Assembly: GCA_030744625.1 (NCBI GenBank) | Contig: JASLQF010000034.1 | Coordinates: forward strand, 1-64,000 | Source: Rhodospirillales bacterium | Lineage (GTDB): Bacteria; Pseudomonadota; Alphaproteobacteria; Rhodospirillales; JASLQF01 | Length of the DNA stretch: 64,000 nt | Direction: 5' to 3' | Shown here: positions 1 to 64,000 of the stretch, piece by piece | Position numbering within the stretch: position 1 is the stretch's first letter | Layout of the letters: each line of letters begins with the position of its first letter | The notes under the pieces: model-generated | What the model saw: the letters and a program-made list of their open reading frames with translations, nothing else | What the model was told of the DNA's origin: nothing | Databases searched by the model: none | Position numbers and translations under genes: made by a program

Positions 1-79
1 CGCGTGGGGCGCCGTGATGCGGGAGCATCACAAGCGCCGCGCAACGCCGCCGGTGAACTCGGAGAGCCGCCCTTCGGGT

Positions 80-237
80 CGCGTTTCCCGCTTCCTCGGG
101 GGCCGCGGGGGCGCCCCCCGCAGTTGCAATCGGGGGGACACCCCCCGGTGGCCCCCCGGGGCGTCAGGCGCACTTGCCGATGGGTTGGCATCGCCGGCGC
201 GCGCCTTCCTGCCGAGGAAGCGGGAAACGCGATCGTA
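80..237. repeat. dispersed inverted-repeat element, copy 1
   Basis: A perfect 20-nt inverted repeat has arms at 80-99 and 212-231 (arm CGCGTTTCCCGCTTCCTCGG) around a 112-nt very G/C-rich centre. Positions 158-237 align without gaps to 5333-5412, with 63 of 80 bases identical by hand count, so this is a diverged copy of the element at 5279-5442. It lies just upstream of the flavoprotein gene at 282. No transposase is inside. A MITE-like or REP-like element is the simplest reading. Confidence 0.7.
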
Positions 238-281
238 TGGGTATCATTTGTATGATCCAGGGCACTAGAAAGCCTTCGGCC

Positions 282-1706
282 ATGGCAAGCCACTTGAATG
301 TCGACATCTGCGTGATTGGCGCCGGCTCGGGCGGCCTTTCGGTGGCCGCCGGCGCCGCCCAGATGGGGGCGTCCACGGTGCTCGTCGAAAAAGGCAAGAT
401 GGGGGGCGACTGCCTGAACTACGGGTGCGTGCCCTCCAAGGCGCTGCTCGCCGCCGCGCACGCGGCGGAAGGGGCGCGGCGGGCGCACCGTCTCGGCATC
501 GGAAACGGCGAGGCCACCGTCGACGCGACGCGCGTCTATGGCCACGTGCGCGATACCATCTCCGCCATCGCCCCCAACGATTCGGTGGAGCGCTTCGAGG
601 GGCTCGGCGTCAAGGTGATCCAGGGTCAGGCGCGTTTCGCCGGCCGCCGCGTGGTGGAGGCCGACGGCTGCCGGATCACCGCCCGGCGCGTCGTCGTGGC
701 AACCGGCTCGCAGCCTTTCGTGCCCCCCATCCCGGGGCTTGACGCCGTCCCCCACCTTACCAACGAGACCGTATTCGAACTGCAAGCGCTGCCCCGGCAC
801 TTGATCATCGTCGGCGGCGGCCCCATCGGCGTCGAGATGGCGCAGGCGCACCGCCACCTGGGCGCCGAGGTCACGGTCCTGGAAATGGCCACCCTGATGC
901 CGCGGGACGACCCGGAACTGGTCGACGTGCTGCGCACGCGGCTCAAAGCCGACGGCGTCGACATTCGCGAGGGCGTCGAGGTGGTCGGCGTCGGCCAGGA
1001 GGGCGGCGACGTGGTCGCCACGCTCCGTCACGACGGCGGCGAGGCCCGCGTCGAGGGCACCCATATCCTGGTGGCGGCGGGGCGCCGGCCCACCGTCCAG
1101 GGGCTCGATCTGGAGGCCGCCGGAATCGAATTCAGCGCCACCGGAATCGAGGTCGATGCCCGGCTGCGCACCACCAACAAGCGGGTGTTCGCCATCGGCG
1201 ATGTGGCCGGCGGCCATCAGTTCACCCACGCCGCCGGCTACCACGCCGGCATCGTCATCCGCAACGCGCTTTTCCGCCTGCCGGCCAAGGTCGACACCAA
1301 CGCGCTTCCCTGGGTCACCTACACCATGCCGGAACTGGCCCAGGTCGGACTCACCGAAATCCAGGCAAAACGTCAGGCCGGCGACATCCGCCTCCTCAGG
1401 TGGCCGTTCGCGGAAAACGACCGCGCCCGGACCGAGGCCGATACCGACGGGCTGATCAAGGTGGTGACGACGCCGAGGGGACGTATCCTCGGCGCCGGCA
1501 TCGTCGGTCCACGCGCCGGCGAGCTGATCCACACATGGGTCCTCGCCGTGAGCCGCAAGATGAAGATCGGCGCGATCGCCAATATGATCGCGCCCTATCC
1601 AACTCTCGGAGAAGTGAGCAAGCGCGCCGCGGGAAGTTTCTACACGCCGGCGCTGTTCGGCGAGGGCACGAAAAAGATCGTAAGGCTGCTCGCCCGCCTC
1701 GGGTGA
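282..1706 (+). CDS. mercuric reductase-like FAD/NAD(P) disulfide oxidoreductase
   Basis: A 474-residue flavoprotein of the pyridine nucleotide-disulfide oxidoreductase class I family. Residues 9-20 form the FAD-binding GxGxxG region (VIGAGSGGLS), C44 and C49 (CLNYGC) are the redox-active pair, a second dinucleotide fold (VGGGPIGVEMA) binds NAD(P)H, and GDVAGG is the FAD ribityl motif. The C-terminal dimerisation domain carries PYPTLGE in place of the HPTxxE of dihydrolipoamide dehydrogenase, so the catalytic His is missing. There is no C-terminal vicinal Cys pair and no N-terminal HMA domain, so it is not a genuine MerA either. The true substrate is unknown. ATG 282 begins the fold directly; upstream in-frame starts would run into the repeat element. 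It is followed by a kinase gene on the same strand. Confidence 0.85.
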   Translation: MASHLNVDICVIGAGSGGLSVAAGAAQMGASTVLVEKGKMGGDCLNYGCVPSKALLAAAHAAEGARRAHRLGIGNGEATVDATRVYGHVRDTISAIAPNDSVERFEGLGVKVIQGQARFAGRRVVEADGCRITARRVVVATGSQPFVPPIPGLDAVPHLTNETVFELQALPRHLIIVGGGPIGVEMAQAHRHLGAEVTVLEMATLMPRDDPELVDVLRTRLKADGVDIREGVEVVGVGQEGGDVVATLRHDGGEARVEGTHILVAAGRRPTVQGLDLEAAGIEFSATGIEVDARLRTTNKRVFAIGDVAGGHQFTHAAGYHAGIVIRNALFRLPAKVDTNALPWVTYTMPELAQVGLTEIQAKRQAGDIRLLRWPFAENDRARTEADTDGLIKVVTTPRGRILGAGIVGPRAGELIHTWVLAVSRKMKIGAIANMIAPYPTLGEVSKRAAGSFYTPALFGEGTKKIVRLLARLG

Positions 1707-1761
1707 GCGGGCCCGCGGCCAGCCGGCCGACCGTGCGCACCTGTGGTATAGTCGAACGACC

Positions 1762-3177
1762 ATGTCGGAATCGAGCCCATACCGCCCCTCCCTGGCGACC
1801 AGCCTGTCGGCCCGCCTTCTTGTGCTGACGGTCGCCTTCGTCATGCTCGCCGAACTCCTGATCTACACGCCATCGATCGCCCGCTTCCGCAAGGCGTACC
1901 TGGAAGAGCACATCGCCAAGGCGCAGCTGGCGGCTCTTGCCGTGGAGGCGGCCCCGGAAATGACGGTGGACGCCGATCTCGAGAGGCGGCTCCTGTCCCA
2001 GGCCGGGGCCTACGGCATCATCCTGCGCGAGCCCGACCGCAAGGTACTGATGCTCAGCGGCGACATGCCGCCCGACGTGGACGTCGTCATTGATCTGGGC
2101 AAGGGAAGCTTCCTGACTTGGATCCGCGACGCCTTCCTGGCGCTCGCCCAAGACGAAAACCGGGTCATGCGGGTGATGGGCGTCTCGCCGTCGGACGAGG
2201 CGGTGATGATCGAAACGCTGATGGACGAGACCCCCATGCGCCAGGCCATGTACGGCTATTCCCAGCGCATCCTGCAGCTCTCCATCGTAATCTCTCTGAT
2301 CACCGCCGGGCTCGTCTATCTCAGCCTGCAATTGCTGATGGTGCGGCCCATGGGGCGTATCACCCAGAGCATGGTGTCATTCCGCGCCAACCCCGAGGAC
2401 GCCTCGGCGAGCCTCCCCCTCAGCGAACGCCAGGATGAAATCGGCGTGGCGCAACGCGAACTGGCGGTCATGCAGAATGACCTGCGGCTGGCCTTGCGCC
2501 AGAAGACACGGCTCGCCACCCTCGGCGCCGCGGTGGCCAAGATCAACCACGACCTGCGCAACAGTTTGGCGACGGCGGTTCTGGTCTCGGACCGGCTCGC
2601 CGATATCGACGACCCCGAGGTAAAGCGCGTGACACCACGCCTCTACAACGCCATCGACCGCGCCATCAACCTGTGCAGCCAAACCCTGATCTACGCCCAG
2701 GAGCCGAGGACCCGGCTCAACCCTACCCATTTTTACCTGCACGAACTTGTCGCCGAGGTGAGCTCGGCCATGCGCGAGGCCGAGACCGGCGACGGCGAAC
2801 TGACGTGGGAAATCGATGTTGCCGGCACACTCGATCTCGAGGCCGACCGGGAGCAACTCTACCGCTTGCTCATCAATCTGGCCCAGAATGCCCGCGAGGC
2901 CGGGGCGACCCGCCTAAGGTTGAGCGCCAGCGGGCAAGGAAGGCACGTACACGTCGAGATGGCCGACAACGGACCGGGCCTGCCGGACAAGGCCCGGGAG
3001 AACCTTTTCAAGCCCTTTGCCGGCTCGGCGCGGGACGGCGGCACGGGGCTCGGACTGGTCATCGCCGACGACATCATGAGGGCGCATGGCGGCGCCCTAT
3101 CCCTCGTCGAAACCAGCGATAAGGGCACGACGTTCCGCTTCGAACTGCCAGCCGGCCATGGGGTCTTATCGTCTTAG
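1762..3177 (+). CDS. membrane sensor histidine kinase
   Basis: A 471-residue sensor kinase. A first membrane segment (about residues 17-37) and a second (about 168-190) bracket a periplasmic sensor of about 130 residues with no recognised fold. A HAMP-like linker follows, then a phosphoacceptor region with His263 (INHDLRNSLA) and a HATPase domain: N box NLAQNAREAG, G1 DNGPGLP, G2 GTGLGLVIAD. It should autophosphorylate and pass phosphate to a response regulator, but no regulator gene is adjacent, so it is an orphan here. A small hairpin (3171-3195, 7-bp GTCTTAG/CTAAGAC stem) overlaps the stop codon and may act in termination. The ligand is unknown. Confidence 0.88.
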   Translation: MSESSPYRPSLATSLSARLLVLTVAFVMLAELLIYTPSIARFRKAYLEEHIAKAQLAALAVEAAPEMTVDADLERRLLSQAGAYGIILREPDRKVLMLSGDMPPDVDVVIDLGKGSFLTWIRDAFLALAQDENRVMRVMGVSPSDEAVMIETLMDETPMRQAMYGYSQRILQLSIVISLITAGLVYLSLQLLMVRPMGRITQSMVSFRANPEDASASLPLSERQDEIGVAQRELAVMQNDLRLALRQKTRLATLGAAVAKINHDLRNSLATAVLVSDRLADIDDPEVKRVTPRLYNAIDRAINLCSQTLIYAQEPRTRLNPTHFYLHELVAEVSSAMREAETGDGELTWEIDVAGTLDLEADREQLYRLLINLAQNAREAGATRLRLSASGQGRHVHVEMADNGPGLPDKARENLFKPFAGSARDGGTGLGLVIADDIMRAHGGALSLVETSDKGTTFRFELPAGHGVLSS

Positions 3178-3246
3178 ACCGAAACGACCTAAGACGTGAA
3201 TAAGCCCCTGAATAAAGAAAATAGAGGGCGATAAGCCGCGGAATAG

Positions 3247-4023
3247 ATGGCCGAAACCTGGGACCCCTCGCAGTACCTGAAGTTCGCCGCGCCCCGCCTG
3301 CGGCCTGCCCTCGACCTGCTTTCCCGGGTCGATTCCGAGGCGCCGGCCGCCGTCTACGACCTGGGCTGCGGCGCCGGCGCGGCAACCCGGCTGCTGGCGG
3401 CGCGCTGGCCGGCGGCCGCCGTCACCGGGGTCGATTCATCACCGGCAATGCTGTCCAGGGCGCGCCGGGAAGAAGGAGGGGCGGCGATCACCTGGGTCGA
3501 GTCCGATCTCGCCGGGTGGGCCCCCTCCGACGCCGCCGACGTTCTCTTCTCCAACGCCGCGCTGCATTGGCTGGAAGACCACGATCAACTGTTTCCACGC
3601 CTCGTCGGGTGCCTGCGCGCGGGCGGCGTGCTGGCCGTGCAGATGCCGCGCAACCACGAGGCGCCGTCGCACGCCTGCATGGCCGAGGCGGCGCGCGCCG
3701 GCCCCTGGCGGGCACGGCTCGAACCCGTGCTGCGCCCGTCCCCGGTGGAAGCCCCGGACGCCTATCACGAAATCCTGGCGCCGCTGGCCGCCGCCGTCGA
3801 TATCTGGGAGACGGAATACACCCACGTGCTGGACGGCGATAACCCGGTGTTGGAATGGACCAAAGGCACGGCGCTCAGGCCTCTCCTGGAGGCCCTCGAA
3901 GTCGGGGAACGGGAGCGCTTCCTCGCCGAGTACGCAGCGCGCCTCTCCGACGCCTACCCAAGGCGCCCCGATGGTACGACCCTCTTTCCCTTCCGCCGGT
4001 TGTTCATCGTCGCGCGCAGGTGA
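3247..4023 (+). CDS. tam: trans-aconitate 2-methyltransferase family protein
   Basis: A 258-residue class I SAM-dependent methyltransferase close in length to E. coli Tam (about 250). The N-terminal WDPSQYLKF is characteristic of the family; motif I is DLGCGAGAATRLL, followed by the acidic GVDSS and a later FSNAALHWL segment typical of Tam. Tam methylates trans-aconitate, a by-product that inhibits aconitase, in the cytoplasm. It is convergent with the rRNA methyltransferase at 4057, with only 33 nt between them. Family membership is firm; the exact substrate is by analogy. Confidence 0.8.
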   Translation: MAETWDPSQYLKFAAPRLRPALDLLSRVDSEAPAAVYDLGCGAGAATRLLAARWPAAAVTGVDSSPAMLSRARREEGGAAITWVESDLAGWAPSDAADVLFSNAALHWLEDHDQLFPRLVGCLRAGGVLAVQMPRNHEAPSHACMAEAARAGPWRARLEPVLRPSPVEAPDAYHEILAPLAAAVDIWETEYTHVLDGDNPVLEWTKGTALRPLLEALEVGERERFLAEYAARLSDAYPRRPDGTTLFPFRRLFIVARR

Positions 4024-4056
4024 GCCCCTTCGATTCCATGGGCACGTCGGCGGCGC

Positions 4057-5256
4057 TCAGTCGAGTTGCAGGACCAGCGTCTTCAGGTACGCCGACTCCG
4101 GCAGGAAGGGGTGCACCGGATGGTCGGCACCGGCGCCGGCGCTACGAATGATGCGCCCGGCGCGCCCGGCGCGGGCCATGCCGCGCCCCACTTCTTGGGC
4201 GAAGGCGCCGGCCTTCACGTTGTGGGAGCACGAGGCCAGGAACAGGAAACCGCCGGGCTCGACCAGGCGGGCGGCGAGACGGGCCAGCTTGCGGTAGCCC
4301 TTGAGCCCCGATTTGAGCTCGCCGCGCGACTTGACGAAGGCGGGCGGGTCGGCGGCCACCACGGCGAAGCGCTCCCCCGCCTGGCCGAGCGCTTCCATCA
4401 CCTCGAAGGCATCGCCACGCTCGAAGGTACTGCGCCCATCGACGCCATTCTCCACGGCCGCCCGGTGCGCCAGCTCGATCGCCGCCTGCGAGCGGTCGAA
4501 GGCGAGGACCTCGGACGCCCCGGCCACCGCCCCGGCGATGGCGAAGCCGCCGCTGTGGCAGTAGACGTCAACCATCCGCGCGCCACCGGCCAGCGTCGCC
4601 ACGAAGGCGCGGTTGTCGCGTTGGTCGAAGAACCACCCCGTCTTCTGCCCGCCCATCAAGTCGGCAATAAATTTCAAACTCCCCTCGCGCACCTCGACGG
4701 CGCCGTCGAGATCGCCGCTGGCCAGACGGACATAAGCGTCCAGCCCCTCGGCGCGGCGCGCCGGCGCGTCGTTCCTGAGCACGACGGCCTCTGGCCCCAG
4801 GACGTCGCCGGCGGCGGCCAGCACTTCTGGCAGCAGCCTCTCCATGCCCGCCGTCGTCGCCTGCACGACCAAGGTGCCGCCGAAGCGGTCGGCGACCAGG
4901 CCGGGCAGGCCATCGGCCTCGGCATGGACCAGGCGATAGTACGGTTGATCGAAAAGGCGCTCGCGCAGAGCCAGGGCACGGCGCATGCGCGCCCCCGCGA
5001 AGGCGGCATCGAGGACGGCGCCGGCCTCCGTCGAGAACAGGCGAAAGGCGATCAGGGCATGGGGGTTGAAGGTGCCGACACCGAGCGCCTTGCCATCGAC
5101 GCGGTTGAGGACGACCGGGGTGCCGGGCGCCAGGGCGAGCGCCTCTGCGTTCATGCGGATCTCGTTGGAATAGACCCACGGGTGCCCGGAACGCAGCCGC
5201 CGGTCGCGGCCGGGCAACATGAAAACGCTCGGATAGACAGATCGCCCGTCGCTCAT
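4057..5256 (-). CDS. rlmI: class I rRNA large-subunit methyltransferase (RlmI-like)
   Basis: A 399-residue protein with an N-terminal PUA-like RNA-binding domain (RSGHPWVYSNEI) and a C-terminal Rossmann methyltransferase (VDVYCHSGGFAIAG, AADPPAFVKS, FLASCSHNV). The Cys in the last motif fits cytosine-C5 methylation as in E. coli RlmI, which modifies C1962 of 23S rRNA. The start ATG has a clear ribosome-binding site, GGAGGGGC, eight bases or so upstream. An inverted-repeat element lies just upstream of its promoter region. RlmI versus a close paralogue cannot be decided by eye. Confidence 0.85.
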   Translation of the reverse strand: MSDGRSVYPSVFMLPGRDRRLRSGHPWVYSNEIRMNAEALALAPGTPVVLNRVDGKALGVGTFNPHALIAFRLFSTEAGAVLDAAFAGARMRRALALRERLFDQPYYRLVHAEADGLPGLVADRFGGTLVVQATTAGMERLLPEVLAAAGDVLGPEAVVLRNDAPARRAEGLDAYVRLASGDLDGAVEVREGSLKFIADLMGGQKTGWFFDQRDNRAFVATLAGGARMVDVYCHSGGFAIAGAVAGASEVLAFDRSQAAIELAHRAAVENGVDGRSTFERGDAFEVMEALGQAGERFAVVAADPPAFVKSRGELKSGLKGYRKLARLAARLVEPGGFLFLASCSHNVKAGAFAQEVGRGMARAGRAGRIIRSAGAGADHPVHPFLPESAYLKTLVLQLD

Positions 5257-5278
5257 CGTGCTGCCCCTCCGCGAGCGT

Positions 5279-5442
5279 TAGTGGCCTGTGTCAGCCAAAT
5301 TGCACCCCTACGATCTCTTTTCCCGTCCCCTCGGGGCGTCGGGCACGCTTGACGATGTACCCGCATCGCCGACGCGACCCCTCCTACCGAGGAAACGGGA
5401 AAAGAGATCGTAGGGGTGCAATTTGGCTGACACGGGCCACTA
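5279..5442. repeat. dispersed inverted-repeat element, copy 2 (MITE-like)
   Basis: Two arms of 56 nt (5279-5334 and 5387-5442) are inverted copies with only about four mismatches, around a 52-nt centre. The outer ends read TAGTGGCC..GTGTCAGCC and their complement. Positions 5333-5412 match copy 1 (158-237) at 63 of 80 bases. The right end supplies the TAG stop codon of the gamma-glutamyltransferase gene. RNA from either strand would form a long hairpin that could stop transcription between rlmI and ggt. No ORF or transposase lies inside, as expected for a non-autonomous element. Confidence 0.85.
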
Positions 5443-7374
5443 GTCGCCAAGGGCGACGCCCTCGCGGCGCTGATCGGCGCCTCCCGTGATGGTCCCCCGC
5501 GAGACGGCGATGCCGTGCAGACCGCTGTTCATGTCGCGCTCCTCGACGGCGTGGCCCAGGGCTTCCAGGTCGGCGGCGATGGCCAGGATCGGCGTCCCCT
5601 TTTCGAGCTCCGTCGCGCCGTTGCGGTTGACGAAATTGGGAAGGTCGATGGCCGCCTGGATGTCGAGCTTCCAATCGAGAACACCGACCAGGGCCTTGAC
5701 CACGTAACCGATGATGCGCGAGCCGCCCGGCGAGCCGATGACCAGCACCACGCGCCCGCTGGCGTCGAACACCAGAACGGGCGCCATGGAGCTGCGCGGG
5801 CGCTTGCCCGACTCGACCCGATTGGCGATCGGTGCGGCGTCCCGGTTGGGCAGGAACGAAAAGTCGGTAAGCTGATTGTTGAGCAGGAAGCCATTGACCA
5901 TGAGCCGCGCGCCGAACGCGTTCTCGATGCTCGACGTCATGGCCACCGCGTTACCGTCGGCGTCGAGGACGCTCAGGTGCGTGGTCGAGACGCCGTGCTC
6001 GGCGGTGCCCGGCGCCAGCCGCAGGCGCGCACCCACCCCGGGCATCCCCGGCTGCGCCCCCTCCATGCCGCGAAACTCGGAAATGCCACGGGCGCGGAGC
6101 TCCAGATAGCCGGGATCCAGCATCCCCGCCGTCGGCACCGGGACGAAATCGGGATCGGCGATGTAGGTGTCGCGGTCGGCGAAGGCCAGACGGCTGGCCT
6201 CGGCAATCAGGTGGACGGCGTTGGGCGACCCCGCCTCCAAGGCACCCAGGTCGAAGCCTTGCAGCAGGCCGAGTATCTGCAAGGTGGTGATGCCCCCCGA
6301 CGACGGCGGCGGCATCCCGCACACCAACCACTCCCGGTAGGGCAAACACACGGCATCGAGCTTCTTGGCCTCGTAGATGGCCAGGTCGGCGGCGGTCATG
6401 ACGCCGGGGTTGCCGGCGACGCCCCCGACGCTGTCGACGATGGCCTCGGCGAAGGGGCCCGAGTAGAAGGCGTCGGCGCCGAATTCGGCGATCATGCGGA
6501 AAGTGCGGGCGAGTGGGCGGTTGACCAGCCTGGCGCCAACCGGCTTGGCGCTTCCGTCGGGTTCGTAGAAGTAGTCGGCCGGTGCCGCGAACCTCTTGAG
6601 GTACTTGTCTCCGGCCAACAGCTTATGCAGGCGGGGCGATATCTCGAAGCCCTCCTCGGCAAGAGAGATGGCCGGCTCGAAAAGACGTTTCCAGGGCAGG
6701 CGGCCATGCTCGCGGTGGGCCAGCTCGAGCATGCGCAAGAGACCGGGGACACCCACCGAAAGTCCGCCGACCGCCGCGTCGAAGAAGTCGCGCGGCTTGC
6801 CGCTGCCATCGAGGAACATGTAGGGGTGGGCCGCGCCGGGCGCCGTCTCGCGGCCGTCGTAGGCGGCGATCTCGCCGCTCGCCGCCGCGTAGTGCAGCAT
6901 GAAGCCGCCGCCGCCTATGCCCGACGATTGGGGCTCGACCAGGTTGAGCACCATCTGGGCGGCGATAGCGGCGTCCACGGCGCTGCCGCCGGCGCGCAGG
7001 ATGTCGCGCCCGGCCTCGGCGGCCAGGGGATTGGCGGCGGCGATCATGTGTCGCGCCCCGCGCGCCGGTTCCTTGGTCTCGCGGGCGGGGCGGGTCTCGC
7101 GGACGGTGGGGGCCTCGCGGGCGGTGGCCGGACCCGACAAGGCACGCGCCGCGGGGTCGGGGCGGGGCGCAGCCGCCGAAGCCGCCGGCGGCGTCTTCGC
7201 GGCGGGCGCCGAGATGGTTGCCGAATCCGTTGCCGATTCCGTTGCTGATTCAGGCACCGGCGCGCAGGCCGAGACCGCCAACAAAACAACACTCGCGGCC
7301 ACGGCGAAACACAACGGCACGCCGCGGCGCCGATCGCCCCCTCGCTTGGATGCGCTCCCCCCTCGATCGGACAC
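5440..7374 (-). CDS. ggt: gamma-glutamyltransferase, lipoprotein form
   Basis: A 644-residue precursor. The first residues form a lipoprotein signal with lipobox VSAC (Cys37), followed by an Ala/Pro/Thr-rich linker and the GGT catalytic domain. The self-processing site and nucleophile is the first Thr of TTHLSV, preceded by EHGVS; SGIGGGGFML near the start of the domain and SSMAPVL are family motifs. GGT cleaves gamma-glutamyl bonds of glutathione and related compounds in the periplasm. The start is GTG 7374 with AAGGAGA at 7380-7386, five bases away; a longer reading frame upstream (to 7656) has no support. The stop codon lies in the repeat at 5279-5442. Confidence 0.9.
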   Translation of the reverse strand: MSDRGGSASKRGGDRRRGVPLCFAVAASVVLLAVSACAPVPESATESATDSATISAPAAKTPPAASAAAPRPDPAARALSGPATAREAPTVRETRPARETKEPARGARHMIAAANPLAAEAGRDILRAGGSAVDAAIAAQMVLNLVEPQSSGIGGGGFMLHYAAASGEIAAYDGRETAPGAAHPYMFLDGSGKPRDFFDAAVGGLSVGVPGLLRMLELAHREHGRLPWKRLFEPAISLAEEGFEISPRLHKLLAGDKYLKRFAAPADYFYEPDGSAKPVGARLVNRPLARTFRMIAEFGADAFYSGPFAEAIVDSVGGVAGNPGVMTAADLAIYEAKKLDAVCLPYREWLVCGMPPPSSGGITTLQILGLLQGFDLGALEAGSPNAVHLIAEASRLAFADRDTYIADPDFVPVPTAGMLDPGYLELRARGISEFRGMEGAQPGMPGVGARLRLAPGTAEHGVSTTHLSVLDADGNAVAMTSSIENAFGARLMVNGFLLNNQLTDFSFLPNRDAAPIANRVESGKRPRSSMAPVLVFDASGRVVLVIGSPGGSRIIGYVVKALVGVLDWKLDIQAAIDLPNFVNRNGATELEKGTPILAIAADLEALGHAVEERDMNSGLHGIAVSRGTITGGADQRREGVALGD

Positions 7375-7525
7375 GCAAGTCTCCTTGGCCTCCATTGGCG
7401 CCATCCTATCCCGCCGCCGAGCGGATGTGGACCGCTTATCGCGGCCCCGCGCCGGCCACGGGACTTGGAGCATGGACGCCAATTTTGGTACGATTATGGC
7501 GCCCGGGGGAGAAGGGGGGAACAAG

Positions 7526-7672
7526 GTGGACATCACGGCGCTCGCCGAGACCCTCAGGTCGAACTGGCTGATTGTCGCCCTGGTGCTGTTCGCCGGCGTC
7601 GTTTTTTGGGGCTTTTGGCCACGGCGCAAGCGGCGTCTCGAAGAGAGTTCCCGCAACCCTCCGAATGACTAA
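7526..7672 (+). CDS. small CcoQ-like single-span membrane protein
   Basis: A 48-residue protein with one membrane helix (about residues 13-31) followed by WPRRKRRLEESSRNPPND. The tail resembles the WAxRPxxKxxxxxxARxPxxD ending of cbb3-oxidase subunit CcoQ, and the length is typical (about 50). No ccoN, ccoO or ccoP gene is nearby, so it would be an orphan. The start GTG 7526 is preceded by GAAGGGGGGA; ATG 7496 in the same frame is an alternative. It is divergent from ggt, and its TAA overlaps the dcd stop by 4 nt. The CcoQ link is inference from a short sequence. Confidence 0.55.
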   Translation: MDITALAETLRSNWLIVALVLFAGVVFWGFWPRRKRRLEESSRNPPND

Positions 7673-8856
7673 GCGGCCGCTGTCTTGAACTGCTTGGCGA
7701 GCGCCAGGCCCTGACGCTGGTAGTTGGAGCCGATGTCCCTGCCGTACACCTTGTCGGGGATGTCGGTCAGGCGCTCGTAAATCAGGCGGCCGACAACCTG
7801 GCCGTGTTCGAGCATGAAGGGCACCTCGTGGGACCTGATCTCGAGCACGGCACGGGCGCCGGCGCCGCCACTCTCGGCGAACCCGAATCCGGGATCGAAG
7901 AACCCGGCGTAGTGCACCCGGAATTCGCCGTAGAGGGTATCGTAGGCGACCATCTCGGCGGCGTGGTCGGGCGGCACGGTGATGGCCTCGCGCGAGGCAA
8001 GGATGTAGAAGTCGCCCGGGTTGAGGGTGAGGCCGCTGTCCTTCTCGGCGGGGATGGGATCCCAATAATCGCGCGGGTCGTAGTGATTCACCCTGACGAT
8101 GTCGATGAGATCGGTATGGCGCTTCGCCCGGTAGCCGATGATGGCGGTGCCGCCGGTGCTGGCCGCGCCACTGCCGCCCCGTAGGTCCACGGTAACGGCG
8201 ATGCCTTTGGAGATGTTCTCCCCACCGGCGTCCGATTGCACCAGGCCGATCTCCTCGTGGAGCTTACGCAAGGCCGTATCGGTTGCCGGCGGGCTGCCGC
8301 GGCGAATCCTGAGTTGGTTCAAGCTGTCGCCCTCGCGGACCACGATGCTGAAGGCGCGGGGCGATATCTCGACGTACAACGGGCCCTTGTAGGCGGGACG
8401 GACCCGCTCGAACTCGGTCGCTTCGTCGGTGATCAGGCGCGTGAAGACGTCGAGCCGCCCGCTCGAGCTCTTGGGGTTGGCCATGCCCGATACCCGCTTG
8501 CCGAGCTTCAAAGACTCCATGACGGGCACGATGTAGACGCACCCCTTCTCGAGCACGGCACCCGGGCCGAGGTCGATCTCGTGCATGGTGAGGGCATCGA
8601 TCTTTTCGCGTACCGAGACCCCGGGCCCGGGCAGGAAGCTGGCGCGCACCCGATAGGCCGGCGACGCCAGCCTGAGATCGATGCTCGCCGGCTGGATCTG
8701 GCCCTCCGAGATGGGCTCCATGGAAAGGATGTGACGTTCGCGGATAAGGGCGCGGATATCCTGGGCCGGCACGATGCCGGTGGCGTACAGGGGCGCCTCG
8801 GTCCGCTCGGTGGCGTCCGGAAATAAGGCCTCCGCCGGTTCCGCCGGTTCGGGCAT
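7669..8856 (-). CDS. dcd: 2'-deoxycytidine 5'-triphosphate deaminase, two-domain form
   Basis: A 395-residue protein made of two dUTPase/Dcd-like beta folds in tandem, about twice the size of E. coli Dcd (193), as is usual in many alphaproteobacteria. The first half holds PKSSSGRLDVFTRL, the nucleotide-binding signature; the second holds LNPGDFYILASRE, HYAGFFDPGFGF and HGQVVGRLIYERL. It converts dCTP to dUTP for thymidylate synthesis. ATG 8856 follows AGAGG at a rather long distance; a frame extending to 9009 exists but that stretch is low complexity. It converges with the small gene at 7526. Confidence 0.85.
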   Translation of the reverse strand: MPEPAEPAEALFPDATERTEAPLYATGIVPAQDIRALIRERHILSMEPISEGQIQPASIDLRLASPAYRVRASFLPGPGVSVREKIDALTMHEIDLGPGAVLEKGCVYIVPVMESLKLGKRVSGMANPKSSSGRLDVFTRLITDEATEFERVRPAYKGPLYVEISPRAFSIVVREGDSLNQLRIRRGSPPATDTALRKLHEEIGLVQSDAGGENISKGIAVTVDLRGGSGAASTGGTAIIGYRAKRHTDLIDIVRVNHYDPRDYWDPIPAEKDSGLTLNPGDFYILASREAITVPPDHAAEMVAYDTLYGEFRVHYAGFFDPGFGFAESGGAGARAVLEIRSHEVPFMLEHGQVVGRLIYERLTDIPDKVYGRDIGSNYQRQGLALAKQFKTAAA

Positions 8857-9310
8857 GCCGCTCAAAACCTCTCGCGGGCGAGTTTGGGGTCGCTGGACAA
8901 TACTAGATTCCACGAAGCCCTCCGACAATCGGGCAAAAAGAATGGGGCCGGCCCCAGTTCCGCGCCCCGAGTTGCAGGGAGGTATCGCCTCTTCGAACCA
9001 TCTCGCCACGCGCCACCACTTGGTGCCGTTTCGATTGTCCCTCCCGTACGCGCGGCTTCTCGGCCCTAACTAAAATCTACGTCAACTGATAGCGAATTTC
9101 TTCTTTGATTACAATTATTTACCATCCACGTAATTCAAAATTCCTCCCCAGGAATACCCCCATTCGCGAGGACCGGAAAAGGGTGCGGGGACACGGCCCT
9201 CGCCGATTCGTCCCCAGGATTCACAACCGGCGCGCCGGTTCCGTTCGAAACGCATTTGCAAGTGTCGCCTTTCCGTATAAATTTGCTGCATCGCAATAAG
9301 AGGTCCAGCC
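8857..9310. other. 454-bp intergenic region between dcd and panB
   Basis: This region separates the divergent dcd and panB genes and must hold both promoters. The part from about 9065 to 9170 is AT-rich compared with its surroundings. A perfect 16-nt palindrome AACCGGCGCGCCGGTT lies at 9225-9240, 70 nt before panB, and could be a regulator site or chance in GC-rich DNA. A TATAAA at 9276-9281 is -10-like, but the nearest TTGCAA (9256-9261) is only 14 nt away, too short for a standard sigma-70 promoter. No gene or riboswitch was recognised. Confidence 0.4.
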
Positions 9311-10141
9311 GTGACGACATCCCTCACCTCGAAGCGCCATTCGGCGCCCGCCATTCTGGCGCGCAAGGGCGGCGACCCCGTGGTATGCCTGACCGCCTAT
9401 TCGACGCCCATGGCCCGCCAGCTGGACCCATTCGTGGACCTGCTGATCGTCGGCGATTCGGTGGGAATGGTGCTTTACGGCATGGACAGCACCATGGGCG
9501 TCACCCTCGACATGATGATCGCCCACGGCGGCGCCGTGATGCGGGGCTCTGAGCGGGCCTGCGTGATCGTCGACATGCCCTTCGCGACCTACCAGGAATC
9601 GCCCCAGGCCGCTTACCGTTCAGCGGCGCGGGTGATGGCGGAAACCGGCTGTTCGGGAGTCAAGATCGAGGGCGGCTCCGAAATGGCCGAAACCGTCCGC
9701 TTCCTCACCCGGCGCGGCATCCCGGTTATGGGCCACGTCGGGCTGATGCCGCAATCGGTGAAGTCGGCGGGCGGCTACACCGCCCAGGGCAAGAGCGCCG
9801 AGGACGCCCGGCACATCATGGCCGACGCAAAGGCGGTTTCCGAAGCCGGCGCCTTTTCCCTGGTCATCGAAGCGACGGTGGAGAAGGTGGCCCGCGATAT
9901 CACCGCCGCCGTCTCCGCGGTGACCATCGGCATCGGCGCCTCGCCCGCTTGCGACGGCCAGGTCCTGGTCACCGAGGACCTGGTCGGCCTGTTCGGCGAT
10001 TTCACGCCGAAATTCGTCAAGCGCTACGCCGAGCTCGGCGCCGAGATCGAAAAGGCTGCCCAGGCCTACGCCGAGGACGTGCGGGCGCGCCGCTTTCCGG
10101 GGCCGGAGCACTGCTTCGGGTCTAAGAACCTATCCGAATAG
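9311..10141 (+). CDS. panB: 3-methyl-2-oxobutanoate hydroxymethyltransferase
   Basis: A 276-residue TIM-barrel enzyme of normal length that transfers a hydroxymethyl group from 5,10-methylene-THF to 2-oxoisovalerate, the first step of pantothenate synthesis. Visible motifs are [12 protein letters not shown], the metal-binding [27 protein letters not shown] and [15 protein letters not shown]. The start GTG 9311 has AGAGG about eight bases before it. panC follows after 14 nt on the same strand, so the two are probably one operon in the cytosolic vitamin B5/CoA pathway. Confidence 0.95.
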
Positions 10142-10155
10142 GAAGGAACGCCACC

Positions 10156-11013
10156 GTGGCCGGCGCAACAGCGATGGAAACGGTGCGCACCGTGCCCGAG
10201 CTGCGCCGGCGCCTGGACGCGTGGCGGGCCGCCGGGGAGACGATCGGCCTGGTGCCGACCATGGGCGCCTTGCACGAAGGCCACCTGTCCCTGGTGCGAC
10301 TGTCGCTGGCCAAGACGCGGCGTACCTGCGCCTCCCTTTTCGTCAATCCCAAGCAGTTCGCCCCCGGTGAGGATTACGACGTCTACCCGCGAGACGAGGC
10401 CGCCGACGCCTCCCGCTTCGCCGCCGAGGGGGTCGACCTGCTGTTCGCGCCGGCCATGGACGTAATGTTCCCCGATGACCACGTCACCACCGTCGCGGTG
10501 CCGGGGCTGGGCGACGGCCTGGAAGGGGAGTTCCGCCCCGGATTCTTCACCGGCGTCGCCACGGCGGTCGCCAAGCTTCTCTTGCAGGCCCTGCCCGATG
10601 CCGCCTTCTTCGGCGAGAAGGACTACCAGCAGCTTCTCGTCATCCGCCGCATGGTTCGCGACCTCCACATCCCGGTCGCCATCGAGGCCGGCCCTACGGT
10701 GCGCGAGGCGGACGGCCTGGCGCTGTCAAGCCGCAACGCGTACCTGGGCGCCGAGCAACGGGCCACGGCGCCGGCCCTCCACCGCACCCTGCTCGAAGTG
10801 GCCGAGCGGGTGGCGGAAGGCGCCGACGCGGAGGAAGCCGCCGCCTGGGGCCGGGCCGCTCTCCTCGACGCTGGCTTCACCGAGGTGGATTACGTCGAGG
10901 TGCGCGACGCCGCCACCCTGGCCCCGGCCGGGGCGGCGGCGGCAAACCCCTTGCGCGTGCTGGGGGCGGCGCACCTGGGCACTACGCGCCTAATCGACAA
11001 CGTGGCGGTATAG
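10156..11013 (+). CDS. panC: pantothenate synthetase
   Basis: A 285-residue ligase that joins pantoate and beta-alanine with ATP. Family motifs are present in order: PTMGALHEGHLSLV (HIGH-like nucleotide site), SLFVNPKQF, FFTGVATAVAKLL, FFGEKDYQQ, and ALSSRNAYL (KMSKS-like region). Length is normal. The start GTG 10156 has GGAAGGA upstream; a second in-frame ATG (10174) is possible. It lies 14 nt after panB and is convergent with the RidA gene. Confidence 0.95.
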   Translation: MAGATAMETVRTVPELRRRLDAWRAAGETIGLVPTMGALHEGHLSLVRLSLAKTRRTCASLFVNPKQFAPGEDYDVYPRDEAADASRFAAEGVDLLFAPAMDVMFPDDHVTTVAVPGLGDGLEGEFRPGFFTGVATAVAKLLLQALPDAAFFGEKDYQQLLVIRRMVRDLHIPVAIEAGPTVREADGLALSSRNAYLGAEQRATAPALHRTLLEVAERVAEGADAEEAAAWGRAALLDAGFTEVDYVEVRDAATLAPAGAAAANPLRVLGAAHLGTTRLIDNVAV

Positions 11014-11041
11014 GCCGGCACCGCCGGAAGACCGCCGCCCC

Positions 11042-11428
11042 TCACGCCTTGGCCGCCACGGCGTCCATCTCGTACAGCCATTCCGGTTGCGCCAGAGCAC
11101 CCACCACCGCGAACGTGGACGACGGCTTGTGATCGCCCAGGAAGCGATCGCGGGTGGCGCGCACGGTGGCCACCTCGCCCTTGTCCAGGTAGTAGATGTT
11201 GACGTGGACCAGGTCCTCGACCCCCATGGACGCCGCCTCGAGGACGGTGAGGACATTGTTCCACGCCTGCTCCGCCTGGGCCGCGAATCCGTCTAGCATG
11301 GCGCCGTCGGGGGTCACCCCGACCTGGCCCGCGATGTACAGCATGCGGGCCCCCGGCGGTACTTCCACGCCTTGGCTGTAGTGGGCGGCGGACGGTGCCA
11401 TGGTGGTAGGGTTGTAGAGCTTGAGCAT
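11042..11428 (-). CDS. RidA/YjgF/YER057c family protein
   Basis: A 128-residue small protein of the Rid family (typical length 115-130). The core IAGQVGVTPDGAML, AQAEQAWNNVLTVLEAAS and VHVNIYYLD match the family trimer fold. RidA proper hydrolyses enamine/imine intermediates released by PLP enzymes, using an Arg near the C-terminal end (RxxxP). Here the equivalent region reads ALAQPEWLYEMDAVA without that Arg, so it is more likely one of the other Rid subfamilies whose activity is unsettled. ATG 11428 has a strong GGAGGA site. It sits 28 nt after DUF488 on the same strand. Confidence 0.85.
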   Translation of the reverse strand: MLKLYNPTTMAPSAAHYSQGVEVPPGARMLYIAGQVGVTPDGAMLDGFAAQAEQAWNNVLTVLEAASMGVEDLVHVNIYYLDKGEVATVRATRDRFLGDHKPSSTFAVVGALAQPEWLYEMDAVAAKA

Positions 11429-11456
11429 GGATTCCTCCGTTGTTTGGTGTGTTCTC

Positions 11457-11918
11457 TCAAAGCAGCGTGGGGATGGCGGCCAAGTGCGTGACCGGGCACC
11501 CCAGCCGCTCGCCCAAGCGCGCCGCCACGATGGCGCGGTGGCAGCGCTCGGGCTCACGCTCGAAGCACAGCAGGCATGCCGGCCCTTCGTCGCGCGCGAT
11601 AAGGGCGGCGGCGGCGAGGGCGGCCTCGGCCTCGGGCGTGGCCAGGCGGCGGGCGTAGATGTCCTCGAACTCCCGGCGTCGGCCGGCCCGGGCGGCGTCT
11701 CGGCCGACCTTGGGCGTACCCAGGGCGCGCAAATGCACGTAGGCGATCCCGGCCTCTTCCATGGCCCGGCCAAGGGCTCCCTTGGAGAACCCCGGCTTGC
11801 GCGAAACCGGCGCCTCGCGCACGTCGATCAGGGTGCGCGCGCCGGCTTCGTCGAGGGCCGCCAACACGTCGCCCAGCCCGGCCCCTTCGTAGCCGATGGT
11901 GAGGATGGCGGCGGGCAC
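11457..11918 (-). CDS. DUF488 domain-containing protein
   Basis: A 153-residue protein of the DUF488 family. The sequence opens with ILTIGYEG, followed by LIDVREAPVSRKPGFSK, AYVHLRALGTPK and LLCFEREPERCHRAIVA, all hallmarks of the family. The Cys-rich end (CLLCFE..CHR) is typical and may be catalytic or metal-related; the biochemical role is not known. The start is GTG 11918, five bases beyond the stop of the upstream dehydrogenase gene, so translation is probably coupled. Other frames here are shadows. Confidence 0.85.
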   Translation of the reverse strand: MPAAILTIGYEGAGLGDVLAALDEAGARTLIDVREAPVSRKPGFSKGALGRAMEEAGIAYVHLRALGTPKVGRDAARAGRRREFEDIYARRLATPEAEAALAAAALIARDEGPACLLCFEREPERCHRAIVAARLGERLGCPVTHLAAIPTLL

Positions 11919-11923
11919 CGTGC

Positions 11924-13051
11924 TCAACGCCCCCGGTAGGTGATGCGGTAGATGGCCCCGACACGGTCGTCGGACACCAGGAGAGAGCCATCGCCGAGTT
12001 CCTTGACGTCCACCGGCCGGCCCCAGGCCCGGCCGCCAACCAGCCAGCCCTCGGCGAATGGCTCCCAGCCCTGGGCGCGGCCGCGCCCGTCGAAGCGCAC
12101 GCGGGCCACCCGATAACCGTCCGGCACGCTGCGGTTCCACGATCCGTGCTGGGCGACGAAGGCATCGCCGCGGTATTCCGGCGGAAACTGCCGGCCGCGG
12201 TAGAAATGCATCCCCAGCGCCGCCACGTGGGCGCCGAAACGCACCACCGGCATCTCGTTGGGCGGCACCGCCTCGCCCTCGAAGTCGGGCGTGCGGTCGG
12301 CGCCGCCGCCGTAATAGGGAAAGCCGAAGTGGAGGCCGGCGCGGGGCGCGTGGTTGAGCTCGTCGGGCGGCGAATCGTCGCCCATGCCGTCGGCGCCGTT
12401 GTCGGTGAAATAGAGCTCTCCGCTCAACGGGTGAAAGTCCATGCCCACCGAATTGCGTACGCCGCGGGCGAACACCTGGGGGACGCCGCCGTCGGCGTCG
12501 AGGCGCACGATGGTGCCCTCCAAGCCGTGCCCACGGCAAATGTTGCAGGGCGCGCCTACGGCGACGTAAAGCCCGCCGTCGGGGCCCAGGGAGGCGTAGC
12601 GCCAGCCGTGATGGGACTTGTCGGGCAGGCCGTCGAAAAGGACGCGCGGCCGGGCGACGCCCAGGGCATTTATGTCGGCGGCGTCGAAGCTGACCACCCG
12701 GTGCTGTTCGGCCACGAACAGGCGGCCGTCACGCCAAGCGATGCCATTCGCCCCGTTGAGCCCGCCGATTACCGGAAAGACGGCGTCGGCGAGACGGTCG
12801 CCGTCGACGTCGGCGACGACGAAGACCCGCGAGCCGCGGGTGCCGACGAAGACGACGCCAAGCTCTTCGGCCACCACCATCGAGCGGGCGCCCGGCACCC
12901 GTGCGTAGAGCTCGATGGCGAAACCAGGCGGAAGGACGATTCGGTCCAGTGGCGAGGCGCCACCGGCCGGAAGGGCCTGAAGCACCAGGCAAAGGCCGAG
13001 GACCGCGCCGGCGAGCCGCGCCGGTTTCCCGGCAGCGAACCGGGATCCCAT
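11924..13051 (-). CDS. PQQ-type sorbosone/glucose dehydrogenase-like beta-propeller
   Basis: A 375-residue exported protein. Residues 1-32 form a signal peptide (hydrophobic LAGAVLGLCLVLQALPAGGA). The rest is a six-bladed propeller of the soluble glucose/sorbosone dehydrogenase family: LPPGFAIELYA, LGPDGGLYVAVGAPCNIC, FARGVRNSVGMDFHP, GELYFTDNGADGMGDD, and SLLVSDDRVGAIYRI. It probably oxidises a sugar or aldehyde in the periplasm with PQQ, but PQQ binding cannot be shown by eye. ATG 13051 was chosen for the signal peptide; GTG 13060 is an alternative. It heads a run with DUF488 and RidA. A perfect palindrome lies just upstream. Confidence 0.82.
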   Translation of the reverse strand: MGSRFAAGKPARLAGAVLGLCLVLQALPAGGASPLDRIVLPPGFAIELYARVPGARSMVVAEELGVVFVGTRGSRVFVVADVDGDRLADAVFPVIGGLNGANGIAWRDGRLFVAEQHRVVSFDAADINALGVARPRVLFDGLPDKSHHGWRYASLGPDGGLYVAVGAPCNICRGHGLEGTIVRLDADGGVPQVFARGVRNSVGMDFHPLSGELYFTDNGADGMGDDSPPDELNHAPRAGLHFGFPYYGGGADRTPDFEGEAVPPNEMPVVRFGAHVAALGMHFYRGRQFPPEYRGDAFVAQHGSWNRSVPDGYRVARVRFDGRGRAQGWEPFAEGWLVGGRAWGRPVDVKELGDGSLLVSDDRVGAIYRITYRGR

Positions 13052-13076
13052 GCTCGCCACGTCAACCCGGATTAGT

Positions 13077-13119
13077 GGATAGAATCTAACATATGGTGCC
13101 CATATGTTAGATTCTATCC
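13077..13119. terminator. perfect 20-bp palindromic hairpin at the gpt 3' end
   Basis: Arms 13077-13096 and 13100-13119 are exact inverted copies of 20 nt with a 3-nt TGC loop; the arm is GGATAGAATCTAACATATGG. The gpt stop codon (13114-13116) lies in the first-transcribed arm, so the hairpin folds at the end of that message. There is no U tract, and the stem is AT-rich beside GC-rich neighbours. It could be a factor-assisted terminator, a two-fold operator for the dehydrogenase gene that starts 26 nt further on, or a small palindromic repeat. Confidence 0.6.
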
Positions 13120-13611
13120 CCCACCGATGTCGGCCCGGGGCTCCACGTATTGGATCTCGGTGTCCCACGGGAAGAATATCCAGGTCTCCTGGCTGACCTC
13201 GCTGATGAAGGTGTCGACGGCGGGCCGGCCCGAGGGCTTGGCGTAGATGGTGGCGAAATGTGCCTTGGGCAGGATGGCGCGCGCTTCCTTGGCGGTGGCC
13301 CCGGTATCCACCAGGTCGTCGATCAAGAGCCAGCCCTCGCCGCCCGTCTCGGCGGCGCGCTCCGGTACCTTGAGGACGGTAATCGACCCCTTGACCTGTT
13401 CGTCGTAGCTCGAGATGCACAGCGTGTCGACGACGCGCAAGCCAAGCTCGCGGGCGAGAATGGCGGCCGGCACGAGACCGCCGCGGGTGAGCGCGACGAT
13501 GCCCTGCCAAGGGCCAAGCCCAACGAGACTGCGCGCCAATATCTTGGTGTCGCGATGGACCTCGGCCCACGTGACAACGTGGTTGATGACGTCGTCCCGC
13601 ATCTTGGCCAT
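13114..13611 (-). CDS. gpt: xanthine(-guanine) phosphoribosyltransferase
   Basis: A 165-residue purine salvage enzyme of the E. coli Gpt type (152 residues). VALTRGGLVPAAILARELG and LLIDDLVDTGATAKEARAI (the PRPP loop) are diagnostic, and CISSYD, FATIYAKPSGRPAVDTF and ETWIFFPWD align well with Gpt. It transfers phosphoribose from PRPP to xanthine, guanine or hypoxanthine, probably at the inner membrane face. ATG 13611 has GGGAGGAAGG upstream. The stop codon lies in the hairpin at 13077-13119. Confidence 0.9.
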   Translation of the reverse strand: MAKMRDDVINHVVTWAEVHRDTKILARSLVGLGPWQGIVALTRGGLVPAAILARELGLRVVDTLCISSYDEQVKGSITVLKVPERAAETGGEGWLLIDDLVDTGATAKEARAILPKAHFATIYAKPSGRPAVDTFISEVSQETWIFFPWDTEIQYVEPRADIGGG

Positions 13612-13711
13612 GGTGCCTTCCTCCCTGTCGCCGCGATTAAACCGCAATGGCCGGTGGGAGGCAATCGTCAGTTGGAGTATCTCCGGGGCAAGCGCGCGCC
13701 CGGTCAGGACA

Positions 13712-14917
13712 CTAGCGCAGGTACAGGTGGACCTCGTTGATGCGCGCCGTATCGCTCGTCTTGGCCGAAACCGCGACCCGCCCGGGGGGCAGCCCCATCT
13801 CGACCAGGGAGCGCAACACCCCCTCGGCGTGGCGCCGCGCCTTGTTGGAATTGAGCGCGACACGGGCCGGGCCTCCGCTGGCGGGCGCCACCGAAACGAG
13901 GTCGAAGGCGGCTTCGGGGCGGCGCTCGAGGACGCGGCTGACCGCATTGTAGAGGGCTTGCTGGAAGGGCACGTTGGCGCGGTCGAAGCGGATGATCACC
14001 AGTGGCCGCCGTCCCGTGGTGTCGGACGGGGCCATGGCCAGGGGCGCGCCATTGGCGCCGGCCCTAGACAACATGGCGCGATTGACCAGGCTGGCTCCGT
14101 AAATCTCACCGCTGACGACGCCGGTCGACAACAGGTTGAGGTTGCTGCGCTCCGTCGACACGTAGTTGGTCTGGCGGCGCACGTCCTCGGCGACCTCCTT
14201 GAGCAGCCGGTCGATCAGCACCACGGTACGGTTGACCTCGTCCTCTAGGATGGCCAACTGCCGGTGGTCCTCGTCGACGGCGCCGGAAAGCCGAAAGGCG
14301 GCGCGCGCCGATTCGGACATGAAGCCCGACTTGGTGGAATCCTCCGACACCATGGTTCCAAGCCGGTTCATCTCGCCGATGTCGGTGCCCAGCCGGTCGA
14401 GCTCCGAGCGCGCGCTGTTGAGCTGTTGCACGAGAATGGGATTGCCGGGCGTCGTGCCCACCTGCAGGCGCGCGTTGATGGCGGCCACGGTACCGTGATA
14501 GCCCTGGGAATCCTGAACCATCTTGGCGCGAAGCTGCTGTAGCTGGGCATTGTGCTGGGCGACCGAGGTCTGGAGCTGGCGCAGTTCCTCGCGCAGGCCT
14601 TCCACCTTCTTGCCGACGGCGGTGCCGGTGGAGGCGCCGGTGGTCACGCCCGAGGGCTGGAAGTTGGTGGTGCCGAGCGGCGGTTGCGCCGACTGCGCGA
14701 GGGTGCCCGTAGTGGTGCGCCCGGTTGCCGCCGCCTGCGTCCGCACCGGCGGCGCGGCGCGGCGCGGCGCCGCGGGTTGGCGCTCCGCCGAACGGGCGGG
14801 GCGGCCCGAAGGCTCTTCTCCGGTCAGCGAAGGCCAAAGCACATCCTCCGCGAAACCGCACGAGGACAGCAAGAAAACCGCCCCCGTCACGACTGCCCAG
14901 AACCTCGTAATCGCCAT
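13712..14917 (-). CDS. putative lipoprotein with coiled coil and OmpA-like C-terminus
   Basis: A 401-residue protein. The signal ends in the lipobox LSSC (Cys20). A Pro/Ala/Thr-rich linker to about residue 95 is followed by a coiled-coil segment (about 100-270, e.g. KVEGLREELRQLQTSVAQHN), then a C-terminal domain starting at about 300 (RRPLVIIRFDR, RRPEAAFDLVSVAP, RVAVSAKTSDTARINEVHLY) that resembles a divergent OmpA/Pal peptidoglycan-binding fold. It probably sits in the outer membrane or periplasm and links envelope layers. No specific function is assigned. It is divergent from the tRNA gene. Confidence 0.7.
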   Translation of the reverse strand: MAITRFWAVVTGAVFLLSSCGFAEDVLWPSLTGEEPSGRPARSAERQPAAPRRAAPPVRTQAAATGRTTTGTLAQSAQPPLGTTNFQPSGVTTGASTGTAVGKKVEGLREELRQLQTSVAQHNAQLQQLRAKMVQDSQGYHGTVAAINARLQVGTTPGNPILVQQLNSARSELDRLGTDIGEMNRLGTMVSEDSTKSGFMSESARAAFRLSGAVDEDHRQLAILEDEVNRTVVLIDRLLKEVAEDVRRQTNYVSTERSNLNLLSTGVVSGEIYGASLVNRAMLSRAGANGAPLAMAPSDTTGRRPLVIIRFDRANVPFQQALYNAVSRVLERRPEAAFDLVSVAPASGGPARVALNSNKARRHAEGVLRSLVEMGLPPGRVAVSAKTSDTARINEVHLYLR

Positions 14918-15168
14918 GACGATTCTTTACCTACTTATTTAAAAGTAAACGCAGCCGAGGCAGAGGCCACGACAACTATTTTGAAGCTAAGGATAAACTA
15001 CATTCCCCCATGACTTTAGAGATATTACTCAAAGCCCCCAGGGCCGACAAGTTCGGATTTCCGGACCCCGATTCCGGACCTCGGAAGACCTTGCCTCGGG
15101 CGTGGTCATTGGATAGTGTCGCGGGCCTCCACGAACGCCCCTTTTTCCGCCTGCGCCAAGGGGCATAT

Positions 15169-15245
15169 GCGCCCGTAGCTCAATTGGATAGAGCGTCTGA
15201 CTACGGATCAGGAGGTTGGGGGTTCGAGTCCTCCCGGGCGCGCCA
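15169..15245 (+). tRNA. tRNA-Arg (anticodon ACG)
   Basis: A 77-nt tRNA that folds completely: acceptor GCGCCCG/CGGGCGC, D arm GCTC/GAGC, anticodon stem TCTGA/TCAGG with loop CTACGGA (anticodon ACG), T arm GGGGG/CCTCC with loop TTCGAGT, discriminator G and an encoded CCA. ACG reads CGU and, after A34-to-I editing, CGC/CGA. A mutated copy of its 3' half is found 22 kb away at 37389-37440, as expected if this tRNA was an integration site. Confidence 0.97.
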
Positions 15246-15546
15246 AAGCCTGTAAGTGTTTGCGGCGATTGGCGTGGATAGGTTTTGCGCTCTGCCCAGT
15301 GGGGTTTCACACTTTGCGGTGGCGGTCCGTTCTTGCGGCGGAGATGCCGGGCGCGGTCAATAAAGTGGATTTCGGATTGAACATCGATAACTTTTATTTC
15401 TTCTAATTACACTCTAATTTCAGTTGATCACAACGGTCTCCGCGGACACGGTTTCGACCATGTCATGGATCCAATAGCTGGGCGTCCCGGTCCCGACGTC
15501 CGCCAAAAGGCCACGGCCGGATTGGCGGGGCGTCGCGGCCGAGTCC
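15246..15546. other. 301-bp intergenic region after tRNA-Arg
   Basis: The region between tRNA-Arg and the stop of the large membrane-protein gene. Positions 15355-15425 are markedly AT-rich (for example around ATAACTTTTATTTCTTC), unlike the flanks. No ORF with family resemblance, no integrase remnant and no convincing terminator hairpin was found. If the downstream 22 kb is an island, this is its left border. Confidence 0.4.
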
Positions 15547-18279
15547 TTACGAGCCGCCGGAAACCGTGTAGGGGATGCGCCTGATCTCGGGGTTCATGGT
15601 GTTGCCGCTGATGACCAGCGTGGCAAGGACGGTGTAGGCCCCGGGATCGAGCTTTCCCTCGAGGCCAAGGATGAACGTGCCGTCGTCCTGCAACTTTCCT
15701 TGGCCGGCGAGGACCACCTTGCCATTCGCCGCGACGACGACGAAACGGCACTGCGGAATCCGCATGCCGAGCCCCTGCGGCTTGCTCGAGCGGAGGGGCT
15801 CGCGCAGGAGCCTGTATGAGCGCATGGCTCTTTGCAAACGCTCGAACTCGACAAAGACGCGCAACCCGTCGGCGTCGGGCTCGACCTTGGCCACGTAGGC
15901 ATGACGCGGCACCGCGTAGGAATCGTAAGAGCCGACGCCCAGCGGGTAGCTGAAATTCCTGAAGACATCGAAGACCGTCGCTTCGTTCGACCATTCCCTG
16001 ATGATGTAGGGGCCGTTGGTGACCAGGAAGTGACCCCGCTCGCCATGAAATTTACCAAGCGCCGCCCATCGTTTTCGCGCCTCTTCCGCGCTCACCGCCC
16101 CTTTCAGCGCGGCGGGCACGAACCCATCCCTCTCGAACTCCTCGACCAGGCCGGCCAGCCTCTTTTTCATGGGTTGCGAGCGCACGATATCGAGCCATTC
16201 GACGCCCCGGCGTTTCGCTTCTTCCTCGGAGAACGCCGCCCAGCCCCGCGTAACCGCCTCTTCCATGAGGGCGACCACGTGCCACGGAAGCGCGCTCCAC
16301 GGCGGCGCGATGACGGCGGCGTCGGCGAGGTTCTCCCTGGACGCGTCGATGTACACATCGGTGATGGGCATCTCCCGGAGGAAATTCAGCTCGCCCATCC
16401 TGAAAGACTTGGACGTCTTGTCGATGCCGGCGGTCTTCAGGCCGACCAGCCGCTGGCGCATCAGCGCCGTCGACTTGTCCACATGGGGATCGTAGGCGGC
16501 GGCGTCATCGGCGGAGCGCACGCCCCAGCGGAAGGCGAAGGAATAGGGATAGAGAATATCCGCGAAGGTCGTGTGGGTTCCGTCGTGGAAGTCCGAACTC
16601 AAGGACTTGTAGGTCAGCCTGACCCGGGCGCTTTTGCCGCCGCCGACGGCGCGCGGAAGGCCGCTTCCGGGCTCCGGGCGCACGGCATCGGCGGGAACGC
16701 CGACGGCGCCCGGCGCCGCCCCTTGTGCGGCCCGTTGGGTGGGGGCGCGGCTTTCGACGATGGGTTCGGCGAGGATGGTGAGACTGGTCACGGTGTAGAG
16801 GACCATCAGCACCGTCATCGGATACTGGCTCTTGAGGGCGAGGCCGCGCTCCCCGAAGGAATTTACCGCCAGCACGTGAGCCAGATAGACGGCGACGATA
16901 TGGCCGACGACGATGGAGACCACGGCGGCGTACCAGGCGAAGCGGGCCCCGACGACGGTGATGTCTACCCGGTAGTCCGCCGTGCCCAGGATATCCCAGC
17001 CAAAGCCGAAGGGATCCGAGGCCAGCGGAACGATGTACTGCCCCTGGATCACGATGAAGGTCAGGTAGTGCGCCAGATGATAGGCGATGGCGATGGGAAC
17101 GAGCGAGAAGGTGAACGTGCGCGCCATCTCCAACACCGGGCGCCGGGCGCCGGTGAGCGCGCTCATCAGCGCGCAGGTGACCAGATAGGCACCAAGAAAC
17201 AGGCCCCAGAAGCCCAACAGTCCGAGCGTGCGGATGATCAGGACGGGACCTTCGCCGGCACCACCGCCGAGCGCCACCAGGAATTCCTCGAATTCCACCC
17301 ATTGCGGCGTCGCCAGGGCGCCGTCGAAAAGAACCATCGACAGCATGAAAAGCACGAAGGCCATCATCGAGCCCGACACCGGCTCGTCGCCGAGGAGGCC
17401 CACCGCGAAGGGACGCAACGCCCATTCGCGCTTCGCCGCCGGCGCCTGGCGGAAACACCCGTAACCGTCGACGCACGCACCTTCGCGGTCCGTCCAGTCG
17501 AGAGAGCAGGCGTCACAGGCCTCGGGGCGCGAAACCCTGACCTCGGTGGGGGAAAAGCGGGCCAGGATCCCGAAGAGCAGGGAGAAGGCCTCGCCGTGCC
17601 TGAGCCACCGTTGACGACCGAACAGGATCATTCCAACCCACGTAACCGCCGAATAGGAGATGGCCATTACGGCGACGCTGGCCGGCACGGCCGGTTCCGG
17701 ATAGATCAGCTCGAGCCAGGAGAACACCATCAAGAGCCCCAGCGCCGGCCACGCCCCGAGGCCTTTCGGGTAAGGCAGGCGCAGCGACAACTCGCGGCCG
17801 GGCCGGACGCGGCGCCAAAGGGCGTCGGCCCAATGGAAGAGGGCGCTCCACGGATTGAGGAGGGCCCACAGGTTGCCGACGAAGGCCGAGACGTAGGCCA
17901 GCCCCACCCACCAGATGATCCATACCAGCAACGGTGCCAGGTTCTGCTGCGCGGTCTGATTTCCAACCAATCCGGTGAGCACCACGAGCACCAACAGGAT
18001 CACGGAAACGAGTTGCAGGACGAATACAACGGCGCCATGGGCAAGAAGCCGGCCCACCCCGAAACGAAGAAGATCGAGGCGGGGATAGGCGCGGGACCAT
18101 GGCGTGCCGCGGAGGAATATCCCGATGACGACGAAGGAAACGGCGACGGCCGCCGCCGCCCCCATCAGGTAGAGTTCGAAGGGCACCGGCAGATCGTAGC
18201 GCTGCCCGAAGGCATGGGCGGCGGCCGGCCCGGCTCCGGCGGCGATGGCGGCCAGCGCCACCGGCGGCAGTACCCACAA
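15547..18279 (-). CDS. large membrane protein: fenitrothion hydrolase-like domain fused to a periplasmic domain
   Basis: A 910-residue protein in two parts. Residues 1-505 hold about ten or more membrane helices and resemble the family annotated as fenitrothion hydrolase (N-terminal HAFGQRYDLPVPF after a signal-like stretch). Membrane histidines occur as YHLAHYL (401, 404) and GHIVAVYLAH (460, 469), and a Cys cluster (C255, C258, C269, C275) lies in a loop. Residues about 550-800 are soluble; GHFLVTNGPYIIREW resembles the C-lobe of family 5 solute-binding proteins. The last 110 residues are beta-rich. It is the last gene of the minus-strand array, 31 nt after the cupredoxin gene. Hydrolase activity is not implied; metal or haem binding by the His/Cys sites is inference. 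Function unknown. Confidence 0.7.
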   Translation of the reverse strand: MWVLPPVALAAIAAGAGPAAAHAFGQRYDLPVPFELYLMGAAAAVAVSFVVIGIFLRGTPWSRAYPRLDLLRFGVGRLLAHGAVVFVLQLVSVILLVLVVLTGLVGNQTAQQNLAPLLVWIIWWVGLAYVSAFVGNLWALLNPWSALFHWADALWRRVRPGRELSLRLPYPKGLGAWPALGLLMVFSWLELIYPEPAVPASVAVMAISYSAVTWVGMILFGRQRWLRHGEAFSLLFGILARFSPTEVRVSRPEACDACSLDWTDREGACVDGYGCFRQAPAAKREWALRPFAVGLLGDEPVSGSMMAFVLFMLSMVLFDGALATPQWVEFEEFLVALGGGAGEGPVLIIRTLGLLGFWGLFLGAYLVTCALMSALTGARRPVLEMARTFTFSLVPIAIAYHLAHYLTFIVIQGQYIVPLASDPFGFGWDILGTADYRVDITVVGARFAWYAAVVSIVVGHIVAVYLAHVLAVNSFGERGLALKSQYPMTVLMVLYTVTSLTILAEPIVESRAPTQRAAQGAAPGAVGVPADAVRPEPGSGLPRAVGGGKSARVRLTYKSLSSDFHDGTHTTFADILYPYSFAFRWGVRSADDAAAYDPHVDKSTALMRQRLVGLKTAGIDKTSKSFRMGELNFLREMPITDVYIDASRENLADAAVIAPPWSALPWHVVALMEEAVTRGWAAFSEEEAKRRGVEWLDIVRSQPMKKRLAGLVEEFERDGFVPAALKGAVSAEEARKRWAALGKFHGERGHFLVTNGPYIIREWSNEATVFDVFRNFSYPLGVGSYDSYAVPRHAYVAKVEPDADGLRVFVEFERLQRAMRSYRLLREPLRSSKPQGLGMRIPQCRFVVVAANGKVVLAGQGKLQDDGTFILGLEGKLDPGAYTVLATLVISGNTMNPEIRRIPYTVSGGS

Positions 18280-18310
18280 GGTATTTCCGAAAAAACGCAG
18301 GACAGCCTCC

Positions 18311-18718
18311 CTAACGCGGGTAAACCTCTAGCCGCAGGAGGGCGGACTCACCGTGTCCTCCGGCATGGTGGCCGCCGTGCACGTTGATGGGAAACCGGCC
18401 GGCGGCGTAAGCCTCGAATGAGAATTCGGCCACGCTACCGGGCTTTACCGCCTTCTCGATGTCGTAGCCATGAAGATGCAGGGACACCGCCTCGTCGGAA
18501 GTGATCCGTATCCGGACCATGTCTCCCTGTTTCACCTTCATGGTCCGCATGCCTTCGGCCACGTGGCCATGATCGATATTGACCTCGAAAGTCCTAACGA
18601 CGGGGTCCGCCGCCGACAAGGAGAAGCCTCCCACCCCGGTCATGACGAGAAGCAGCACGCCGCTCCCAATGGCTCGCAGGTTGTCCATCATGATCCTCGC
18701 CGCCATACCTCTTTTCAC
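18311..18718 (-). CDS. exported cupredoxin-like protein
   Basis: A 135-residue protein with an N-terminal hydrophobic export segment (about 15-36) and a cupredoxin-like beta domain: VKQGDMVRIRITSDEA, HLHGYD (H81, H83) and a His-rich loop HGGHHAGGHG (114-122). The HxHGYD motif occurs in cupredoxins of the EfeO/nitrous oxide reductase type. No Cys follows, so a blue (type 1) copper site is not expected; a His-only copper site is possible. Its ATG overlaps the stop of the upstream gene (ATGA), so translation is coupled. It probably delivers copper or electrons to the membrane protein encoded next, which is inference. Confidence 0.75.
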   Translation of the reverse strand: MKRGMAARIMMDNLRAIGSGVLLLVMTGVGGFSLSAADPVVRTFEVNIDHGHVAEGMRTMKVKQGDMVRIRITSDEAVSLHLHGYDIEKAVKPGSVAEFSFEAYAAGRFPINVHGGHHAGGHGESALLRLEVYPR

Positions 18719-19866
18719 TCGCCCGGCGTGAATTGCACACCGCCGATGCGATTGACGCTCCAGCTTTGATTGTAGGGCTCGGGGAAAAACGCCGGATCAC
18801 CGGCCATGAACCAAATCAGGCGCCCCGCCCCGTCGGTGAAGCCGGCGACCGGGTTCCAGGCCGCGGCCGGCTTGGTGGCGACGCCGAGTCGCAGCCAGCC
18901 GTTCCAGGGCAAGTCCTTGAGCTTCACGGAGCGTATGAAGACGGCCGAGTTGAGGCCGGCATGGGAATCGAAGGCGATGTTTTCGATTCCCGACGTGAAT
19001 TCCGCCGAAAAGTATTCCTTCTTGACCGTGTAGCCGACGACCGCCTTCCGGCACCCGCTGGTCAGCAGCGACACGAGATCGCGTTCCAGGTTGAGCTTCT
19101 CCACCGTCGTTCGGTAATCGCCCTTTTGCAGACGCGCCGCCACCTCGTCGGCCCGACGCCTCGACGGTACATCGGCCAGGCCGTCGGCAAGCGCCCTGTA
19201 GGCCTGATACCACCCCATCTTCTTCCATGGGGCCGGTTGCCATCCGTTGAGATTGAAGACCGGGGCGGCGACCAGATCCGCCACCACGAATTCGTCCAGT
19301 GCCGCGTCCCATTGCGCCGCTGTCCCCTGGCGACGGGAGGCGACGAGCCTTTTGGCAAGCTCGCCCCGGGCCCTGACCCGAACATCGGAGATGGAGACGC
19401 CTTGGCGACCGGTGGAAGCCTCTGGATAGCGCCGCTTCGCGGCATCGGCGAGGTCGGCGTGATGCAGGAAATCCCCGTGCAGCGGACCCACCGGATAGGG
19501 ATGGAAGACGAATCCCTCCGTCCCGGCGGTCAGGGAGCGGGTCATCGTCTCGACGATGGCGCAGGCGGAATCTTCGTCCCTGGCCAGCCGGGATGCCGGG
19601 TTGACCGAGAGGACGACGAGAGAATGCAGGGACTCGATGTCGTGCACGTACTCCGGCCTGTCGCCGGCAAAGGCGGGCGCGCGCCCCACGTAGGCATGCA
19701 ACTTGCCCGTCGCGAGAAGGCGTGCCGCGTTTCCGGGTTCGACCGGCTCGACCCGGATTTCCTGCGGGTAATAGGAGGGATAGACGGGAAGTTCGTGACC
19801 GCCTTCGGCGGCGGTGGCCATCATCAGAAAGGCGGTCGGGAAAAGGAGCGCGCTGAATATTCTCAT
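18715..19866 (-). CDS. periplasmic protein of unknown function
   Basis: A 383-residue protein not recognised as any family. Residues 1-20 are a signal peptide (MRIFSALLFPTAFLMMATAA). The rest is soluble and mixed alpha/beta, with no Cys pair, haem motif or WD/TPR repeats. Some features recall periplasmic binding proteins (VEPGNAARLLATGKLHAYVG near the N-terminus, SLVVLSVNP). ATG 19866 was chosen for the signal peptide. It starts 42 nt after the second LivM gene and overlaps the cupredoxin start by 4 nt, so it belongs to the same transcript. A role as a second binding protein or partner of the cupredoxin is a guess. Confidence 0.65.
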   Translation of the reverse strand: MRIFSALLFPTAFLMMATAAEGGHELPVYPSYYPQEIRVEPVEPGNAARLLATGKLHAYVGRAPAFAGDRPEYVHDIESLHSLVVLSVNPASRLARDEDSACAIVETMTRSLTAGTEGFVFHPYPVGPLHGDFLHHADLADAAKRRYPEASTGRQGVSISDVRVRARGELAKRLVASRRQGTAAQWDAALDEFVVADLVAAPVFNLNGWQPAPWKKMGWYQAYRALADGLADVPSRRRADEVAARLQKGDYRTTVEKLNLERDLVSLLTSGCRKAVVGYTVKKEYFSAEFTSGIENIAFDSHAGLNSAVFIRSVKLKDLPWNGWLRLGVATKPAAAWNPVAGFTDGAGRLIWFMAGDPAFFPEPYNQSWSVNRIGGVQFTPGE

Positions 19867-19907
19867 GGAGAGAGCCCAGCAAAATTCCGCGTCACGCCAC
19901 GTCCGTC

Positions 19908-20891
19908 TCATTGAAGCGGCGGCTGATGTCTTGTTTGAAATCTTTTCTTTGCCAGTCTTTTCACGTGGTCGGCGACGGCGACGGTTGTTCCCGCGATCCC
20001 CATGGGGAAAATGCAAACCACGGCGATGAGCAAGATCCCCATCACCATATTCCGCGTCCCCGCCCAGTGCAACGCGAATTCATCGAGCGCCGCGTAGGCG
20101 AAGGCGCCGATCACGGGCCCCGCGAACTGGCGCACACCACCCAGTACGGTCGCCAGAACCAGGATCGCGGAAAACAGCCAACCCAGCTGTTCCGGCGTGA
20201 TTTGCCGGTTCAATTGCCCGTAGAGGGCGCCCGCAAGGCCCATGAACAGGCCCGAGATGACGAAGGCCAACCATCGGTAGCGGCGCACGGGGATGCCAAT
20301 GCTCTCGGCTCTAATCTCATTGTCCCGGATGGCCCTCAGGGCCTTTCCGAAGGGCGAAAGGTCGATGCGCCGCAACACGAATACCGTCACCAGGAAACCG
20401 CCCGCGATGTAATTGTAGAAGGCGGCAATGAATTCGCTGGGCTCATACTCGATGCCCAGCATGGTCAGCCGCGGGATGTACATGGAACCGCCTGCCAGCA
20501 TGTAGAGGAACCATCCCTCCGAACCGAACAATCGGAAGAAGCTGCCGCCGACGAAGGAGGCGTTGACGATTTGCGTGAAGGCCAGGGTCAGAATGGCGAA
20601 GTGCATCCTCGAGGCCTGGACGCAGAAATATCCGAGGACGGCGGCGAGGGCGGTGGCGCAAACGATGCCGGAGAGCAAATAGATCTCCAGCGAATCCATG
20701 CCCACCAACGTGTGGAGAAAGGCTCCGGTGTAGGCCCCGGCGCCGAAATACACGGCGTGCCCCAGCGAAAGCAGGCCGGTGGTCCCGAAGAGGATGTTCA
20801 GGGACAAACACGCGATGGAATAAACCAAGGCGTAACAGAGGACGATCAGAGGATAGGGCTCGAGGACGCCCGGCATAACGAAAAGCACCAC
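19908..20891 (-). CDS. branched-chain amino acid-type ABC permease, second LivM
   Basis: A LivM-type inner-membrane permease of at least 327 residues: LSLNILFGTTGLLSLGHAVYFGAGAY, FGKALRAIRDNEIRAESIG (the EAA-like coupling loop) and LGGVRQFAGPVIGAFAY. The given start, GTG 20891, would cut the first membrane helix: the in-frame codons upstream continue LLVLVGAVGVVLFVMPGVL without ATG, GTG or TTG. A CTG at 20991-20993, preceded by AAGGGA, would give a complete 361-residue protein and is the likelier true start. It is a separate paralogue of the LivM at 22517 and follows livF by about 70 nt, so the importer seems to have an extra permease subunit. Confidence 0.85.
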   Translation of the reverse strand: MVLFVMPGVLEPYPLIVLCYALVYSIACLSLNILFGTTGLLSLGHAVYFGAGAYTGAFLHTLVGMDSLEIYLLSGIVCATALAAVLGYFCVQASRMHFAILTLAFTQIVNASFVGGSFFRLFGSEGWFLYMLAGGSMYIPRLTMLGIEYEPSEFIAAFYNYIAGGFLVTVFVLRRIDLSPFGKALRAIRDNEIRAESIGIPVRRYRWLAFVISGLFMGLAGALYGQLNRQITPEQLGWLFSAILVLATVLGGVRQFAGPVIGAFAYAALDEFALHWAGTRNMVMGILLIAVVCIFPMGIAGTTVAVADHVKRLAKKRFQTRHQPPLQ

Positions 20892-21063
20892 GCCGACGGC
20901 ACCGACGAGGACCAGCAGGCGCGTCGACCCCGTCCAGCCCTCGAACGACGCGAAGACGCTGTCCGCGCGGATACTTACCTTTGGATCTGTCAGGCGTTTT
21001 CCCTTTACGACTGCCGCGCCGGCGCGCGGCCACGGAGAAAGGGGTCGGCGGTGCGCCGAACCC

Positions 21064-21780
21064 TCAGCCGCGCAGGGTTTTCATGACGTCTTCGTTATTG
21101 ACGGCATCTTCCGGGCTGCCATGGAAGATGATTTCGCCACGATCGATCGCGTACAGCCGATCGGCGATCAACGAGGCGTGGGCCAAGTTGGATTCCGCCA
21201 TCAGAAGCGCGATCCCCATCTCCCTGATTCTTATCATGGCGTCCCGGAAACGGTTGACCACCACCGGCGCCAACCCCTCGAACGCCTCGTCGAGGAGGAG
21301 CATCGACGGAGCCAGGAACATGGCCCGGCAGATGGCCACCATCTTCCTCTGGCCGCCGCTCAGGTTGATGCCTTCGCGGCCGGTAAGCTCGCGCACCTCG
21401 GGGAACACCGAGAACACCCGCTCCTCGACGGTGCTGTCGCCGGCGAAAGCCTCGGTTCTGTGCGGGTCCGCCAGCCACTGGCTGATCTGCAGGTTTTCGG
21501 CCACCGAAAGCTCGGGGAAGACGCCGCAGTCCTCGGGCGAATAGCCTATGCCGTGCTTGGCGGTGACATGGGCCGGAACGTTGGTGATGTCCTCGCCGTG
21601 GAAGGTGACGTGCCCGGACTTCACGGGAAGGAGTCCCATGATGCTTTCCATGGTGGTGGATTTGCCGGCGCCGTTGCGTCCGACCAGGGCAACGACCTCG
21701 CCCTCCTTCACGTCCAGCGAGACGTCTTGAAGGACGTGGGCGGGTCCACGGAAGGTATTGATTCCCTTTAGCTCGAGCAT
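21064..21780 (-). CDS. livF: ABC transporter ATP-binding protein LivF type
   Basis: A 238-residue ATPase. Walker A is GRNGAGKST, the signature is LSGGQRKM, Walker B is MLLLDEAFEGLAP and the switch region ends in MAESN where most LivF/LivG have VEQN/VEHD. Length and sequence order match LivF. It powers import by the Liv-type complex encoded around it. Start ATG 21780 lies 12 nt after the livG stop, so the two are in one operon. Confidence 0.92.
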   Translation of the reverse strand: MLELKGINTFRGPAHVLQDVSLDVKEGEVVALVGRNGAGKSTTMESIMGLLPVKSGHVTFHGEDITNVPAHVTAKHGIGYSPEDCGVFPELSVAENLQISQWLADPHRTEAFAGDSTVEERVFSVFPEVRELTGREGINLSGGQRKMVAICRAMFLAPSMLLLDEAFEGLAPVVVNRFRDAMIRIREMGIALLMAESNLAHASLIADRLYAIDRGEIIFHGSPEDAVNNEDVMKTLRG

Positions 21781-21792
21781 GTCGGCGTCACC

Positions 21793-22539
21793 TCACCCGG
21801 TACCAAGGAAGATGGTTTCCACTTCCTTGTTGGCTCTGATTTCATCCGGCGATCCGTCGGCCAGGATTTTCCCGTCGCTCATCACCACGATGCGGTCGGA
21901 GTACTTGAACACCACGTCCATGTCGTGCTCGACGACGGCCGCCGTGATGTGTCCGGCCCGCACCACGGACGAGATGGTATCCATGATCTGGGCCTTGTCG
22001 CGGGTGCTGACGCCGCTGGTCGGCTCGTCGAGGAACAGGAACTTGGGGCGCAACGCGTAGGCCACCGCCACGTCAAGCAGCTTGCGCTCGCCCTGGGCCA
22101 TCTCCTTGGCCAGGATGTGCCCCTTGCCGCCGAGGCCGAACAGTTCCAGCACTTCATCGGTTTCCTTGTTTACCTCATGGTCGTGGTCCGCCAACGACAT
22201 GAGCTTGAGGGTCTTGTTCTCGCGCGAGAAGATGGACAGCGCCACGTTGTCGAAGGCGGTGAGGTCGTCGAACAGGTTGACGATCTGGAAGCTCCGGGCG
22301 ATGCCCGCCTTGATGCGTCCCGTCACCGACATATTGGTGATGTCCTGATCGAGGAAGATGATCTCGCCCGAATCCGGCGTCAGATAGGCGCTGAGCAGGT
22401 TCACGAGGCTGGTCTTCCCCGCCCCGTTGGGGCCGACCAGGGCGAGGACCTCCCCCTCGGTGACGACAAAGTCCACGCCGTCAACGGCGCGCGTCTCGCC
22501 GAAGTGCTTCTTGAGGTTAACCGTCCGTAACAGGCTCAC
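21793..22539 (-). CDS. livG: ABC transporter ATP-binding protein LivG type
   Basis: A 248-residue ATPase. Walker A is GPNGAGKTS, the Liv-specific GIARSFQIVNLFDDLTAFDNV follows, the signature region is MAQGERKLLDVA (the LSGG motif is degenerate, as often in LivG), Walker B is FLFLDEPTSGVS and the switch His is VVEHDMD. It pairs with LivF. Its start overlaps the LivM stop by 23 nt, showing tight coupling in the minus-strand operon. Confidence 0.92.
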   Translation of the reverse strand: MSLLRTVNLKKHFGETRAVDGVDFVVTEGEVLALVGPNGAGKTSLVNLLSAYLTPDSGEIIFLDQDITNMSVTGRIKAGIARSFQIVNLFDDLTAFDNVALSIFSRENKTLKLMSLADHDHEVNKETDEVLELFGLGGKGHILAKEMAQGERKLLDVAVAYALRPKFLFLDEPTSGVSTRDKAQIMDTISSVVRAGHITAAVVEHDMDVVFKYSDRIVVMSDGKILADGSPDEIRANKEVETIFLGTG

Positions 22540-23545
22540 GTTGAGGCTCCTCCTTCGTTCGCAGCTTCGCGGCGAGTTGGGACAACCCGCCGACGACGCC
22601 GGTAGGCAGAACCATTACCAAGACTATGAGAATGCCGCCGAGCACGACCTGCCAGTACTCCGTCGAGGCGATGGCGTAGACCTCGAGGTAGTTGTAGAGG
22701 ACGCCACCGACGATGGGGCCGGTGAAGTTGCGGAAGCCGCCGAGCAGGGTCACGAACACGAGCTTGCCGGAAAACGGCCACCATAACGTATCGGGGGTGA
22801 TGAGCCCGGCCAACGGCACCCACAAAGCGCCCGCCAGACCCGTCACCGAGCCGGAAACGATGTACGCGATGAGACGGTACTTCCTGATGTTCACCCCGAG
22901 GAACTCGGCCCGTATTTCATTGTCGCGGATCGCCTGCAGCGCCTTGCCGAAGGGCGAGTGGGTGATGATCCACATGCCGACGACAACGATGCAGAAGATG
23001 ACCAGCACGTAATAATAATAGTCGTGAACGAATCTCTGGAAGGCGCCGCCACCCGAATATTCGGTGATCCCCAACAGCGACGGCCACTTGACGCGAATGC
23101 CGTCGGTGCCGCCGGTCACCCAGAAGAACTTGTAGGACAGGCTCCACAGGACCTGGGACAACGCTAGGCACATGATGGCGAAGAAAATGCGCGTCAGCCC
23201 CGCGCACACGAGACCGAACACCACGGCAATGGCCGCCGTGGCCGCCAACCCGCACAGAAGAAGAAGTTCCATGCTGGTGATTCCGAGGTCCCGCGCGGCG
23301 AATGCCACGGCGTAGGCCCCCATACCGTAAAAGGCGGAATGGCCGAAGGAGAGCAGCCCGGTATAGCCAAGCAGGAGGTTGAAGCCGAGTCCGGCGATGG
23401 CGAAGAGGAGGCCATAGGCGAGAATCATCGTCTGGTAAGTTCCCGCCACCTGGGGAAACAGGGCAAGCCCCACCGCGAAGACAACCGCGATCCCCACAAC
23501 CTGGGGGAGACGGATACGTCCCTGTCGTTTATCCATGGCCGCCAT
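22517..23545 (-). CDS. livM: branched-chain amino acid-type ABC permease LivM
   Basis: A 342-residue permease with about nine to ten membrane helices. GFNLLLGYTGLLSFGHSAFYGMGAY and FGKALQAIRDNEIRAEFLG are LivM hallmarks. ATG 23545 overlaps the LivH TGA (TGATG), and its end overlaps livG by 23 nt. It is very similar to the orphan LivM at 33676 (both contain FVHDYYYYVLV and KFFWVTGG) and less similar to the one at 19908. Confidence 0.92.
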   Translation of the reverse strand: MAAMDKRQGRIRLPQVVGIAVVFAVGLALFPQVAGTYQTMILAYGLLFAIAGLGFNLLLGYTGLLSFGHSAFYGMGAYAVAFAARDLGITSMELLLLCGLAATAAIAVVFGLVCAGLTRIFFAIMCLALSQVLWSLSYKFFWVTGGTDGIRVKWPSLLGITEYSGGGAFQRFVHDYYYYVLVIFCIVVVGMWIITHSPFGKALQAIRDNEIRAEFLGVNIRKYRLIAYIVSGSVTGLAGALWVPLAGLITPDTLWWPFSGKLVFVTLLGGFRNFTGPIVGGVLYNYLEVYAIASTEYWQVVLGGILIVLVMVLPTGVVGGLSQLAAKLRTKEEPQREPVTDG

Positions 23546-24420
23546 CACGCTTTTCCAAACAGGCCGGTTGGCCGCCACAAGAGAACGCCGGCGGCGATCA
23601 GATAGAGCACCGCCAGCTCGATCTCGGGAAAGAACTGCACCCCGGCCGTCCTCACGAAGCTCACGATGACCGCCCCGATAAGGGCGCCCTTGAGGCTTCC
23701 GATGCCGCCCACGACGACGACGACGAATGCGATGATCAAGGCGTCGAGCGCCATGCCCAACACAGCCGTTTGGGTGGGCACGACGATGGCGCCGCCAAGG
23801 CCGGCCAGGAAGCAGCCGATTCCGAAGGCGAGGACATAGACCCGCCCCACGTCGAGGCCGAGCGCCGAGGCCATCTTCATGTTTTGGGAAGTTGCCCGCA
23901 GCATCACGCCGAACCTGGTGCGGTACACGAACGCCCACAGGCCGATGGCGGCGGCAATGCCGACAGCGATGACCAGGAAATTATAATTGGGGTACTTGAG
24001 GCCCATGACCGGCATGCTTCCAAATGGTGCCATCGGCTGGTCGGCGGCCAGGGGACTGCCTCCGAACAAGACCCGCATGAGGTCCTCGAGGACCAGAAGT
24101 ATGCCGAACGTGAGCAGCAACTGATATTCCTCGGGCCGCTTGTAAAAGGGCCGCAGCAAGGTGGGCTCCAGCGCCATTCCGAACACGGCAACGATGAAGG
24201 CCCCGACGGGCATGGCCAGCAAGAGCAACAAGGGATGCACGTTGCCGGCAAGTTGTCCGATGAGCCAAGCCGTCACGAAGGCGCCGAGGGCAAAGAAGCT
24301 CCCGTGCGCCATGTTGACGATTTGCATGACGCCGTAAATCAGGGTGAGGCCCGAGGCGATGAGGAAGAGAATCGCCGCGTAGAAGAGGGCATTCAGAACC
24401 TGGAGTATGAAAATGTCCAC
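23545..24420 (-). CDS. livH: branched-chain amino acid-type ABC permease LivH
   Basis: A 291-residue permease: SGLTLIYGVMQIVNMAHGSFFALGAF near the N-terminus, RATSQNMKMASALGLDVGRVYVLAFGIG (coupling loop) and GGIGSLKGALIGA near the end. GTG 24420 is preferred; AAGGGGTT lies just upstream and the fold starts directly. It is 310 nt downstream of the binding-protein gene with a hairpin between, and overlaps livM. Substrate could be an amino acid, amide or similar small molecule; nitrilase next door hints at a nitrogen compound. Confidence 0.9.
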   Translation of the reverse strand: MDIFILQVLNALFYAAILFLIASGLTLIYGVMQIVNMAHGSFFALGAFVTAWLIGQLAGNVHPLLLLLAMPVGAFIVAVFGMALEPTLLRPFYKRPEEYQLLLTFGILLVLEDLMRVLFGGSPLAADQPMAPFGSMPVMGLKYPNYNFLVIAVGIAAAIGLWAFVYRTRFGVMLRATSQNMKMASALGLDVGRVYVLAFGIGCFLAGLGGAIVVPTQTAVLGMALDALIIAFVVVVVGGIGSLKGALIGAVIVSFVRTAGVQFFPEIELAVLYLIAAGVLLWRPTGLFGKA

Positions 24421-24675
24421 GCGTAACCCCTTGGCAAAAAGACTCGTTCTCGCTCCAGCTGGGAAGTCCAAGCCCATCCCCAGCGTCAATCGAAAAATTT
24501 TCACAGGGCCCGCTCGACCGCCGGACCAGACATTTCCGGCCGTTTCCGCGGCTGGGTGACTAGCCTGTTCCCCCCCTTGGTGTGCCTTGGCGATTGCGTC
24601 GTCGGGCGACGGCCTTTATCTGGATTCCGGCGCCCATGACACCTCTTATCCGCCTGCCAGGACAGTGTCAAGGAA

Positions 24676-24704
24676 AGCGGCCGTGCTCAACGAACACGGC
24701 CGCT
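24676..24704 (-). terminator. hairpin between the binding-protein gene and livH
   Basis: A perfect 10-bp stem AGCGGCCGTG/CACGGCCGCT with a 9-nt loop lies 26 nt after the binding-protein stop. In the direction of transcription it is followed by TTTCCTT, a weak U run. Placed here it can end part of the transcripts or protect the upstream message from decay, giving more binding protein than permease, a common arrangement in ABC importers. Confidence 0.65.
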
Positions 24705-24729
24705 CCCCTGCGAACAGTAAGGTCCAGTC

Positions 24730-26121
24730 CTATCCCGACATACTGGGCCAGGTGGTTTTGATCCAGTTGGCGGTTGCCGTCGAATCGTTGTGGCCCTTGC
24801 CGGGCTTTGGCCAGTTCGGCGGCGCCGTGATGTTGCGCACCGGAATGGTAACCACCTTGTCCAGATCCCAAGCAGAGAACGGATACTCGGCATAGTTCTT
24901 GGAGAACCCGGACGTCGCGTCCTTGTACCCCTGGTGATTGTCCGGCCGGATGTAGTAGTAGCCGGCCGGCCCGTCATAGCCCAGGCCCTCGAGCATGGAG
25001 ATGATCGCATCGTCGTCCGGCCAGCCGCCGACCAGCTGGTTGGCCTTCTCGATGGCGATCCGCACCATGTTAAGTCCCACATAGGCGCCTTCCGCCGACA
25101 TGCCCGGGAATTCGCCCCAGCGCTTCTTGAACGCCTCGACGAACCTGTCCTTGATCGGCCACTTGCCTTTCTCCGGGAACGTGAAGTAGAAGTTGGCGTG
25201 CACCCCGGCGAGCGTGCCCTCGGGATGGTCCTTGCCCACCGCGTGCGGCGGCGTGCCGTGGGACAACGTCGCCGCCCACTTCATCTTGTCGAAGACGCCG
25301 TAACGCAGCGCCTGCTTGTAGAGCGCCACGTAATCGCCGCCCCAGCACGCCGTGCACAGGAGATCGGGCTTGGCCGACAGCGCCTTGGTGAGGTGCGGCG
25401 TGAAGTCCGTGGTGCCCAGCTTGGGCCACCCCACCGACACCGTCTCGATCCCCGGCAGGAATTTCTCCATCGCCAGGGTGTAGTGTTCGAGGGCGTTGCG
25501 CCCGTAGCTGTAGTCCGGGTGGATGTGGGCGATCTTGCGCACCTCCGGCCATTCCCGGGCCGAGCCGACCGCCGCCGACACGCCGTCCGACGACTGGATG
25601 GCGGTGATGCGGAAGATGTAATGCGGCTCGGGCACCGCCACGTCGAACAGGAAGTCGGTGCAGCCATCCGTGAACATGGTCAGCATCCCCAACTCCTCGC
25701 ACACGGGGCCGATGGCCGGCGTGTTGCCACTGGAGATGACTCCGGTGAACAGCTCGACGTTTTCCTGCAGCTTCATGCGCCGCACTTCCTTGACGTTGGC
25801 GTCGGTACCCGCCGCCTCGTCCGCCTGGATGGTCTCAATCTTGCGCTTGCCCAAGAGCCCGCCGGCGGCGTTGATCTCTTCCGCGGCGAGGATGTGCCCC
25901 TTGAGGGATTGGTCGGCAAGAATGGCGGCTGGCCCCGTCAGGAACGTGATGTGACCCGTCTTGAATGGCTTGCTAGGAATTTTCCCCTTGGGTTTCGCGG
26001 CTTCGGCGACCTGCGGTGCCACGACGGCTCCCGCCGCCCCGGCGACCGCCGCGGCGCCGGCCGCCACACCCATTTGGTTCATGAAATCCCTGCGGCTTAC
26101 TTTCTTTTCATTGTCTTTCAT
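24730..26121 (-). CDS. Tat-exported ABC transporter substrate-binding protein
   Basis: A 463-residue binding protein of the Leu/Ile/Val or amide type (periplasmic-binding-like type I fold). The N-terminus has a twin-arginine signal, SRRDFMNQM with an Ala-rich hydrophobic core ending at APQVAEA. The mature part shows GHITFLTGPAAILADQSLKG, the typical ligand-binding start, and IHPDYSYGRNALEHY. Tat export suggests folding or cofactor loading before transport, unusual but known for this family in alphaproteobacteria. It is the first transport gene of the minus-strand array, downstream of the nitrilase gene. The ligand is not known; nitriles, amides or carboxylates are possible. Confidence 0.88.
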   Translation of the reverse strand: MKDNEKKVSRRDFMNQMGVAAGAAAVAGAAGAVVAPQVAEAAKPKGKIPSKPFKTGHITFLTGPAAILADQSLKGHILAAEEINAAGGLLGKRKIETIQADEAAGTDANVKEVRRMKLQENVELFTGVISSGNTPAIGPVCEELGMLTMFTDGCTDFLFDVAVPEPHYIFRITAIQSSDGVSAAVGSAREWPEVRKIAHIHPDYSYGRNALEHYTLAMEKFLPGIETVSVGWPKLGTTDFTPHLTKALSAKPDLLCTACWGGDYVALYKQALRYGVFDKMKWAATLSHGTPPHAVGKDHPEGTLAGVHANFYFTFPEKGKWPIKDRFVEAFKKRWGEFPGMSAEGAYVGLNMVRIAIEKANQLVGGWPDDDAIISMLEGLGYDGPAGYYYIRPDNHQGYKDATSGFSKNYAEYPFSAWDLDKVVTIPVRNITAPPNWPKPGKGHNDSTATANWIKTTWPSMSG

Positions 26122-26429
26122 GACGTGCTCTCTCCCTAGTTTTTTGGTTTACACATGCATGGGGTGAGAATTCTCTGCGTTGGCGGTTGAAACCCGCCGC
26201 ACTTTCGGAAGTGATGTCCTCCCATTCAGAGAGCTTCACGAACCCTAAACTATATCGCAGGGATTTCAGGGAGTCTACGCTCTCGCGCCCGACGTTCGCC
26301 TGGCGGCTCCTGGTGGATTTGCCGGGAAACTTCCTTACATGCAAGTGACCCAAAGCGGAACGGGAAAGCGGATCGGCCTGCCACCAACCGATCGCCCGCT
26401 CTACACCCGAGGGCCTCACTCACCAATTC
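26122..26429. other. 308-bp intergenic region between the nitrilase and binding-protein genes
   Basis: Both flanking genes read leftwards, so this stretch may hold a promoter for the transporter operon. It is less GC-rich than its surroundings around 26140-26270. A frame of 103 codons here has no family resemblance. No palindrome or hairpin strong enough to name was seen. Confidence 0.35.
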
Positions 26430-27392
26430 TTATTCATCCGCAAAGGGATCGATGGCGTTGCCGGCACAGGTGACGACCGCGGGCATCGAGCGTTCGTTGA
26501 CGTAAAGCTGGAACACGTCGGGTCGCGCGTAATGACCCGTGGCATCGAAATCGAACTTGCCGCGTACGATTTCGTCGAGTTCCAGTTCCGCCGTCAGAAT
26601 GGCGGGACCGTCGACGTCGGGGCCGGCAAGCACTTTTCCCAAAGGAGAGATGATACAACTGCCGCCGCGCATCAACACCGTCTTCGGGTCGTCTCCCTGG
26701 ATCGCTTCGTACTCCTCGGGGCAATCCCCCCGCGTCAGGTGCTGGCACGCGCTCAACACGAAGCACCGTCCCTCCAACGCGACATGGCGCATGGTGGAAA
26801 GCCAGGTCTCGCGGTCGTCGGCCGTCGGCGCGCAGTAGATCTGGATGCCCTTCGAATACATCGTCATGCGCAGAAGCGGCATGTAGTTCTCCCAGCAAAT
26901 GACGGCGCCGAGCCTGCCCAGCGGCGTGTCGAATACGGGAAGGGTCGATCCGTCGCCAAAGCCCCACACCAGCCGTTCCATGGCGGTCGGCATCAACTTG
27001 CGGTGTTTGCCCAGCAGGCGGCCGTCGGGAGCGAAAAACAGCACGGTGCAGTAGAGCGTCCCCAATTCTTTTTCGATCACTCCGATAACCAGGTGCGCGC
27101 CCGCCGCGCGCGCCGCTTGGCCGAGGGCGTCGCACGCCGCTCCCGGGACCTCGACGGCGCTCTCGAAGTAGCGCCTGAAATCATCCCGTCCCTCCGGCGT
27201 GCGACCGCCGACACGCGCGCCGAAGTCGAGTCCCTTCGGGTAAGCCGATACGAAGGCCTCCGGAAAAAGGATCAGTTCGGCGCCTTGCTTGGCGGCATTC
27301 GCCGCCAGTTCATGGACCTTCTCGATGGTCGCCCCGAGATCGAACACGACCGGACAGTCCTGGATGATGGCGGCGGCAACTTTGCGCGACAT
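26430..27392 (-). CDS. nitrilase (carbon-nitrogen hydrolase)
   Basis: A 320-residue enzyme of nitrilase branch 1. The catalytic triad is visible: Glu45 (LFPEAFVSAYP), Lys132 (GKHRKLMPT) and Cys166 (AVICWENYMPLLR). AYPKGLDFGARVG is typical of true nitrilases, which convert R-CN directly to carboxylate and ammonia. Length is usual (310-360). ATG 27392 follows GGGGGAGAA and is better than GTG 27410. It lies between a DUF1326 gene and the ABC binding protein on the same strand, suggesting that a nitrile or its product is imported or made by this cluster. Which nitrile cannot be told. Confidence 0.9.
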   Translation of the reverse strand: MSRKVAAAIIQDCPVVFDLGATIEKVHELAANAAKQGAELILFPEAFVSAYPKGLDFGARVGGRTPEGRDDFRRYFESAVEVPGAACDALGQAARAAGAHLVIGVIEKELGTLYCTVLFFAPDGRLLGKHRKLMPTAMERLVWGFGDGSTLPVFDTPLGRLGAVICWENYMPLLRMTMYSKGIQIYCAPTADDRETWLSTMRHVALEGRCFVLSACQHLTRGDCPEEYEAIQGDDPKTVLMRGGSCIISPLGKVLAGPDVDGPAILTAELELDEIVRGKFDFDATGHYARPDVFQLYVNERSMPAVVTCAGNAIDPFADE

Positions 27393-27556
27393 CGCGGTTC
27401 TCCCCCTCACATCGGTTCCTTGCCCGTGCCATCGCGCGGACGCGGCCGGTCAATTCGGACTGGGCTCGCCGGCGCCCGGCGGTACGGCGCTTCCCAGGAC
27501 GCCGGCGGCGATTCAACGCGGCAGCAGGGCGCGTCTTTCTTGGCCCGTGGGGCCGG

Positions 27557-28258
27557 TCAGCCGACCGGACCTTTCTTCTCGAACCTGGTGTCGCGTGGCC
27601 CCACGAGGTCGAAGGGCATGTGCTTGGCGGACTGGTTGGGCCAGGCGAACTTCATGCCGAGCACGTCGACGTCGAGCTCGCGGCCCTCGCCGATGGTGAC
27701 GTAGCCGGGACCCGCCTCGGGGCGCGGCGGGTTGATGACCAGGCATTTCTGGCCGTCGGGAACCATGTGCCCGCTGTAGGGGACGCCGCGGGCCACCGCC
27801 TTGCCGGGAATCTCGAAAAACCAGTCATCGTCCACGTAGGAAATGTTGATGGTGGCAAACTCGATGCCGAGCGGCCTGATCGTCATGTCGCCCCAGATGG
27901 CGAAGCGACCGCCGGCGTTGCCGGAATAGATCAACTCCAGGGCGCGGCGCTGCTCGGCGTCGGCGCGCTCGTCGATGACGAAACCCATTTCGCGGTTCTT
28001 GGTCAGCGGGTGGCCCTCGAAGCGCGTGATGGTTACGGCGGCGAGATTTTCCAGGGACACATCGCCAAAGTGACCCTCGCGGATGACCCAACCGTGGACG
28101 CCCTCGCAGAAGCCCATGGTGGGCGTTACCGCAAACATGCACGGACACCCGATGTCGCAGTTGCATACGTCCCACCACTGGCCGATGATACGCCAGTCCT
28201 TGATCTCGTCGGGACGGTAGCTGACGTTCTGGTAGCCGTTGATTTCCTCTTGCGCCAT
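27557..28258 (-). CDS. DUF1326 domain-containing protein
   Basis: A 233-residue protein of the DUF1326 family. WWDVCNCDIGCPCMF (a CxCxxGCPC cluster) near residue 30 is the hallmark and looks metal-binding. Other members often sit beside a DUF2182 membrane protein; here none is present. No signal peptide is seen, so it is probably cytoplasmic. It is the most upstream minus-strand gene of the cluster, 164 nt before the nitrilase start. A metal-handling role, fitting the copper-like protein further on, is inference. Confidence 0.85.
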   Translation of the reverse strand: MAQEEINGYQNVSYRPDEIKDWRIIGQWWDVCNCDIGCPCMFAVTPTMGFCEGVHGWVIREGHFGDVSLENLAAVTITRFEGHPLTKNREMGFVIDERADAEQRRALELIYSGNAGGRFAIWGDMTIRPLGIEFATINISYVDDDWFFEIPGKAVARGVPYSGHMVPDGQKCLVINPPRPEAGPGYVTIGEGRELDVDVLGMKFAWPNQSAKHMPFDLVGPRDTRFEKKGPVG

Positions 28259-28701
28259 GACGCGGTCCTCCCGGTTATTATTGGGCGCCGATGGTACCCC
28301 CGGCAGCCGGCGGTTTCCAGGGCGGCGCGGCGAGGTTGCTCTCGACCGGCGATTGTCGAGCCTTTTTTTCAGGTAGTGATACTACCCAAGTCCCACCATC
28401 GGTGGAAAAATTTTACCAACGTAGCCGTCCGACGGCCCGATTTTGGTGATCAGAGTGTATTCCGAAGCCCATTTGGTCTGGTTTTTCGTCTTATGCCCTG
28501 CCGTCGATTTCTTCGCCCAACACCAGAGCGGGTCTTGGCCGCAATCCTACGATCCGTCAAACACCAGCCCCGGGCGGCGGCCCCGATCATGTCTTGCCGC
28601 ACACCATCCTCGCGCCAAAGTGAAGAGATAAACCTTGAATCCGCTTACGAATTGACCGAGATTTCCATGCTTCAATCCGTTTGCAAAGGGGGATGAGGGT
28701 C
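28259..28701. other. 443-bp divergent promoter region, DUF1326 / merT-like
   Basis: A non-coding region between the divergent DUF1326 and merT-like genes. Positions 28355-28460 and 28620-28680 are AT-richer than the genome around them. A TTGACC (28652-28657) is -35-like, but no -10 box at standard spacing was found, and no MerR operator dyad was recognised. Frames here show no protein family. Confidence 0.35.
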
Positions 28702-29121
28702 GTGCCCAACGAGGCTCCGACCTCTGGCGCCGTGGTGGCGACTGGCGCTGGCGTCGGCAAGGCGGCCGATGCCGGGAAGATGTTGTCTTCGCTGGGCGGC
28801 ATTTTCGGCGCCGTGGCCGCGTGGTCGTGTTGCATCGTCCCGCTGATTCTGTTCAGCGTCGGTGTCAGCGGTGTGTGGATCGGCAACCTGACGGCCTTGG
28901 CGCCCTATCAACCTATTTTCATCGGCATCGCCGTGGTCAGCCTGGGGACGGGCTTCTACCTGGTCTACCGCAAGCCCAACGCCGCCGACTGCGCACCGGG
29001 GAGTTATTGCGCGAGCCCGGGAGCGGATAGGCTGACCAAATCGGCGCTGTGGTTGTCCAGTGTCCTGGTCGTCCTGGCCGTGGCTTTCAATTATTTGGCG
29101 CCAATCCTTTTGGTCGTTTGA
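28702..29121 (+). CDS. MerT-like mercuric transport protein
   Basis: A 139-residue membrane protein with three helices. The first helix carries the vicinal cysteines C43-C44 (AAWSCCIVPLILFSVG), the MerT signature for receiving Hg(II) or a similar soft metal; a further pair (C96, C101 region, CAPGSYC) sits in the loop, as in MerT. GTG 28702 was chosen because AGGGGGA lies at a proper distance; ATG 28693 and TTG 28681 are in frame. It is followed 13 nt later by the MerP-like gene. Regulator (MerR) and reductase (MerA) genes are absent nearby. Confidence 0.8.
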   Translation: MPNEAPTSGAVVATGAGVGKAADAGKMLSSLGGIFGAVAAWSCCIVPLILFSVGVSGVWIGNLTALAPYQPIFIGIAVVSLGTGFYLVYRKPNAADCAPGSYCASPGADRLTKSALWLSSVLVVLAVAFNYLAPILLVV

Positions 29122-29134
29122 GGGAGGCACGTAA

Positions 29135-29425
29135 ATGAAGAAGTCGATGACGTGGATCGCGGCGTTCGCCCTCTACTTGGTGGCGGCGTCAAGCGCGTTT
29201 GCCGCCCAGCAGGCCGTCGTCCTCAAGGTGGACGGCATGAAAAACTGCCCGTCCTGTCCCTACATCGTGAAACAGTCCCTGGTCCGCGTCGCCGGCGTGA
29301 GCGACGTCATGATCTCCTATGAAGAGCAGACGGTGATCGTCAACTTCGATGACGGGCAGACGGACGTCGCGGCCATCACCGCGGCCACGGCCAACGCCGG
29401 ATTTCCTTCCCGCATCCTGCAATAG
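29135..29425 (+). CDS. MerP-like periplasmic heavy-metal-binding protein
   Basis: A 96-residue protein with a signal peptide (cleavage near AFA-A, residue 23-24) and one HMA ferredoxin-like domain. The metal motif is GMKNCPSCPYIVK (C38, C41), with one extra residue between GM and the first Cys compared with the GMTCxxCP of MerP. It should bind a soft metal in the periplasm and hand it to the MerT-like protein. The altered loop may reflect a different metal. It forms an operon with the gene at 28702. Confidence 0.82.
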   Translation: MKKSMTWIAAFALYLVAASSAFAAQQAVVLKVDGMKNCPSCPYIVKQSLVRVAGVSDVMISYEEQTVIVNFDDGQTDVAAITAATANAGFPSRILQ

Positions 29426-29452
29426 CCCGACGGCGGACAAGGGGCGCCGCGC

Positions 29453-31318
29453 CTAACGGGTCTTGGCGGCAACGGCGTCCTTGACGTCCAGGTTCCAGAT
29501 TTTGCCGAGATTGTCCTTGCCCGCCGACAGCGCCTGGCGTCCATCGGGCGAAAAGGCGACGCTGTAGACACCGAACTCGTGGGCCACAAAGGATCGCACG
29601 GCCTTTGCCGTCGATACCTCCCAAAGGACCATCGTCTTGTCCCTGCTGCCCGACAGCGCCAAGCGTCCGTCCGGAGAAAAGGCGACGGCGAGGACGCCCT
29701 CCACGTGACCTTCGAAGGTGCGCACGAGCCGGCCGCTTCCCACCTCCCACAACTTCATCGTCTTGTCGATGCTGCCCGACAGGGCGAAACGACCGTCGGG
29801 GGAATAGGCGACGGACTGGACGGGCCAGAAATGGCCTTCGAAGGAACGCACCAGCGTACCGGCTTCCAAGTCCCAGAGCTTTAGGCTGGCGTCCCGGGCG
29901 CCGCTAAGCGCGTGGCGCCCGTCGGGCGATACCGCGACCGTGTACACGGTCCCCACGTGGCCCTTGAGCGTGCGCAGCAGCCGCCCCGATTCGATGTCCC
30001 ACACGCGCACAGAATTGTCGGCGGCGCCCGACACGGCACGGCGCCCGTCCGGCGTGAAGGCGACGGCCATGACCGAGAAGGTATGTCCCTCGAAGGTCCT
30101 CAGGGCCTGGCCGGTTTCCACGTCCCACAGCTTGACGGTCCAGTCGAAGCTCCCCGAAAGCGCGCGCCGGCCGTCCGGCGACAACGCGACCGACTGGATC
30201 CACTGTTTGTGCCCCTCGAACCTGCGCAGTTCGCGGCCATCCTCGGCATCCCAAAGCCTGAGGGTCTTGTCATAGCTTCCCGACAGCACGCGCCGGCCGT
30301 CGGTCGAGTAGACGGCGCTCCACACCGCATGGCCGTGCCCGGTGAACGTGCGCACGGGCAGCCCCGCGCGGACATCCCAAATCTTCATGTTGGACCCGCC
30401 GCCGAGGCTCCCTGACGCCACGTAGCGGCCGTCCGGGGAATAGGCCAGCGCGGTGATGCCGCCGGCGTGGCCGTTGAGCCGCAGTATCGGCTTGCCCGAC
30501 TTGAGCTCCCACAGCCTCAGCACCCGGCCCAGGCCGCCCGACGCCATGAATCGGCCGTTGGGCGAGACGGTGACCGGGTGGACCTTGTCCGTGTGCCCGG
30601 AAACGATACCGCGCAGCTTGCCCCTGGCAACGTCCCATACTTTCACCGTCTTGTCCCAGCTTGCCGAGACCGCGTACTTGCCGTCGGGCGTGAAGGCGAC
30701 GGAGGTGACGGCCTTGGAATGCCCGATGTACTTGCGCAGGAACGTCCCCGCATCCACGTCCCACAACCGCAACGTCCGGTCGGCGCTCCCGGAGAGGGCC
30801 TGGCGGCCGTCCGGCGAGAAGGCGACCGCGTTGACCTTGTCCGTATGCCCCTCGAAGACGCGCACCAGGCGTCCGCTGGCCACCTCCCACAGCCGGACCG
30901 TCTTGTCCCGCCCGCCGGAAAGCGCGTGGCGGCCGTCGGAAGAAATGGCCACGGAAAACACCGAATCCGAGTGTCCCTCGAAGGTACGCAACGAACGGCC
31001 GTTGGCCACCTGCCACAGCCGGACCGACCCGTCGGCGCTTCCCGACAGCGCGTGGCGGCCGTCGGCGGAGAGGACGACGGACATGACGCGCCCTTCATGC
31101 CCTTCAAAGGTGCGCACCAGCCGGCCGGTGCCGGTCTCCCACAGACGGAGGGTCTTGTCGGCGCCGCCCGAGACGACGTGGCGTCCATCGGGCGAAAAGG
31201 CCACGGCAAAAGTGCCGCCGGGGTGGCCTTCCAGGGTGCGAAGGCTCTCGTCGGCGATCTGTGCCCAGCCCGGCGCGGCCGCCAAACACAGTATGGTAGC
31301 GAGGATGAATCGCTTCAT
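29453..31318 (-). CDS. exported WD40-repeat protein (14 repeats)
   Basis: A 621-residue protein with a signal peptide (MKRFILATILCLAAAPGWA). The mature part is entirely WD40 repeats: fourteen GH starts (EGHPGG to VAHEFG) were counted, each followed by a FSPDGR-type turn and a KxWD/xLW end, so it would form two seven-bladed propellers. Repeats are very alike, a sign of recent internal duplication. It is probably a periplasmic protein-protein scaffold; no enzyme domain is present. ATG 31318 fits the signal peptide; the frame can extend to 31378. It is divergent from groES. Confidence 0.88.
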   Translation of the reverse strand: MKRFILATILCLAAAPGWAQIADESLRTLEGHPGGTFAVAFSPDGRHVVSGGADKTLRLWETGTGRLVRTFEGHEGRVMSVVLSADGRHALSGSADGSVRLWQVANGRSLRTFEGHSDSVFSVAISSDGRHALSGGRDKTVRLWEVASGRLVRVFEGHTDKVNAVAFSPDGRQALSGSADRTLRLWDVDAGTFLRKYIGHSKAVTSVAFTPDGKYAVSASWDKTVKVWDVARGKLRGIVSGHTDKVHPVTVSPNGRFMASGGLGRVLRLWELKSGKPILRLNGHAGGITALAYSPDGRYVASGSLGGGSNMKIWDVRAGLPVRTFTGHGHAVWSAVYSTDGRRVLSGSYDKTLRLWDAEDGRELRRFEGHKQWIQSVALSPDGRRALSGSFDWTVKLWDVETGQALRTFEGHTFSVMAVAFTPDGRRAVSGAADNSVRVWDIESGRLLRTLKGHVGTVYTVAVSPDGRHALSGARDASLKLWDLEAGTLVRSFEGHFWPVQSVAYSPDGRFALSGSIDKTMKLWEVGSGRLVRTFEGHVEGVLAVAFSPDGRLALSGSRDKTMVLWEVSTAKAVRSFVAHEFGVYSVAFSPDGRQALSAGKDNLGKIWNLDVKDAVAAKTR

Positions 31319-31457
31319 GGCAATGCTACCTGTTCTTGATATGCTGAACGAGACGGAACGGCCTTTTTCAGCGCCCATGTTATCACCTAAATATTTGCGG
31401 AGTCATCGCTCCCAAGAATTTGAACACTTGCGATTTGCTGGCTGGGCGGCTAAATCG

Positions 31458-31484
31458 TTGGCACTCTCGAGCGGCGAGTGCTAA
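31458..31484. promoter_or_regulatory. CIRCE operator for HrcA
   Basis: TTGGCACTC-N9-GAGTGCTAA matches the CIRCE consensus TTAGCACTC-N9-GAGTGCTAA at 17 of 18 arm positions. It lies 46 nt before groES. HrcA is the known repressor for this site and releases it on heat or protein-folding stress; hrcA is not in the window. Confidence 0.93.
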
Positions 31485-31529
31485 GACCGCTCGAAGGTTC
31501 GTTCATGGCAGGAACACCCGGAGGAAGCG

Positions 31530-31844
31530 ATGCCATTCAAACCCTTGCACGATCGTGTTTTGGTCAAACGCCTCGAACAGGATGAAAAAACGGCGGGTGG
31601 CATCATCATTCCCGACACCGCCCAGGAGAAACCCGTCGAGGGGAAGGTTCTGGCGGTCGGCCCGGGACTACGCGCCAAAGACGGAAAGATCACGCCCCCC
31701 GACATCAAACCCGGCGACCGCGTTCTGTTCGGACAGCACGGCGGCACCGAGATCACCGTCGACGGCGAGGAGTTGGTGATCATGCGCGAATCCGACATCC
31801 TAGGCGTGCTCGAAGGCACGGCGTCCCGCAAGCGGGCCGCCTGA
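31530..31844 (+). CDS. groES: co-chaperonin GroES
   Basis: A 104-residue GroES (typical 95-105). [12 protein letters not shown] opens the fold; the mobile loop is [17 protein letters not shown], and [12 protein letters not shown] follows. It caps the GroEL ring. Gene starts 46 nt downstream of a CIRCE operator and groEL follows after 45 nt. The C-terminus has an extra TASRKRAA tail beyond the usual end. Confidence 0.96.
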
Positions 31845-31877
31845 CACCGTCGCGGCGACGCAAGAACCAAGAAGTGA

Positions 31878-33524
<1,647 letters not shown>

Positions 33525-33630
33525 TACGGAGCATCAAGGTATCCGGCCCTCCGTCGCGGGCCTCATGTTTCGACGCGCTAAATGTAAGGTCCGCACCCTT
33601 TCTCTCGACATGACGTTTTCTTGACATGAC

Positions 33631-33654
33631 GGGCCGCGCCCGCGGGCGCGGCCC
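33631..33654. terminator. perfect 24-nt GC palindrome between groEL and a livM gene
   Basis: GGGCCGCGCCCG and its exact complement abut without spacer. It lies between the convergent groEL and third livM genes and can form a very stable hairpin in either transcript, though the innermost pairs must open to make a loop. On the plus strand it is followed by CATGTTTT. A bidirectional terminator is the natural reading. Confidence 0.65.
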
Positions 33655-33675
33655 CATGTTTTGCGTCAGGCGCGC

Positions 33676-34677
33676 TCACGGCTCCGGCCGCCGTCGCTGC
33701 CGCGCCCACTCGACCACCCGCAGGAAAGTGCCGACGATTCCCCTGGGCAGGAAGACGATGACGACGATGAGAAGGACGCCGGCGGGGATCTGCAGGAACG
33801 ACAAGGCGTGGGTCGCCGAGATGTGATTGTAGAAAAGGGCGCCGACGATGGGGCCGGTGAAGTTGCGGAAGCCGCCGAGCAAGGTGAGAAGCGCGAGCTT
33901 GCCGGAGAACGAGAAGAAGAGGACGTCGGGCTTGGCGAGACCGCTCAACGGCGCCCACAGAACCCCCGACAGCCCCACCATCAGACCCGAGATCATGAAG
34001 GCGATCCAGCGGTATCGCCTGATCTCGACGCCGACGAAGGCGGCCCGCGTCTCGTTGTCGCGGATCGATTGCAGCGCCTTGCCGAAGGGCGAGTGCACGA
34101 CCCACCACATGAACACGACGCAGACGCAGAAGAGAACCAGCACATAGTAATAATAGTCGTGGACGAAGCGCGGAAAGTTTCCCGTTCCCGAGTAGCTGAA
34201 GAATCCGCCGAGGAGCACCGGGCGCTTGACCACCATGCCGTCGCTGCCGCCGGTCACCCAGAAGAACTTGTATGTCAGGCTCCACAGGACCTGGGCGAGG
34301 GCCAGGGTGAGGATGGTGAAGAATGCCTTGGTGTGACGCACGCAGATGAACCCGAAGAACGCGGTGACGAGCCCCGTCGCCGCCAGCCCGCCAACGATGA
34401 AGAGTTCCATGGAAACTATTCCCAGGTCGCGGGCCATGAACGCCACCGCGTAGGCCCCCACTCCGAAATAAGCGGCATGGCCGAACGACAGGAGCCCCGT
34501 GTAGCCGAGGAGAAGGTTGAATCCGAGGGTGGCGATGGCGAGGATGAGACCGTAGGTGAGGACCATCGTCTGGAAGGCATCGGCAAATCGGGGAACCACC
34601 AGGAGCACGGCGACGATCAGCCCTCCCACGACCAGGAATTTCGCCGGCGATGATTTTCTTCGGGTATGGGAATTCAT
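33676..34677 (-). CDS. orphan LivM-type ABC permease
   Basis: A 333-residue permease with the LivM signatures GFNLLLGYTGLLSFGHAAYFGVGAY and FGKALQSIRDNETRAAFVG. It is closely similar to the LivM at 22517 (shared KFFWVTGGSDG, FVHDYYYYVLV, GGFRNFTGPIVG) yet has no LivH, LivF, LivG or binding protein beside it. It may swap into the neighbouring importer, belong to a complex encoded elsewhere, or be the remainder of a duplicated operon. The gene is intact with a normal start and end. Confidence 0.85.
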   Translation of the reverse strand: MNSHTRRKSSPAKFLVVGGLIVAVLLVVPRFADAFQTMVLTYGLILAIATLGFNLLLGYTGLLSFGHAAYFGVGAYAVAFMARDLGIVSMELFIVGGLAATGLVTAFFGFICVRHTKAFFTILTLALAQVLWSLTYKFFWVTGGSDGMVVKRPVLLGGFFSYSGTGNFPRFVHDYYYYVLVLFCVCVVFMWWVVHSPFGKALQSIRDNETRAAFVGVEIRRYRWIAFMISGLMVGLSGVLWAPLSGLAKPDVLFFSFSGKLALLTLLGGFRNFTGPIVGALFYNHISATHALSFLQIPAGVLLIVVIVFLPRGIVGTFLRVVEWARQRRRPEP

Positions 34678-34786
34678 TTTCGGGGTGAGAATGTTGAGGC
34701 TGGGGAAAGGGGCATGTTTCTTGGGGCGCCGGGAATACCCGGCCCGGGATACTCACTGAAAGCAGTAAAGGTCGGCGCCCAATCTC

Positions 34787-35137
34787 TCAGTTGCAGGGAT
34801 AGGTTTCGGCGAAGGCACGGACAGCCGCGCGGCTGGCGCTCAGACTGCGGGCTTCCGGATGGCGGTCCAGCCAGCGCTTGACGACGTCCTGTATCTGGTC
34901 CGAGGACGTTGCCTCCGGGATGCAGGCGCGGCGGCCGTCGACGGGCCCGTCCCGCAAAACGCCCGCGATGGCAACCACATAGCCGAGGCACATGCCGGCG
35001 CTTAGCATGAACGGGGTGCTCGCCGGTGCCGAGCACATCATGTGCAATTCGTAGCCGTCGTAGTCCGCCGCCGCCGTAGCGGTCCACTGCATGCCCGCAC
35101 ACAGCACCGCGACCCGAACCCCGCGATACGTCATCAC
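34787..35137 (-). CDS. Rap1a/Tai-like small exported protein
   Basis: A 116-residue protein with a weak N-terminal export segment. CSAPASTPFMLSAGMCLGYVVAI, then CIPEATSSDQ and VVKRWLDRHPEARSL..FAETYPCN, resemble the Rap1a/Tai family, which includes type VI secretion immunity proteins but also many housekeeping envelope proteins. Four or more Cys suggest disulfides. No effector or T6SS gene is near. Its start overlaps the stop of the TPR gene (ATGA), so both are translated together. Confidence 0.65.
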   Translation of the reverse strand: MMTYRGVRVAVLCAGMQWTATAAADYDGYELHMMCSAPASTPFMLSAGMCLGYVVAIAGVLRDGPVDGRRACIPEATSSDQIQDVVKRWLDRHPEARSLSASRAAVRAFAETYPCN

Positions 35138-35556
35138 CGCTCCTCCAATTGCCGCAACCGCTTGGCGAACCGTTCGTCGGCGGGATCGAGCGACCTGGCC
35201 TTGCGATAATCTTCCTCGGCGCGGTCGCGCCGGCCCATCTCCTCGAAGACCAGACCGCGGTGGTAATAGTCGGAGGGGCGACCCGCTGTCAATCCGATGA
35301 CCCGTTCATAGTCGGCGATGGCGGGCGCGTACTCCCCGAGCTTGCGGTAGGCGTCGGCGCGTCGGCGCAGATTCTCCGCCAACTCCATCCCGGACAGCCT
35401 TCCCGAGGCGATGGAGCTGGTAAAATAACGGACCTGTATGCTCAGCTCGCCGCGGTTTTCGCCGCCGGCGCAGGCGTTTTCTTCGCCCATCTCCGAGGCG
35501 CCAGCCACACCGGCCATCGCAACGACCAGCACGAGCACCATCGCCGATCGTGTCAT
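35134..35556 (-). CDS. exported TPR-repeat protein
   Basis: A 140-residue protein with a signal peptide (SAMVLVLVVAMAGVAGA) and two to three TPR motifs (LRRRADAYRKLGEYAPAIAD, YYHRGLVFEEMGRRDRAEED). It probably binds another envelope protein. ATG 35556 has GGAG upstream and fits the signal; the frame can extend to 35610. It is translationally coupled to the Rap1a-like gene. Confidence 0.75.
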   Translation of the reverse strand: MTRSAMVLVLVVAMAGVAGASEMGEENACAGGENRGELSIQVRYFTSSIASGRLSGMELAENLRRRADAYRKLGEYAPAIADYERVIGLTAGRPSDYYHRGLVFEEMGRRDRAEEDYRKARSLDPADERFAKRLRQLEER

Positions 35557-35691
35557 GCCGGGCTCCTCGTCGTCTCCTGGTGGGCTGTCTCCTTGTTGGC
35601 GACGGTACACCGGTTACGGCGTCGGAGAAAGCCCGCTCGCTTGACCCCGACACGGACTTCGAACAGGCTTATGGCTGGCAAGGGGAAGATC

Positions 35692-37317
35692 ATGGCGGGA
35701 ACGGCGGTGCAAGACATCGGGACCTACGACTACGTCATCGTCGGCGCGGGATCGGCGGGCTGCGTACTGGCCAACCGCCTGAGCGCCGACGCCGGCGTCT
35801 CGGTGCTGCTGTTGGAAGCCGGCGGCAAGGACAATTATTTCTGGATTCACGTGCCCGTGGGCTACCTCTACACCATCAACAATCCGCGCACGGACTGGTG
35901 CTTCACCACCGAGGCGGAGGCGGGCCTCAACGGCCGCGCCCTCAACTATCCGAGGGGCCGGACCCTGGGCGGCTGCTCGTCGATAAATGCCATGCTCTAT
36001 TTGCGTGGCCAGGCGCGCGACTATGATGGGTGGCGCCAGATGGGCAATGGAGGCTGGGGCTGGGACGACGTGCTGCCCTACTTCAAGCGCTCCGAGGATT
36101 ATGCCTTCGGCGCCGACGAGCACCACGCCACGGGCGGCGAATGGCGGGTCGAGGCCCCCCGCGTCACCTGGGAGATCATCGATGCCTTCAAGGAGGCAGC
36201 GGTCGAGAACGGGATCCCCGAAACCCCGGACTTCAACCGCGGCAACAACGAAGGCTGCGGCTATTTCAAGGTCAATCAGAAGCGCGGCATCAGATGGAGC
36301 ACGGCCAAGGCCTTCCTGAGGCCGGCGCGGGGACGCAAGAACCTCACCGTGTTGACCCACGCCCAGGCCGACCGTCTGCTGTTGGATGGCAAGCGGGCGA
36401 CCGGCCTGGAGTTCAGGCACGACGGCGTGCCGTCGCGGGCGCGGGCGCGGGGCGAGGTAATCCTGGCCGCCGGGGCCGTCGGCTCGCCCCAGCTTCTCCA
36501 GCTTTCGGGCATAGGGCCGTCGAAGCTTTTGCACGATTGTGGTGTCGCCGTCGCCCACGATCTGCCGGGCGTCGGCGAGAACCTGCAGGACCACTTGCAG
36601 CTCCGGCTCATCTTCAAGGTGAGGAACACCGTCACCATGAACCAGCTGGAGAAGAGCCTGTTCAGGAAGATCGGCATGGGCCTCGAATACATCTTATTCA
36701 GGCGCGGACCGCTGACCATGGCGCCGAGCCAGTTCGGTGCCTTCGCCAAGAGCGACCCGAGCCGCGAGACACCCAATCTGGAGTACCACATCCAGCCCCT
36801 GAGCCTGGACAAGTTCGGCGACCCGCTCCACGACTTCCCGGCCTTCACCGCTTCGGTGTGCAACCTGCGCCCCGACGCGCGCGGCGGCGTGCGCATCAAG
36901 AGCCCGGACCCCCGGGAACACCCGGCCATCGCGCCCAATTACCTATCGACGGAAAGCGACCGGCGGGTCGCCGTCGACGCCATCAAGCTGACCCGCAGGA
37001 TCGCCGCCGCCAAAGCCCTCTCCCGGTTCGAGCCCGAGGAGTACCTGCCCGGACCGGACGCTCAGAGCGACGCCGACCTGGCCCGGGCGGCGGCCGACAT
37101 CGGCACCACTATTTTCCACCCGGTCGGCACCTGCAAGATGGGCTCGGGCGAGGATGCGGTGGTCGACGACCGCCTGCGCGTCCGTGGGATGGAAGGCCTG
37201 CGCGTCGTCGACGCCTCGGTGATGCCGACGATCACGTCCGGCAACACCAACTCGCCGACCATCATGATCGCCGAGAAGGCAAGCGACATGATCAAGGAGG
37301 ACCGGCGCGGCGGGTGA
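35692..37317 (+). CDS. GMC family oxidoreductase (choline dehydrogenase-like)
   Basis: A 541-residue flavoenzyme. The FAD fold begins DYVIVGAGSAGCVLANRL (15-32), the second GMC signature is NYPRGRTLGGCSSINAM, and GEVILAAGAVGSPQLLQLSGIG is the PS00624 motif. The catalytic His region is FHPVGTCKMG and the end has TSGNTNSPTIMIAEKA. Family members oxidise alcohols such as choline, PEG or aliphatic alcohols. No betB aldehyde dehydrogenase or betI regulator is adjacent, so choline is not implied. ATG 35692 has AAGGGGA five bases away. The tRNA-Arg fragment lies 72 nt beyond its stop. Confidence 0.88.
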   Translation: MAGTAVQDIGTYDYVIVGAGSAGCVLANRLSADAGVSVLLLEAGGKDNYFWIHVPVGYLYTINNPRTDWCFTTEAEAGLNGRALNYPRGRTLGGCSSINAMLYLRGQARDYDGWRQMGNGGWGWDDVLPYFKRSEDYAFGADEHHATGGEWRVEAPRVTWEIIDAFKEAAVENGIPETPDFNRGNNEGCGYFKVNQKRGIRWSTAKAFLRPARGRKNLTVLTHAQADRLLLDGKRATGLEFRHDGVPSRARARGEVILAAGAVGSPQLLQLSGIGPSKLLHDCGVAVAHDLPGVGENLQDHLQLRLIFKVRNTVTMNQLEKSLFRKIGMGLEYILFRRGPLTMAPSQFGAFAKSDPSRETPNLEYHIQPLSLDKFGDPLHDFPAFTASVCNLRPDARGGVRIKSPDPREHPAIAPNYLSTESDRRVAVDAIKLTRRIAAAKALSRFEPEEYLPGPDAQSDADLARAAADIGTTIFHPVGTCKMGSGEDAVVDDRLRVRGMEGLRVVDASVMPTITSGNTNSPTIMIAEKASDMIKEDRRGG

Positions 37318-37388
37318 GGGCGGTGGCGGTGGTCGCCGAACTTTTACCCTTCGGGGTCACTGATTTTCGCGGTCCACAAACGAAACAG

Positions 37389-37440
37389 GACTACGCACCG
37401 GGGGGTTGGGGGTTCGGATCCTCGCGGGCGCGCCAAAGCC
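37389..37440 (+). pseudogene. fragment of tRNA-Arg (3' half), possible attachment site
   Basis: Fifty-two bases align without gaps to 15199-15250, from the anticodon loop through CCA and six bases beyond, with 45 identical. The T loop is changed from TTCGAGT to TTCGGAT (A58 lost) and there is no 5' half, so it is not a functional tRNA. Same orientation as the intact gene 22 kb away. This is the pattern left by integration at a tRNA 3' end, although no integrase gene remains in between. Confidence 0.8.
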
Positions 37441-37463
37441 ACCAGAAAATCACGGCAAGAAGA

Positions 37464-37485
37464 AGCCGGGCGCTTACGCCCGGCT
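37464..37485. terminator. hairpin after the tRNA fragment
   Basis: A perfect 9-bp stem AGCCGGGCG/CGCCCGGCT with a CTTA loop. Preceded by AGA and followed by TCCTAG, so only a short U run exists. It could end transcription of the GMC gene (plus strand). It may have been copied together with the tRNA end, though no equal hairpin follows the intact tRNA. Confidence 0.6.
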
Positions 37486-37617
37486 TCCTAGGGAGGATCG
37501 TGCCATTTGCGGGACCATCCCTGGGGGAGGGAAGAAACGGTCCTGGGCACCTCATCTTTCTAGCAAATCGGTGTTAATGGGGTGTTTCAAGAATATGAAC
37601 AAACGTTATCCCCGCTT

Positions 37618-39954
37618 TCACGAAGCCTTGGCGGCCGTGGCGGCGGTGCCCGTGGCGGCGAGCGCCTTGCCGATGGCCTCCTGGACCTCGACGATATCGA
37701 TGGGCTTGGTCAGGTAGTCGTCGAAACCCGCCTCGATGCCACGCGCCACGTCTCGCGGCTTGGCATTGGCCGACAGGGCAATGACCGGAATGGAACTCGT
37801 CTTTTTGGAGCGTTTCAGCCGCTTCACCGCCTGCGTCCCGCTCATTCCCGGCAGGTTGATGTCCATGATGATGACATCGGGCTGGTACTTGCGCGCCAGC
37901 TTGAGGCCGACCTCGGCGTCGTCGGCGCAGACCATGCCGACGTCGGGCAGGCGCTCGACAATCTCTTCCATGATGCGCTGGTTGGACGGATCGTCCTCGA
38001 TGCAAAGCAAAGCGTAGCCGCCGGCGTCGAGACCCCATCGCAATTTCCGGTCGGACGGGGTTGGGCACGTCGCCTTCCCCGCCTGGCCCTCCACCGCCCG
38101 CGGCAGTTCCACCCAAAACGTGCTGCCCGCGCCCTCGACGCTTTCGAAACCGATGCGCCCGCCCATGAGCGCGACGAGCCGCTTGCACAGGGTCAAGCCA
38201 ACTCCCGTCCCCTCGATGTCCGTCGCCTCGGCGCCGAGCCGTGCGAACGGCGTGAACAGATCGACCTGCTTGTGCTCGGGGACGCCTCGACCGGTGTCGA
38301 CGACGACGAGGCGCACCATGCCGCCCTCCGCCTCCGCGCACTCCAGGCGCACGGTGCCGCCGGGCCGATTGTACTTCACCGCGTTCGACAAGAGGTTGAG
38401 CAGCACCTGCTTGAGGCTCGCCTCGTCGGCGCGCACCCGGGGCAAGCGCTGGGCCTCGAATCGCCCAAAGGTCTCGACGCCGAATCTTTTCGAAATCGGC
38501 TCGGTAAGTTTCAGGCATTCCAGGAACAAGCCATCCAGCGCCACGTCCTCGATCGACACGCTCAGCGCCCCGCTCTCGATATCGGATAGCTCCAGAATCT
38601 CTTTGATGAGGTTCAGGAGTTGGGTGCCACCCTGCATGATATAGCCGACGTATTCCTTTTGCGTTTCGCTGAGAGGCGCGGTTGTACTGGCTTCCATAAG
38701 CTGCCCGAAACCGAGGATGGCGTTCAAGGGGGTGCGCAACTCGTGGCTCATGCTCGACAGGAAGGTGGTCTTCGCCCGGTTCGCGGCTTCGGCCCGGTCC
38801 TTGGCAAAGCGCAACTCGACTTCGGCCCGCTTGCGCTCGGTGATATCCTGAGCGAGGGCGAAGTAGCCGAGAACGTCACCGGACGTGTCGATGTGGGGAA
38901 CGTAGGTGGCCTGAAATTGGCGCACTGTCCCGTTGGTGGGCTCGAAGCTGTCTTCAAAGGTGACCTCCTGGCCCGCCAGCACCTCATCGACGTGAGGGGA
39001 AATCCGGCCATAAAGTCCATCGCCGATCACGTCCTTCACGCTCCTGCCGATGGCGTCCTCGACGTCGGCGCCGAACCATTCCTTGTGATGTTTGTTCACG
39101 AACCGGTAACGGCGGGTAGCGTCGATGTAAGAGACGACGGCGGGCAGGTTATCGGCCACCAGGCGCAAGCGGCGCTCGCTGTCGCGTAGCGCCTCCTCGG
39201 CCCGCCTGCGTTCGGTGATGTCCTGCATGTGGCCAATGCTATAAAGGGGCGCGCCGTCGTCGTCGCGGACAATCGAAGCGCTCACGTCCACCCACACCTT
39301 TCGCCCATCCTTGCAAATGTAGCGCCTCTCGCCGCGAAAGCCGTCGGTCTCTCCGGCGAGCATTTGCGCGAACAATTCCCGGCTTTGTTCCTTGTCCTCC
39401 GGGTCGGTGATGTCGAGCCGGTCGAGCTTGAGCAATTCGTCGGGCGAATATCCCAGCAAGTCGGCGGCCGCCCGGTTGACCGAAATCCAGCGGCCTTCGG
39501 TATCGACCAGGCCCATGGGCACGGCGGCGTTGTCGAAGGCGCCCTTAAAGCGCTCCTGGCTCGCCTTCAGCGCCTCCATGAGGGCGCGGTGCTTCTCTTC
39601 GCCCTGACGCCGCCTTTCCTCCAACGCCTCGGCCCGCGCAAGGATCGCCGCCGCCGCCCACACCGCCAACAGGGCGAGGGCGCGGCTGGCTGGCTCCAGC
39701 CACGCAGTGGCGCCGGCCGGGGCTAAGATGTATCCGGCGGCGGCCAGTACGGTGCATAGAGCCGCCCAAGACAGGGGACGCCGCGGACCGCTTCGCCACC
39801 CACCGACGAGTACAGACACGACATAGGCCACCCCGGCGGTGGCGCCCAGGGGCGTCAACAGATCGGCCGCCAAGACGGCGAAGGCCAGGACGAGCGCCAC
39901 AACGCTTCGCCACGCATCGGGCCATCGCGCGCCTACACTCCACGGGATCGACAT
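37618..39954 (-). CDS. hybrid sensor histidine kinase with two PAS domains and receiver
   Basis: A 778-residue protein. Four or so N-terminal membrane helices (about residues 16-108) are followed by a short coiled coil, PAS1 with PAC (about 130-255), PAS2 with PAC (about 262-380), HisKA with His404 (FLSSMSHELRTPLNAILGF), HATPase (NLLSNAVKYN, DTGRGVPE, GTGVGLTL) and a C-terminal receiver (about 645-765) with phosphoacceptor Asp698 (VIIMDINLPGMSG). It senses an unknown signal, perhaps by a PAS ligand, and sends phosphate through its own receiver, normally on to an Hpt protein. The promoter side is the AT-rich repeat region at 40000-40180. Confidence 0.92.
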   Translation of the reverse strand: MSIPWSVGARWPDAWRSVVALVLAFAVLAADLLTPLGATAGVAYVVSVLVGGWRSGPRRPLSWAALCTVLAAAGYILAPAGATAWLEPASRALALLAVWAAAAILARAEALEERRRQGEEKHRALMEALKASQERFKGAFDNAAVPMGLVDTEGRWISVNRAAADLLGYSPDELLKLDRLDITDPEDKEQSRELFAQMLAGETDGFRGERRYICKDGRKVWVDVSASIVRDDDGAPLYSIGHMQDITERRRAEEALRDSERRLRLVADNLPAVVSYIDATRRYRFVNKHHKEWFGADVEDAIGRSVKDVIGDGLYGRISPHVDEVLAGQEVTFEDSFEPTNGTVRQFQATYVPHIDTSGDVLGYFALAQDITERKRAEVELRFAKDRAEAANRAKTTFLSSMSHELRTPLNAILGFGQLMEASTTAPLSETQKEYVGYIMQGGTQLLNLIKEILELSDIESGALSVSIEDVALDGLFLECLKLTEPISKRFGVETFGRFEAQRLPRVRADEASLKQVLLNLLSNAVKYNRPGGTVRLECAEAEGGMVRLVVVDTGRGVPEHKQVDLFTPFARLGAEATDIEGTGVGLTLCKRLVALMGGRIGFESVEGAGSTFWVELPRAVEGQAGKATCPTPSDRKLRWGLDAGGYALLCIEDDPSNQRIMEEIVERLPDVGMVCADDAEVGLKLARKYQPDVIIMDINLPGMSGTQAVKRLKRSKKTSSIPVIALSANAKPRDVARGIEAGFDDYLTKPIDIVEVQEAIGKALAATGTAATAAKAS

Positions 39955-40098
39955 TCGATGCCTTTACGTATCCACACCGGCGCGCCGCTCGACGGCAAAC
40001 ACGCCGAAACGGAAAATAATCAACTTGATAACTATCATCAACAGAATATTATAAAAAATGGAATTAGTATTTAGAAATACCATTAAAGATTGGTGCAC

Positions 40099-40164
40099 TA
40101 GTATACTGATCAGGACATTAGCATTAGTACGTTAGTATACCGATATAGCCATTAGTATTAGTAC
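40099..40164. repeat. two imperfect 32-nt direct repeats in an AT-rich intergenic region
   Basis: Units 40099-40130 and 40133-40164 share TAGTATAC at the left and ATTAGTAC at the right, with about 26 of 32 positions equal and a 34-nt period. They lie in an AT-rich pocket (about 40000-40180) between the divergent hybrid-kinase and VOC genes, the only such pocket of this strength seen in the window. Each unit also has a GTATAC palindrome. They may bind a regulator of the two genes, or mark a transferred segment. Confidence 0.65.
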
Positions 40165-40301
40165 TATTGTATATCATTGAGGAATGAAGCAGCGCCTACC
40201 GCACCGACACCCGGCGTGGCGCAAGAAGAGCCGCTTACCCCTCCCTCAAACGTGCTATGGTGCGAGATACGGCAAATGCACCGGCGTGGAGAAAAGGGAC
40301 C

Positions 40302-41183
40302 ATGAGACGCGGTATCGACCATCTCGTTCTGTGCGTGCGCGACTTGGAGGCGGCGCGCCAAACTTACGAGACCATGGGCTTCACCACCACGCCACGAGCC
40401 GTCCATCCGTTCGGCACCGGCAATTTTCTGGTTCAGCTCCAGGGCAACTTCCTCGAGCTCCTGGCCGTCCTCGATGCCGCGAAGATCCCGCCCATGGAAC
40501 CCGGGCGCTACAGTTTCGCGGCCTTCAGCGAAGCGTTCCTGGAGAAGCGCCAGGGCATGTCCACCCTGGTCCTGCAAAGCGACGATGCGCGCCGCGATCT
40601 CGCCGAGTTCGCGGAAAAGGGGCTGCGCACTTACGAGCCCGTCGATTTTTCCCGCAAGGCGACGTTGCCCGACGGCTCCCAGGTGACGGTATCCTTTTCC
40701 CTGGCCTTCGTCTCCGACGAGGCCATGCCCGAGGCCGGCTTCTTCGCCTGCCAGCATCATCATCCGCCGGAATACTTCTGGAAACCGCAGTTTCAGACGC
40801 ACGCCAATGGGGCGCGGCGCATCACCGAGGTCTTCATGGTGGCCGGCGAGCCGGCATCCGCGGCCGGCTTCTACGAGCACCTCTACGGTCCCCAAAACGT
40901 CGCCGCCGCCGACGGCGCCCTCACCGTGGAGACGGGCCAGGAACGAATCACCGTACTCGGCCCCGCCGGGTTCGCGGCTCGCTTCCCCGGCGTTGACCGC
41001 GCCGATGCTCCGGCGACGCCCCACTTCGCGGGATACCGCCTCGTCGTCGCCGACCTCGGCGCCATGAAATCGTTGTTGTCGGAGCGCGCCGTGGCCTTCC
41101 GCAAGGGCGCCGGAAGCCTGTGGATCGCGCCCGAGGACGCCTTCGGCGCCGTCGTCGAGTTCGCGCCGGAGAACGGGGCGTAG
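40302..41183 (+). CDS. VOC family (glyoxalase-like) protein
   Basis: A 293-residue protein with two vicinal-oxygen-chelate modules. The start RGIDHLVLCVRDLEAARQTYETMGF is the typical first beta-alpha-beta unit, and FKPQ/ARRITEVFMVAGEPASAAGFYEHLYGP begins the second. It resembles the Glyoxalase_3/PF13468 group, whose members are mostly uncharacterised lyases or dioxygenases. ATG 40302 has AAGGGA upstream. The following radical SAM gene is 28 nt away on the same strand. Confidence 0.8.
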   Translation: MRRGIDHLVLCVRDLEAARQTYETMGFTTTPRAVHPFGTGNFLVQLQGNFLELLAVLDAAKIPPMEPGRYSFAAFSEAFLEKRQGMSTLVLQSDDARRDLAEFAEKGLRTYEPVDFSRKATLPDGSQVTVSFSLAFVSDEAMPEAGFFACQHHHPPEYFWKPQFQTHANGARRITEVFMVAGEPASAAGFYEHLYGPQNVAAADGALTVETGQERITVLGPAGFAARFPGVDRADAPATPHFAGYRLVVADLGAMKSLLSERAVAFRKGAGSLWIAPEDAFGAVVEFAPENGA

Positions 41184-41211
41184 GGGACAGCACCCCCCGG
41201 AGCGGCACGGG

Positions 41212-42483
41212 ATGACCGCTTTCGACGAGCTTTCAACTTGGGACGATCGGGCGCTTGCGAAACGGCTCGGCTGGTATCGGGACGTCGCCGAAAACCGCTT
41301 TCCGGCGCGCTTCCGCGTGGCGCGCACGGTACCGCTTTCGCTGTCTCCCGAGGACGCCTCCGAGGACGCGTTGCGGGACGAGCTCGACCGGCTCACCCCG
41401 GTATTCGAGGAACGCCGGCGACGCATCGCGGAAAGCGCCGAGGCGCTGGGGCAGGCGGCGGCGGGGCCCGACCTGCTCGATCTCTGCCGGGCGCTGGTCT
41501 GGCGCATGCTGGCACACTGCAACTTCTGCGAATGGGACTGCCGCGTGGACAGGACCGGCGGTGCCAAGTTCGGCGCCTGCAAGCTGGCCGCCCAATCGCG
41601 CGTCAGCACCTACTTCCACCACCTGGGCGAGGAACTCGTCTATCGCGGCCGGTCGGGCTCCGGCACCATCTTCTTCACGTCCTGCAACATGCGCTGCGCG
41701 TTTTGCCAGAATGGCGACATCGCAGCCGACAAGGACAACGGCACGGTGGTCGACGCGCGCACCCTGGCCACCATGGCGTGGCTGCTGCGCATGGAGGGAT
41801 GTCACAACATCAACTGGGTGGGGGGCGATCCGACCATCCACCTGCACGCCATCGTCGACGCCATCTGGCTTCTCGGGGGCGAGTTCGCAATGCCGTCGCG
41901 CCGGGACCTCGGTGCCGCGCTGCCCATGAAGGCCGACCCCTTCCGCCCGGGCGTCGCGTTCCCGATGGACGGTTACGAGGGTGGCTACAAGGGCGCCTTC
42001 AACGCGCCCATGCTGTGGAACAGCAATTTCTTCATGTCGGAAGATGCCATGAAGCTCTTGCGAATCCTCATCGACGTGTGGCTGCCCGATTTCAAGTTCG
42101 GCCCCGGGCGCTGCGCGGTCACGCTGTCGCGTACCCCGCGTTATTGGGAGACGGTGACGCGCAACCTGGGACTCGTCGAGGACTGGGGCGGGGACGCCAC
42201 CATTCGCCACCTGATCATGCCCAACCACGTGGAGTGCTGCACGTTCCCGGTGCTCGACTGGATCGCCGAGAACATGCCGGGCGTGCCCGTCAACATCATG
42301 GATCAATACCGGCCGGAGACCTGCTGCGATCCCTCCGACGAAAAATACTCGAAGCGTTACGCCGGAATGGCGCGCCGTCCCACCCCCGACGAGATTCAAG
42401 CCGCCTACCGGCACGCTCAAGAGCGCCGCGTCAACTACCAGACCATCACCCACGAGAAGAACACCATGGGGTTGTTCGCTTGA
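41212..42483 (+). CDS. radical SAM protein of the PflX/COG1313 type
   Basis: A 423-residue enzyme. The radical SAM cluster is C158, C162, C165 (CNMRCAFC) in TIFFTSCNM. A second Cys group, C103, C106, C110 and C123 (CNFCEWDCRVDR..GACK), lies before it and is typical of COG1313, related to pyruvate formate-lyase activases. Later motifs are WVGGDPTIH, WNSNFFMSEDAM, PDFKFGPGRCA and RHLIMPNHVECC. It is about 100 residues longer than many PflX proteins, because of an N-terminal helical extension and an insert around 230-260. Substrate unknown. It may be cotranscribed with the VOC gene. Confidence 0.85.
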   Translation: MTAFDELSTWDDRALAKRLGWYRDVAENRFPARFRVARTVPLSLSPEDASEDALRDELDRLTPVFEERRRRIAESAEALGQAAAGPDLLDLCRALVWRMLAHCNFCEWDCRVDRTGGAKFGACKLAAQSRVSTYFHHLGEELVYRGRSGSGTIFFTSCNMRCAFCQNGDIAADKDNGTVVDARTLATMAWLLRMEGCHNINWVGGDPTIHLHAIVDAIWLLGGEFAMPSRRDLGAALPMKADPFRPGVAFPMDGYEGGYKGAFNAPMLWNSNFFMSEDAMKLLRILIDVWLPDFKFGPGRCAVTLSRTPRYWETVTRNLGLVEDWGGDATIRHLIMPNHVECCTFPVLDWIAENMPGVPVNIMDQYRPETCCDPSDEKYSKRYAGMARRPTPDEIQAAYRHAQERRVNYQTITHEKNTMGLFA

Positions 42484-42678
42484 GCCCCCGCTAGGGTCGT
42501 CCGAAGGCACACGGCGCCTTGTCCGGCGCCGCCCATCACTCGTTTTCACATCCCATTCACACCGCGTTCGCATGGTGGCAACGCCGCCTTGGTAACGATT
42601 ACCAGGCGCCCACCGCCCAATGATGGCAACGGAACGGCAGAAGGCCGTAAAGGCGGCGGCAAGCGGATGGGAGATCCC

Positions 42679-43206
42679 ATGTCCGAAGCGTACGCGACGG
42701 ACGACAATGATCGGGCTGCGCAGTCCACCGGCATGAAGGTGTTGCTTGCCGACGACCATGCCTCGTATCGCGACCTGATCTCCCAAGCCTTGCGCAAGGC
42801 CCACCCAGACGTGACGGTGATCGAGGCGCGCAATTTAGCCGAGGCGTTGCAAGTCGCCAGGGCCCACGACGACCTGAGCTTGGCCATCGTCGACCTCATC
42901 ATGCCGGGGATGGACGGTTTCGCGGGCATCGCGGCACTGCGCGACAGGCTGCCCGAAATTCCCATCGTCGTGGTTTCAGCCTTGAGCAGACCCCGGTACG
43001 TCCGTCAGGCTTACGATCACGGGGCCGACGGATTCGTTCCGAAGACAGCGAACGCCAAGCCGCTGCTCGGCGCCCTTGACGTGGTGCTGTCCGGCGGGGT
43101 CTACGTGCCGCCGGAAGCGCTCGAGGCGGGCGGCGGCGGCCCCCTCGAGGCGGCGCTGCGGGCGGCCAAGACGGGGCTCTTCGGCCGGCAGGGTTCCGAC
43201 CGGTGA
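42679..43206 (+). CDS. stand-alone receiver (NarL-type) response regulator
   Basis: A 175-residue protein with one receiver domain: acidic pocket DDH (25-27), phosphoacceptor Asp72 (IVDLIMPGMDG) and Lys in FVPKTA. Its linker GGVYVPPEAL is that of NarL/LuxR-type regulators, but the chain ends about 25 residues later without the expected HTH, so it does not bind DNA by that route. It may be a phosphate sink, or a truncated NarL regulator whose HTH was lost. ATG 42679 has GGGAGA in front. It could serve the orphan kinases of the window. Confidence 0.85.
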   Translation: MSEAYATDDNDRAAQSTGMKVLLADDHASYRDLISQALRKAHPDVTVIEARNLAEALQVARAHDDLSLAIVDLIMPGMDGFAGIAALRDRLPEIPIVVVSALSRPRYVRQAYDHGADGFVPKTANAKPLLGALDVVLSGGVYVPPEALEAGGGGPLEAALRAAKTGLFGRQGSDR

Positions 43207-43226
43207 ATGAAAGGCCGGGAGGGCCC

Positions 43227-43496
43227 TCAGGGTTTTCCATACCCGGATAGCACGTCGCGGCCCGCATCCGTGACTTGGAATACAAGGTCGCCGCCGGCGT
43301 TGGCGAGCCGTGCCCAGCGACGTGCCGTGAGCACAAGGGCGGTACGGCAATGGATGCCGCGGGGCGGCTGTTTCAGAAGCGTCGCCCGTTCGCCGGGAGA
43401 TGCCTTGAGTATCTCAAGTTCGCGTTTGACGTTGATGACGGCAATCACGCTTCGATGGGCGCCGTCAAGAATACACGGCGATCCATCGATAGACAC
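43227..43496 (-). CDS. hypothetical protein
   Basis: An 89-residue frame opposite to its neighbours, not recognised. The C-terminal half (ARRWARLANAGGDLVFQVTDAGRDVLS) looks like a small winged-helix end, and composition is protein-like. The start GTG 43496 has only a weak site (GAAGG). It fills an otherwise empty 395-nt gap between the receiver and peroxidase genes. May be real or chance. Confidence 0.4.
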   Translation of the reverse strand: MSIDGSPCILDGAHRSVIAVINVKRELEILKASPGERATLLKQPPRGIHCRTALVLTARRWARLANAGGDLVFQVTDAGRDVLSGYGKP

Positions 43497-43601
43497 CCTT
43501 CGCCGCGCTTCGTATCATTCCCGGCCACGACATGCCGGCGGTGAAGGCCGTGCCATGGAAGAGATGGGGCTCATGGAGGAGACGGGCGGAGGGAACTGAC
43601 C

Positions 43602-44819
43602 ATGGCGAGCGTCCGCCGCACCGCGTTGCCCGTCGCCGCGGCGTTGGTCGCAGCGTTCGCCTTCCAGACCCTGTGGACGTACGCTATCGGCGAACCGCCA
43701 TCGGTCGACCGGCGCGCCGTGGCACGAACCACCGTGGCGCTGCTTGGCCTGCCGCCTGTACCGGTGCCCGCCGGCAGCCCCATCACGCCGCAAAAGGTGG
43801 CGCTCGGGCGCAAGCTCTTCTTCGATCGGCGGCTGTCCCACGACAACACCATCTCGTGCGCCACGTGCCATGTGCCCGAACAGGGCTTCACGGTGAACGG
43901 GCGGGCCACCGCCGCCGGCATCGAGGGGCGCACCGCGCGCCGCAACGCCCCCACGGTGATCAACGCCGCCTACCTGGAGACCATCTTCCACGACGGCCGC
44001 GAGACCAGCCTGGAGACCCAGGTCCTGGCTCCGCTGGTGGCACCCGACGAGATGGGCAACCCCTCCCTCGGTCACGTGGTGGCCAAGGTCAAGGGACTCG
44101 GCGATTACGATGGGCTTTTCGAAAAAGCGTTTGGACGCGGCCCCGGGATCGAGGCCCTGGCCGCCGCCATCGCCGCCTGGGAACGCACCTTGGTATCCGC
44201 CGACTCGCCCTTCGACCGCTGGTACTACGGAGGCGCCGAGGACGCCATCGACGGCGCCGCCAAGCACGGCTTCGAGCTGTTCACGGGCAAGGCCGGGTGC
44301 GCCCGCTGCCATGCGTTGGGCAAGGAGTTCGCGCTATTCACCGACAACGATTTTCACGACACCGGCGTCGGCTACCGCAACACCTATGCGATGCCCGGCG
44401 GCGACGAGGGGCCGAGCCAGCTGGCGCCCGGCCTCACCACCATCGCCAAGGCTTCCGAACTCGAGGCCCTCGGAGAGAAACCAGGCAAGGACCTGGGCCG
44501 CTACGAGGTGACGCTGAGGCCCGAGGACGCCTGGCGCTACAAGACGCCGTCGCTGCGCAACGTGGCGCTGACCGGCCCCTACATGCACGACGGCTCCCTC
44601 CTGACCTTGCGCGAGGTGGTCTATTTTTACGTGCGCGGCGGCGTCGAGCACCCGGGCCTCGACCGGCTGATCGGGCGGCTCGACCTCGAAGACGGCGCCG
44701 CCGACGACCTGGCCGCGTTCATGGAGAGCCTGACCGGCGGCAACATCGCCGAGCTGGTCGCCGATGCCCGCTCGACCCCGGTCGGCGACGTCGGGCTGGA
44801 GGATTTACCCCGACGCTAA
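43602..44819 (+). CDS. di-haem cytochrome c peroxidase / MauG family protein
   Basis: A 405-residue exported protein anchored or exported by an N-terminal hydrophobic segment (residues 8-28). Two haem c motifs are present, C86-x-x-C89-H90 (CATCH) and C233-x-x-C236-H237 (CARCH), with the LFFDRRLSHDNTISCATCH and YMHDGSLLTLREVV segments typical of the family. It reduces peroxide in the periplasm with electrons from small c-type cytochromes, or performs a MauG-like modification. The Met or Tyr axial ligand cannot be set by eye. It converges with dinB, 9 nt apart. Confidence 0.9.
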   Translation: MASVRRTALPVAAALVAAFAFQTLWTYAIGEPPSVDRRAVARTTVALLGLPPVPVPAGSPITPQKVALGRKLFFDRRLSHDNTISCATCHVPEQGFTVNGRATAAGIEGRTARRNAPTVINAAYLETIFHDGRETSLETQVLAPLVAPDEMGNPSLGHVVAKVKGLGDYDGLFEKAFGRGPGIEALAAAIAAWERTLVSADSPFDRWYYGGAEDAIDGAAKHGFELFTGKAGCARCHALGKEFALFTDNDFHDTGVGYRNTYAMPGGDEGPSQLAPGLTTIAKASELEALGEKPGKDLGRYEVTLRPEDAWRYKTPSLRNVALTGPYMHDGSLLTLREVVYFYVRGGVEHPGLDRLIGRLDLEDGAADDLAAFMESLTGGNIAELVADARSTPVGDVGLEDLPRR

Positions 44820-44828
44820 TCCGGCTTC

Positions 44829-46094
44829 TCAACCGCCGCGCCAACCGCGGCCCTTGGCGATGGCCGGCTTGCCGAAGCGGCCGCGCACCTCGTCCATGGC
44901 CTTCTCGAGCCGCGCCCAACGCTCCTTGTCGCCGTCCACCAGGTCGGGGGGATCGGCATCGTCCTCGGGCACCAGTGTCCCGGCCCCGATTCCTATGAGG
45001 CGGAACGGCGTACCTCGCGCCTCGCGCTCGACCAGAGCGGCTCCGGTCCGGTAGAGCACCTCGGCTAGCTGGGTGGGGCTGTCGAGGGTGCGCGAGCGGG
45101 TGAGCAACCGAAACCGCGCCGTCTTCAGCTTGAGGGTCACCGCGCCGGCGCCGAGCGCGGCCGCCCGCAGGCGCTCCGCCACCTCCTCGCAAAGCGGCCA
45201 CAGCGCCGCCTTCAGGGCGTCGACCTCGGCGATGTCGGCGTCGAACGTGGTCTCCGACGAGATGCTCTTGGCAGGGGAGTTGGGATCGACGCGCCGGCTG
45301 TCCTCGCCGCGGGCGAAGCGGGCGAGCCGCGCACCGATCGCCCCGTAGCGCCTGACCAACTCGGCCTCGTCGAAGGAACCAAGCTGGCCGATGGTGGCGA
45401 TTCCATCATCGGCGAGGCGCCGATTCATGACCTTGCCGACGCCCCATAAGAGGCCGACGGGGCGGCCCTCTAGGAAGGCTTGCGCCTCGGCGCGTCCGAT
45501 CACGGCGAAACCGCGCGGCTTGTCGAGGTCCGAGGCCACTTTGGCCAGGAACTTGTTGTAGCTGAGGCCGACCGAGGCGGTGACGCCTACCTCGTCCTCG
45601 ATACGCTTGACGAGGCGCGCAAGGGTGCGCGCCGCGTTGCCGCCGTGCAGCGATTCGGTGCCGGAAAGGTCGAGAAAGGCCTCGTCCACCGACAGCGGCT
45701 CGACGAGGGGCGTGACCTCCTCCATGAGCGTCCGCACCTGGCGCCCCACGGCCCGGTATTTCTTCAAGGCGGGCCGGATGACGACGGCGTCCGGGCACAG
45801 CTTGCGCGCCTGGAACATGGGCATGGCCGAGCGCACGCCCCGGATGCGTGCCATGTAGCAACACGCCATGACGACGCCGCGCCTGAGCCCGCCGACGATG
45901 ACCGGCCTGTCCCTGAGTTCGGGGTTGTCGCGCTTCTCCACCGCCGCGTAAAAGGCATCGCAGTCGATGTGGGCGAGGGTCAGGGTATCGAGCTCGGCAT
46001 GGTCGAGAAGGCGCGGCGACGCGCAGGCGGGGCAACGCGCCGACGCCGGCGGTGCCGCCAGGGGCTCGGCGCAATCCCGGCACAGGGTGGGCAT
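44829..46094 (-). CDS. dinB: DNA polymerase IV (DinB) with zinc-ribbon N-terminus
   Basis: A 421-residue Y-family polymerase. An N-terminal zinc ribbon C5-x-x-C8 ... C21-x-x-C24 (CRDC, CPAC) precedes the catalytic domain, which has IDCDAFYAAVEKRDNP (Asp44), the SVDEAFLDLS acidic pair and GLSYNKFLAKVASDLDKP. The little-finger domain follows from about 265. The usual C-terminal beta-clamp motif was not located with certainty. It copies past damaged bases with low fidelity. ATG 46094 has AGAGGGGAT upstream. The ribbon is an addition seen in a group of alphaproteobacterial DinB proteins. Confidence 0.9.
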   Translation of the reverse strand: MPTLCRDCAEPLAAPPASARCPACASPRLLDHAELDTLTLAHIDCDAFYAAVEKRDNPELRDRPVIVGGLRRGVVMACCYMARIRGVRSAMPMFQARKLCPDAVVIRPALKKYRAVGRQVRTLMEEVTPLVEPLSVDEAFLDLSGTESLHGGNAARTLARLVKRIEDEVGVTASVGLSYNKFLAKVASDLDKPRGFAVIGRAEAQAFLEGRPVGLLWGVGKVMNRRLADDGIATIGQLGSFDEAELVRRYGAIGARLARFARGEDSRRVDPNSPAKSISSETTFDADIAEVDALKAALWPLCEEVAERLRAAALGAGAVTLKLKTARFRLLTRSRTLDSPTQLAEVLYRTGAALVEREARGTPFRLIGIGAGTLVPEDDADPPDLVDGDKERWARLEKAMDEVRGRFGKPAIAKGRGWRGG

Positions 46095-46193
46095 CGGGCG
46101 ATCCCCTCTGATCAAGGACCGTTGGTATAACAGGGCCGTCGCGGCCGGTGGTGAATTCGAGTATACCCGGACGGCAACGAGAGAGGGTGCACG

Positions 46194-46832
46194 ATGGCCG
46201 AGTCCCAACGTCCATCACGGCAATACGCGATCCTGTTCCTCTTGGTGCTGGCGCCGTTCTTCCTGAACGACTTCGCCTTCATGGCCAGCCGAACGGCGGA
46301 GCAGTGGCTGACCGCCGACTACGGCTCCAAGGCCGCGGCGTTGGCGTTGATCGCCGCTTTTGCCGTGTTGCGCCGCCCGGCGCTCGCCTCGTTGCCGCGA
46401 CGGGGATTGAAGGCCGAGGCGCTGCTGCTGGCCGCCGTTTGCGCCCTCGCCATCCTCGCCGTCGATTCGATGATTACAGAGGCGCGGGATTTCTTCCCCG
46501 AGGAACTCATCCTCTTCCGCTATCCGAAGATCGACCAGCCGGCCCTCTACTGGATCGACCTGACCTTCGGCCTGGCCCTGACGGCGGTGGCCGAGGAGGC
46601 GGTCTTCCGCGCCATCGCCCGCGATTTCCTGGCCCGCCATATGAGCGGCACCTTGGCCATCGTAGCCGCCTCGGCGCTGATCTTCGCCGCCATCCACTGG
46701 TCGCACGGCATCGGTGCCATGCTCACCGCGCTGTTCGCCGGTGCCGCGTTGATGGCGCTCTACATGCGCACCGGATCGGTGGCGCCGTGCATGATCGCCC
46801 ACTACGCCGTCAACGCCGCCGATTTTTTGTGA
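46194..46832 (+). CDS. CPBP family intramembrane glutamic protease
   Basis: A 212-residue membrane protein of the CAAX protease/bacteriocin-processing (CPBP, Abi) family. EEAVFR (E134, E135, R139) is motif 1, AAIHWSHG motif 2 and AHYAVNAA motif 3; six or so helices surround them. It probably cleaves within or near membranes, but the target is unknown. It is divergent from dinB. The 3' part of the gene has a short mutated copy at 47857-47902, on the far side of the EamA gene. Confidence 0.85.
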   Translation: MAESQRPSRQYAILFLLVLAPFFLNDFAFMASRTAEQWLTADYGSKAAALALIAAFAVLRRPALASLPRRGLKAEALLLAAVCALAILAVDSMITEARDFFPEELILFRYPKIDQPALYWIDLTFGLALTAVAEEAVFRAIARDFLARHMSGTLAIVAASALIFAAIHWSHGIGAMLTALFAGAALMALYMRTGSVAPCMIAHYAVNAADFL

Positions 46833-46845
46833 GCGCCCGGCGCAT

Positions 46846-47778
46846 TCAATTGTCGATAAGCGCCTCGCGTCCGCGCGACAACCGACGCTCCCGCCAGATG
46901 ATCAGGAAGCCACCTCCAACGATCAGGATCACGCCCGGGAACAGCTTGTCAAACGGCGCTTCGGCGAAGAAAAACCATCCCAGCAGAATAGAAAACGGAA
47001 TCCCGAAATACTCGAAAGGGGAGAGATTGCTCGGCTGGGTGCTCCGATAGGCCGTACTTATGCATAGGACCGCGCCGCCGCCGACAATACCGATGGCCAA
47101 GATCCACAGCCAATCAATGTAGGAAGCCACGGACACATACCCGTTGGTGGCGACCACAATTCCCGTGGAGCCGATCAACGCCCCCACATGGGAGTAAAGA
47201 TTGATCGTCGCGGTAGGTACGGCTGAATCGATCAGGCGCACGCTGACACTGGCGCAGGAATAGCTCAGCGCGGCGCCCAAAGGCAGCAACGCGTACAACG
47301 TGAACACATCGCTACCCGGGCGCATGACCAGCACGATCCCGGCGAACCCGATGAAAACGGCCAGCCAGCGCCACATCCCCACCCGGTCACCCAGCAGGGG
47401 AACGGAAAGCGCCGTCACGAACAGCGGTGCCGCGAAGACGATGGTGGACGCCGTGGCCAGCTCCAGATGGGTGAGAGACAGGTATAAACAGTACTGCGCA
47501 ATCGCAATGAAGCCGCCCCTTATGAAGGCGAGCTTCCATTGCCGGATGATGAGGGGGCGTCCCGCCACGTGCCAGCTCTGGGATGCCAGCAGCATCAGGA
47601 CGGCGGGGATCAGGCCGAACAGGTTGCGAAACGCCGATAGCTGCTGCACCGGATACCGGACGCCCAGATGCTTGATGATGGCGCTCATGACGCTAAACAG
47701 GAATATCGCCACCAGAACCAAGAAAACGGCTTTCGCGAAGGGCGGGATATTCGGAACACGGGGCTTAGCCAGAACCAT
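46846..47778 (-). CDS. EamA/DMT family transporter
   Basis: A 310-residue inner-membrane protein with ten helices arranged as two EamA repeats (FLFSVMSAIIKHLGVRYP at the first, YALLPLGAALSYSCASVSVRL at the second). GDRVGMWRWLAVFIGFAGIVLVMRPG is typical of the family. Exporters of amino acids or other metabolites are the best known members. The gene stands in opposite direction between the CPBP gene and a CPBP relic, so it probably arrived by insertion. It is less GC-rich than its neighbours by eye. Confidence 0.88.
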   Translation of the reverse strand: MVLAKPRVPNIPPFAKAVFLVLVAIFLFSVMSAIIKHLGVRYPVQQLSAFRNLFGLIPAVLMLLASQSWHVAGRPLIIRQWKLAFIRGGFIAIAQYCLYLSLTHLELATASTIVFAAPLFVTALSVPLLGDRVGMWRWLAVFIGFAGIVLVMRPGSDVFTLYALLPLGAALSYSCASVSVRLIDSAVPTATINLYSHVGALIGSTGIVVATNGYVSVASYIDWLWILAIGIVGGGAVLCISTAYRSTQPSNLSPFEYFGIPFSILLGWFFFAEAPFDKLFPGVILIVGGGFLIIWRERRLSRGREALIDN

Positions 47779-47856
47779 TCATCCCTGTCCGTCAGGAGCC
47801 GAAAACGTCCACGCCGACGGCCCGAGGGCGAGGAGCACGGTGGCCGCGACTTCCTG

Positions 47857-47902
47857 GCGCTCTACGTGCGCACCGGGTCGGTGGCGCCGATTTCATGTGA
47901 GC
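47857..47902 (+). pseudogene. relic of the CPBP gene 3' end
   Basis: The first 34 bases match 46755 onwards of the CPBP gene (GCGCTCTACRTGCGCACCGG then TCGGTGGCGCCG) with two changes, after which the reading resumes at the final GATTT..TGTGAGC, missing the piece between. In translation, ALYVRTGSVAP equals ALYMRTGSVAP of the intact protein. It lies just beyond the EamA start, directly abutting the MetE-like stop. It indicates that a second CPBP copy stood here and was lost, or that a duplication accompanied the arrival of EamA. Confidence 0.65.
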
Positions 47903-47903
47903 C

Positions 47904-49016
47904 CTAGCCCCACACCTCCCGGGCCACCTCGACCACGAGCTCGAGCTTGGCGCGCTGCGCGTCCACCGAGAGCTCGTTGCCCTCGGCGGTGCTGGCGAAG
48001 CCGCACTGGGGGCTCAGCGCCAGGTCTTCCATGGGAACGTACCCAGCCGCCTCGTCGATGCGGCGCTTGAGTTCGTCCTTCTCCTCCAGGTCCGGCTTCT
48101 TCGAGGTGACGAGGCCGAGCACCACCTTCTTGCCCTTGGGCACGAAACGCAGCGGCGAGAAGTCGCCGGCCCGGGGCGAGTCGTACTCCAGGAAGTAGGC
48201 ATCCATGTCGATGGCGTTGAACAGGGTCTCCGCCACCGGCCCGTAGCCGCCCTCCGACACCCACGAGCTGCGGTAGTTGCCGCGACAGAGGTGCATGGCG
48301 ACGGTCATGCCTTCGGGACGGTCGCGGACCGACTCGTTGATCAGCTTGGCGTACGTGTGGGGCAGCGTTTCCGGGTCCTCGCCAATGTCCTTTGCACGCT
48401 GTCTGAGCGCCGGGTCGCAGAGGTAGGCGAGATTGACCTCGTCGAGTTGCAGGTAGGTGAGGCCCAATCGCCCGAGTTCGGCGATCTCCTCGCGGTAGAC
48501 TCGGGCGAGGTCGTCGAAGAACTCCTCGATTTCCGGGTACGCCTCCTCGCTCACCGCCGCCCGGCCGCCCCGGAAGTGCATGGTCGGCGGCGACGGAATG
48601 CACACCTTGGGCATCTTCGAGGTCACCGACCTGAGGAATTTGAAGTCCTCGGTCTGGATGCCGTGGGTGCGCCTGAGCCTGCCCTCGACCACGAGCCGGG
48701 GCGGGGCGAACTCCTTTTCGCCTTCCTCGTTGTGGAACTTGACGGGCATGGCGCTCTTCACCTCGGCCCCTTCCAGCTCCTTGAGGAAGTCCATGTGGAA
48801 CATCTGGCGGCGGAATTCGCCGTCGGTGATGGCCTCGAGGCCGATCTCCTCTTGCAGCGTCACGGCGGCGCGGATGTGCTCGTCCTCGACGGCGCGCAGC
48901 TCTTCGGCCGTGATCTCGCCCTGCCCCTGCTTGTCCCGCGCCTCCATGAGCGCGGCGGGACGCAACAGGCTGCCCACGTGATCGGCGCGAAAGGGCGGTA
49001 TTCCGTTTCCAGCCAT
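47904..49016 (-). CDS. MetE C-terminal-like (cobalamin-independent methionine synthase family) protein
   Basis: A 370-residue protein resembling the C-terminal barrel of MetE without the N-terminal half. RADHVGSLLRP opens the domain, ITDGEFRRQMFHMDFL is the family's conserved stretch, then LQLDEVNLAYLCDP, AMHLCRGNY (the zinc-binding His-x-Cys) and LSPQCGFAS (last Cys). Such stand-alone proteins may methylate thiols other than homocysteine or act in degradation of methylated compounds. ATG 49016 has AAGGAGGAA in front. It is divergent from the DapA-like/OYE-like pair. Confidence 0.85.
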   Translation of the reverse strand: MAGNGIPPFRADHVGSLLRPAALMEARDKQGQGEITAEELRAVEDEHIRAAVTLQEEIGLEAITDGEFRRQMFHMDFLKELEGAEVKSAMPVKFHNEEGEKEFAPPRLVVEGRLRRTHGIQTEDFKFLRSVTSKMPKVCIPSPPTMHFRGGRAAVSEEAYPEIEEFFDDLARVYREEIAELGRLGLTYLQLDEVNLAYLCDPALRQRAKDIGEDPETLPHTYAKLINESVRDRPEGMTVAMHLCRGNYRSSWVSEGGYGPVAETLFNAIDMDAYFLEYDSPRAGDFSPLRFVPKGKKVVLGLVTSKKPDLEEKDELKRRIDEAAGYVPMEDLALSPQCGFASTAEGNELSVDAQRAKLELVVEVAREVWG

Positions 49017-49132
49017 GTGACGTTTCCTCCTTGCGGTTTGGCGGCGGCGCCATTTTAACATTTTTCGGCACCCCGATATGTGGTCGAATGCCGGTTGGGA
49101 TCAGGTTCTGATCTATTCGGAGGATGAAAGCC

Positions 49133-50095
49133 ATGCCCAGGTTCGATGACGACAGGCCGCAAGGGGTTATTCCGGCTTGCCTGCTGCCCTTCAAGGACGA
49201 TCTCGGCATCGACGAGGCGGCCTACCGCAAGCACCTCCGCGATGTCGTCTCCGTGCCCGGCCTCACCGCCATCACCGTCAACGCCCATGCCTCGGAAGTG
49301 GCGTCGTGCACCTTCGACGAACAGAAGCGCGTCCTCGACATCACCATGGACGAAGTGGGCGACGGGACCGCCGTGGTCAACGGCGTCTACGCCGACGGCA
49401 GCCAGGAAGCGGCGCGCATCGCGCGCATGGCGGAGGCCGGCGGCGCGGCGGCCCTGCTCGTCTTCCCGCCGCAGCCCTTCATCATGGGGGCGCGGCACCG
49501 CCCCGAAATGGCGCTCGCCCATTTCCAGTGCATCGCCGAGGCGTGCGGCCTTCCCATGATCGTCTTCCAGTACCCCATGGCGAGCGGCCAGGGTTACCCG
49601 CTGGACACCCTGGTGCGCATGACCGAGGAAGTCCCCACCATCCGCGCCATCAAGGACTGGTGCAACGACGCCGCCCTCCACGAGCGCCACATCCGGACCC
49701 TGCACGGCCTGGCGCGGCCGATCAACGTGCTCAGCACCCACAGCTCATGGCTCATGTCGTCCCTGGTGCTTGGGTGCGACGGGCTGCTGTCGGGGTCGGG
49801 CAGCGTCATCGCCGATCTGCAGGCGGCGCTGTGGAGGGCCGTCTGCGACGACGACCTGGCCCGGGCGCGGCGCGTCAACGAGCGCATCTTTCCGCTGGCC
49901 CGCGCCTTCTACACCGATCCCTTCGTCGACATGCACAACCGCATGAAGGAGGCCCTGGTCATCCTCGGGCGCATCCCGGGCGCCGCCGTGCGACCGCCCC
50001 TGGTCAAGCTCGGCGACGCCGAGATCGGGCGCATCCGGGCCGCCCTCGACGAAGCCGGCGTGAGGCCGGAAGGGGCCTTGTCGGAAGCCGCATGA
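49133..50095 (+). CDS. dihydrodipicolinate synthase (DapA) family protein
   Basis: A 320-residue class I aldolase fold. The Schiff-base Lys is in AIKDWCND and the partner Tyr in VFQYPM; GVIPACLLPFKDD and GLTAITVNAHASEVASC (in place of the DapA GTTGE loop) fit the NAL/DapA family, not DapA proper. Members cleave or join pyruvate-type keto acids. ATG 49133 with GGAGG nine bases before is preferred over ATG 49124. It overlaps the OYE-like gene by ATGA, so the two act together in one catabolic pathway, substrate unknown. Confidence 0.88.
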   Translation: MPRFDDDRPQGVIPACLLPFKDDLGIDEAAYRKHLRDVVSVPGLTAITVNAHASEVASCTFDEQKRVLDITMDEVGDGTAVVNGVYADGSQEAARIARMAEAGGAAALLVFPPQPFIMGARHRPEMALAHFQCIAEACGLPMIVFQYPMASGQGYPLDTLVRMTEEVPTIRAIKDWCNDAALHERHIRTLHGLARPINVLSTHSSWLMSSLVLGCDGLLSGSGSVIADLQAALWRAVCDDDLARARRVNERIFPLARAFYTDPFVDMHNRMKEALVILGRIPGAAVRPPLVKLGDAEIGRIRAALDEAGVRPEGALSEAA

Positions 50096-51816
50096 CGGCC
50101 CTCTTTTCGCCGGGGCTTATCGGGGGCGTGGAAATCCGCAACCGGGTCGTCATGCCGTCGATGACGACCAAGCTGGCCGACGCGGACGGCCACGTGACCG
50201 ACGCCACCATGGCCTATTACAAGGCGCGCGCCGTGGGCGGCGTCGGGCTGATTACCGTGGAGATGGCGGCGCCCGAGAAGGTGGGGCGTCACCGCGCCAA
50301 TGAACTGGGCGTCCACGACGACCGCTTCCTGCCCGGCCTGTCGCGCCTGGTCGGCGAGTTGCGCGGCCACGGCGCGCGCGTCTCCATCCAGCTCGGCCAC
50401 GCCGGCGGACACACCCGCGAGGACATATGCGGCGAGCCGCCCATCGCGCCCTCGGCCATCCCCCATTCCGTGTTCGAGGTGACCACGGAGACGGTGGTAC
50501 CCCTCGAGATGACCAGGGAGCGCATCGAACAAACGACCCAGGCCTTCGTGGCGGCGGCGGCGCGCGTCCGCGAGGCCGGCTTCGACTGCGTCGAGCTGCA
50601 CGGCGCCCACGGCTATCTGATCTCCCAGTTCCTGTGCCCCGAGGAAAACCGGCGCACCGACGAATACGGCGGTCCGATCGAGAACCGCGCCCGCTTCGGC
50701 CTCGACATCGTCAGCCGCATCAAGGACCAGGTACCGGATTTCCCCGTCATCTTCCGCATGAACGCCGACGACTTCTTCCCCACCGGCTTGGTGTTCGCGG
50801 AGGCCATCCAGGTGGCCGGCTGGGCGGCCGAGGCCGGCGCCGACGCCGTACACGTCGCGGCCGGGCACTATCGCTCGCTGCCCTCGGCGGCGGCCATGAT
50901 CCCGCCCATGGAATACCCGGAAGCGACCTTCCTGGACTACGCGGCACGGATCAAGGAAGTGGTCGACGTGCCGGTCATCGCGGTAGGCCAGCTCGGCGAT
51001 CCGCAAACGGCCAAGGACGCCATCGACAGCGGCAAGGCGGACTTCATCGCCCTCGGCCGGAGCCTGCTCGCCGACGCCGAGTGGGTGAACAAGACGGCGC
51101 GCGGCTCGGCGGTGCGCCGTTGCCTGGCGTGCAACACGTGCATCAACGGCATGCGCGGCGGCGCCACCACAAGCTGCCTGGTCAACCCGGTGACCGGGCG
51201 CGAGACCGAGTTCGAGGGTGCGGCGCTCCCTCAGGGCGAGCACATCTGTGTCATCGGCGCCGGCCCGGCGGGGCTGTCCTACGCCTATCTGGCCGCCGAC
51301 GGCAACAAGCTCACCGTGATCGACGCCGCGCCGGTGGCCGGCGGCGCCTTTCGCTACACCGGCAAGGCGCCGTACTTCCAGGGGGTGGCGGCCCGCGAGC
51401 ACACCTTCGCCGCCTACATCGAGGCCATGGAGCGCGGCTGCCGGGAGAAGGGCGTGGAGTTCCGCTACGGCATCGACGCCGCGGCCGACCCCGAGGTGCT
51501 GGCCCCCTTCGAGCGTATCGTCCTGGCCACCGGCGCCCGCTACCGCTTCGGCCTGGGCGCCGTGGTGCCGCGCCTGCTCGACGCCGGATGGGGACGCTCG
51601 GCCGCGGCACGCCGGCTCTTCGAATCGGCGCGCCTCGGCGATTGGCTCCACACCCGGGCGAGGCGCGCCAGCGGCAGCGCCCTGGCCGGCCTAGCGAGGT
51701 CGGGGCAGACCGTTATCGTCATCGGCGACGCCGCCCACGCCGGCAAGGCCCAGGACGCCATCGCCGACGCCTTTCGCGCCGCCCTCCTGCCGCAAACCGA
51801 CGGCGGCGCGCCCTGA
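50092..51816 (+). CDS. NADH:flavin oxidoreductase (Old Yellow Enzyme-like, 2,4-dienoyl-CoA reductase type)
   Basis: A 574-residue enzyme. An N-terminal FMN TIM barrel (IRNRVVMPSMTT, LGHAGGHT, DCVELHGAHGYLISQFL) is followed by a 4Fe-4S cluster C-x-x-C-x-x-C-x11-C (CLACNTCINGMRGG then C), then an FAD/NAD(P) fold (ICVIGAGPAGLSYAYLA). This is the layout of trimethylamine dehydrogenase and 2,4-dienoyl-CoA reductase; the C-terminal part is about 80 residues shorter than E. coli FadH. It is coupled to the DapA-like gene (4-nt overlap), so it probably reduces an unsaturated small molecule from that pathway. Confidence 0.88.
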   Translation: MTALFSPGLIGGVEIRNRVVMPSMTTKLADADGHVTDATMAYYKARAVGGVGLITVEMAAPEKVGRHRANELGVHDDRFLPGLSRLVGELRGHGARVSIQLGHAGGHTREDICGEPPIAPSAIPHSVFEVTTETVVPLEMTRERIEQTTQAFVAAAARVREAGFDCVELHGAHGYLISQFLCPEENRRTDEYGGPIENRARFGLDIVSRIKDQVPDFPVIFRMNADDFFPTGLVFAEAIQVAGWAAEAGADAVHVAAGHYRSLPSAAAMIPPMEYPEATFLDYAARIKEVVDVPVIAVGQLGDPQTAKDAIDSGKADFIALGRSLLADAEWVNKTARGSAVRRCLACNTCINGMRGGATTSCLVNPVTGRETEFEGAALPQGEHICVIGAGPAGLSYAYLAADGNKLTVIDAAPVAGGAFRYTGKAPYFQGVAAREHTFAAYIEAMERGCREKGVEFRYGIDAAADPEVLAPFERIVLATGARYRFGLGAVVPRLLDAGWGRSAAARRLFESARLGDWLHTRARRASGSALAGLARSGQTVIVIGDAAHAGKAQDAIADAFRAALLPQTDGGAP

Positions 51817-51852
51817 CCAACCACCCGATGCCCTGGCCGAATCCTCGGCCGG

Positions 51853-53487
51853 TCAGGAGCCTTCGCTATCCTCTGGGGTGTTTTGCGCCGCCGGAGGGGC
51901 CTCTTTGCCGTCATCCTCCCAGCTCATCTTGGGCCGGCCTTCACCGCCGCCACGGCCCTCGAGCAGGCTTTCGGCGCGGGACTGGTTCCTTTGGGCGAGG
52001 GCGGCGAGCTTGGTCGCGCCGTGTTCCGTGTAAACGTCGCCGGCCAGGGCGAAGGCCTCGACCGAACCCTGCAGGTGCACGGTGTCGTTGCGGTCCTCCT
52101 TGGCGATGAGGAAAAGCGCCGTGCCCAGGTTGTTCTGGGTCGCCGCCCACATAAGAGGCGCCGAATCCCGGGTCCGCACCTCGAGCACGGACCGGCAGGC
52201 GGCGGCCGAGGTCTTCAACACCTCGACGTTGCGCAACTCGCCGCCCAGCATCTGCGCCGCCTGGGCGAAATTGTTCATGATGTCGGCCCAGCGCAACGGC
52301 TCGGCGGCACGCGTGAATACCTGAAGCGACGCCTGGAAGGCGGAAAGCGCATGCTTTACGAGCTCGGTATCGCCGGTCTTGCGGTCCAGTTTGTACAGCA
52401 TGAGGCCGAGCCGGTTCTGAAGGGCCGCCCATTCCCGCGGGAACAGCGCCTTGGTGATCACGCCGAGCGCGGCATGGTAGGCGTCGGCGGCGGCGCCCAG
52501 GGAATCGGCGTCGTCGCTGGGCTCGGCCAGGGCCTGCAAGGCGACCCCGAGATTGCGTTGCGCCGTCGCCCATTCGATGGGGTGATCGTCCTTGGAAATG
52601 TTCTCGAGCGCCGATTGATAGGCCTGCGCCGCCACCTGATAAAGGTCCAGGGAGCCGTGCAGGGCGGCGACGGTGGAGGCGGCATTGCCCATGCAGATCT
52701 GAATCGACGTCCGCTCGCCTTCGGTGATATCGAGAGGCAGTGCGTTGTAAACCGGCAAGGCGGCGTTGAGGGCCTTGGGCAAGGCCTCGACAAGGCGCAG
52801 GCGCTTGCCCTCGCTTTGCGGCGTCGTCGCGGCAAGGCCGGCGGCAAGAAGAATTTGCGAAATCTCGGGGCCGAAGCTGGCCGGCAGCTTGAGGCACGCG
52901 CCCGGCCCGAAGTAACCGGGCCGGTCCTCATCCTCGGCCAGCGCCGAAACGAACCTCAGGGTCAACGTCGCGCCGGGCTGCGGCGCCTCGCCCCAGACCA
53001 ACAGATCGGCGTGGGCCCTGAGCACCCGTTCGCGCCCGCTGCTCGCCGCCTTCAACAGTTGCTCGCCGGGGTCGCCGATGAGGCCCAATTCGATGGTCTC
53101 GTCGAAGCGCCGCGCCGTGAAACCGCCCTGCCTGTGCATGGCCTCGATGACATGACGGGTGTGAATGCCCTCGACGTCCTCGGCCAGGGTGGCGACGCGC
53201 ACGTCGATGCGTTCGGCACGCGGCGCCCACCCCTTGCCCATCAGGCGATCCAGCAACAAGCTCCATTTCGAGGACTTGGCGGCGGCTTTGTCAGGCGGCG
53301 GCACCGCCGGGTGCTGAGCCAGGACATCGTTCGCCGGGCGCGCCCGGGCGGCGGCCCTGAAAGTCTTGGAACGCGCCGACGGCAATTTCGTTTGGCGCTC
53401 CCCGAATGCTCGCAGCGCTCTTGTCAAAAGGAACCTCGACACAACCCGAACAGGGACGCACCGCGAGTCCGGCGAATCCCGCCGCAT
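51853..53487 (-). CDS. TPR-type repeat protein
   Basis: A protein of up to 544 residues. The region from about residue 90 to 240 (ERIDVRVATLAEDVEGIHTR, LLVWGEAPQPGATLTLRFV) has no named domain but occurs in similar alphaproteobacterial proteins. From about 250 there are at least five long TPR-like helical repeats (PIEWATAQRNLGVALQALAE, PREWAALQNRLGLMLYKL, PLRWADIMNNFAQAAQML, PLMWAATQNNLGTALFLI). No signal peptide is clear. The start is uncertain: ATG 53487, GTG 53445 or TTG 53385 are all in frame. Function unknown, likely protein binding. Confidence 0.7.
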   Translation of the reverse strand: MRRDSPDSRCVPVRVVSRFLLTRALRAFGERQTKLPSARSKTFRAAARARPANDVLAQHPAVPPPDKAAAKSSKWSLLLDRLMGKGWAPRAERIDVRVATLAEDVEGIHTRHVIEAMHRQGGFTARRFDETIELGLIGDPGEQLLKAASSGRERVLRAHADLLVWGEAPQPGATLTLRFVSALAEDEDRPGYFGPGACLKLPASFGPEISQILLAAGLAATTPQSEGKRLRLVEALPKALNAALPVYNALPLDITEGERTSIQICMGNAASTVAALHGSLDLYQVAAQAYQSALENISKDDHPIEWATAQRNLGVALQALAEPSDDADSLGAAADAYHAALGVITKALFPREWAALQNRLGLMLYKLDRKTGDTELVKHALSAFQASLQVFTRAAEPLRWADIMNNFAQAAQMLGGELRNVEVLKTSAAACRSVLEVRTRDSAPLMWAATQNNLGTALFLIAKEDRNDTVHLQGSVEAFALAGDVYTEHGATKLAALAQRNQSRAESLLEGRGGGEGRPKMSWEDDGKEAPPAAQNTPEDSEGS

Positions 53488-53657
53488 GGTGCCCGCCGCC
53501 GCCGGTCAGGTCAATGACTCCCATGGCGACGCATAGGGTTATCAGGGTACCTATGGACAAGAAGTCCCGGACAACGGTAAATAGAGGCAAGCAACAAACA
53601 CTGCCGTACCACGGCGGACGGAACGCGCGCGGCCCGCCAGGGCCCTTGGGGGAGAAC

Positions 53658-54434
53658 TTGAGGCCTTTCCTTTTACGCCTAGCCGGCCTCGTCGGCCTTT
53701 CCGGCTCCAGCTTGGCGCTGCTCCTCGGCGCGGTTAGCGCCCAGGCGGCAACGTCGGGTGCCATTTACGACATGCAGCGCATGCTCAGCGAGCCTCATCC
53801 CTTCGCCGGCCCGCCGGCGCCGCCAGCCGCGGCGCCCATGGCGCCCACCGTGGTGCCGCGAGCGGCGCCGCGAGCGGCGCCCCGCCGCGCCGTCCAGGCC
53901 CCACCGCCAAGAACGGCCACGAAGCCGCGCCCCACGGCGCGCCAAGGCGACGCCACGGGAGCGCTATGGGACGTGATCTCGGAGGTTCGCACCGGCCTCC
54001 TCGCCCACGACCAGGGGCCGTTCAGCAGCAACAAGGAAGACGGCGTCGACATAAACCTGGAAGTCATATTCGTGACGCCCGAAGTCCTCGATATCATTTG
54101 GAGCCCACGGCCCCATTTCGGCCTGATCGGGAACTCCTCGGGCGATACCAGCCAGGCCTACGCCGGCCTCGGGTGGGAGTGGGATTTCTGGCGCACATGG
54201 TTCGCCGGTTTCACCCTGGGCGGGGCCATCCACGACGGCAAGAACACGACCAGAGCATTGGACCGCAAGGAGCTGGGGTGCCGCGTCCTGTTCCACGAAT
54301 CGATCGACTTCGGTTACCGGTTCTCGAAGCGCCATTCGGTGATGGCGCAACTCAGCCACAGCTCCAACGCCAAGCTGTGCAGCGAGAACGAAGGCCTGGA
54401 GACCATCGGTATTCGTTACGGCTATCGGTTCTGA
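53658..54434 (+). CDS. PagL-like lipid A 3-O-deacylase (acyloxyacyl hydrolase)
   Basis: A 258-residue outer-membrane protein. From TTG 53658 (GGGGGAGAA ahead) the protein opens with a clean signal peptide (MRPFLLRLAGLVGLSG to AQA, residue 30). A Pro/Ala/Arg-rich stretch (about 45-98) precedes the beta-barrel. His234, Ser236 (SHSSNA) and Glu248 are spaced exactly as H126/S128/E140 of Pseudomonas PagL, and the chain ends in aromatic GYRF, a barrel end. It would remove the 3-O-acyl chain of lipid A. The frame extends upstream to 53406, but this is poor coding and would hide the signal. Confidence 0.8.
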   Translation: MRPFLLRLAGLVGLSGSSLALLLGAVSAQAATSGAIYDMQRMLSEPHPFAGPPAPPAAAPMAPTVVPRAAPRAAPRRAVQAPPPRTATKPRPTARQGDATGALWDVISEVRTGLLAHDQGPFSSNKEDGVDINLEVIFVTPEVLDIIWSPRPHFGLIGNSSGDTSQAYAGLGWEWDFWRTWFAGFTLGGAIHDGKNTTRALDRKELGCRVLFHESIDFGYRFSKRHSVMAQLSHSSNAKLCSENEGLETIGIRYGYRF

Positions 54435-54479
54435 CGGCTGCGAGCAGCCGCCACCCGGTGGGGGCGCCCTCCCTTCCGG

Positions 54480-55979
54480 CTACTGTCGGTGACGGGCCAG
54501 GTCCCGCAACGCCTCCCGCACCCGGCCCATGACACCCTCCCAGTCGCGCGGGCTTTCCTGGCGGAACAGGCGCACGGTCGGGTACCAGGGGCTGTCCTCG
54601 CGCTCGACCATCCAACGCCAGTCGTTGGCGAACGGCAGCACGGCCCAGACCGGACGGCCCAAGGCGCCCGCCAAATGAACCACCGCCGTGTCGACGGAGA
54701 TGACCAGGTCAAGCTGCGCGATCACGGCGGCGGTGTCGGCGAAGTCCTCGACCATGCGCCCGGCGTCGACGATGAGTGCGGCGCAGGCGACGTCTTCCAG
54801 CTCGCCGGCCGCCTCGCCCTTCTGCAAGCTGTAGAACGCGACCCCCGTCATGCCCACAAGGACCATGAATTCGGACAGCGCGCACGAACGGTTGCGGTCG
54901 TTCTTGTGGGAACGCTTGCCGGCCCACACGAGGCCCACCTTGAGACGCGTTCCGAAGGGCACGGGCAGGTGAACGTTGTGCAGCTCCGGCGGCGCCAGAT
55001 AGGGGACGCGGTCGGGGATATCCTCGATACTTGAATCGAAGATGCGGGGAAGGCCGAGAAGGGGGACGTAAACATCGAACGGGGGCGGGCTGCTGCCGCG
55101 GATAACCACCTTGTCGGCGCCCGGCACCGTCGAGATAAGCCTGGCCAGCTCGGGCTGGCACTCCACCACCACGGTGCCGCCCCGCTCCTTGACCATGGGC
55201 AGGTAGCGGACGAACTGGATCATGTCGCCCAATCCCTGCTCCTGGTGCACAAGGATGGTACGGCCGTCGAGGGCGGCGCCGTCCCACAGGGGTTGCGTGT
55301 ACCCCCGGGGCGGGTTGTGGGGCAGCTTCCAGCGCCAGTCGTACTCGGCGAACCCCTCCTTGAAGTCGCCCCTGAGCAGCAGCGCCAGGGAACGGTCCCA
55401 ATGGCAGTAGACGAAGTCGGGGTCGATCTCCAGGGCCTTGTCAAAGCAAGCGAGCGCCTCGTCGAGATGGCCGAGATCGCGCAGGACGAGCCCCAGGTTG
55501 TAGATGGCCTGGGCGGAATCCGGCGACAGGTGGACCGCCTGCTGGTGATTGGCGGCGGCGTCGTTGAGGCGGCCCAGTTCGCGCAACGCGTTGCCCAGGT
55601 TGGAATAGACATCCGAATGATCGGGCCGCAGCGCCAAGGAGCGCTGGTAGCACGCGATGGCGGCCTGGAGCCTGCCTTGGGCGCGCAAGGCCACGCCCAG
55701 ATTGTTGTAGACGTCGGCGGAAGCGGGGTTCAGCACCAGCGCCTTGGCGTAACCGCGCACGGCGTCGTCGATCTCGCCGTTGCGGTGGCGCTCGGAGGCC
55801 AGGGCGAAGACGCGGGCCGCCTCCTGGCGCCGCTGGCTCGAATCGTCTGATGGCTTGGCGGGCGGGGCGATATCCGGCGGCGGCGCTTCGGCGGACACCT
55901 CGTCGGGGGCGACGGCTTGCGGCGAATCCAACCCCGCCGCGTCGAACGCCGCCTCTTCTCCGGGTTCGTCAATTGCCAT
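54480..55979 (-). CDS. TPR protein with C-terminal glycosyltransferase-like domain
   Basis: A 499-residue protein. After an acidic, Pro-rich start, four TPR units (about residues 50-185: ADVYNNLGVALRAQGRLQAA, SDVYSNLGNALRELGRLNDA, AQAIYNLGLVLRDLGHLDEA) lead to a GT-B domain (about 210-495; KVGLVWAGKRSHKNDRNRSC, VISVDTAVVHLAGALGRPVWAVLPF). The last motif is like heptosyltransferase/ADP-heptose family ends. Similar proteins are linked to glycan or protein glycosylation. ATG 55979 was chosen over 55994. It is followed by a DUF6165 gene upstream in the same direction. Confidence 0.8.
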   Translation of the reverse strand: MAIDEPGEEAAFDAAGLDSPQAVAPDEVSAEAPPPDIAPPAKPSDDSSQRRQEAARVFALASERHRNGEIDDAVRGYAKALVLNPASADVYNNLGVALRAQGRLQAAIACYQRSLALRPDHSDVYSNLGNALRELGRLNDAAANHQQAVHLSPDSAQAIYNLGLVLRDLGHLDEALACFDKALEIDPDFVYCHWDRSLALLLRGDFKEGFAEYDWRWKLPHNPPRGYTQPLWDGAALDGRTILVHQEQGLGDMIQFVRYLPMVKERGGTVVVECQPELARLISTVPGADKVVIRGSSPPPFDVYVPLLGLPRIFDSSIEDIPDRVPYLAPPELHNVHLPVPFGTRLKVGLVWAGKRSHKNDRNRSCALSEFMVLVGMTGVAFYSLQKGEAAGELEDVACAALIVDAGRMVEDFADTAAVIAQLDLVISVDTAVVHLAGALGRPVWAVLPFANDWRWMVEREDSPWYPTVRLFRQESPRDWEGVMGRVREALRDLARHRQ

Positions 55980-56089
55980 CACGCCTCGCGCCACCGCCGC
56001 AAACGACTCACATTATTGGTGTCTGGGCCGGCAATCTTCAAGCCCGCTCCCATTGCGCCCACCCCCCGGCCGGCACGGCGGCGGGCCGA

Positions 56090-56497
56090 TCAATAAGGGG
56101 CGTAGGACTTTTCCTCGACGATGCGCGAGCCCAACAACTCATTGATCCGCCTCTTGAGATCGGCGCGCTCATCGTTGTTCATGTAGACGGCACGCGCCAG
56201 CTCCACGAAGCGGTCCTCGAATTCCTTGGCGCGCTCGCAATCGCGGATATCGTCCTCGATCTGCCACAGCCTCTCGTTGACGGCCTTGAGGCGGGCCGTG
56301 AGCTCGGTGAGCTCGGGTGAGGGCGTGAGCGCCGCGTCGCGCGCCGCCACCAGGCTTTCCAGTTCCGTGCGCACGTTCGTCATCTTGGCCGGGTCTTCCA
56401 GCCTGCCGGCCTTGATTTCCAGGATGGTGATCTTGTCGATCAGTTCTCCGGCGGAAATCTCGACGGAAAGCTCGGCGGAATAGGAAAGCTCGGACAT
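56090..56497 (-). CDS. DUF6165 family protein
   Basis: A 135-residue, mostly helical, charged protein. SVEISAGELIDKITILEIKAGRL and LKRRINELLGSRIVEEKSYAPY are conserved in this family, often encoded beside TPR glycosyltransferases. A coiled coil spans about residues 40-110. No signal. Start ATG 56497 was taken as the frame's first ATG. It precedes the TPR glycosyltransferase by 110 nt on the same strand and may be its partner. Confidence 0.8.
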   Translation of the reverse strand: MSELSYSAELSVEISAGELIDKITILEIKAGRLEDPAKMTNVRTELESLVAARDAALTPSPELTELTARLKAVNERLWQIEDDIRDCERAKEFEDRFVELARAVYMNNDERADLKRRINELLGSRIVEEKSYAPY

Positions 56498-56649
56498 GAC
56501 GCTGCGTGCCTCGGTATTGGCGCCCGGCGGGGCGTCCGGATAATGGGGGATCGCTGGTGGGGTGACAAGGCCGGCAAGACGGCCAGCGGCGTGGCGGCGC
56601 TTCCCAAACTATGTGACAGCATGGCGGGAGGCGGGTAATCTCGCCCGCC

Positions 56650-58986
56650 ATGGGGTCCCTGACACGTCTGACGGCGGGTGCGCGAATCGGTGGCTGGACG
56701 GCCGCCGTCTTCTCGGTCCTGGCGCTTTGCCTGGTGTTGGCGGCGGCGCCGGGAAGCGCGGCGGCGGAGCAACACGCGGCGCCGGCCGCGGGAAACCTCG
56801 ACACCTTGCAAGACCTCGCCGCCACCCTCGAGGACAAAGCCAAACGGACCCGTCTTCTCGCCCAGATCAAGGCGCTGATCGCGGCGCAAAAGGAAGACGC
56901 CACCGTCACTCCCCCCAAAAGCCTGGGGGCACGCTTCATCGCCTCGCTTTCCGGGCTGTTCAAGGAGGCCGCCGGGCAACTGCTGTCGGCGGTCGACGCC
57001 TTGAACGAGGCGCCGGCGGCAGCGCGCTGGATCCGCGATCAGATGGCGGACGCGGCGACCCGCAATTTGTGGCTGCGGCTCATCTTCAAGCTGGCGTTGA
57101 TCATCGCCGCCGGACTGGTCGCCGAGCGCTTGGCCCGCTTCGCCGTGGCGCGGCTCCGGGGCGCCGTCGAGGAACGCGATACCGAGAGCCTGTTGGTGCG
57201 CTTTTTCCTGCTGGTGGTGCGGACCATCGTCGACGTGATCCCGGTCGCCGTATTCGCCGGGGCCGCCTACGCCATGATCCCCGTCGTCCAGCCCTCGCCG
57301 GAGGTCCAGGTCGTGGCGATCACCATCATCAACGCCTATCTGCTGGTGCGCGGCGTCATGGTGGTGGTCCGCATGGCACTGGCCCCCGGCGTTTCCTCGC
57401 TGAGGGTGCTGCCGCTGGCCGACCTCTCCGCCAACTATCTGTCGATTTGGCTGCGCCGCCTGACGGTGGTGGCGGTGTTCGGGTACTTCCTGACCGAGGC
57501 GGCCCTCCTGCTCGGCCTGCCCGCCGGCGGGCGGATGGCGCTGCTTCACCTGGTCGGGCTGGTGGTCGCCGCCATGCTGATCGTCTTCATCCAGCAGAAC
57601 CGCCGCCCCGTCGCCGACTGGATCCAAGGCGCCGGGGGGAGTCCCTTGGCGCGCCTCGGCGGTCACCGCCTGCGCCAGCGCTTCGCCGACGTCTGGCACG
57701 TGCTGGCCATTGTCTACGTGGCCGGCGTCTACGGCGCCTGGGCGCTGGGCATCGAGGGGGGATTCGAGAACATCGTGCGCGCCACCGTGATCTCGGCGCT
57801 GGTCCTGATCGTGGCACGGTTGGCGGTCGTCGGCCTGCACCGGGCGGTGGAGCGTGGCTTCGCGCTGCGCGACGAAATCAAGGAGCGCTTCCCGACCTTG
57901 GAAGCCCGCGCCAACCGCTACCTTCCCGTCCTCCACCGGACACTTCGCGTCGTCGTCTACGTCCTCGCCGCTCTCGCCCTGCTGCAGACCTGGGGCATCA
58001 ACGCGGTCGGCTGGCTGGAAACGCCCTTCGGCCAGCGCCTGATGCAGAGCGCCTTCAGCATCGCCGTCGTCGTCATCGCGGCGCTCCTGGTGTGGGAGGC
58101 GGCGAGTGCCGCCATCGAGCGCTACCTGTCGACCGTCGACGCCGGCGGTAACGCCGTCGAGCGCAGCGCCCGCTCGCGCACGCTGCTGCCGCTGCTGCGC
58201 AATTTCCTGGCGGTCATTCTCGGCGTCATGGTGACCCTCATCGTGCTCTCCGAGCTCGGCGTCAACATCGGCCCGCTCCTGGCCGGCGCCGGGGTCGTCG
58301 GCCTGGCCGTCGGGTTCGGCTCGCAGAAGCTGGTGCAGGACGTGATCAACGGCGCCTTCATCCTCTTCGAGGACGCCATCTCGGTGGGTGACGTGGTCAA
58401 GGTGGCGGGCAACACCGGGACCGTCGAGGCGCTCTCCATCCGCGCCCTCCGGCTGCGCGACCTTTCCGGGAGCGTGCACACCATCCCCTTCAGCACGGTG
58501 GAAACCGTCACCAACCTGACCAAGGACTATTCCTATTACGTGTTCGAGCTGGGGGTGGCCTACCGCGAGGACACCGACGAGGTAATCGACGTGCTGCGCC
58601 AGATCGGAGCCGCCATGGAAGCGGACGAGGAGTACGGCCCCTTGATCCTGGCGCCGCTCGAAGTTCTCGGTGTCGACCAGTTTGCCGATTCGGCGGTCAT
58701 CCTCAAGGCGCGCATCATGACGGCGCCTCTCAAGCGGTGGTACGTGGGGCGCGAATTCAACCGCCGCATCAAGATGCGCTTCGACGAGGAGGGAATCGAG
58801 ATGCCCTTCCCCCACACCACTCTCTACTTCGGCGAGGACAAGGAGGGCGCGGCGCCACCCGCCCGTATCCTCATGGAAGACAAGGACCGCGCCCGCCAGG
58901 CGCCGGTTGGGAAGCCGAAGAAAAGCGGGCAACCCGCCGAAAAGATCGACCAGCCGGGCGATAGCGAGGGGGACGAGGGCGACTAG
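56650..58986 (+). CDS. MscS family mechanosensitive channel
   Basis: A 778-residue channel, larger than E. coli MscS (286) and like YbdG/YnaI or MscK-type relatives. A signal peptide (residues about 18-40) is followed by a periplasmic helical part and about ten membrane helices from 140 on. The pore-lining helix and beta domain are near 540-650: LLAGAGVVGLAVGFGSQKLVQDVINGAFIL and GTVEALSIRALRLRDLSGSVHTIPFS. The C-terminus is charged and probably flexible. It releases solutes at hypo-osmotic shock. A dienelactone hydrolase gene follows after 15 nt. Confidence 0.9.
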   Translation: MGSLTRLTAGARIGGWTAAVFSVLALCLVLAAAPGSAAAEQHAAPAAGNLDTLQDLAATLEDKAKRTRLLAQIKALIAAQKEDATVTPPKSLGARFIASLSGLFKEAAGQLLSAVDALNEAPAAARWIRDQMADAATRNLWLRLIFKLALIIAAGLVAERLARFAVARLRGAVEERDTESLLVRFFLLVVRTIVDVIPVAVFAGAAYAMIPVVQPSPEVQVVAITIINAYLLVRGVMVVVRMALAPGVSSLRVLPLADLSANYLSIWLRRLTVVAVFGYFLTEAALLLGLPAGGRMALLHLVGLVVAAMLIVFIQQNRRPVADWIQGAGGSPLARLGGHRLRQRFADVWHVLAIVYVAGVYGAWALGIEGGFENIVRATVISALVLIVARLAVVGLHRAVERGFALRDEIKERFPTLEARANRYLPVLHRTLRVVVYVLAALALLQTWGINAVGWLETPFGQRLMQSAFSIAVVVIAALLVWEAASAAIERYLSTVDAGGNAVERSARSRTLLPLLRNFLAVILGVMVTLIVLSELGVNIGPLLAGAGVVGLAVGFGSQKLVQDVINGAFILFEDAISVGDVVKVAGNTGTVEALSIRALRLRDLSGSVHTIPFSTVETVTNLTKDYSYYVFELGVAYREDTDEVIDVLRQIGAAMEADEEYGPLILAPLEVLGVDQFADSAVILKARIMTAPLKRWYVGREFNRRIKMRFDEEGIEMPFPHTTLYFGEDKEGAAPPARILMEDKDRARQAPVGKPKKSGQPAEKIDQPGDSEGDEGD

Positions 58987-59001
58987 AACGGAGGCCGGGT
59001 C

Positions 59002-59889
59002 ATGGAACGTCGGAAGGCCGGAGACTTCGACCAGGAACTGCTCGATCTTTACGACGGATATGCCCATGGGCTGATCGAACGCCGGGTGTTTCTCGAGAGG
59101 GCCGCTAAATTCGCGGTCGGCGGGATCACCGCCACCGCCCTCCTCGATGCCTTGTCGCCGAATTACGCGCTGGCCAGGCAAGTCGAGGAAAACGATCCGC
59201 GCATAAGGGCGGAGTCCATCGGCTACGCCTCGCCCAAGGGCCACGGGACCATTCGCGGATACCTGGTACGTCCCGCCGGCGGCGACGCCAAGCGCGGCGG
59301 TGTCGTCGTCGTCCACGAGAACCGTGGCCTCAATCCCTATATCGAGGACGTGGCGCGCCGCGTCGCCGTCGCCGGGTTCACGGCGCTGGCCCCGGACGGC
59401 CTGACGCCGCTCGGCGGTTACCCCGGCACCGACGCCGAAGGCAAGGCGATGCAGCGCAAGCTCGACAAGGGCAAGCTGACGGAGGACTTCATCGCCGCCT
59501 TCGACCATCTGATGGCGGACCCGGGCTCGAACGGCAAGGTCGGCGTGGTCGGCTTCTGCTACGGCGGCGGGGTAGCAAACGCCCTCGCCGTTCGCCTGCC
59601 CGCTCTTGCAGCCGCCGTGCCCTTTTACGGCCGCCAGCCGAAAGCCGCCGACGTGTCCACGATCAAGGCGCCTTTGTTGCTGCATTACGCGGGACTCGAC
59701 CGGCGCATCAACACGGGGTGGCCGGCCTACGAGGAGGCGCTGAAAGCACACGGCAGGGAATACGCCGCGCACATGTACCCGAACGTCAACCACGGTTTCC
59801 ATAACGACACCACGCCCCGTTACGACGAAGCCGCCGCCGAACTCGCCTGGCGGCGGACCATCGACTTCTTCGGCGCCAAGCTGGCTTAG
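59002..59889 (+). CDS. dienelactone hydrolase family protein, Tat-like leader
   Basis: A 295-residue alpha/beta hydrolase. The N-terminus ([23 protein letters not shown]) resembles a Tat leader with RR before a hydrophobic stretch. The catalytic Cys186 is in GFCYGGG; the Asp (GLDRR) and the His (NHGFHND) complete the triad of carboxymethylenebutenolidase. It may hydrolyse a lactone or ester in the periplasm. It starts 15 nt after the MscS-like gene, so they may share a transcript. Confidence 0.87.
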
Positions 59890-59900
59890 AGCCTATCCGC

Positions 59901-60479
59901 TCAATCGGCAATCTCCGCGGCCAGCGCCTCGGCGCTTTCCGCCTCGATGATGCGGCGCGCCGTGTCGTAGGAGAACCCGGCGCGGGCCAGGGCGGCCAAG
60001 TCCTTCTCGCGCGCCTCGGGGCGCGCCGCCGCCGCCCGGTAGGGGCCGAGGCGCCGCCTCTCGGCCAGCCTCAGGGCGGCCGCCAGCTCGGGCTCGGGCG
60101 TTACCCGGGAGAGCCCGGCCACGGCCTCCTCGACAAGCTCGTCGGCCACGCCTTTTTGCCGCAGCTTGAGGCGGATGGCGCGGGCCGAGGCACCGCGCCG
60201 GTGCATGGAGAGCACCCGCCCCTCGGCGTAGGTCAGGTCGTCGAGGAGCCCGCTGCGTGTGAAGCGCCCGATCAGGGCGTCAACGATGGCGGCGCGCTCG
60301 GCGCGATCGGAGCCGTGGGCGCGCGCCGAGCGCTCCACCTTGCGCATGAGCACGCGGCGCAGGTTCTCGCCCGAGGTGGCAAAGCGCCCGAGATAGGCGA
60401 GCGCCGCGTTCTCGATGGACTTGGGTGTCGCCTTGCGCGGGCGCCGGGGTTTGCGCGTTTGCTCGTTCATGGGAGACAT
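59901..60479 (-). CDS. recX: regulatory protein RecX
   Basis: A 192-residue protein of the RecX family with three-helix repeats: AALAYLGRFATSGENLRRVLMRK, GLLDDLTYAEGRVLSMHRRG, IRLKLRQKGVADELVEEAV. RecX binds RecA filaments and limits recombination. Basic N-terminal tail (KPRRPRKATPK). recA is not in the window. It is convergent with the dienelactone hydrolase and divergent from the ABC-2 permease. Confidence 0.87.
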   Translation of the reverse strand: MSPMNEQTRKPRRPRKATPKSIENAALAYLGRFATSGENLRRVLMRKVERSARAHGSDRAERAAIVDALIGRFTRSGLLDDLTYAEGRVLSMHRRGASARAIRLKLRQKGVADELVEEAVAGLSRVTPEPELAAALRLAERRRLGPYRAAAARPEAREKDLAALARAGFSYDTARRIIEAESAEALAAEIAD

Positions 60480-60549
60480 GGTCTCACGAGGGCCTGTCCG
60501 GCGTCGGTTTTTTCTTCGGCGCGCGCCCGGGCGCGGCTATATAAAGCTC

Positions 60550-61377
60550 ATGGACAGCAGCGCCGACATCCAGGACCGGGACCTCGAAGGACCGCCCACG
60601 GTCGATCCCAGCCCCTATAACTGGCTCGGACTGTGGACCCTCTACATGCGCGAGGTACGGCGCTTCATGAAGGTCTACACCCAGACCCTGGTGGCGCCCG
60701 TGGTGACGACGCTGCTGTTCCTGGCCATTTTCACCCTGGCGCTGGGACGTGCCGTCGAGACCGTCGGCGGCGTGCCCTTCAAGGAATTCCTGGCTCCCGG
60801 CCTGATCATGATGGCGATCATCCAGAACTCGTTCGCCAACACCTCTTCGTCGATCAGCATTGCCAAGTCGCAGGGCAACATCGTGGACACACTGATGACG
60901 CCCTTGAACGCGCACGAGCTGACCCTCGCCATGGCCATGGGCGGCGCCACCCGCGGCGTCCTCGTCGCGACCGTCACCGCCGTCGCCATGTCCTTTTTCG
61001 TGCCCGTCCACATTCACCACCTGGGCTTCGCCGTCTACCATGCCATTTCCGCCGCCCTCATGCTGTCGCTGCTCGGCACCATCGGCGGCATCTGGGCCGA
61101 CAAGTTCGACCACTTGGCGGCAGTCACCAATTTCGTCATCATGCCGCTGTCGTTTCTGTCCGGCACCTTTTACTCCATCCAGCGGCTGCCCGAGATATTC
61201 CAGGCCATCGCCCACGCCAATCCCTTCTTCTACATGATCGACGGCTTCCGCTACGGCTTCATCGGCCACGCCGACGGCTCGCTGGCCGCCGGCGTCATCG
61301 TCACCGCCGGCGTCAACGGCGGGTTGTGGCTGTTGTGCCACTGGATGTTCAAGAGCGGCTACAAGCTGAAATCGTGA
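60550..61377 (+). CDS. ABC-2 type transporter permease
   Basis: A 275-residue permease with six helices. WTLYMREVRRFMKVYTQTLV is a typical start, SSISIAKSQGNIVDTLMTPL is the conserved coupling segment, and PLSFLSGTFYSIQRLPEIFQ the ABC-2 signature region. It belongs to the group with NodJ/YadH exporters of polysaccharide or lipid. The matching ATPase gene is not adjacent; recX lies upstream in the opposite direction, so the partner must be elsewhere. A 14-nt palindrome CGCGCCCGGGCGCG at 60522-60535 precedes it. Confidence 0.87.
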   Translation: MDSSADIQDRDLEGPPTVDPSPYNWLGLWTLYMREVRRFMKVYTQTLVAPVVTTLLFLAIFTLALGRAVETVGGVPFKEFLAPGLIMMAIIQNSFANTSSSISIAKSQGNIVDTLMTPLNAHELTLAMAMGGATRGVLVATVTAVAMSFFVPVHIHHLGFAVYHAISAALMLSLLGTIGGIWADKFDHLAAVTNFVIMPLSFLSGTFYSIQRLPEIFQAIAHANPFFYMIDGFRYGFIGHADGSLAAGVIVTAGVNGGLWLLCHWMFKSGYKLKS

Positions 61378-61502
61378 GCCGCGGCGCCGTCCGGGCGGCA
61401 CCGGCATGCGCGTTGACATCATCGGCGCAATCAACATACTTGGCGCCCTTTCCGGGCCGGCGTGCCAAGGCACCCTGGCCCCCTCTATTCAAGGAGAGCG
61501 TC

Positions 61503-62684
61503 ATGATACCCGCCGTCATGCCGACGTACGCGCGCGCCGACCTCACCTTCGAGAAGGGCGAGGGCGCCTACATCCATGACACGGACGGCCGCCGCTACCT
61601 CGATTTCGGCGCCGGCATCGCGGTGACGTCGCTCGGCCACTGCCACCCGCATCTGGTCAAGGCGCTCACCGAGCAGGCGGGCAAGGTCTGGCACACGTCC
61701 AACCTGTACCACATCCCCGGACAGGCGCGCCTCGCCCAGCGTCTGGTCGACAACAGCTTTGCCGATTCGGTCTTCTTCACCAACTCGGGCGGCGAGGCCG
61801 TCGAGTGCGGGCTCAAGATGATCCGCAAGTACCACGCCGAAAACAATGCCCCCGGGCGCTACCGTGTGATCACCTGCGAGGGCGCCTTCCACGGGCGCTC
61901 GCTGGCCGCCATCGCGGCCGGCCGCCAGGCCAAGCACACGAAAGGTTTCGAGCCCCTGGTCGACGGCTTCGACCAGGTGCCTTTCGGCAACCTCAACGAG
62001 ATGCGCGCCGCCATCGGGCCGGAGACGGCGGGCATCCTGGTAGAGCCGGTGCAGGGAGAAGGCGGAATTCGCCCCGCCGCCCTCGATTACCTGAAGGGGC
62101 TGAGGGAGGCCGCCGACGAGTTCGGCGTGCTCCTCATGTTCGACGAGGTCCAGTGCGGCATGGGCCGCACCGGCAAGCTGTTCGCCCACGAGTGGGCCGG
62201 CATCGCCCCCGATATCCTCGCCTCGGCCAAGGCGCTGGGCGGCGGTTTCCCGGTCGGCGCCTGCCTGGCCACCGAGCCCGTGGCGACGGCGATGACGGCG
62301 GGAAGCCACGGTTCGACCTTCGGCGGCAACCCGCTTGCCATGGCGGTGGCCAATGCCGTCCTTGACGTCATCCTGGCGGACGGATTCCTGGAACGCGTCG
62401 AAGGCATCGCCGGCTACCTCAAGGGGAAGCTCGAGGCGCTGGTCGCGGCCCACCCCGCCATGCTTGCCGAGGTGCGGGGCTCCGGCCTCATGCTCGGCCT
62501 CAAGTGCGTCGGAGAGAACACCGCCCTCATCGCTGAACTGAACGCCAACGGCATGCTCGCCATCGCCGCCGGCGACAACGTAGTGCGCCTGGTGCCGCCC
62601 CTCGTCATCGAGGAGGCGCAGGCGGACGAAGCCGTCGCCATCCTGGAGACAAGCTGCGCGGCGCTGGAGGAACGGGGCGAGTGA
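61503..62684 (+). CDS. argD: acetylornithine/succinyldiaminopimelate aminotransferase
   Basis: A 393-residue class III PLP aminotransferase. Motifs are [62 protein letters not shown] (PLP Asp) and [16 protein letters not shown] (Schiff-base Lys). It catalyses the fourth step of arginine synthesis. ATG 61503 has AAGGAGA upstream. The argF gene follows after one base, and hslO overlaps argF, a gene order common in alphaproteobacteria. Confidence 0.95.
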
Positions 62685-62685
62685 C

Positions 62686-63591
62686 ATGTCCGCGCCCAAG
62701 CACTTTCTCGACCTCGACCGGCTCGACGCGGCGACCCTGAGGCACATCCTCGGCCTGGGCTCGGCCTTCAAGCGTGGCAAGAAAGTCGCGGAGGCGTCCC
62801 TCACCGGACGCACCCTCGCCCTCATCTTCGAGAAGCCCTCGACAAGGACCCGCGTGTCGTTCGAGGTTGCCATGCGGCAACTCGGCGGGCATGTGGTGGT
62901 GTTGAACGAGAGCAACAGCCAGCTCGGGCGCGGCGAGACGGTGGCCGACACGGCGCGCGTCCTGTCGCGTTTCGTGGACGCGGTGATGATCCGCACCGAC
63001 GCCCACGACAAGCTGGAGGAGCTGGCGGCCCACGCCTCGGTGCCGGTGATCAACGGCCTCACCGACGATTCCCACCCGTGCCAGATCATGGCCGACGTCA
63101 TGACCTTCGAGGAGCACCGTGGCGCCATCGAAGGCCGGGTGGTGGCCTGGTGCGGCGAGGGCAACAACGTGGCAAGTTCGTGGATCCACGCCGCCCAGCG
63201 CTTCTCTTTCGCGCTGCGCCTGGCGTGCCCGCCGGCGTTGTCGCCGCCCGCCGCCGTCCTCGAATGGGCGGTGGCCGGGGGGGCCGCCGTCACCCTCACC
63301 GACGACCCCGCCCAAGCGGTGGCCGGCGCCGATTGCGTGGTTACCGACACCTGGGTGTCGATGGGCCAGGAGGACGCCGAGGCGCGCCGGCGTGCGCTCG
63401 AGCCCTACCGGGTCGACGAGACTTTGATGGCGGGCGCCAAGGACGACGCGCTGTTCATGCACTGCCTGCCGGCGCACCGCGGCGACGAGGTCACGGACGC
63501 GGTCATCGACGGCCCCCATTCGGTGGTCTGGGACGAGGCGGAAAACCGCCTGCACGCGCAGAAGGGCGTCCTCGCCTGGTGCCTGGGATGA
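62686..63591 (+). CDS. argF: ornithine carbamoyltransferase
   Basis: A 301-residue transcarbamylase. [15 protein letters not shown] binds carbamoyl phosphate, [11 protein letters not shown] follows, and [13 protein letters not shown] includes the ornithine-binding HCLP loop. It makes citrulline from ornithine in the cytosol. It starts one base after argD and its TGA overlaps the hslO ATG, so arginine genes and hslO are one operon. Confidence 0.95.
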
Positions 63592-64000
63592 GGCGGCAGA
63601 CGCCGCCGGGCGACGGTAGCTCCGGTGGCTCTGGCGGCACCGCCCTGGGCGACCTCGTGCAGCCCTTTCAGGTGGAGACGCTGGGAGTGCGCGGCCGGCT
63701 GGTACGGCTCGGCCCCGCCCTCGACGCCATCCTCGACGGCCACGGCTACCCCGATCCTGTCGCCGCCATGCTCGCCGAGACCCTATCGCTGGCCGCGGCA
63801 CTCGCTGGCGGGCTCAAGTACGACGGTGTCTTCACCTTGCAGACCAAGGGCGACGGGCCGCTCGGCATGATGGTTGCCGATGTCACCAGCGACGGCGCCG
63901 TGCGCGGCTACGCCCGCTTCGACGAAGCGCGGCTGGAGGCCGCCGCCGACGGCGGCGGGCCGGTGCCCCGGCTGCTCGGCGCCGGTCACATGGCGTTCAC
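63588..64000 (+). CDS. hslO: Hsp33 redox-regulated chaperone, N-terminal part (truncated by window end)
   Basis: A partial frame of 137 codons, open at the window edge. After a Gly/Ser-rich start, [40 protein letters not shown] and [20 protein letters not shown] are typical of the Hsp33 N-terminal domain. The C-terminal zinc-binding Cys motifs are outside the window. Oxidation-activated holdase. ATG 63588 overlaps the argF stop (ATGA). Placed after argD-argF as in Rhodospirillaceae. Confidence 0.9.

Follow-up and report, generated by a model that had tools for sequence, protein, structure and literature searches.

The gene at 15547-18279 of the window, by which we mean the whole stretch of 64,000 nucleotides that was analysed, encodes a membrane protein (MEM) fused to a portion of a family-5 solute-binding protein (SOL), and it lies in a conserved operon together with genes for a secreted protein (PBPx), a cupredoxin-like protein and a Liv-type ABC importer. 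The best explanation of the whole, plausible though somewhat short of probable, is that one half of a split family-5 receptor is tethered to a copper-linked MEM and serves copper capture, with the Liv-type importer acting alongside.

The fusion gene and its operon

The open reading frame is intact on the minus strand, with zero internal stops and a TTG start (Table 1). An in-frame CTG at 18300, which would add a 7-residue N-terminal extension including an Arg, has AGGGAGG five bases upstream, whereas no AGGGAGG-like site precedes the TTG at 18279; as the better placed of the two codons, the CTG may be the true start. The initial annotation had described a 910-residue fusion of a multi-helix domain with a binding-protein-like domain, and this fusion is real: ten predicted transmembrane (TM) helices are followed by a periplasmic region. 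An assembly artefact can be ruled out, because the same architecture recurs in Rokubacteria, Bradyrhizobium, Acetobacteraceae, Muproteobacteria and other Alphaproteobacteria.

Table 1. Features of the fusion gene and its operon in the window
Feature	Position	Strand	Remarks
MEM-SOL fusion gene	15547..18279	-	910 codons counted from TTG; full-length homologous fusions known
MEM, residues 1-510	16750..18279	-	signal-peptide-like N terminus, then ten predicted TM helices, N-out/C-out
His22	18214..18216	-	immediately behind AxA-type signal cleavage site
Four-Cys loop, residues 255-275	17455..17517	-	predicted cytoplasmic
His404	17068..17070	-	TM8, invariant
His460	16900..16902	-	TM9, invariant
His468	16876..16878	-	TM9, near-invariant
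Met492	16804..16806	-	TM10, invariant
SOL, residues 526-790	15910..16704	-	N-lobe portion, family-5 solute-binding protein; FHDG and NGPY motifs
C-terminal beta-sandwich, residues 791-910	15550..15909	-	AF2 strands; weakly CopC-like
Cupredoxin-like secreted protein	18311..18718	-	HxH (H81, H83) invariant; H114, H122 near-invariant
PBPx, secreted, proposed second lobe of family-5 binding protein	18715..20016	-	likely start ATG 19866
LivM-type permease, second copy	19908..20891	-	Pfam BPD_transp_2
LivF-type ATPase	21064..21780	-	
LivG-type ATPase	21793..22539	-	
LivM-type permease	22517..23548	-	within ORF 22517-23938; approximate start
LivH-type permease	23545..24504	-	
Peripla_BP_6 substrate-binding protein (SBP), Tat-type leader	24730..26121	-	

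The gene order SBP-(PBPx-SOL)-LivH-LivM-LivG-LivF-(LivM)-PBPx-(cupredoxin)-MEM-SOL is common to the window, Bradyrhizobium NAS80.1, two other alphaproteobacteria, Acetobacteraceae and Muproteobacteria. The series SBP-LivH-LivM-LivG-LivF-PBPx-(cupredoxin)-MEM-SOL was found in the window and at L017, G145, G180 and G821, and on partial contigs in G808. The cupredoxin-like gene, which had been described as the next gene, does exist but precedes MEM-SOL in the operon rather than following it; it is absent from the Acetobacteraceae and Rokubacteria operons. The SBP of the operon belongs to no named model, its score against the urea protein UrtA being 71 bits vs a cut-off of 493 bits.

The tree of MEM groups 11 fusions with three unfused rows (support 90/97), a pattern that requires three changes, such as a single gain and two losses. 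With these 11 examples, the MEM-SOL fusion is rare but conserved. SOL is carried by 3 of 385 class-level genomes and PBPx by 1 of 399 phylum-level genomes; in these two sets no relative of either was found outside such an operon, and plasmids held none that was convincing. Since Liv-type operons also lie beside distant MEM genes, the association between MEM and the ABC importer appears to predate the fusion or to have arisen independently of it.

Several features of the surroundings were also recorded. Among plasmid-borne GroEL copies, that of Azospirillum is nearest to the one encoded in the window (72% identity), which makes an alphaproteobacterial origin probable. The 3' end of the tRNA-Arg gene at 15169-15245 plus five bases (15235-15250, 16 nt) is repeated exactly at 37425-37440, and the G+C content falls from 0.68 left of the tRNA to 0.63 over the operon (15246-27410). 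The repeat and the lower G+C point to a candidate 22-kb genomic island bearing the operon. MerT (PF02411, E 3e-27) and a secreted, MerP-like HMA protein are encoded at 28681-29425 beside a DUF1326 gene (27557-28258); they form a heavy-metal uptake pair, and none of the rest of a mer operon was seen. Upstream of the operon, 26430-27410 encodes a Nit6803-like nitrilase (217 vs 503 bits, below the curated cut-off), which is not conserved with the operon among the compared loci. The stretch 29453-31378 encodes a 641-residue protein consisting almost entirely of WD40 repeats (13 stretches). Near several operons there are a GSDH-like gene, a PQQ alcohol dehydrogenase gene and an MBL-fold gene with a distant likeness to quinoprotein-relay hydrolases (window 11924-13120; L017 17634-19364; L088 18189-19070).

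The membrane half

The AF2 model of MEM has pLDDT values mostly above 90, and its ten helices obey the positive-inside rule, with 24 Lys and Arg residues inside vs 4 outside. By this charge pattern the mature N terminus and SOL face the periplasm, and the Cys loop is cytoplasmic; by the predicted topology, SOL, His22 and the cupredoxin would share one side of the membrane. His22 is kept in 59 of 59 close homologues and is gone from the haloarchaeal members of the wider set.

The histidines that had been singled out in the membrane half fared unevenly. H401, H404 and H460 are present as described, but the residue given as His469 is actually His468. In all 61 close homologues H404, H460, M492, Y400, D319 and Q414 are invariant, and H468 is kept in 60 of them; H401, on the other hand, is Asn in 30 of the 61, so that of the two proposed pairs 401/404 is not conserved. 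H404, H460 and M492 are also invariant in 18 of 18 mixed sequences, ranging from haloarchaea to mycobacteria and down to 27% identity. The four cysteines that had been reported (C255, C258, C269 and C275) are all there, but about a quarter of the homologues, some fusions among them, lack the loop that bears them. To judge from the alignments, both H401 and the four-Cys loop appear dispensable. According to the helix register, H404, H460 and M492 are located 17, 15 and 12 residues, respectively, from the periplasmic ends of their helices, and these similar depths make it possible that the three residues share one site.

MEM (residues ~18-510) stands free in most of its owners, as a protein of about 460-530 amino acids. 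We found it at 67 loci in species genomes, mainly of Chloroflexota (SAR202/Dehalococcoidia), Nitrospinota and Pseudomonadota, and on 60 plasmid records, including those of rhizobia, Sulfitobacter, mycobacteria and haloarchaea. No Pfam or NCBIfam model covers the family (63 members were compared with Pfam), and profile search and Foldseek found no solved relative in the PDB. MEM is a widespread unnamed family of bacteria and archaea. Membership in the CopD family was rejected, as PF05425 is absent in 63 members and hhalign against a CopC-CopD profile gave a probability of 0.3%. Fenitrothion hydrolase, considered as a name for such membrane proteins, was also discarded, the literature having yielded no paper in support of the homology.

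Copper genes near MEM

A cupredoxin-like gene is located directly upstream of MEM on the same strand in 51 of the 86 loci with room for one, and in eight further loci a CopC-CopD-cytochrome c fusion (Pfam CopC E 2e-21, CopD E 1e-16) lies within about 50 bases of MEM. YtkA-like and small His-rich proteins are recurrent neighbours. Distant MEM genes adjoin the pmoCAB copper monooxygenase genes in two mycobacteria, and others have CopC, DUF1326 or cytochrome oxidase genes as neighbours; the gene for the copper chaperone PCu(A)C occurs beside some distant members, a galactose oxidase-like gene next to one, and a heavy-metal P-type ATPase gene near another. As a counter-context, some distant MEM genes are found among catabolic (nicotinate, tannase) rather than copper genes. 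On balance, we consider it probable that MEM handles copper.

Two of these settings deserve separate mention. On plasmids of Mycobacterium dioxanotrophicus and M. chubuense NBB4 (L156 and L159), MEM and a small cupredoxin-like gene lie within pmo/hmoCAB clusters, with sigC, and this MEM gene is a candidate copper-supply gene for the actinobacterial copper monooxygenase (CuMMO). At L155, L160, L165 and L158 (Sulfitobacter, Fuscovulum and Neorhizobium), distant MEM genes abut complete Liv-type ABC operons in nicotinate-degradation clusters.

The family alignment of the cupredoxin-like protein shows no conserved Cys ligand, and hence no type-1 site (His-Cys-His). With an invariant HxH and no Cys, the protein seems to carry copper rather than electrons.

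The soluble half and PBPx

Kinship of the soluble half to family-5 binding proteins, as suggested initially, was borne out: residues 526-768 matched the archaeal OppA 7fi3 in phmmer (E 9e-9), in a profile search (E 8e-17) and by fold in Foldseek (E 3e-6). Pfam SBP_bac_5 (PF00496) was detected in 5 of 63 alignment members, with a best E of 7e-4 and scores under the curated cut-off where shown. The stretch GHFLVTNGPYIIREW, which begins at residue 749, had been likened to the C-lobe; the motif falls in the N-lobe instead, the alignment spanning residues 68-298 of 7fi3 and positions 28-129 of the SBP_bac_5 profile. This coverage identifies SOL as an N-lobe, and both its sequence and its modelled fold are similar to that part of a family-5 protein. 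MEM-SOL does not have the two lobes and ligand cleft in one chain: of the two lobes it contains the N-lobe region alone, and the rest is a beta-sandwich. The best-named structural matches of this sandwich are CopC domains, with E-values that are not significant (Foldseek: 9c14, probability 1.00 but E 0.1; 5icu, probability 0.92), and profile comparison with CopC gave a probability of 6%. No conserved His that could serve as a CopC His-brace ligand was seen in residues 791-910, either in the sequence or in the family alignment.

PBPx has no family match by sequence in Pfam-type searches. Its model, of moderate confidence (mean pLDDT 54), gave 100 matches in the PDB with E<1e-3, the best being NikA (E 8e-7), and all 50 that were listed are family-5 binding proteins; the modelled fold thus appears to be that of family 5. 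The best profile alignment places PBPx on NikA 214-297, the start of domain II, where none of 100 column shuffles of a 65-column segment reached the score. For the full-length alignment 9 of 200 shuffles were as good, and the sequence match is weak outside this one segment. In the model, helices and strands succeed one another as they do in domain II and the C-terminus of NikA, element by element. The C-terminal 90 residues are disordered in the stand-alone model, and comparison of this segment with the family-5 N-terminus was not significant (37 of 100 shuffles as good); in length, nevertheless, they would suit the N-terminal strand that SOL lacks.

A Rosetta-stone pattern links the two proteins. 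Eleven loci join SOL to MEM; in three genomes (L022, at 3331-5649, L088 and L089), a second PBPx copy and a second SOL copy form one chain with the second lobe first. There is no sequence similarity between SOL and PBPx. Taking these results together, we think it likely that PBPx is the missing second lobe of SOL. Should both lobe assignments hold, the PBPx-SOL chain represents a circularly permuted family-5 protein with its lobes reversed, of which MEM-SOL and PBPx together make up the split form. A literature search found no natural precedent for such a protein, which is weak evidence.

Proposed mechanism and alternatives

In the mechanism that we favour, MEM would be an inner-membrane protein extended into the periplasm by the SOL N-lobe and the CopC-like beta-sandwich. 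PBPx, from the gene two upstream, would supply the missing lobe: after secretion it would bind to the membrane-anchored SOL half and so complete a working receptor. Together with the cupredoxin that has no Cys, the receptor would bind copper, probably in a complex with an organic ligand, and pass it on to MEM, where a copper site within the membrane could be made up of H404, H460 and M492. The organic part, or a solute related to it, would enter through the Liv-type ABC importer. The fusion, the kinship of its parts, the conservation of the operon and the copper genes around the family are established; we infer the re-joining of the lobes, copper as the metal, the direction of transport and the role of the ABC importer. 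That the receptor is naturally split and lobe-reversed, with one half in a copper-importing MEM of a new transporter class and the other secreted and sometimes re-fused in reverse, strikes us as doubtful, and we treat the idea that the operon as a whole imports a copper complex as a working hypothesis on the unlikely side.

The intramembrane histidines would also suit a haem- or quinone-binding redox protein, with TM His residues as haem ligands, that connects the quinone pool by electron transfer to periplasmic copper proteins such as copper monooxygenases. H404 and H460 are invariant and lie on neighbouring helices at similar depth, CuMMO and heme-copper oxidase genes are among the neighbours, and PQQ alcohol dehydrogenase or GSDH genes occur near some operons. 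However, Pfam, NCBIfam and the PDB revealed no relationship to cytochrome b, the adjacent cupredoxin without a Cys ligand is no usual electron carrier, and H460 and H468 are spaced by 8 residues, whereas the His spacing for stacked haems is usually 13-14 residues. We regard a redox function as improbable.

The remaining alternatives concern the soluble proteins. The fused domain might be a sensor or receptor for an organic (peptide-like or aromatic) solute, with MEM as its transporter or regulator and the copper genes as incidental neighbours. Family-5 and Liv-type proteins bind organic solutes as a rule, and distant MEM genes occur beside Liv-type operons in nicotinate-degradation clusters or adjoin TTT or TRAP binding-protein genes. 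This sits poorly with the finding that MEM has cupredoxin, CopC-CopD, YtkA, PCu(A)C and CuMMO genes as recurrent neighbours in Chloroflexota, Nitrospinota, Pseudomonadota and Actinomycetota, and we consider such an organic-solute receptor unlikely. Equally, PBPx and SOL could be separate, individually degenerate binding-protein relics or structural adaptors instead of two halves of a receptor, a view favoured by the limited sequence support for PBPx as a second lobe and the extra beta-sandwich behind the SOL N-lobe. Yet PBPx appears to supply elements missing from SOL, the two are encoded close together and are fused in three genomes, and the PBPx runs GHE, PWNG and AAWNP stay invariant, as expected of a working protein. 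We give relics or adaptors little credence.

Comparison with known systems

With family-5 binding proteins such as OppA of Thermococcus kodakarensis (7fi3) and NikA, SOL shares the N-lobe with its FHDG..TAAD and NGPY motifs, and PBPx models as the NikA/DppA fold. In those proteins both lobes are normally one polypeptide, whereas here they are apparently distributed over two genes or fused in reverse, and a membrane protein that is not of the ABC type anchors one of the halves. GlnPQ and OpuA are ABC importers in which a binding protein is fused to the permease. They resemble MEM-SOL in that a substrate-binding module is covalently attached to a membrane protein; the membrane partner in MEM-SOL is no ABC permease, however, and carries a single lobe only. 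The SBP-LivH-LivM-LivG-LivF set conserved beside the fusion is that of the Liv-type (HAAT) importers of branched-chain amino acids, and it differs from the usual sets by the addition of PBPx, cupredoxin and MEM-SOL and, in some genomes, of a second LivM.

In Bacillus subtilis YcnJ and YcnI, N-terminal His copper sites feed the membrane CopD domain (PMC12362106, PMC13344008). Like this CopC-CopD-YtkA importer, MEM-SOL combines a membrane protein with extracellular domains in a copper neighbourhood, with cupredoxin-type and YtkA-type partners, and the mature N-terminal His of MEM resembles that in the His-brace of YcnI and CopC (PMC12362106, PMC13344008). Unlike YcnJ, MEM has no detectable CopD homology, the His ligands of CopC are missing from the sandwich of MEM-SOL, and a binding-protein lobe stands where CopC would.

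Significance

Copper import in bacteria is little understood, and few candidate importers have been described (PMC13344008). MEM points to a widespread unnamed family near cupredoxins, CopC-CopD proteins and copper monooxygenases, and its few invariant residues are suited to mutagenesis. If the split binding protein is confirmed, it would represent an uncommon way of constructing a receptor and a natural test of how the lobes of binding proteins assemble; if true, it would mean a two-piece receptor built around an unstudied copper-linked transporter.
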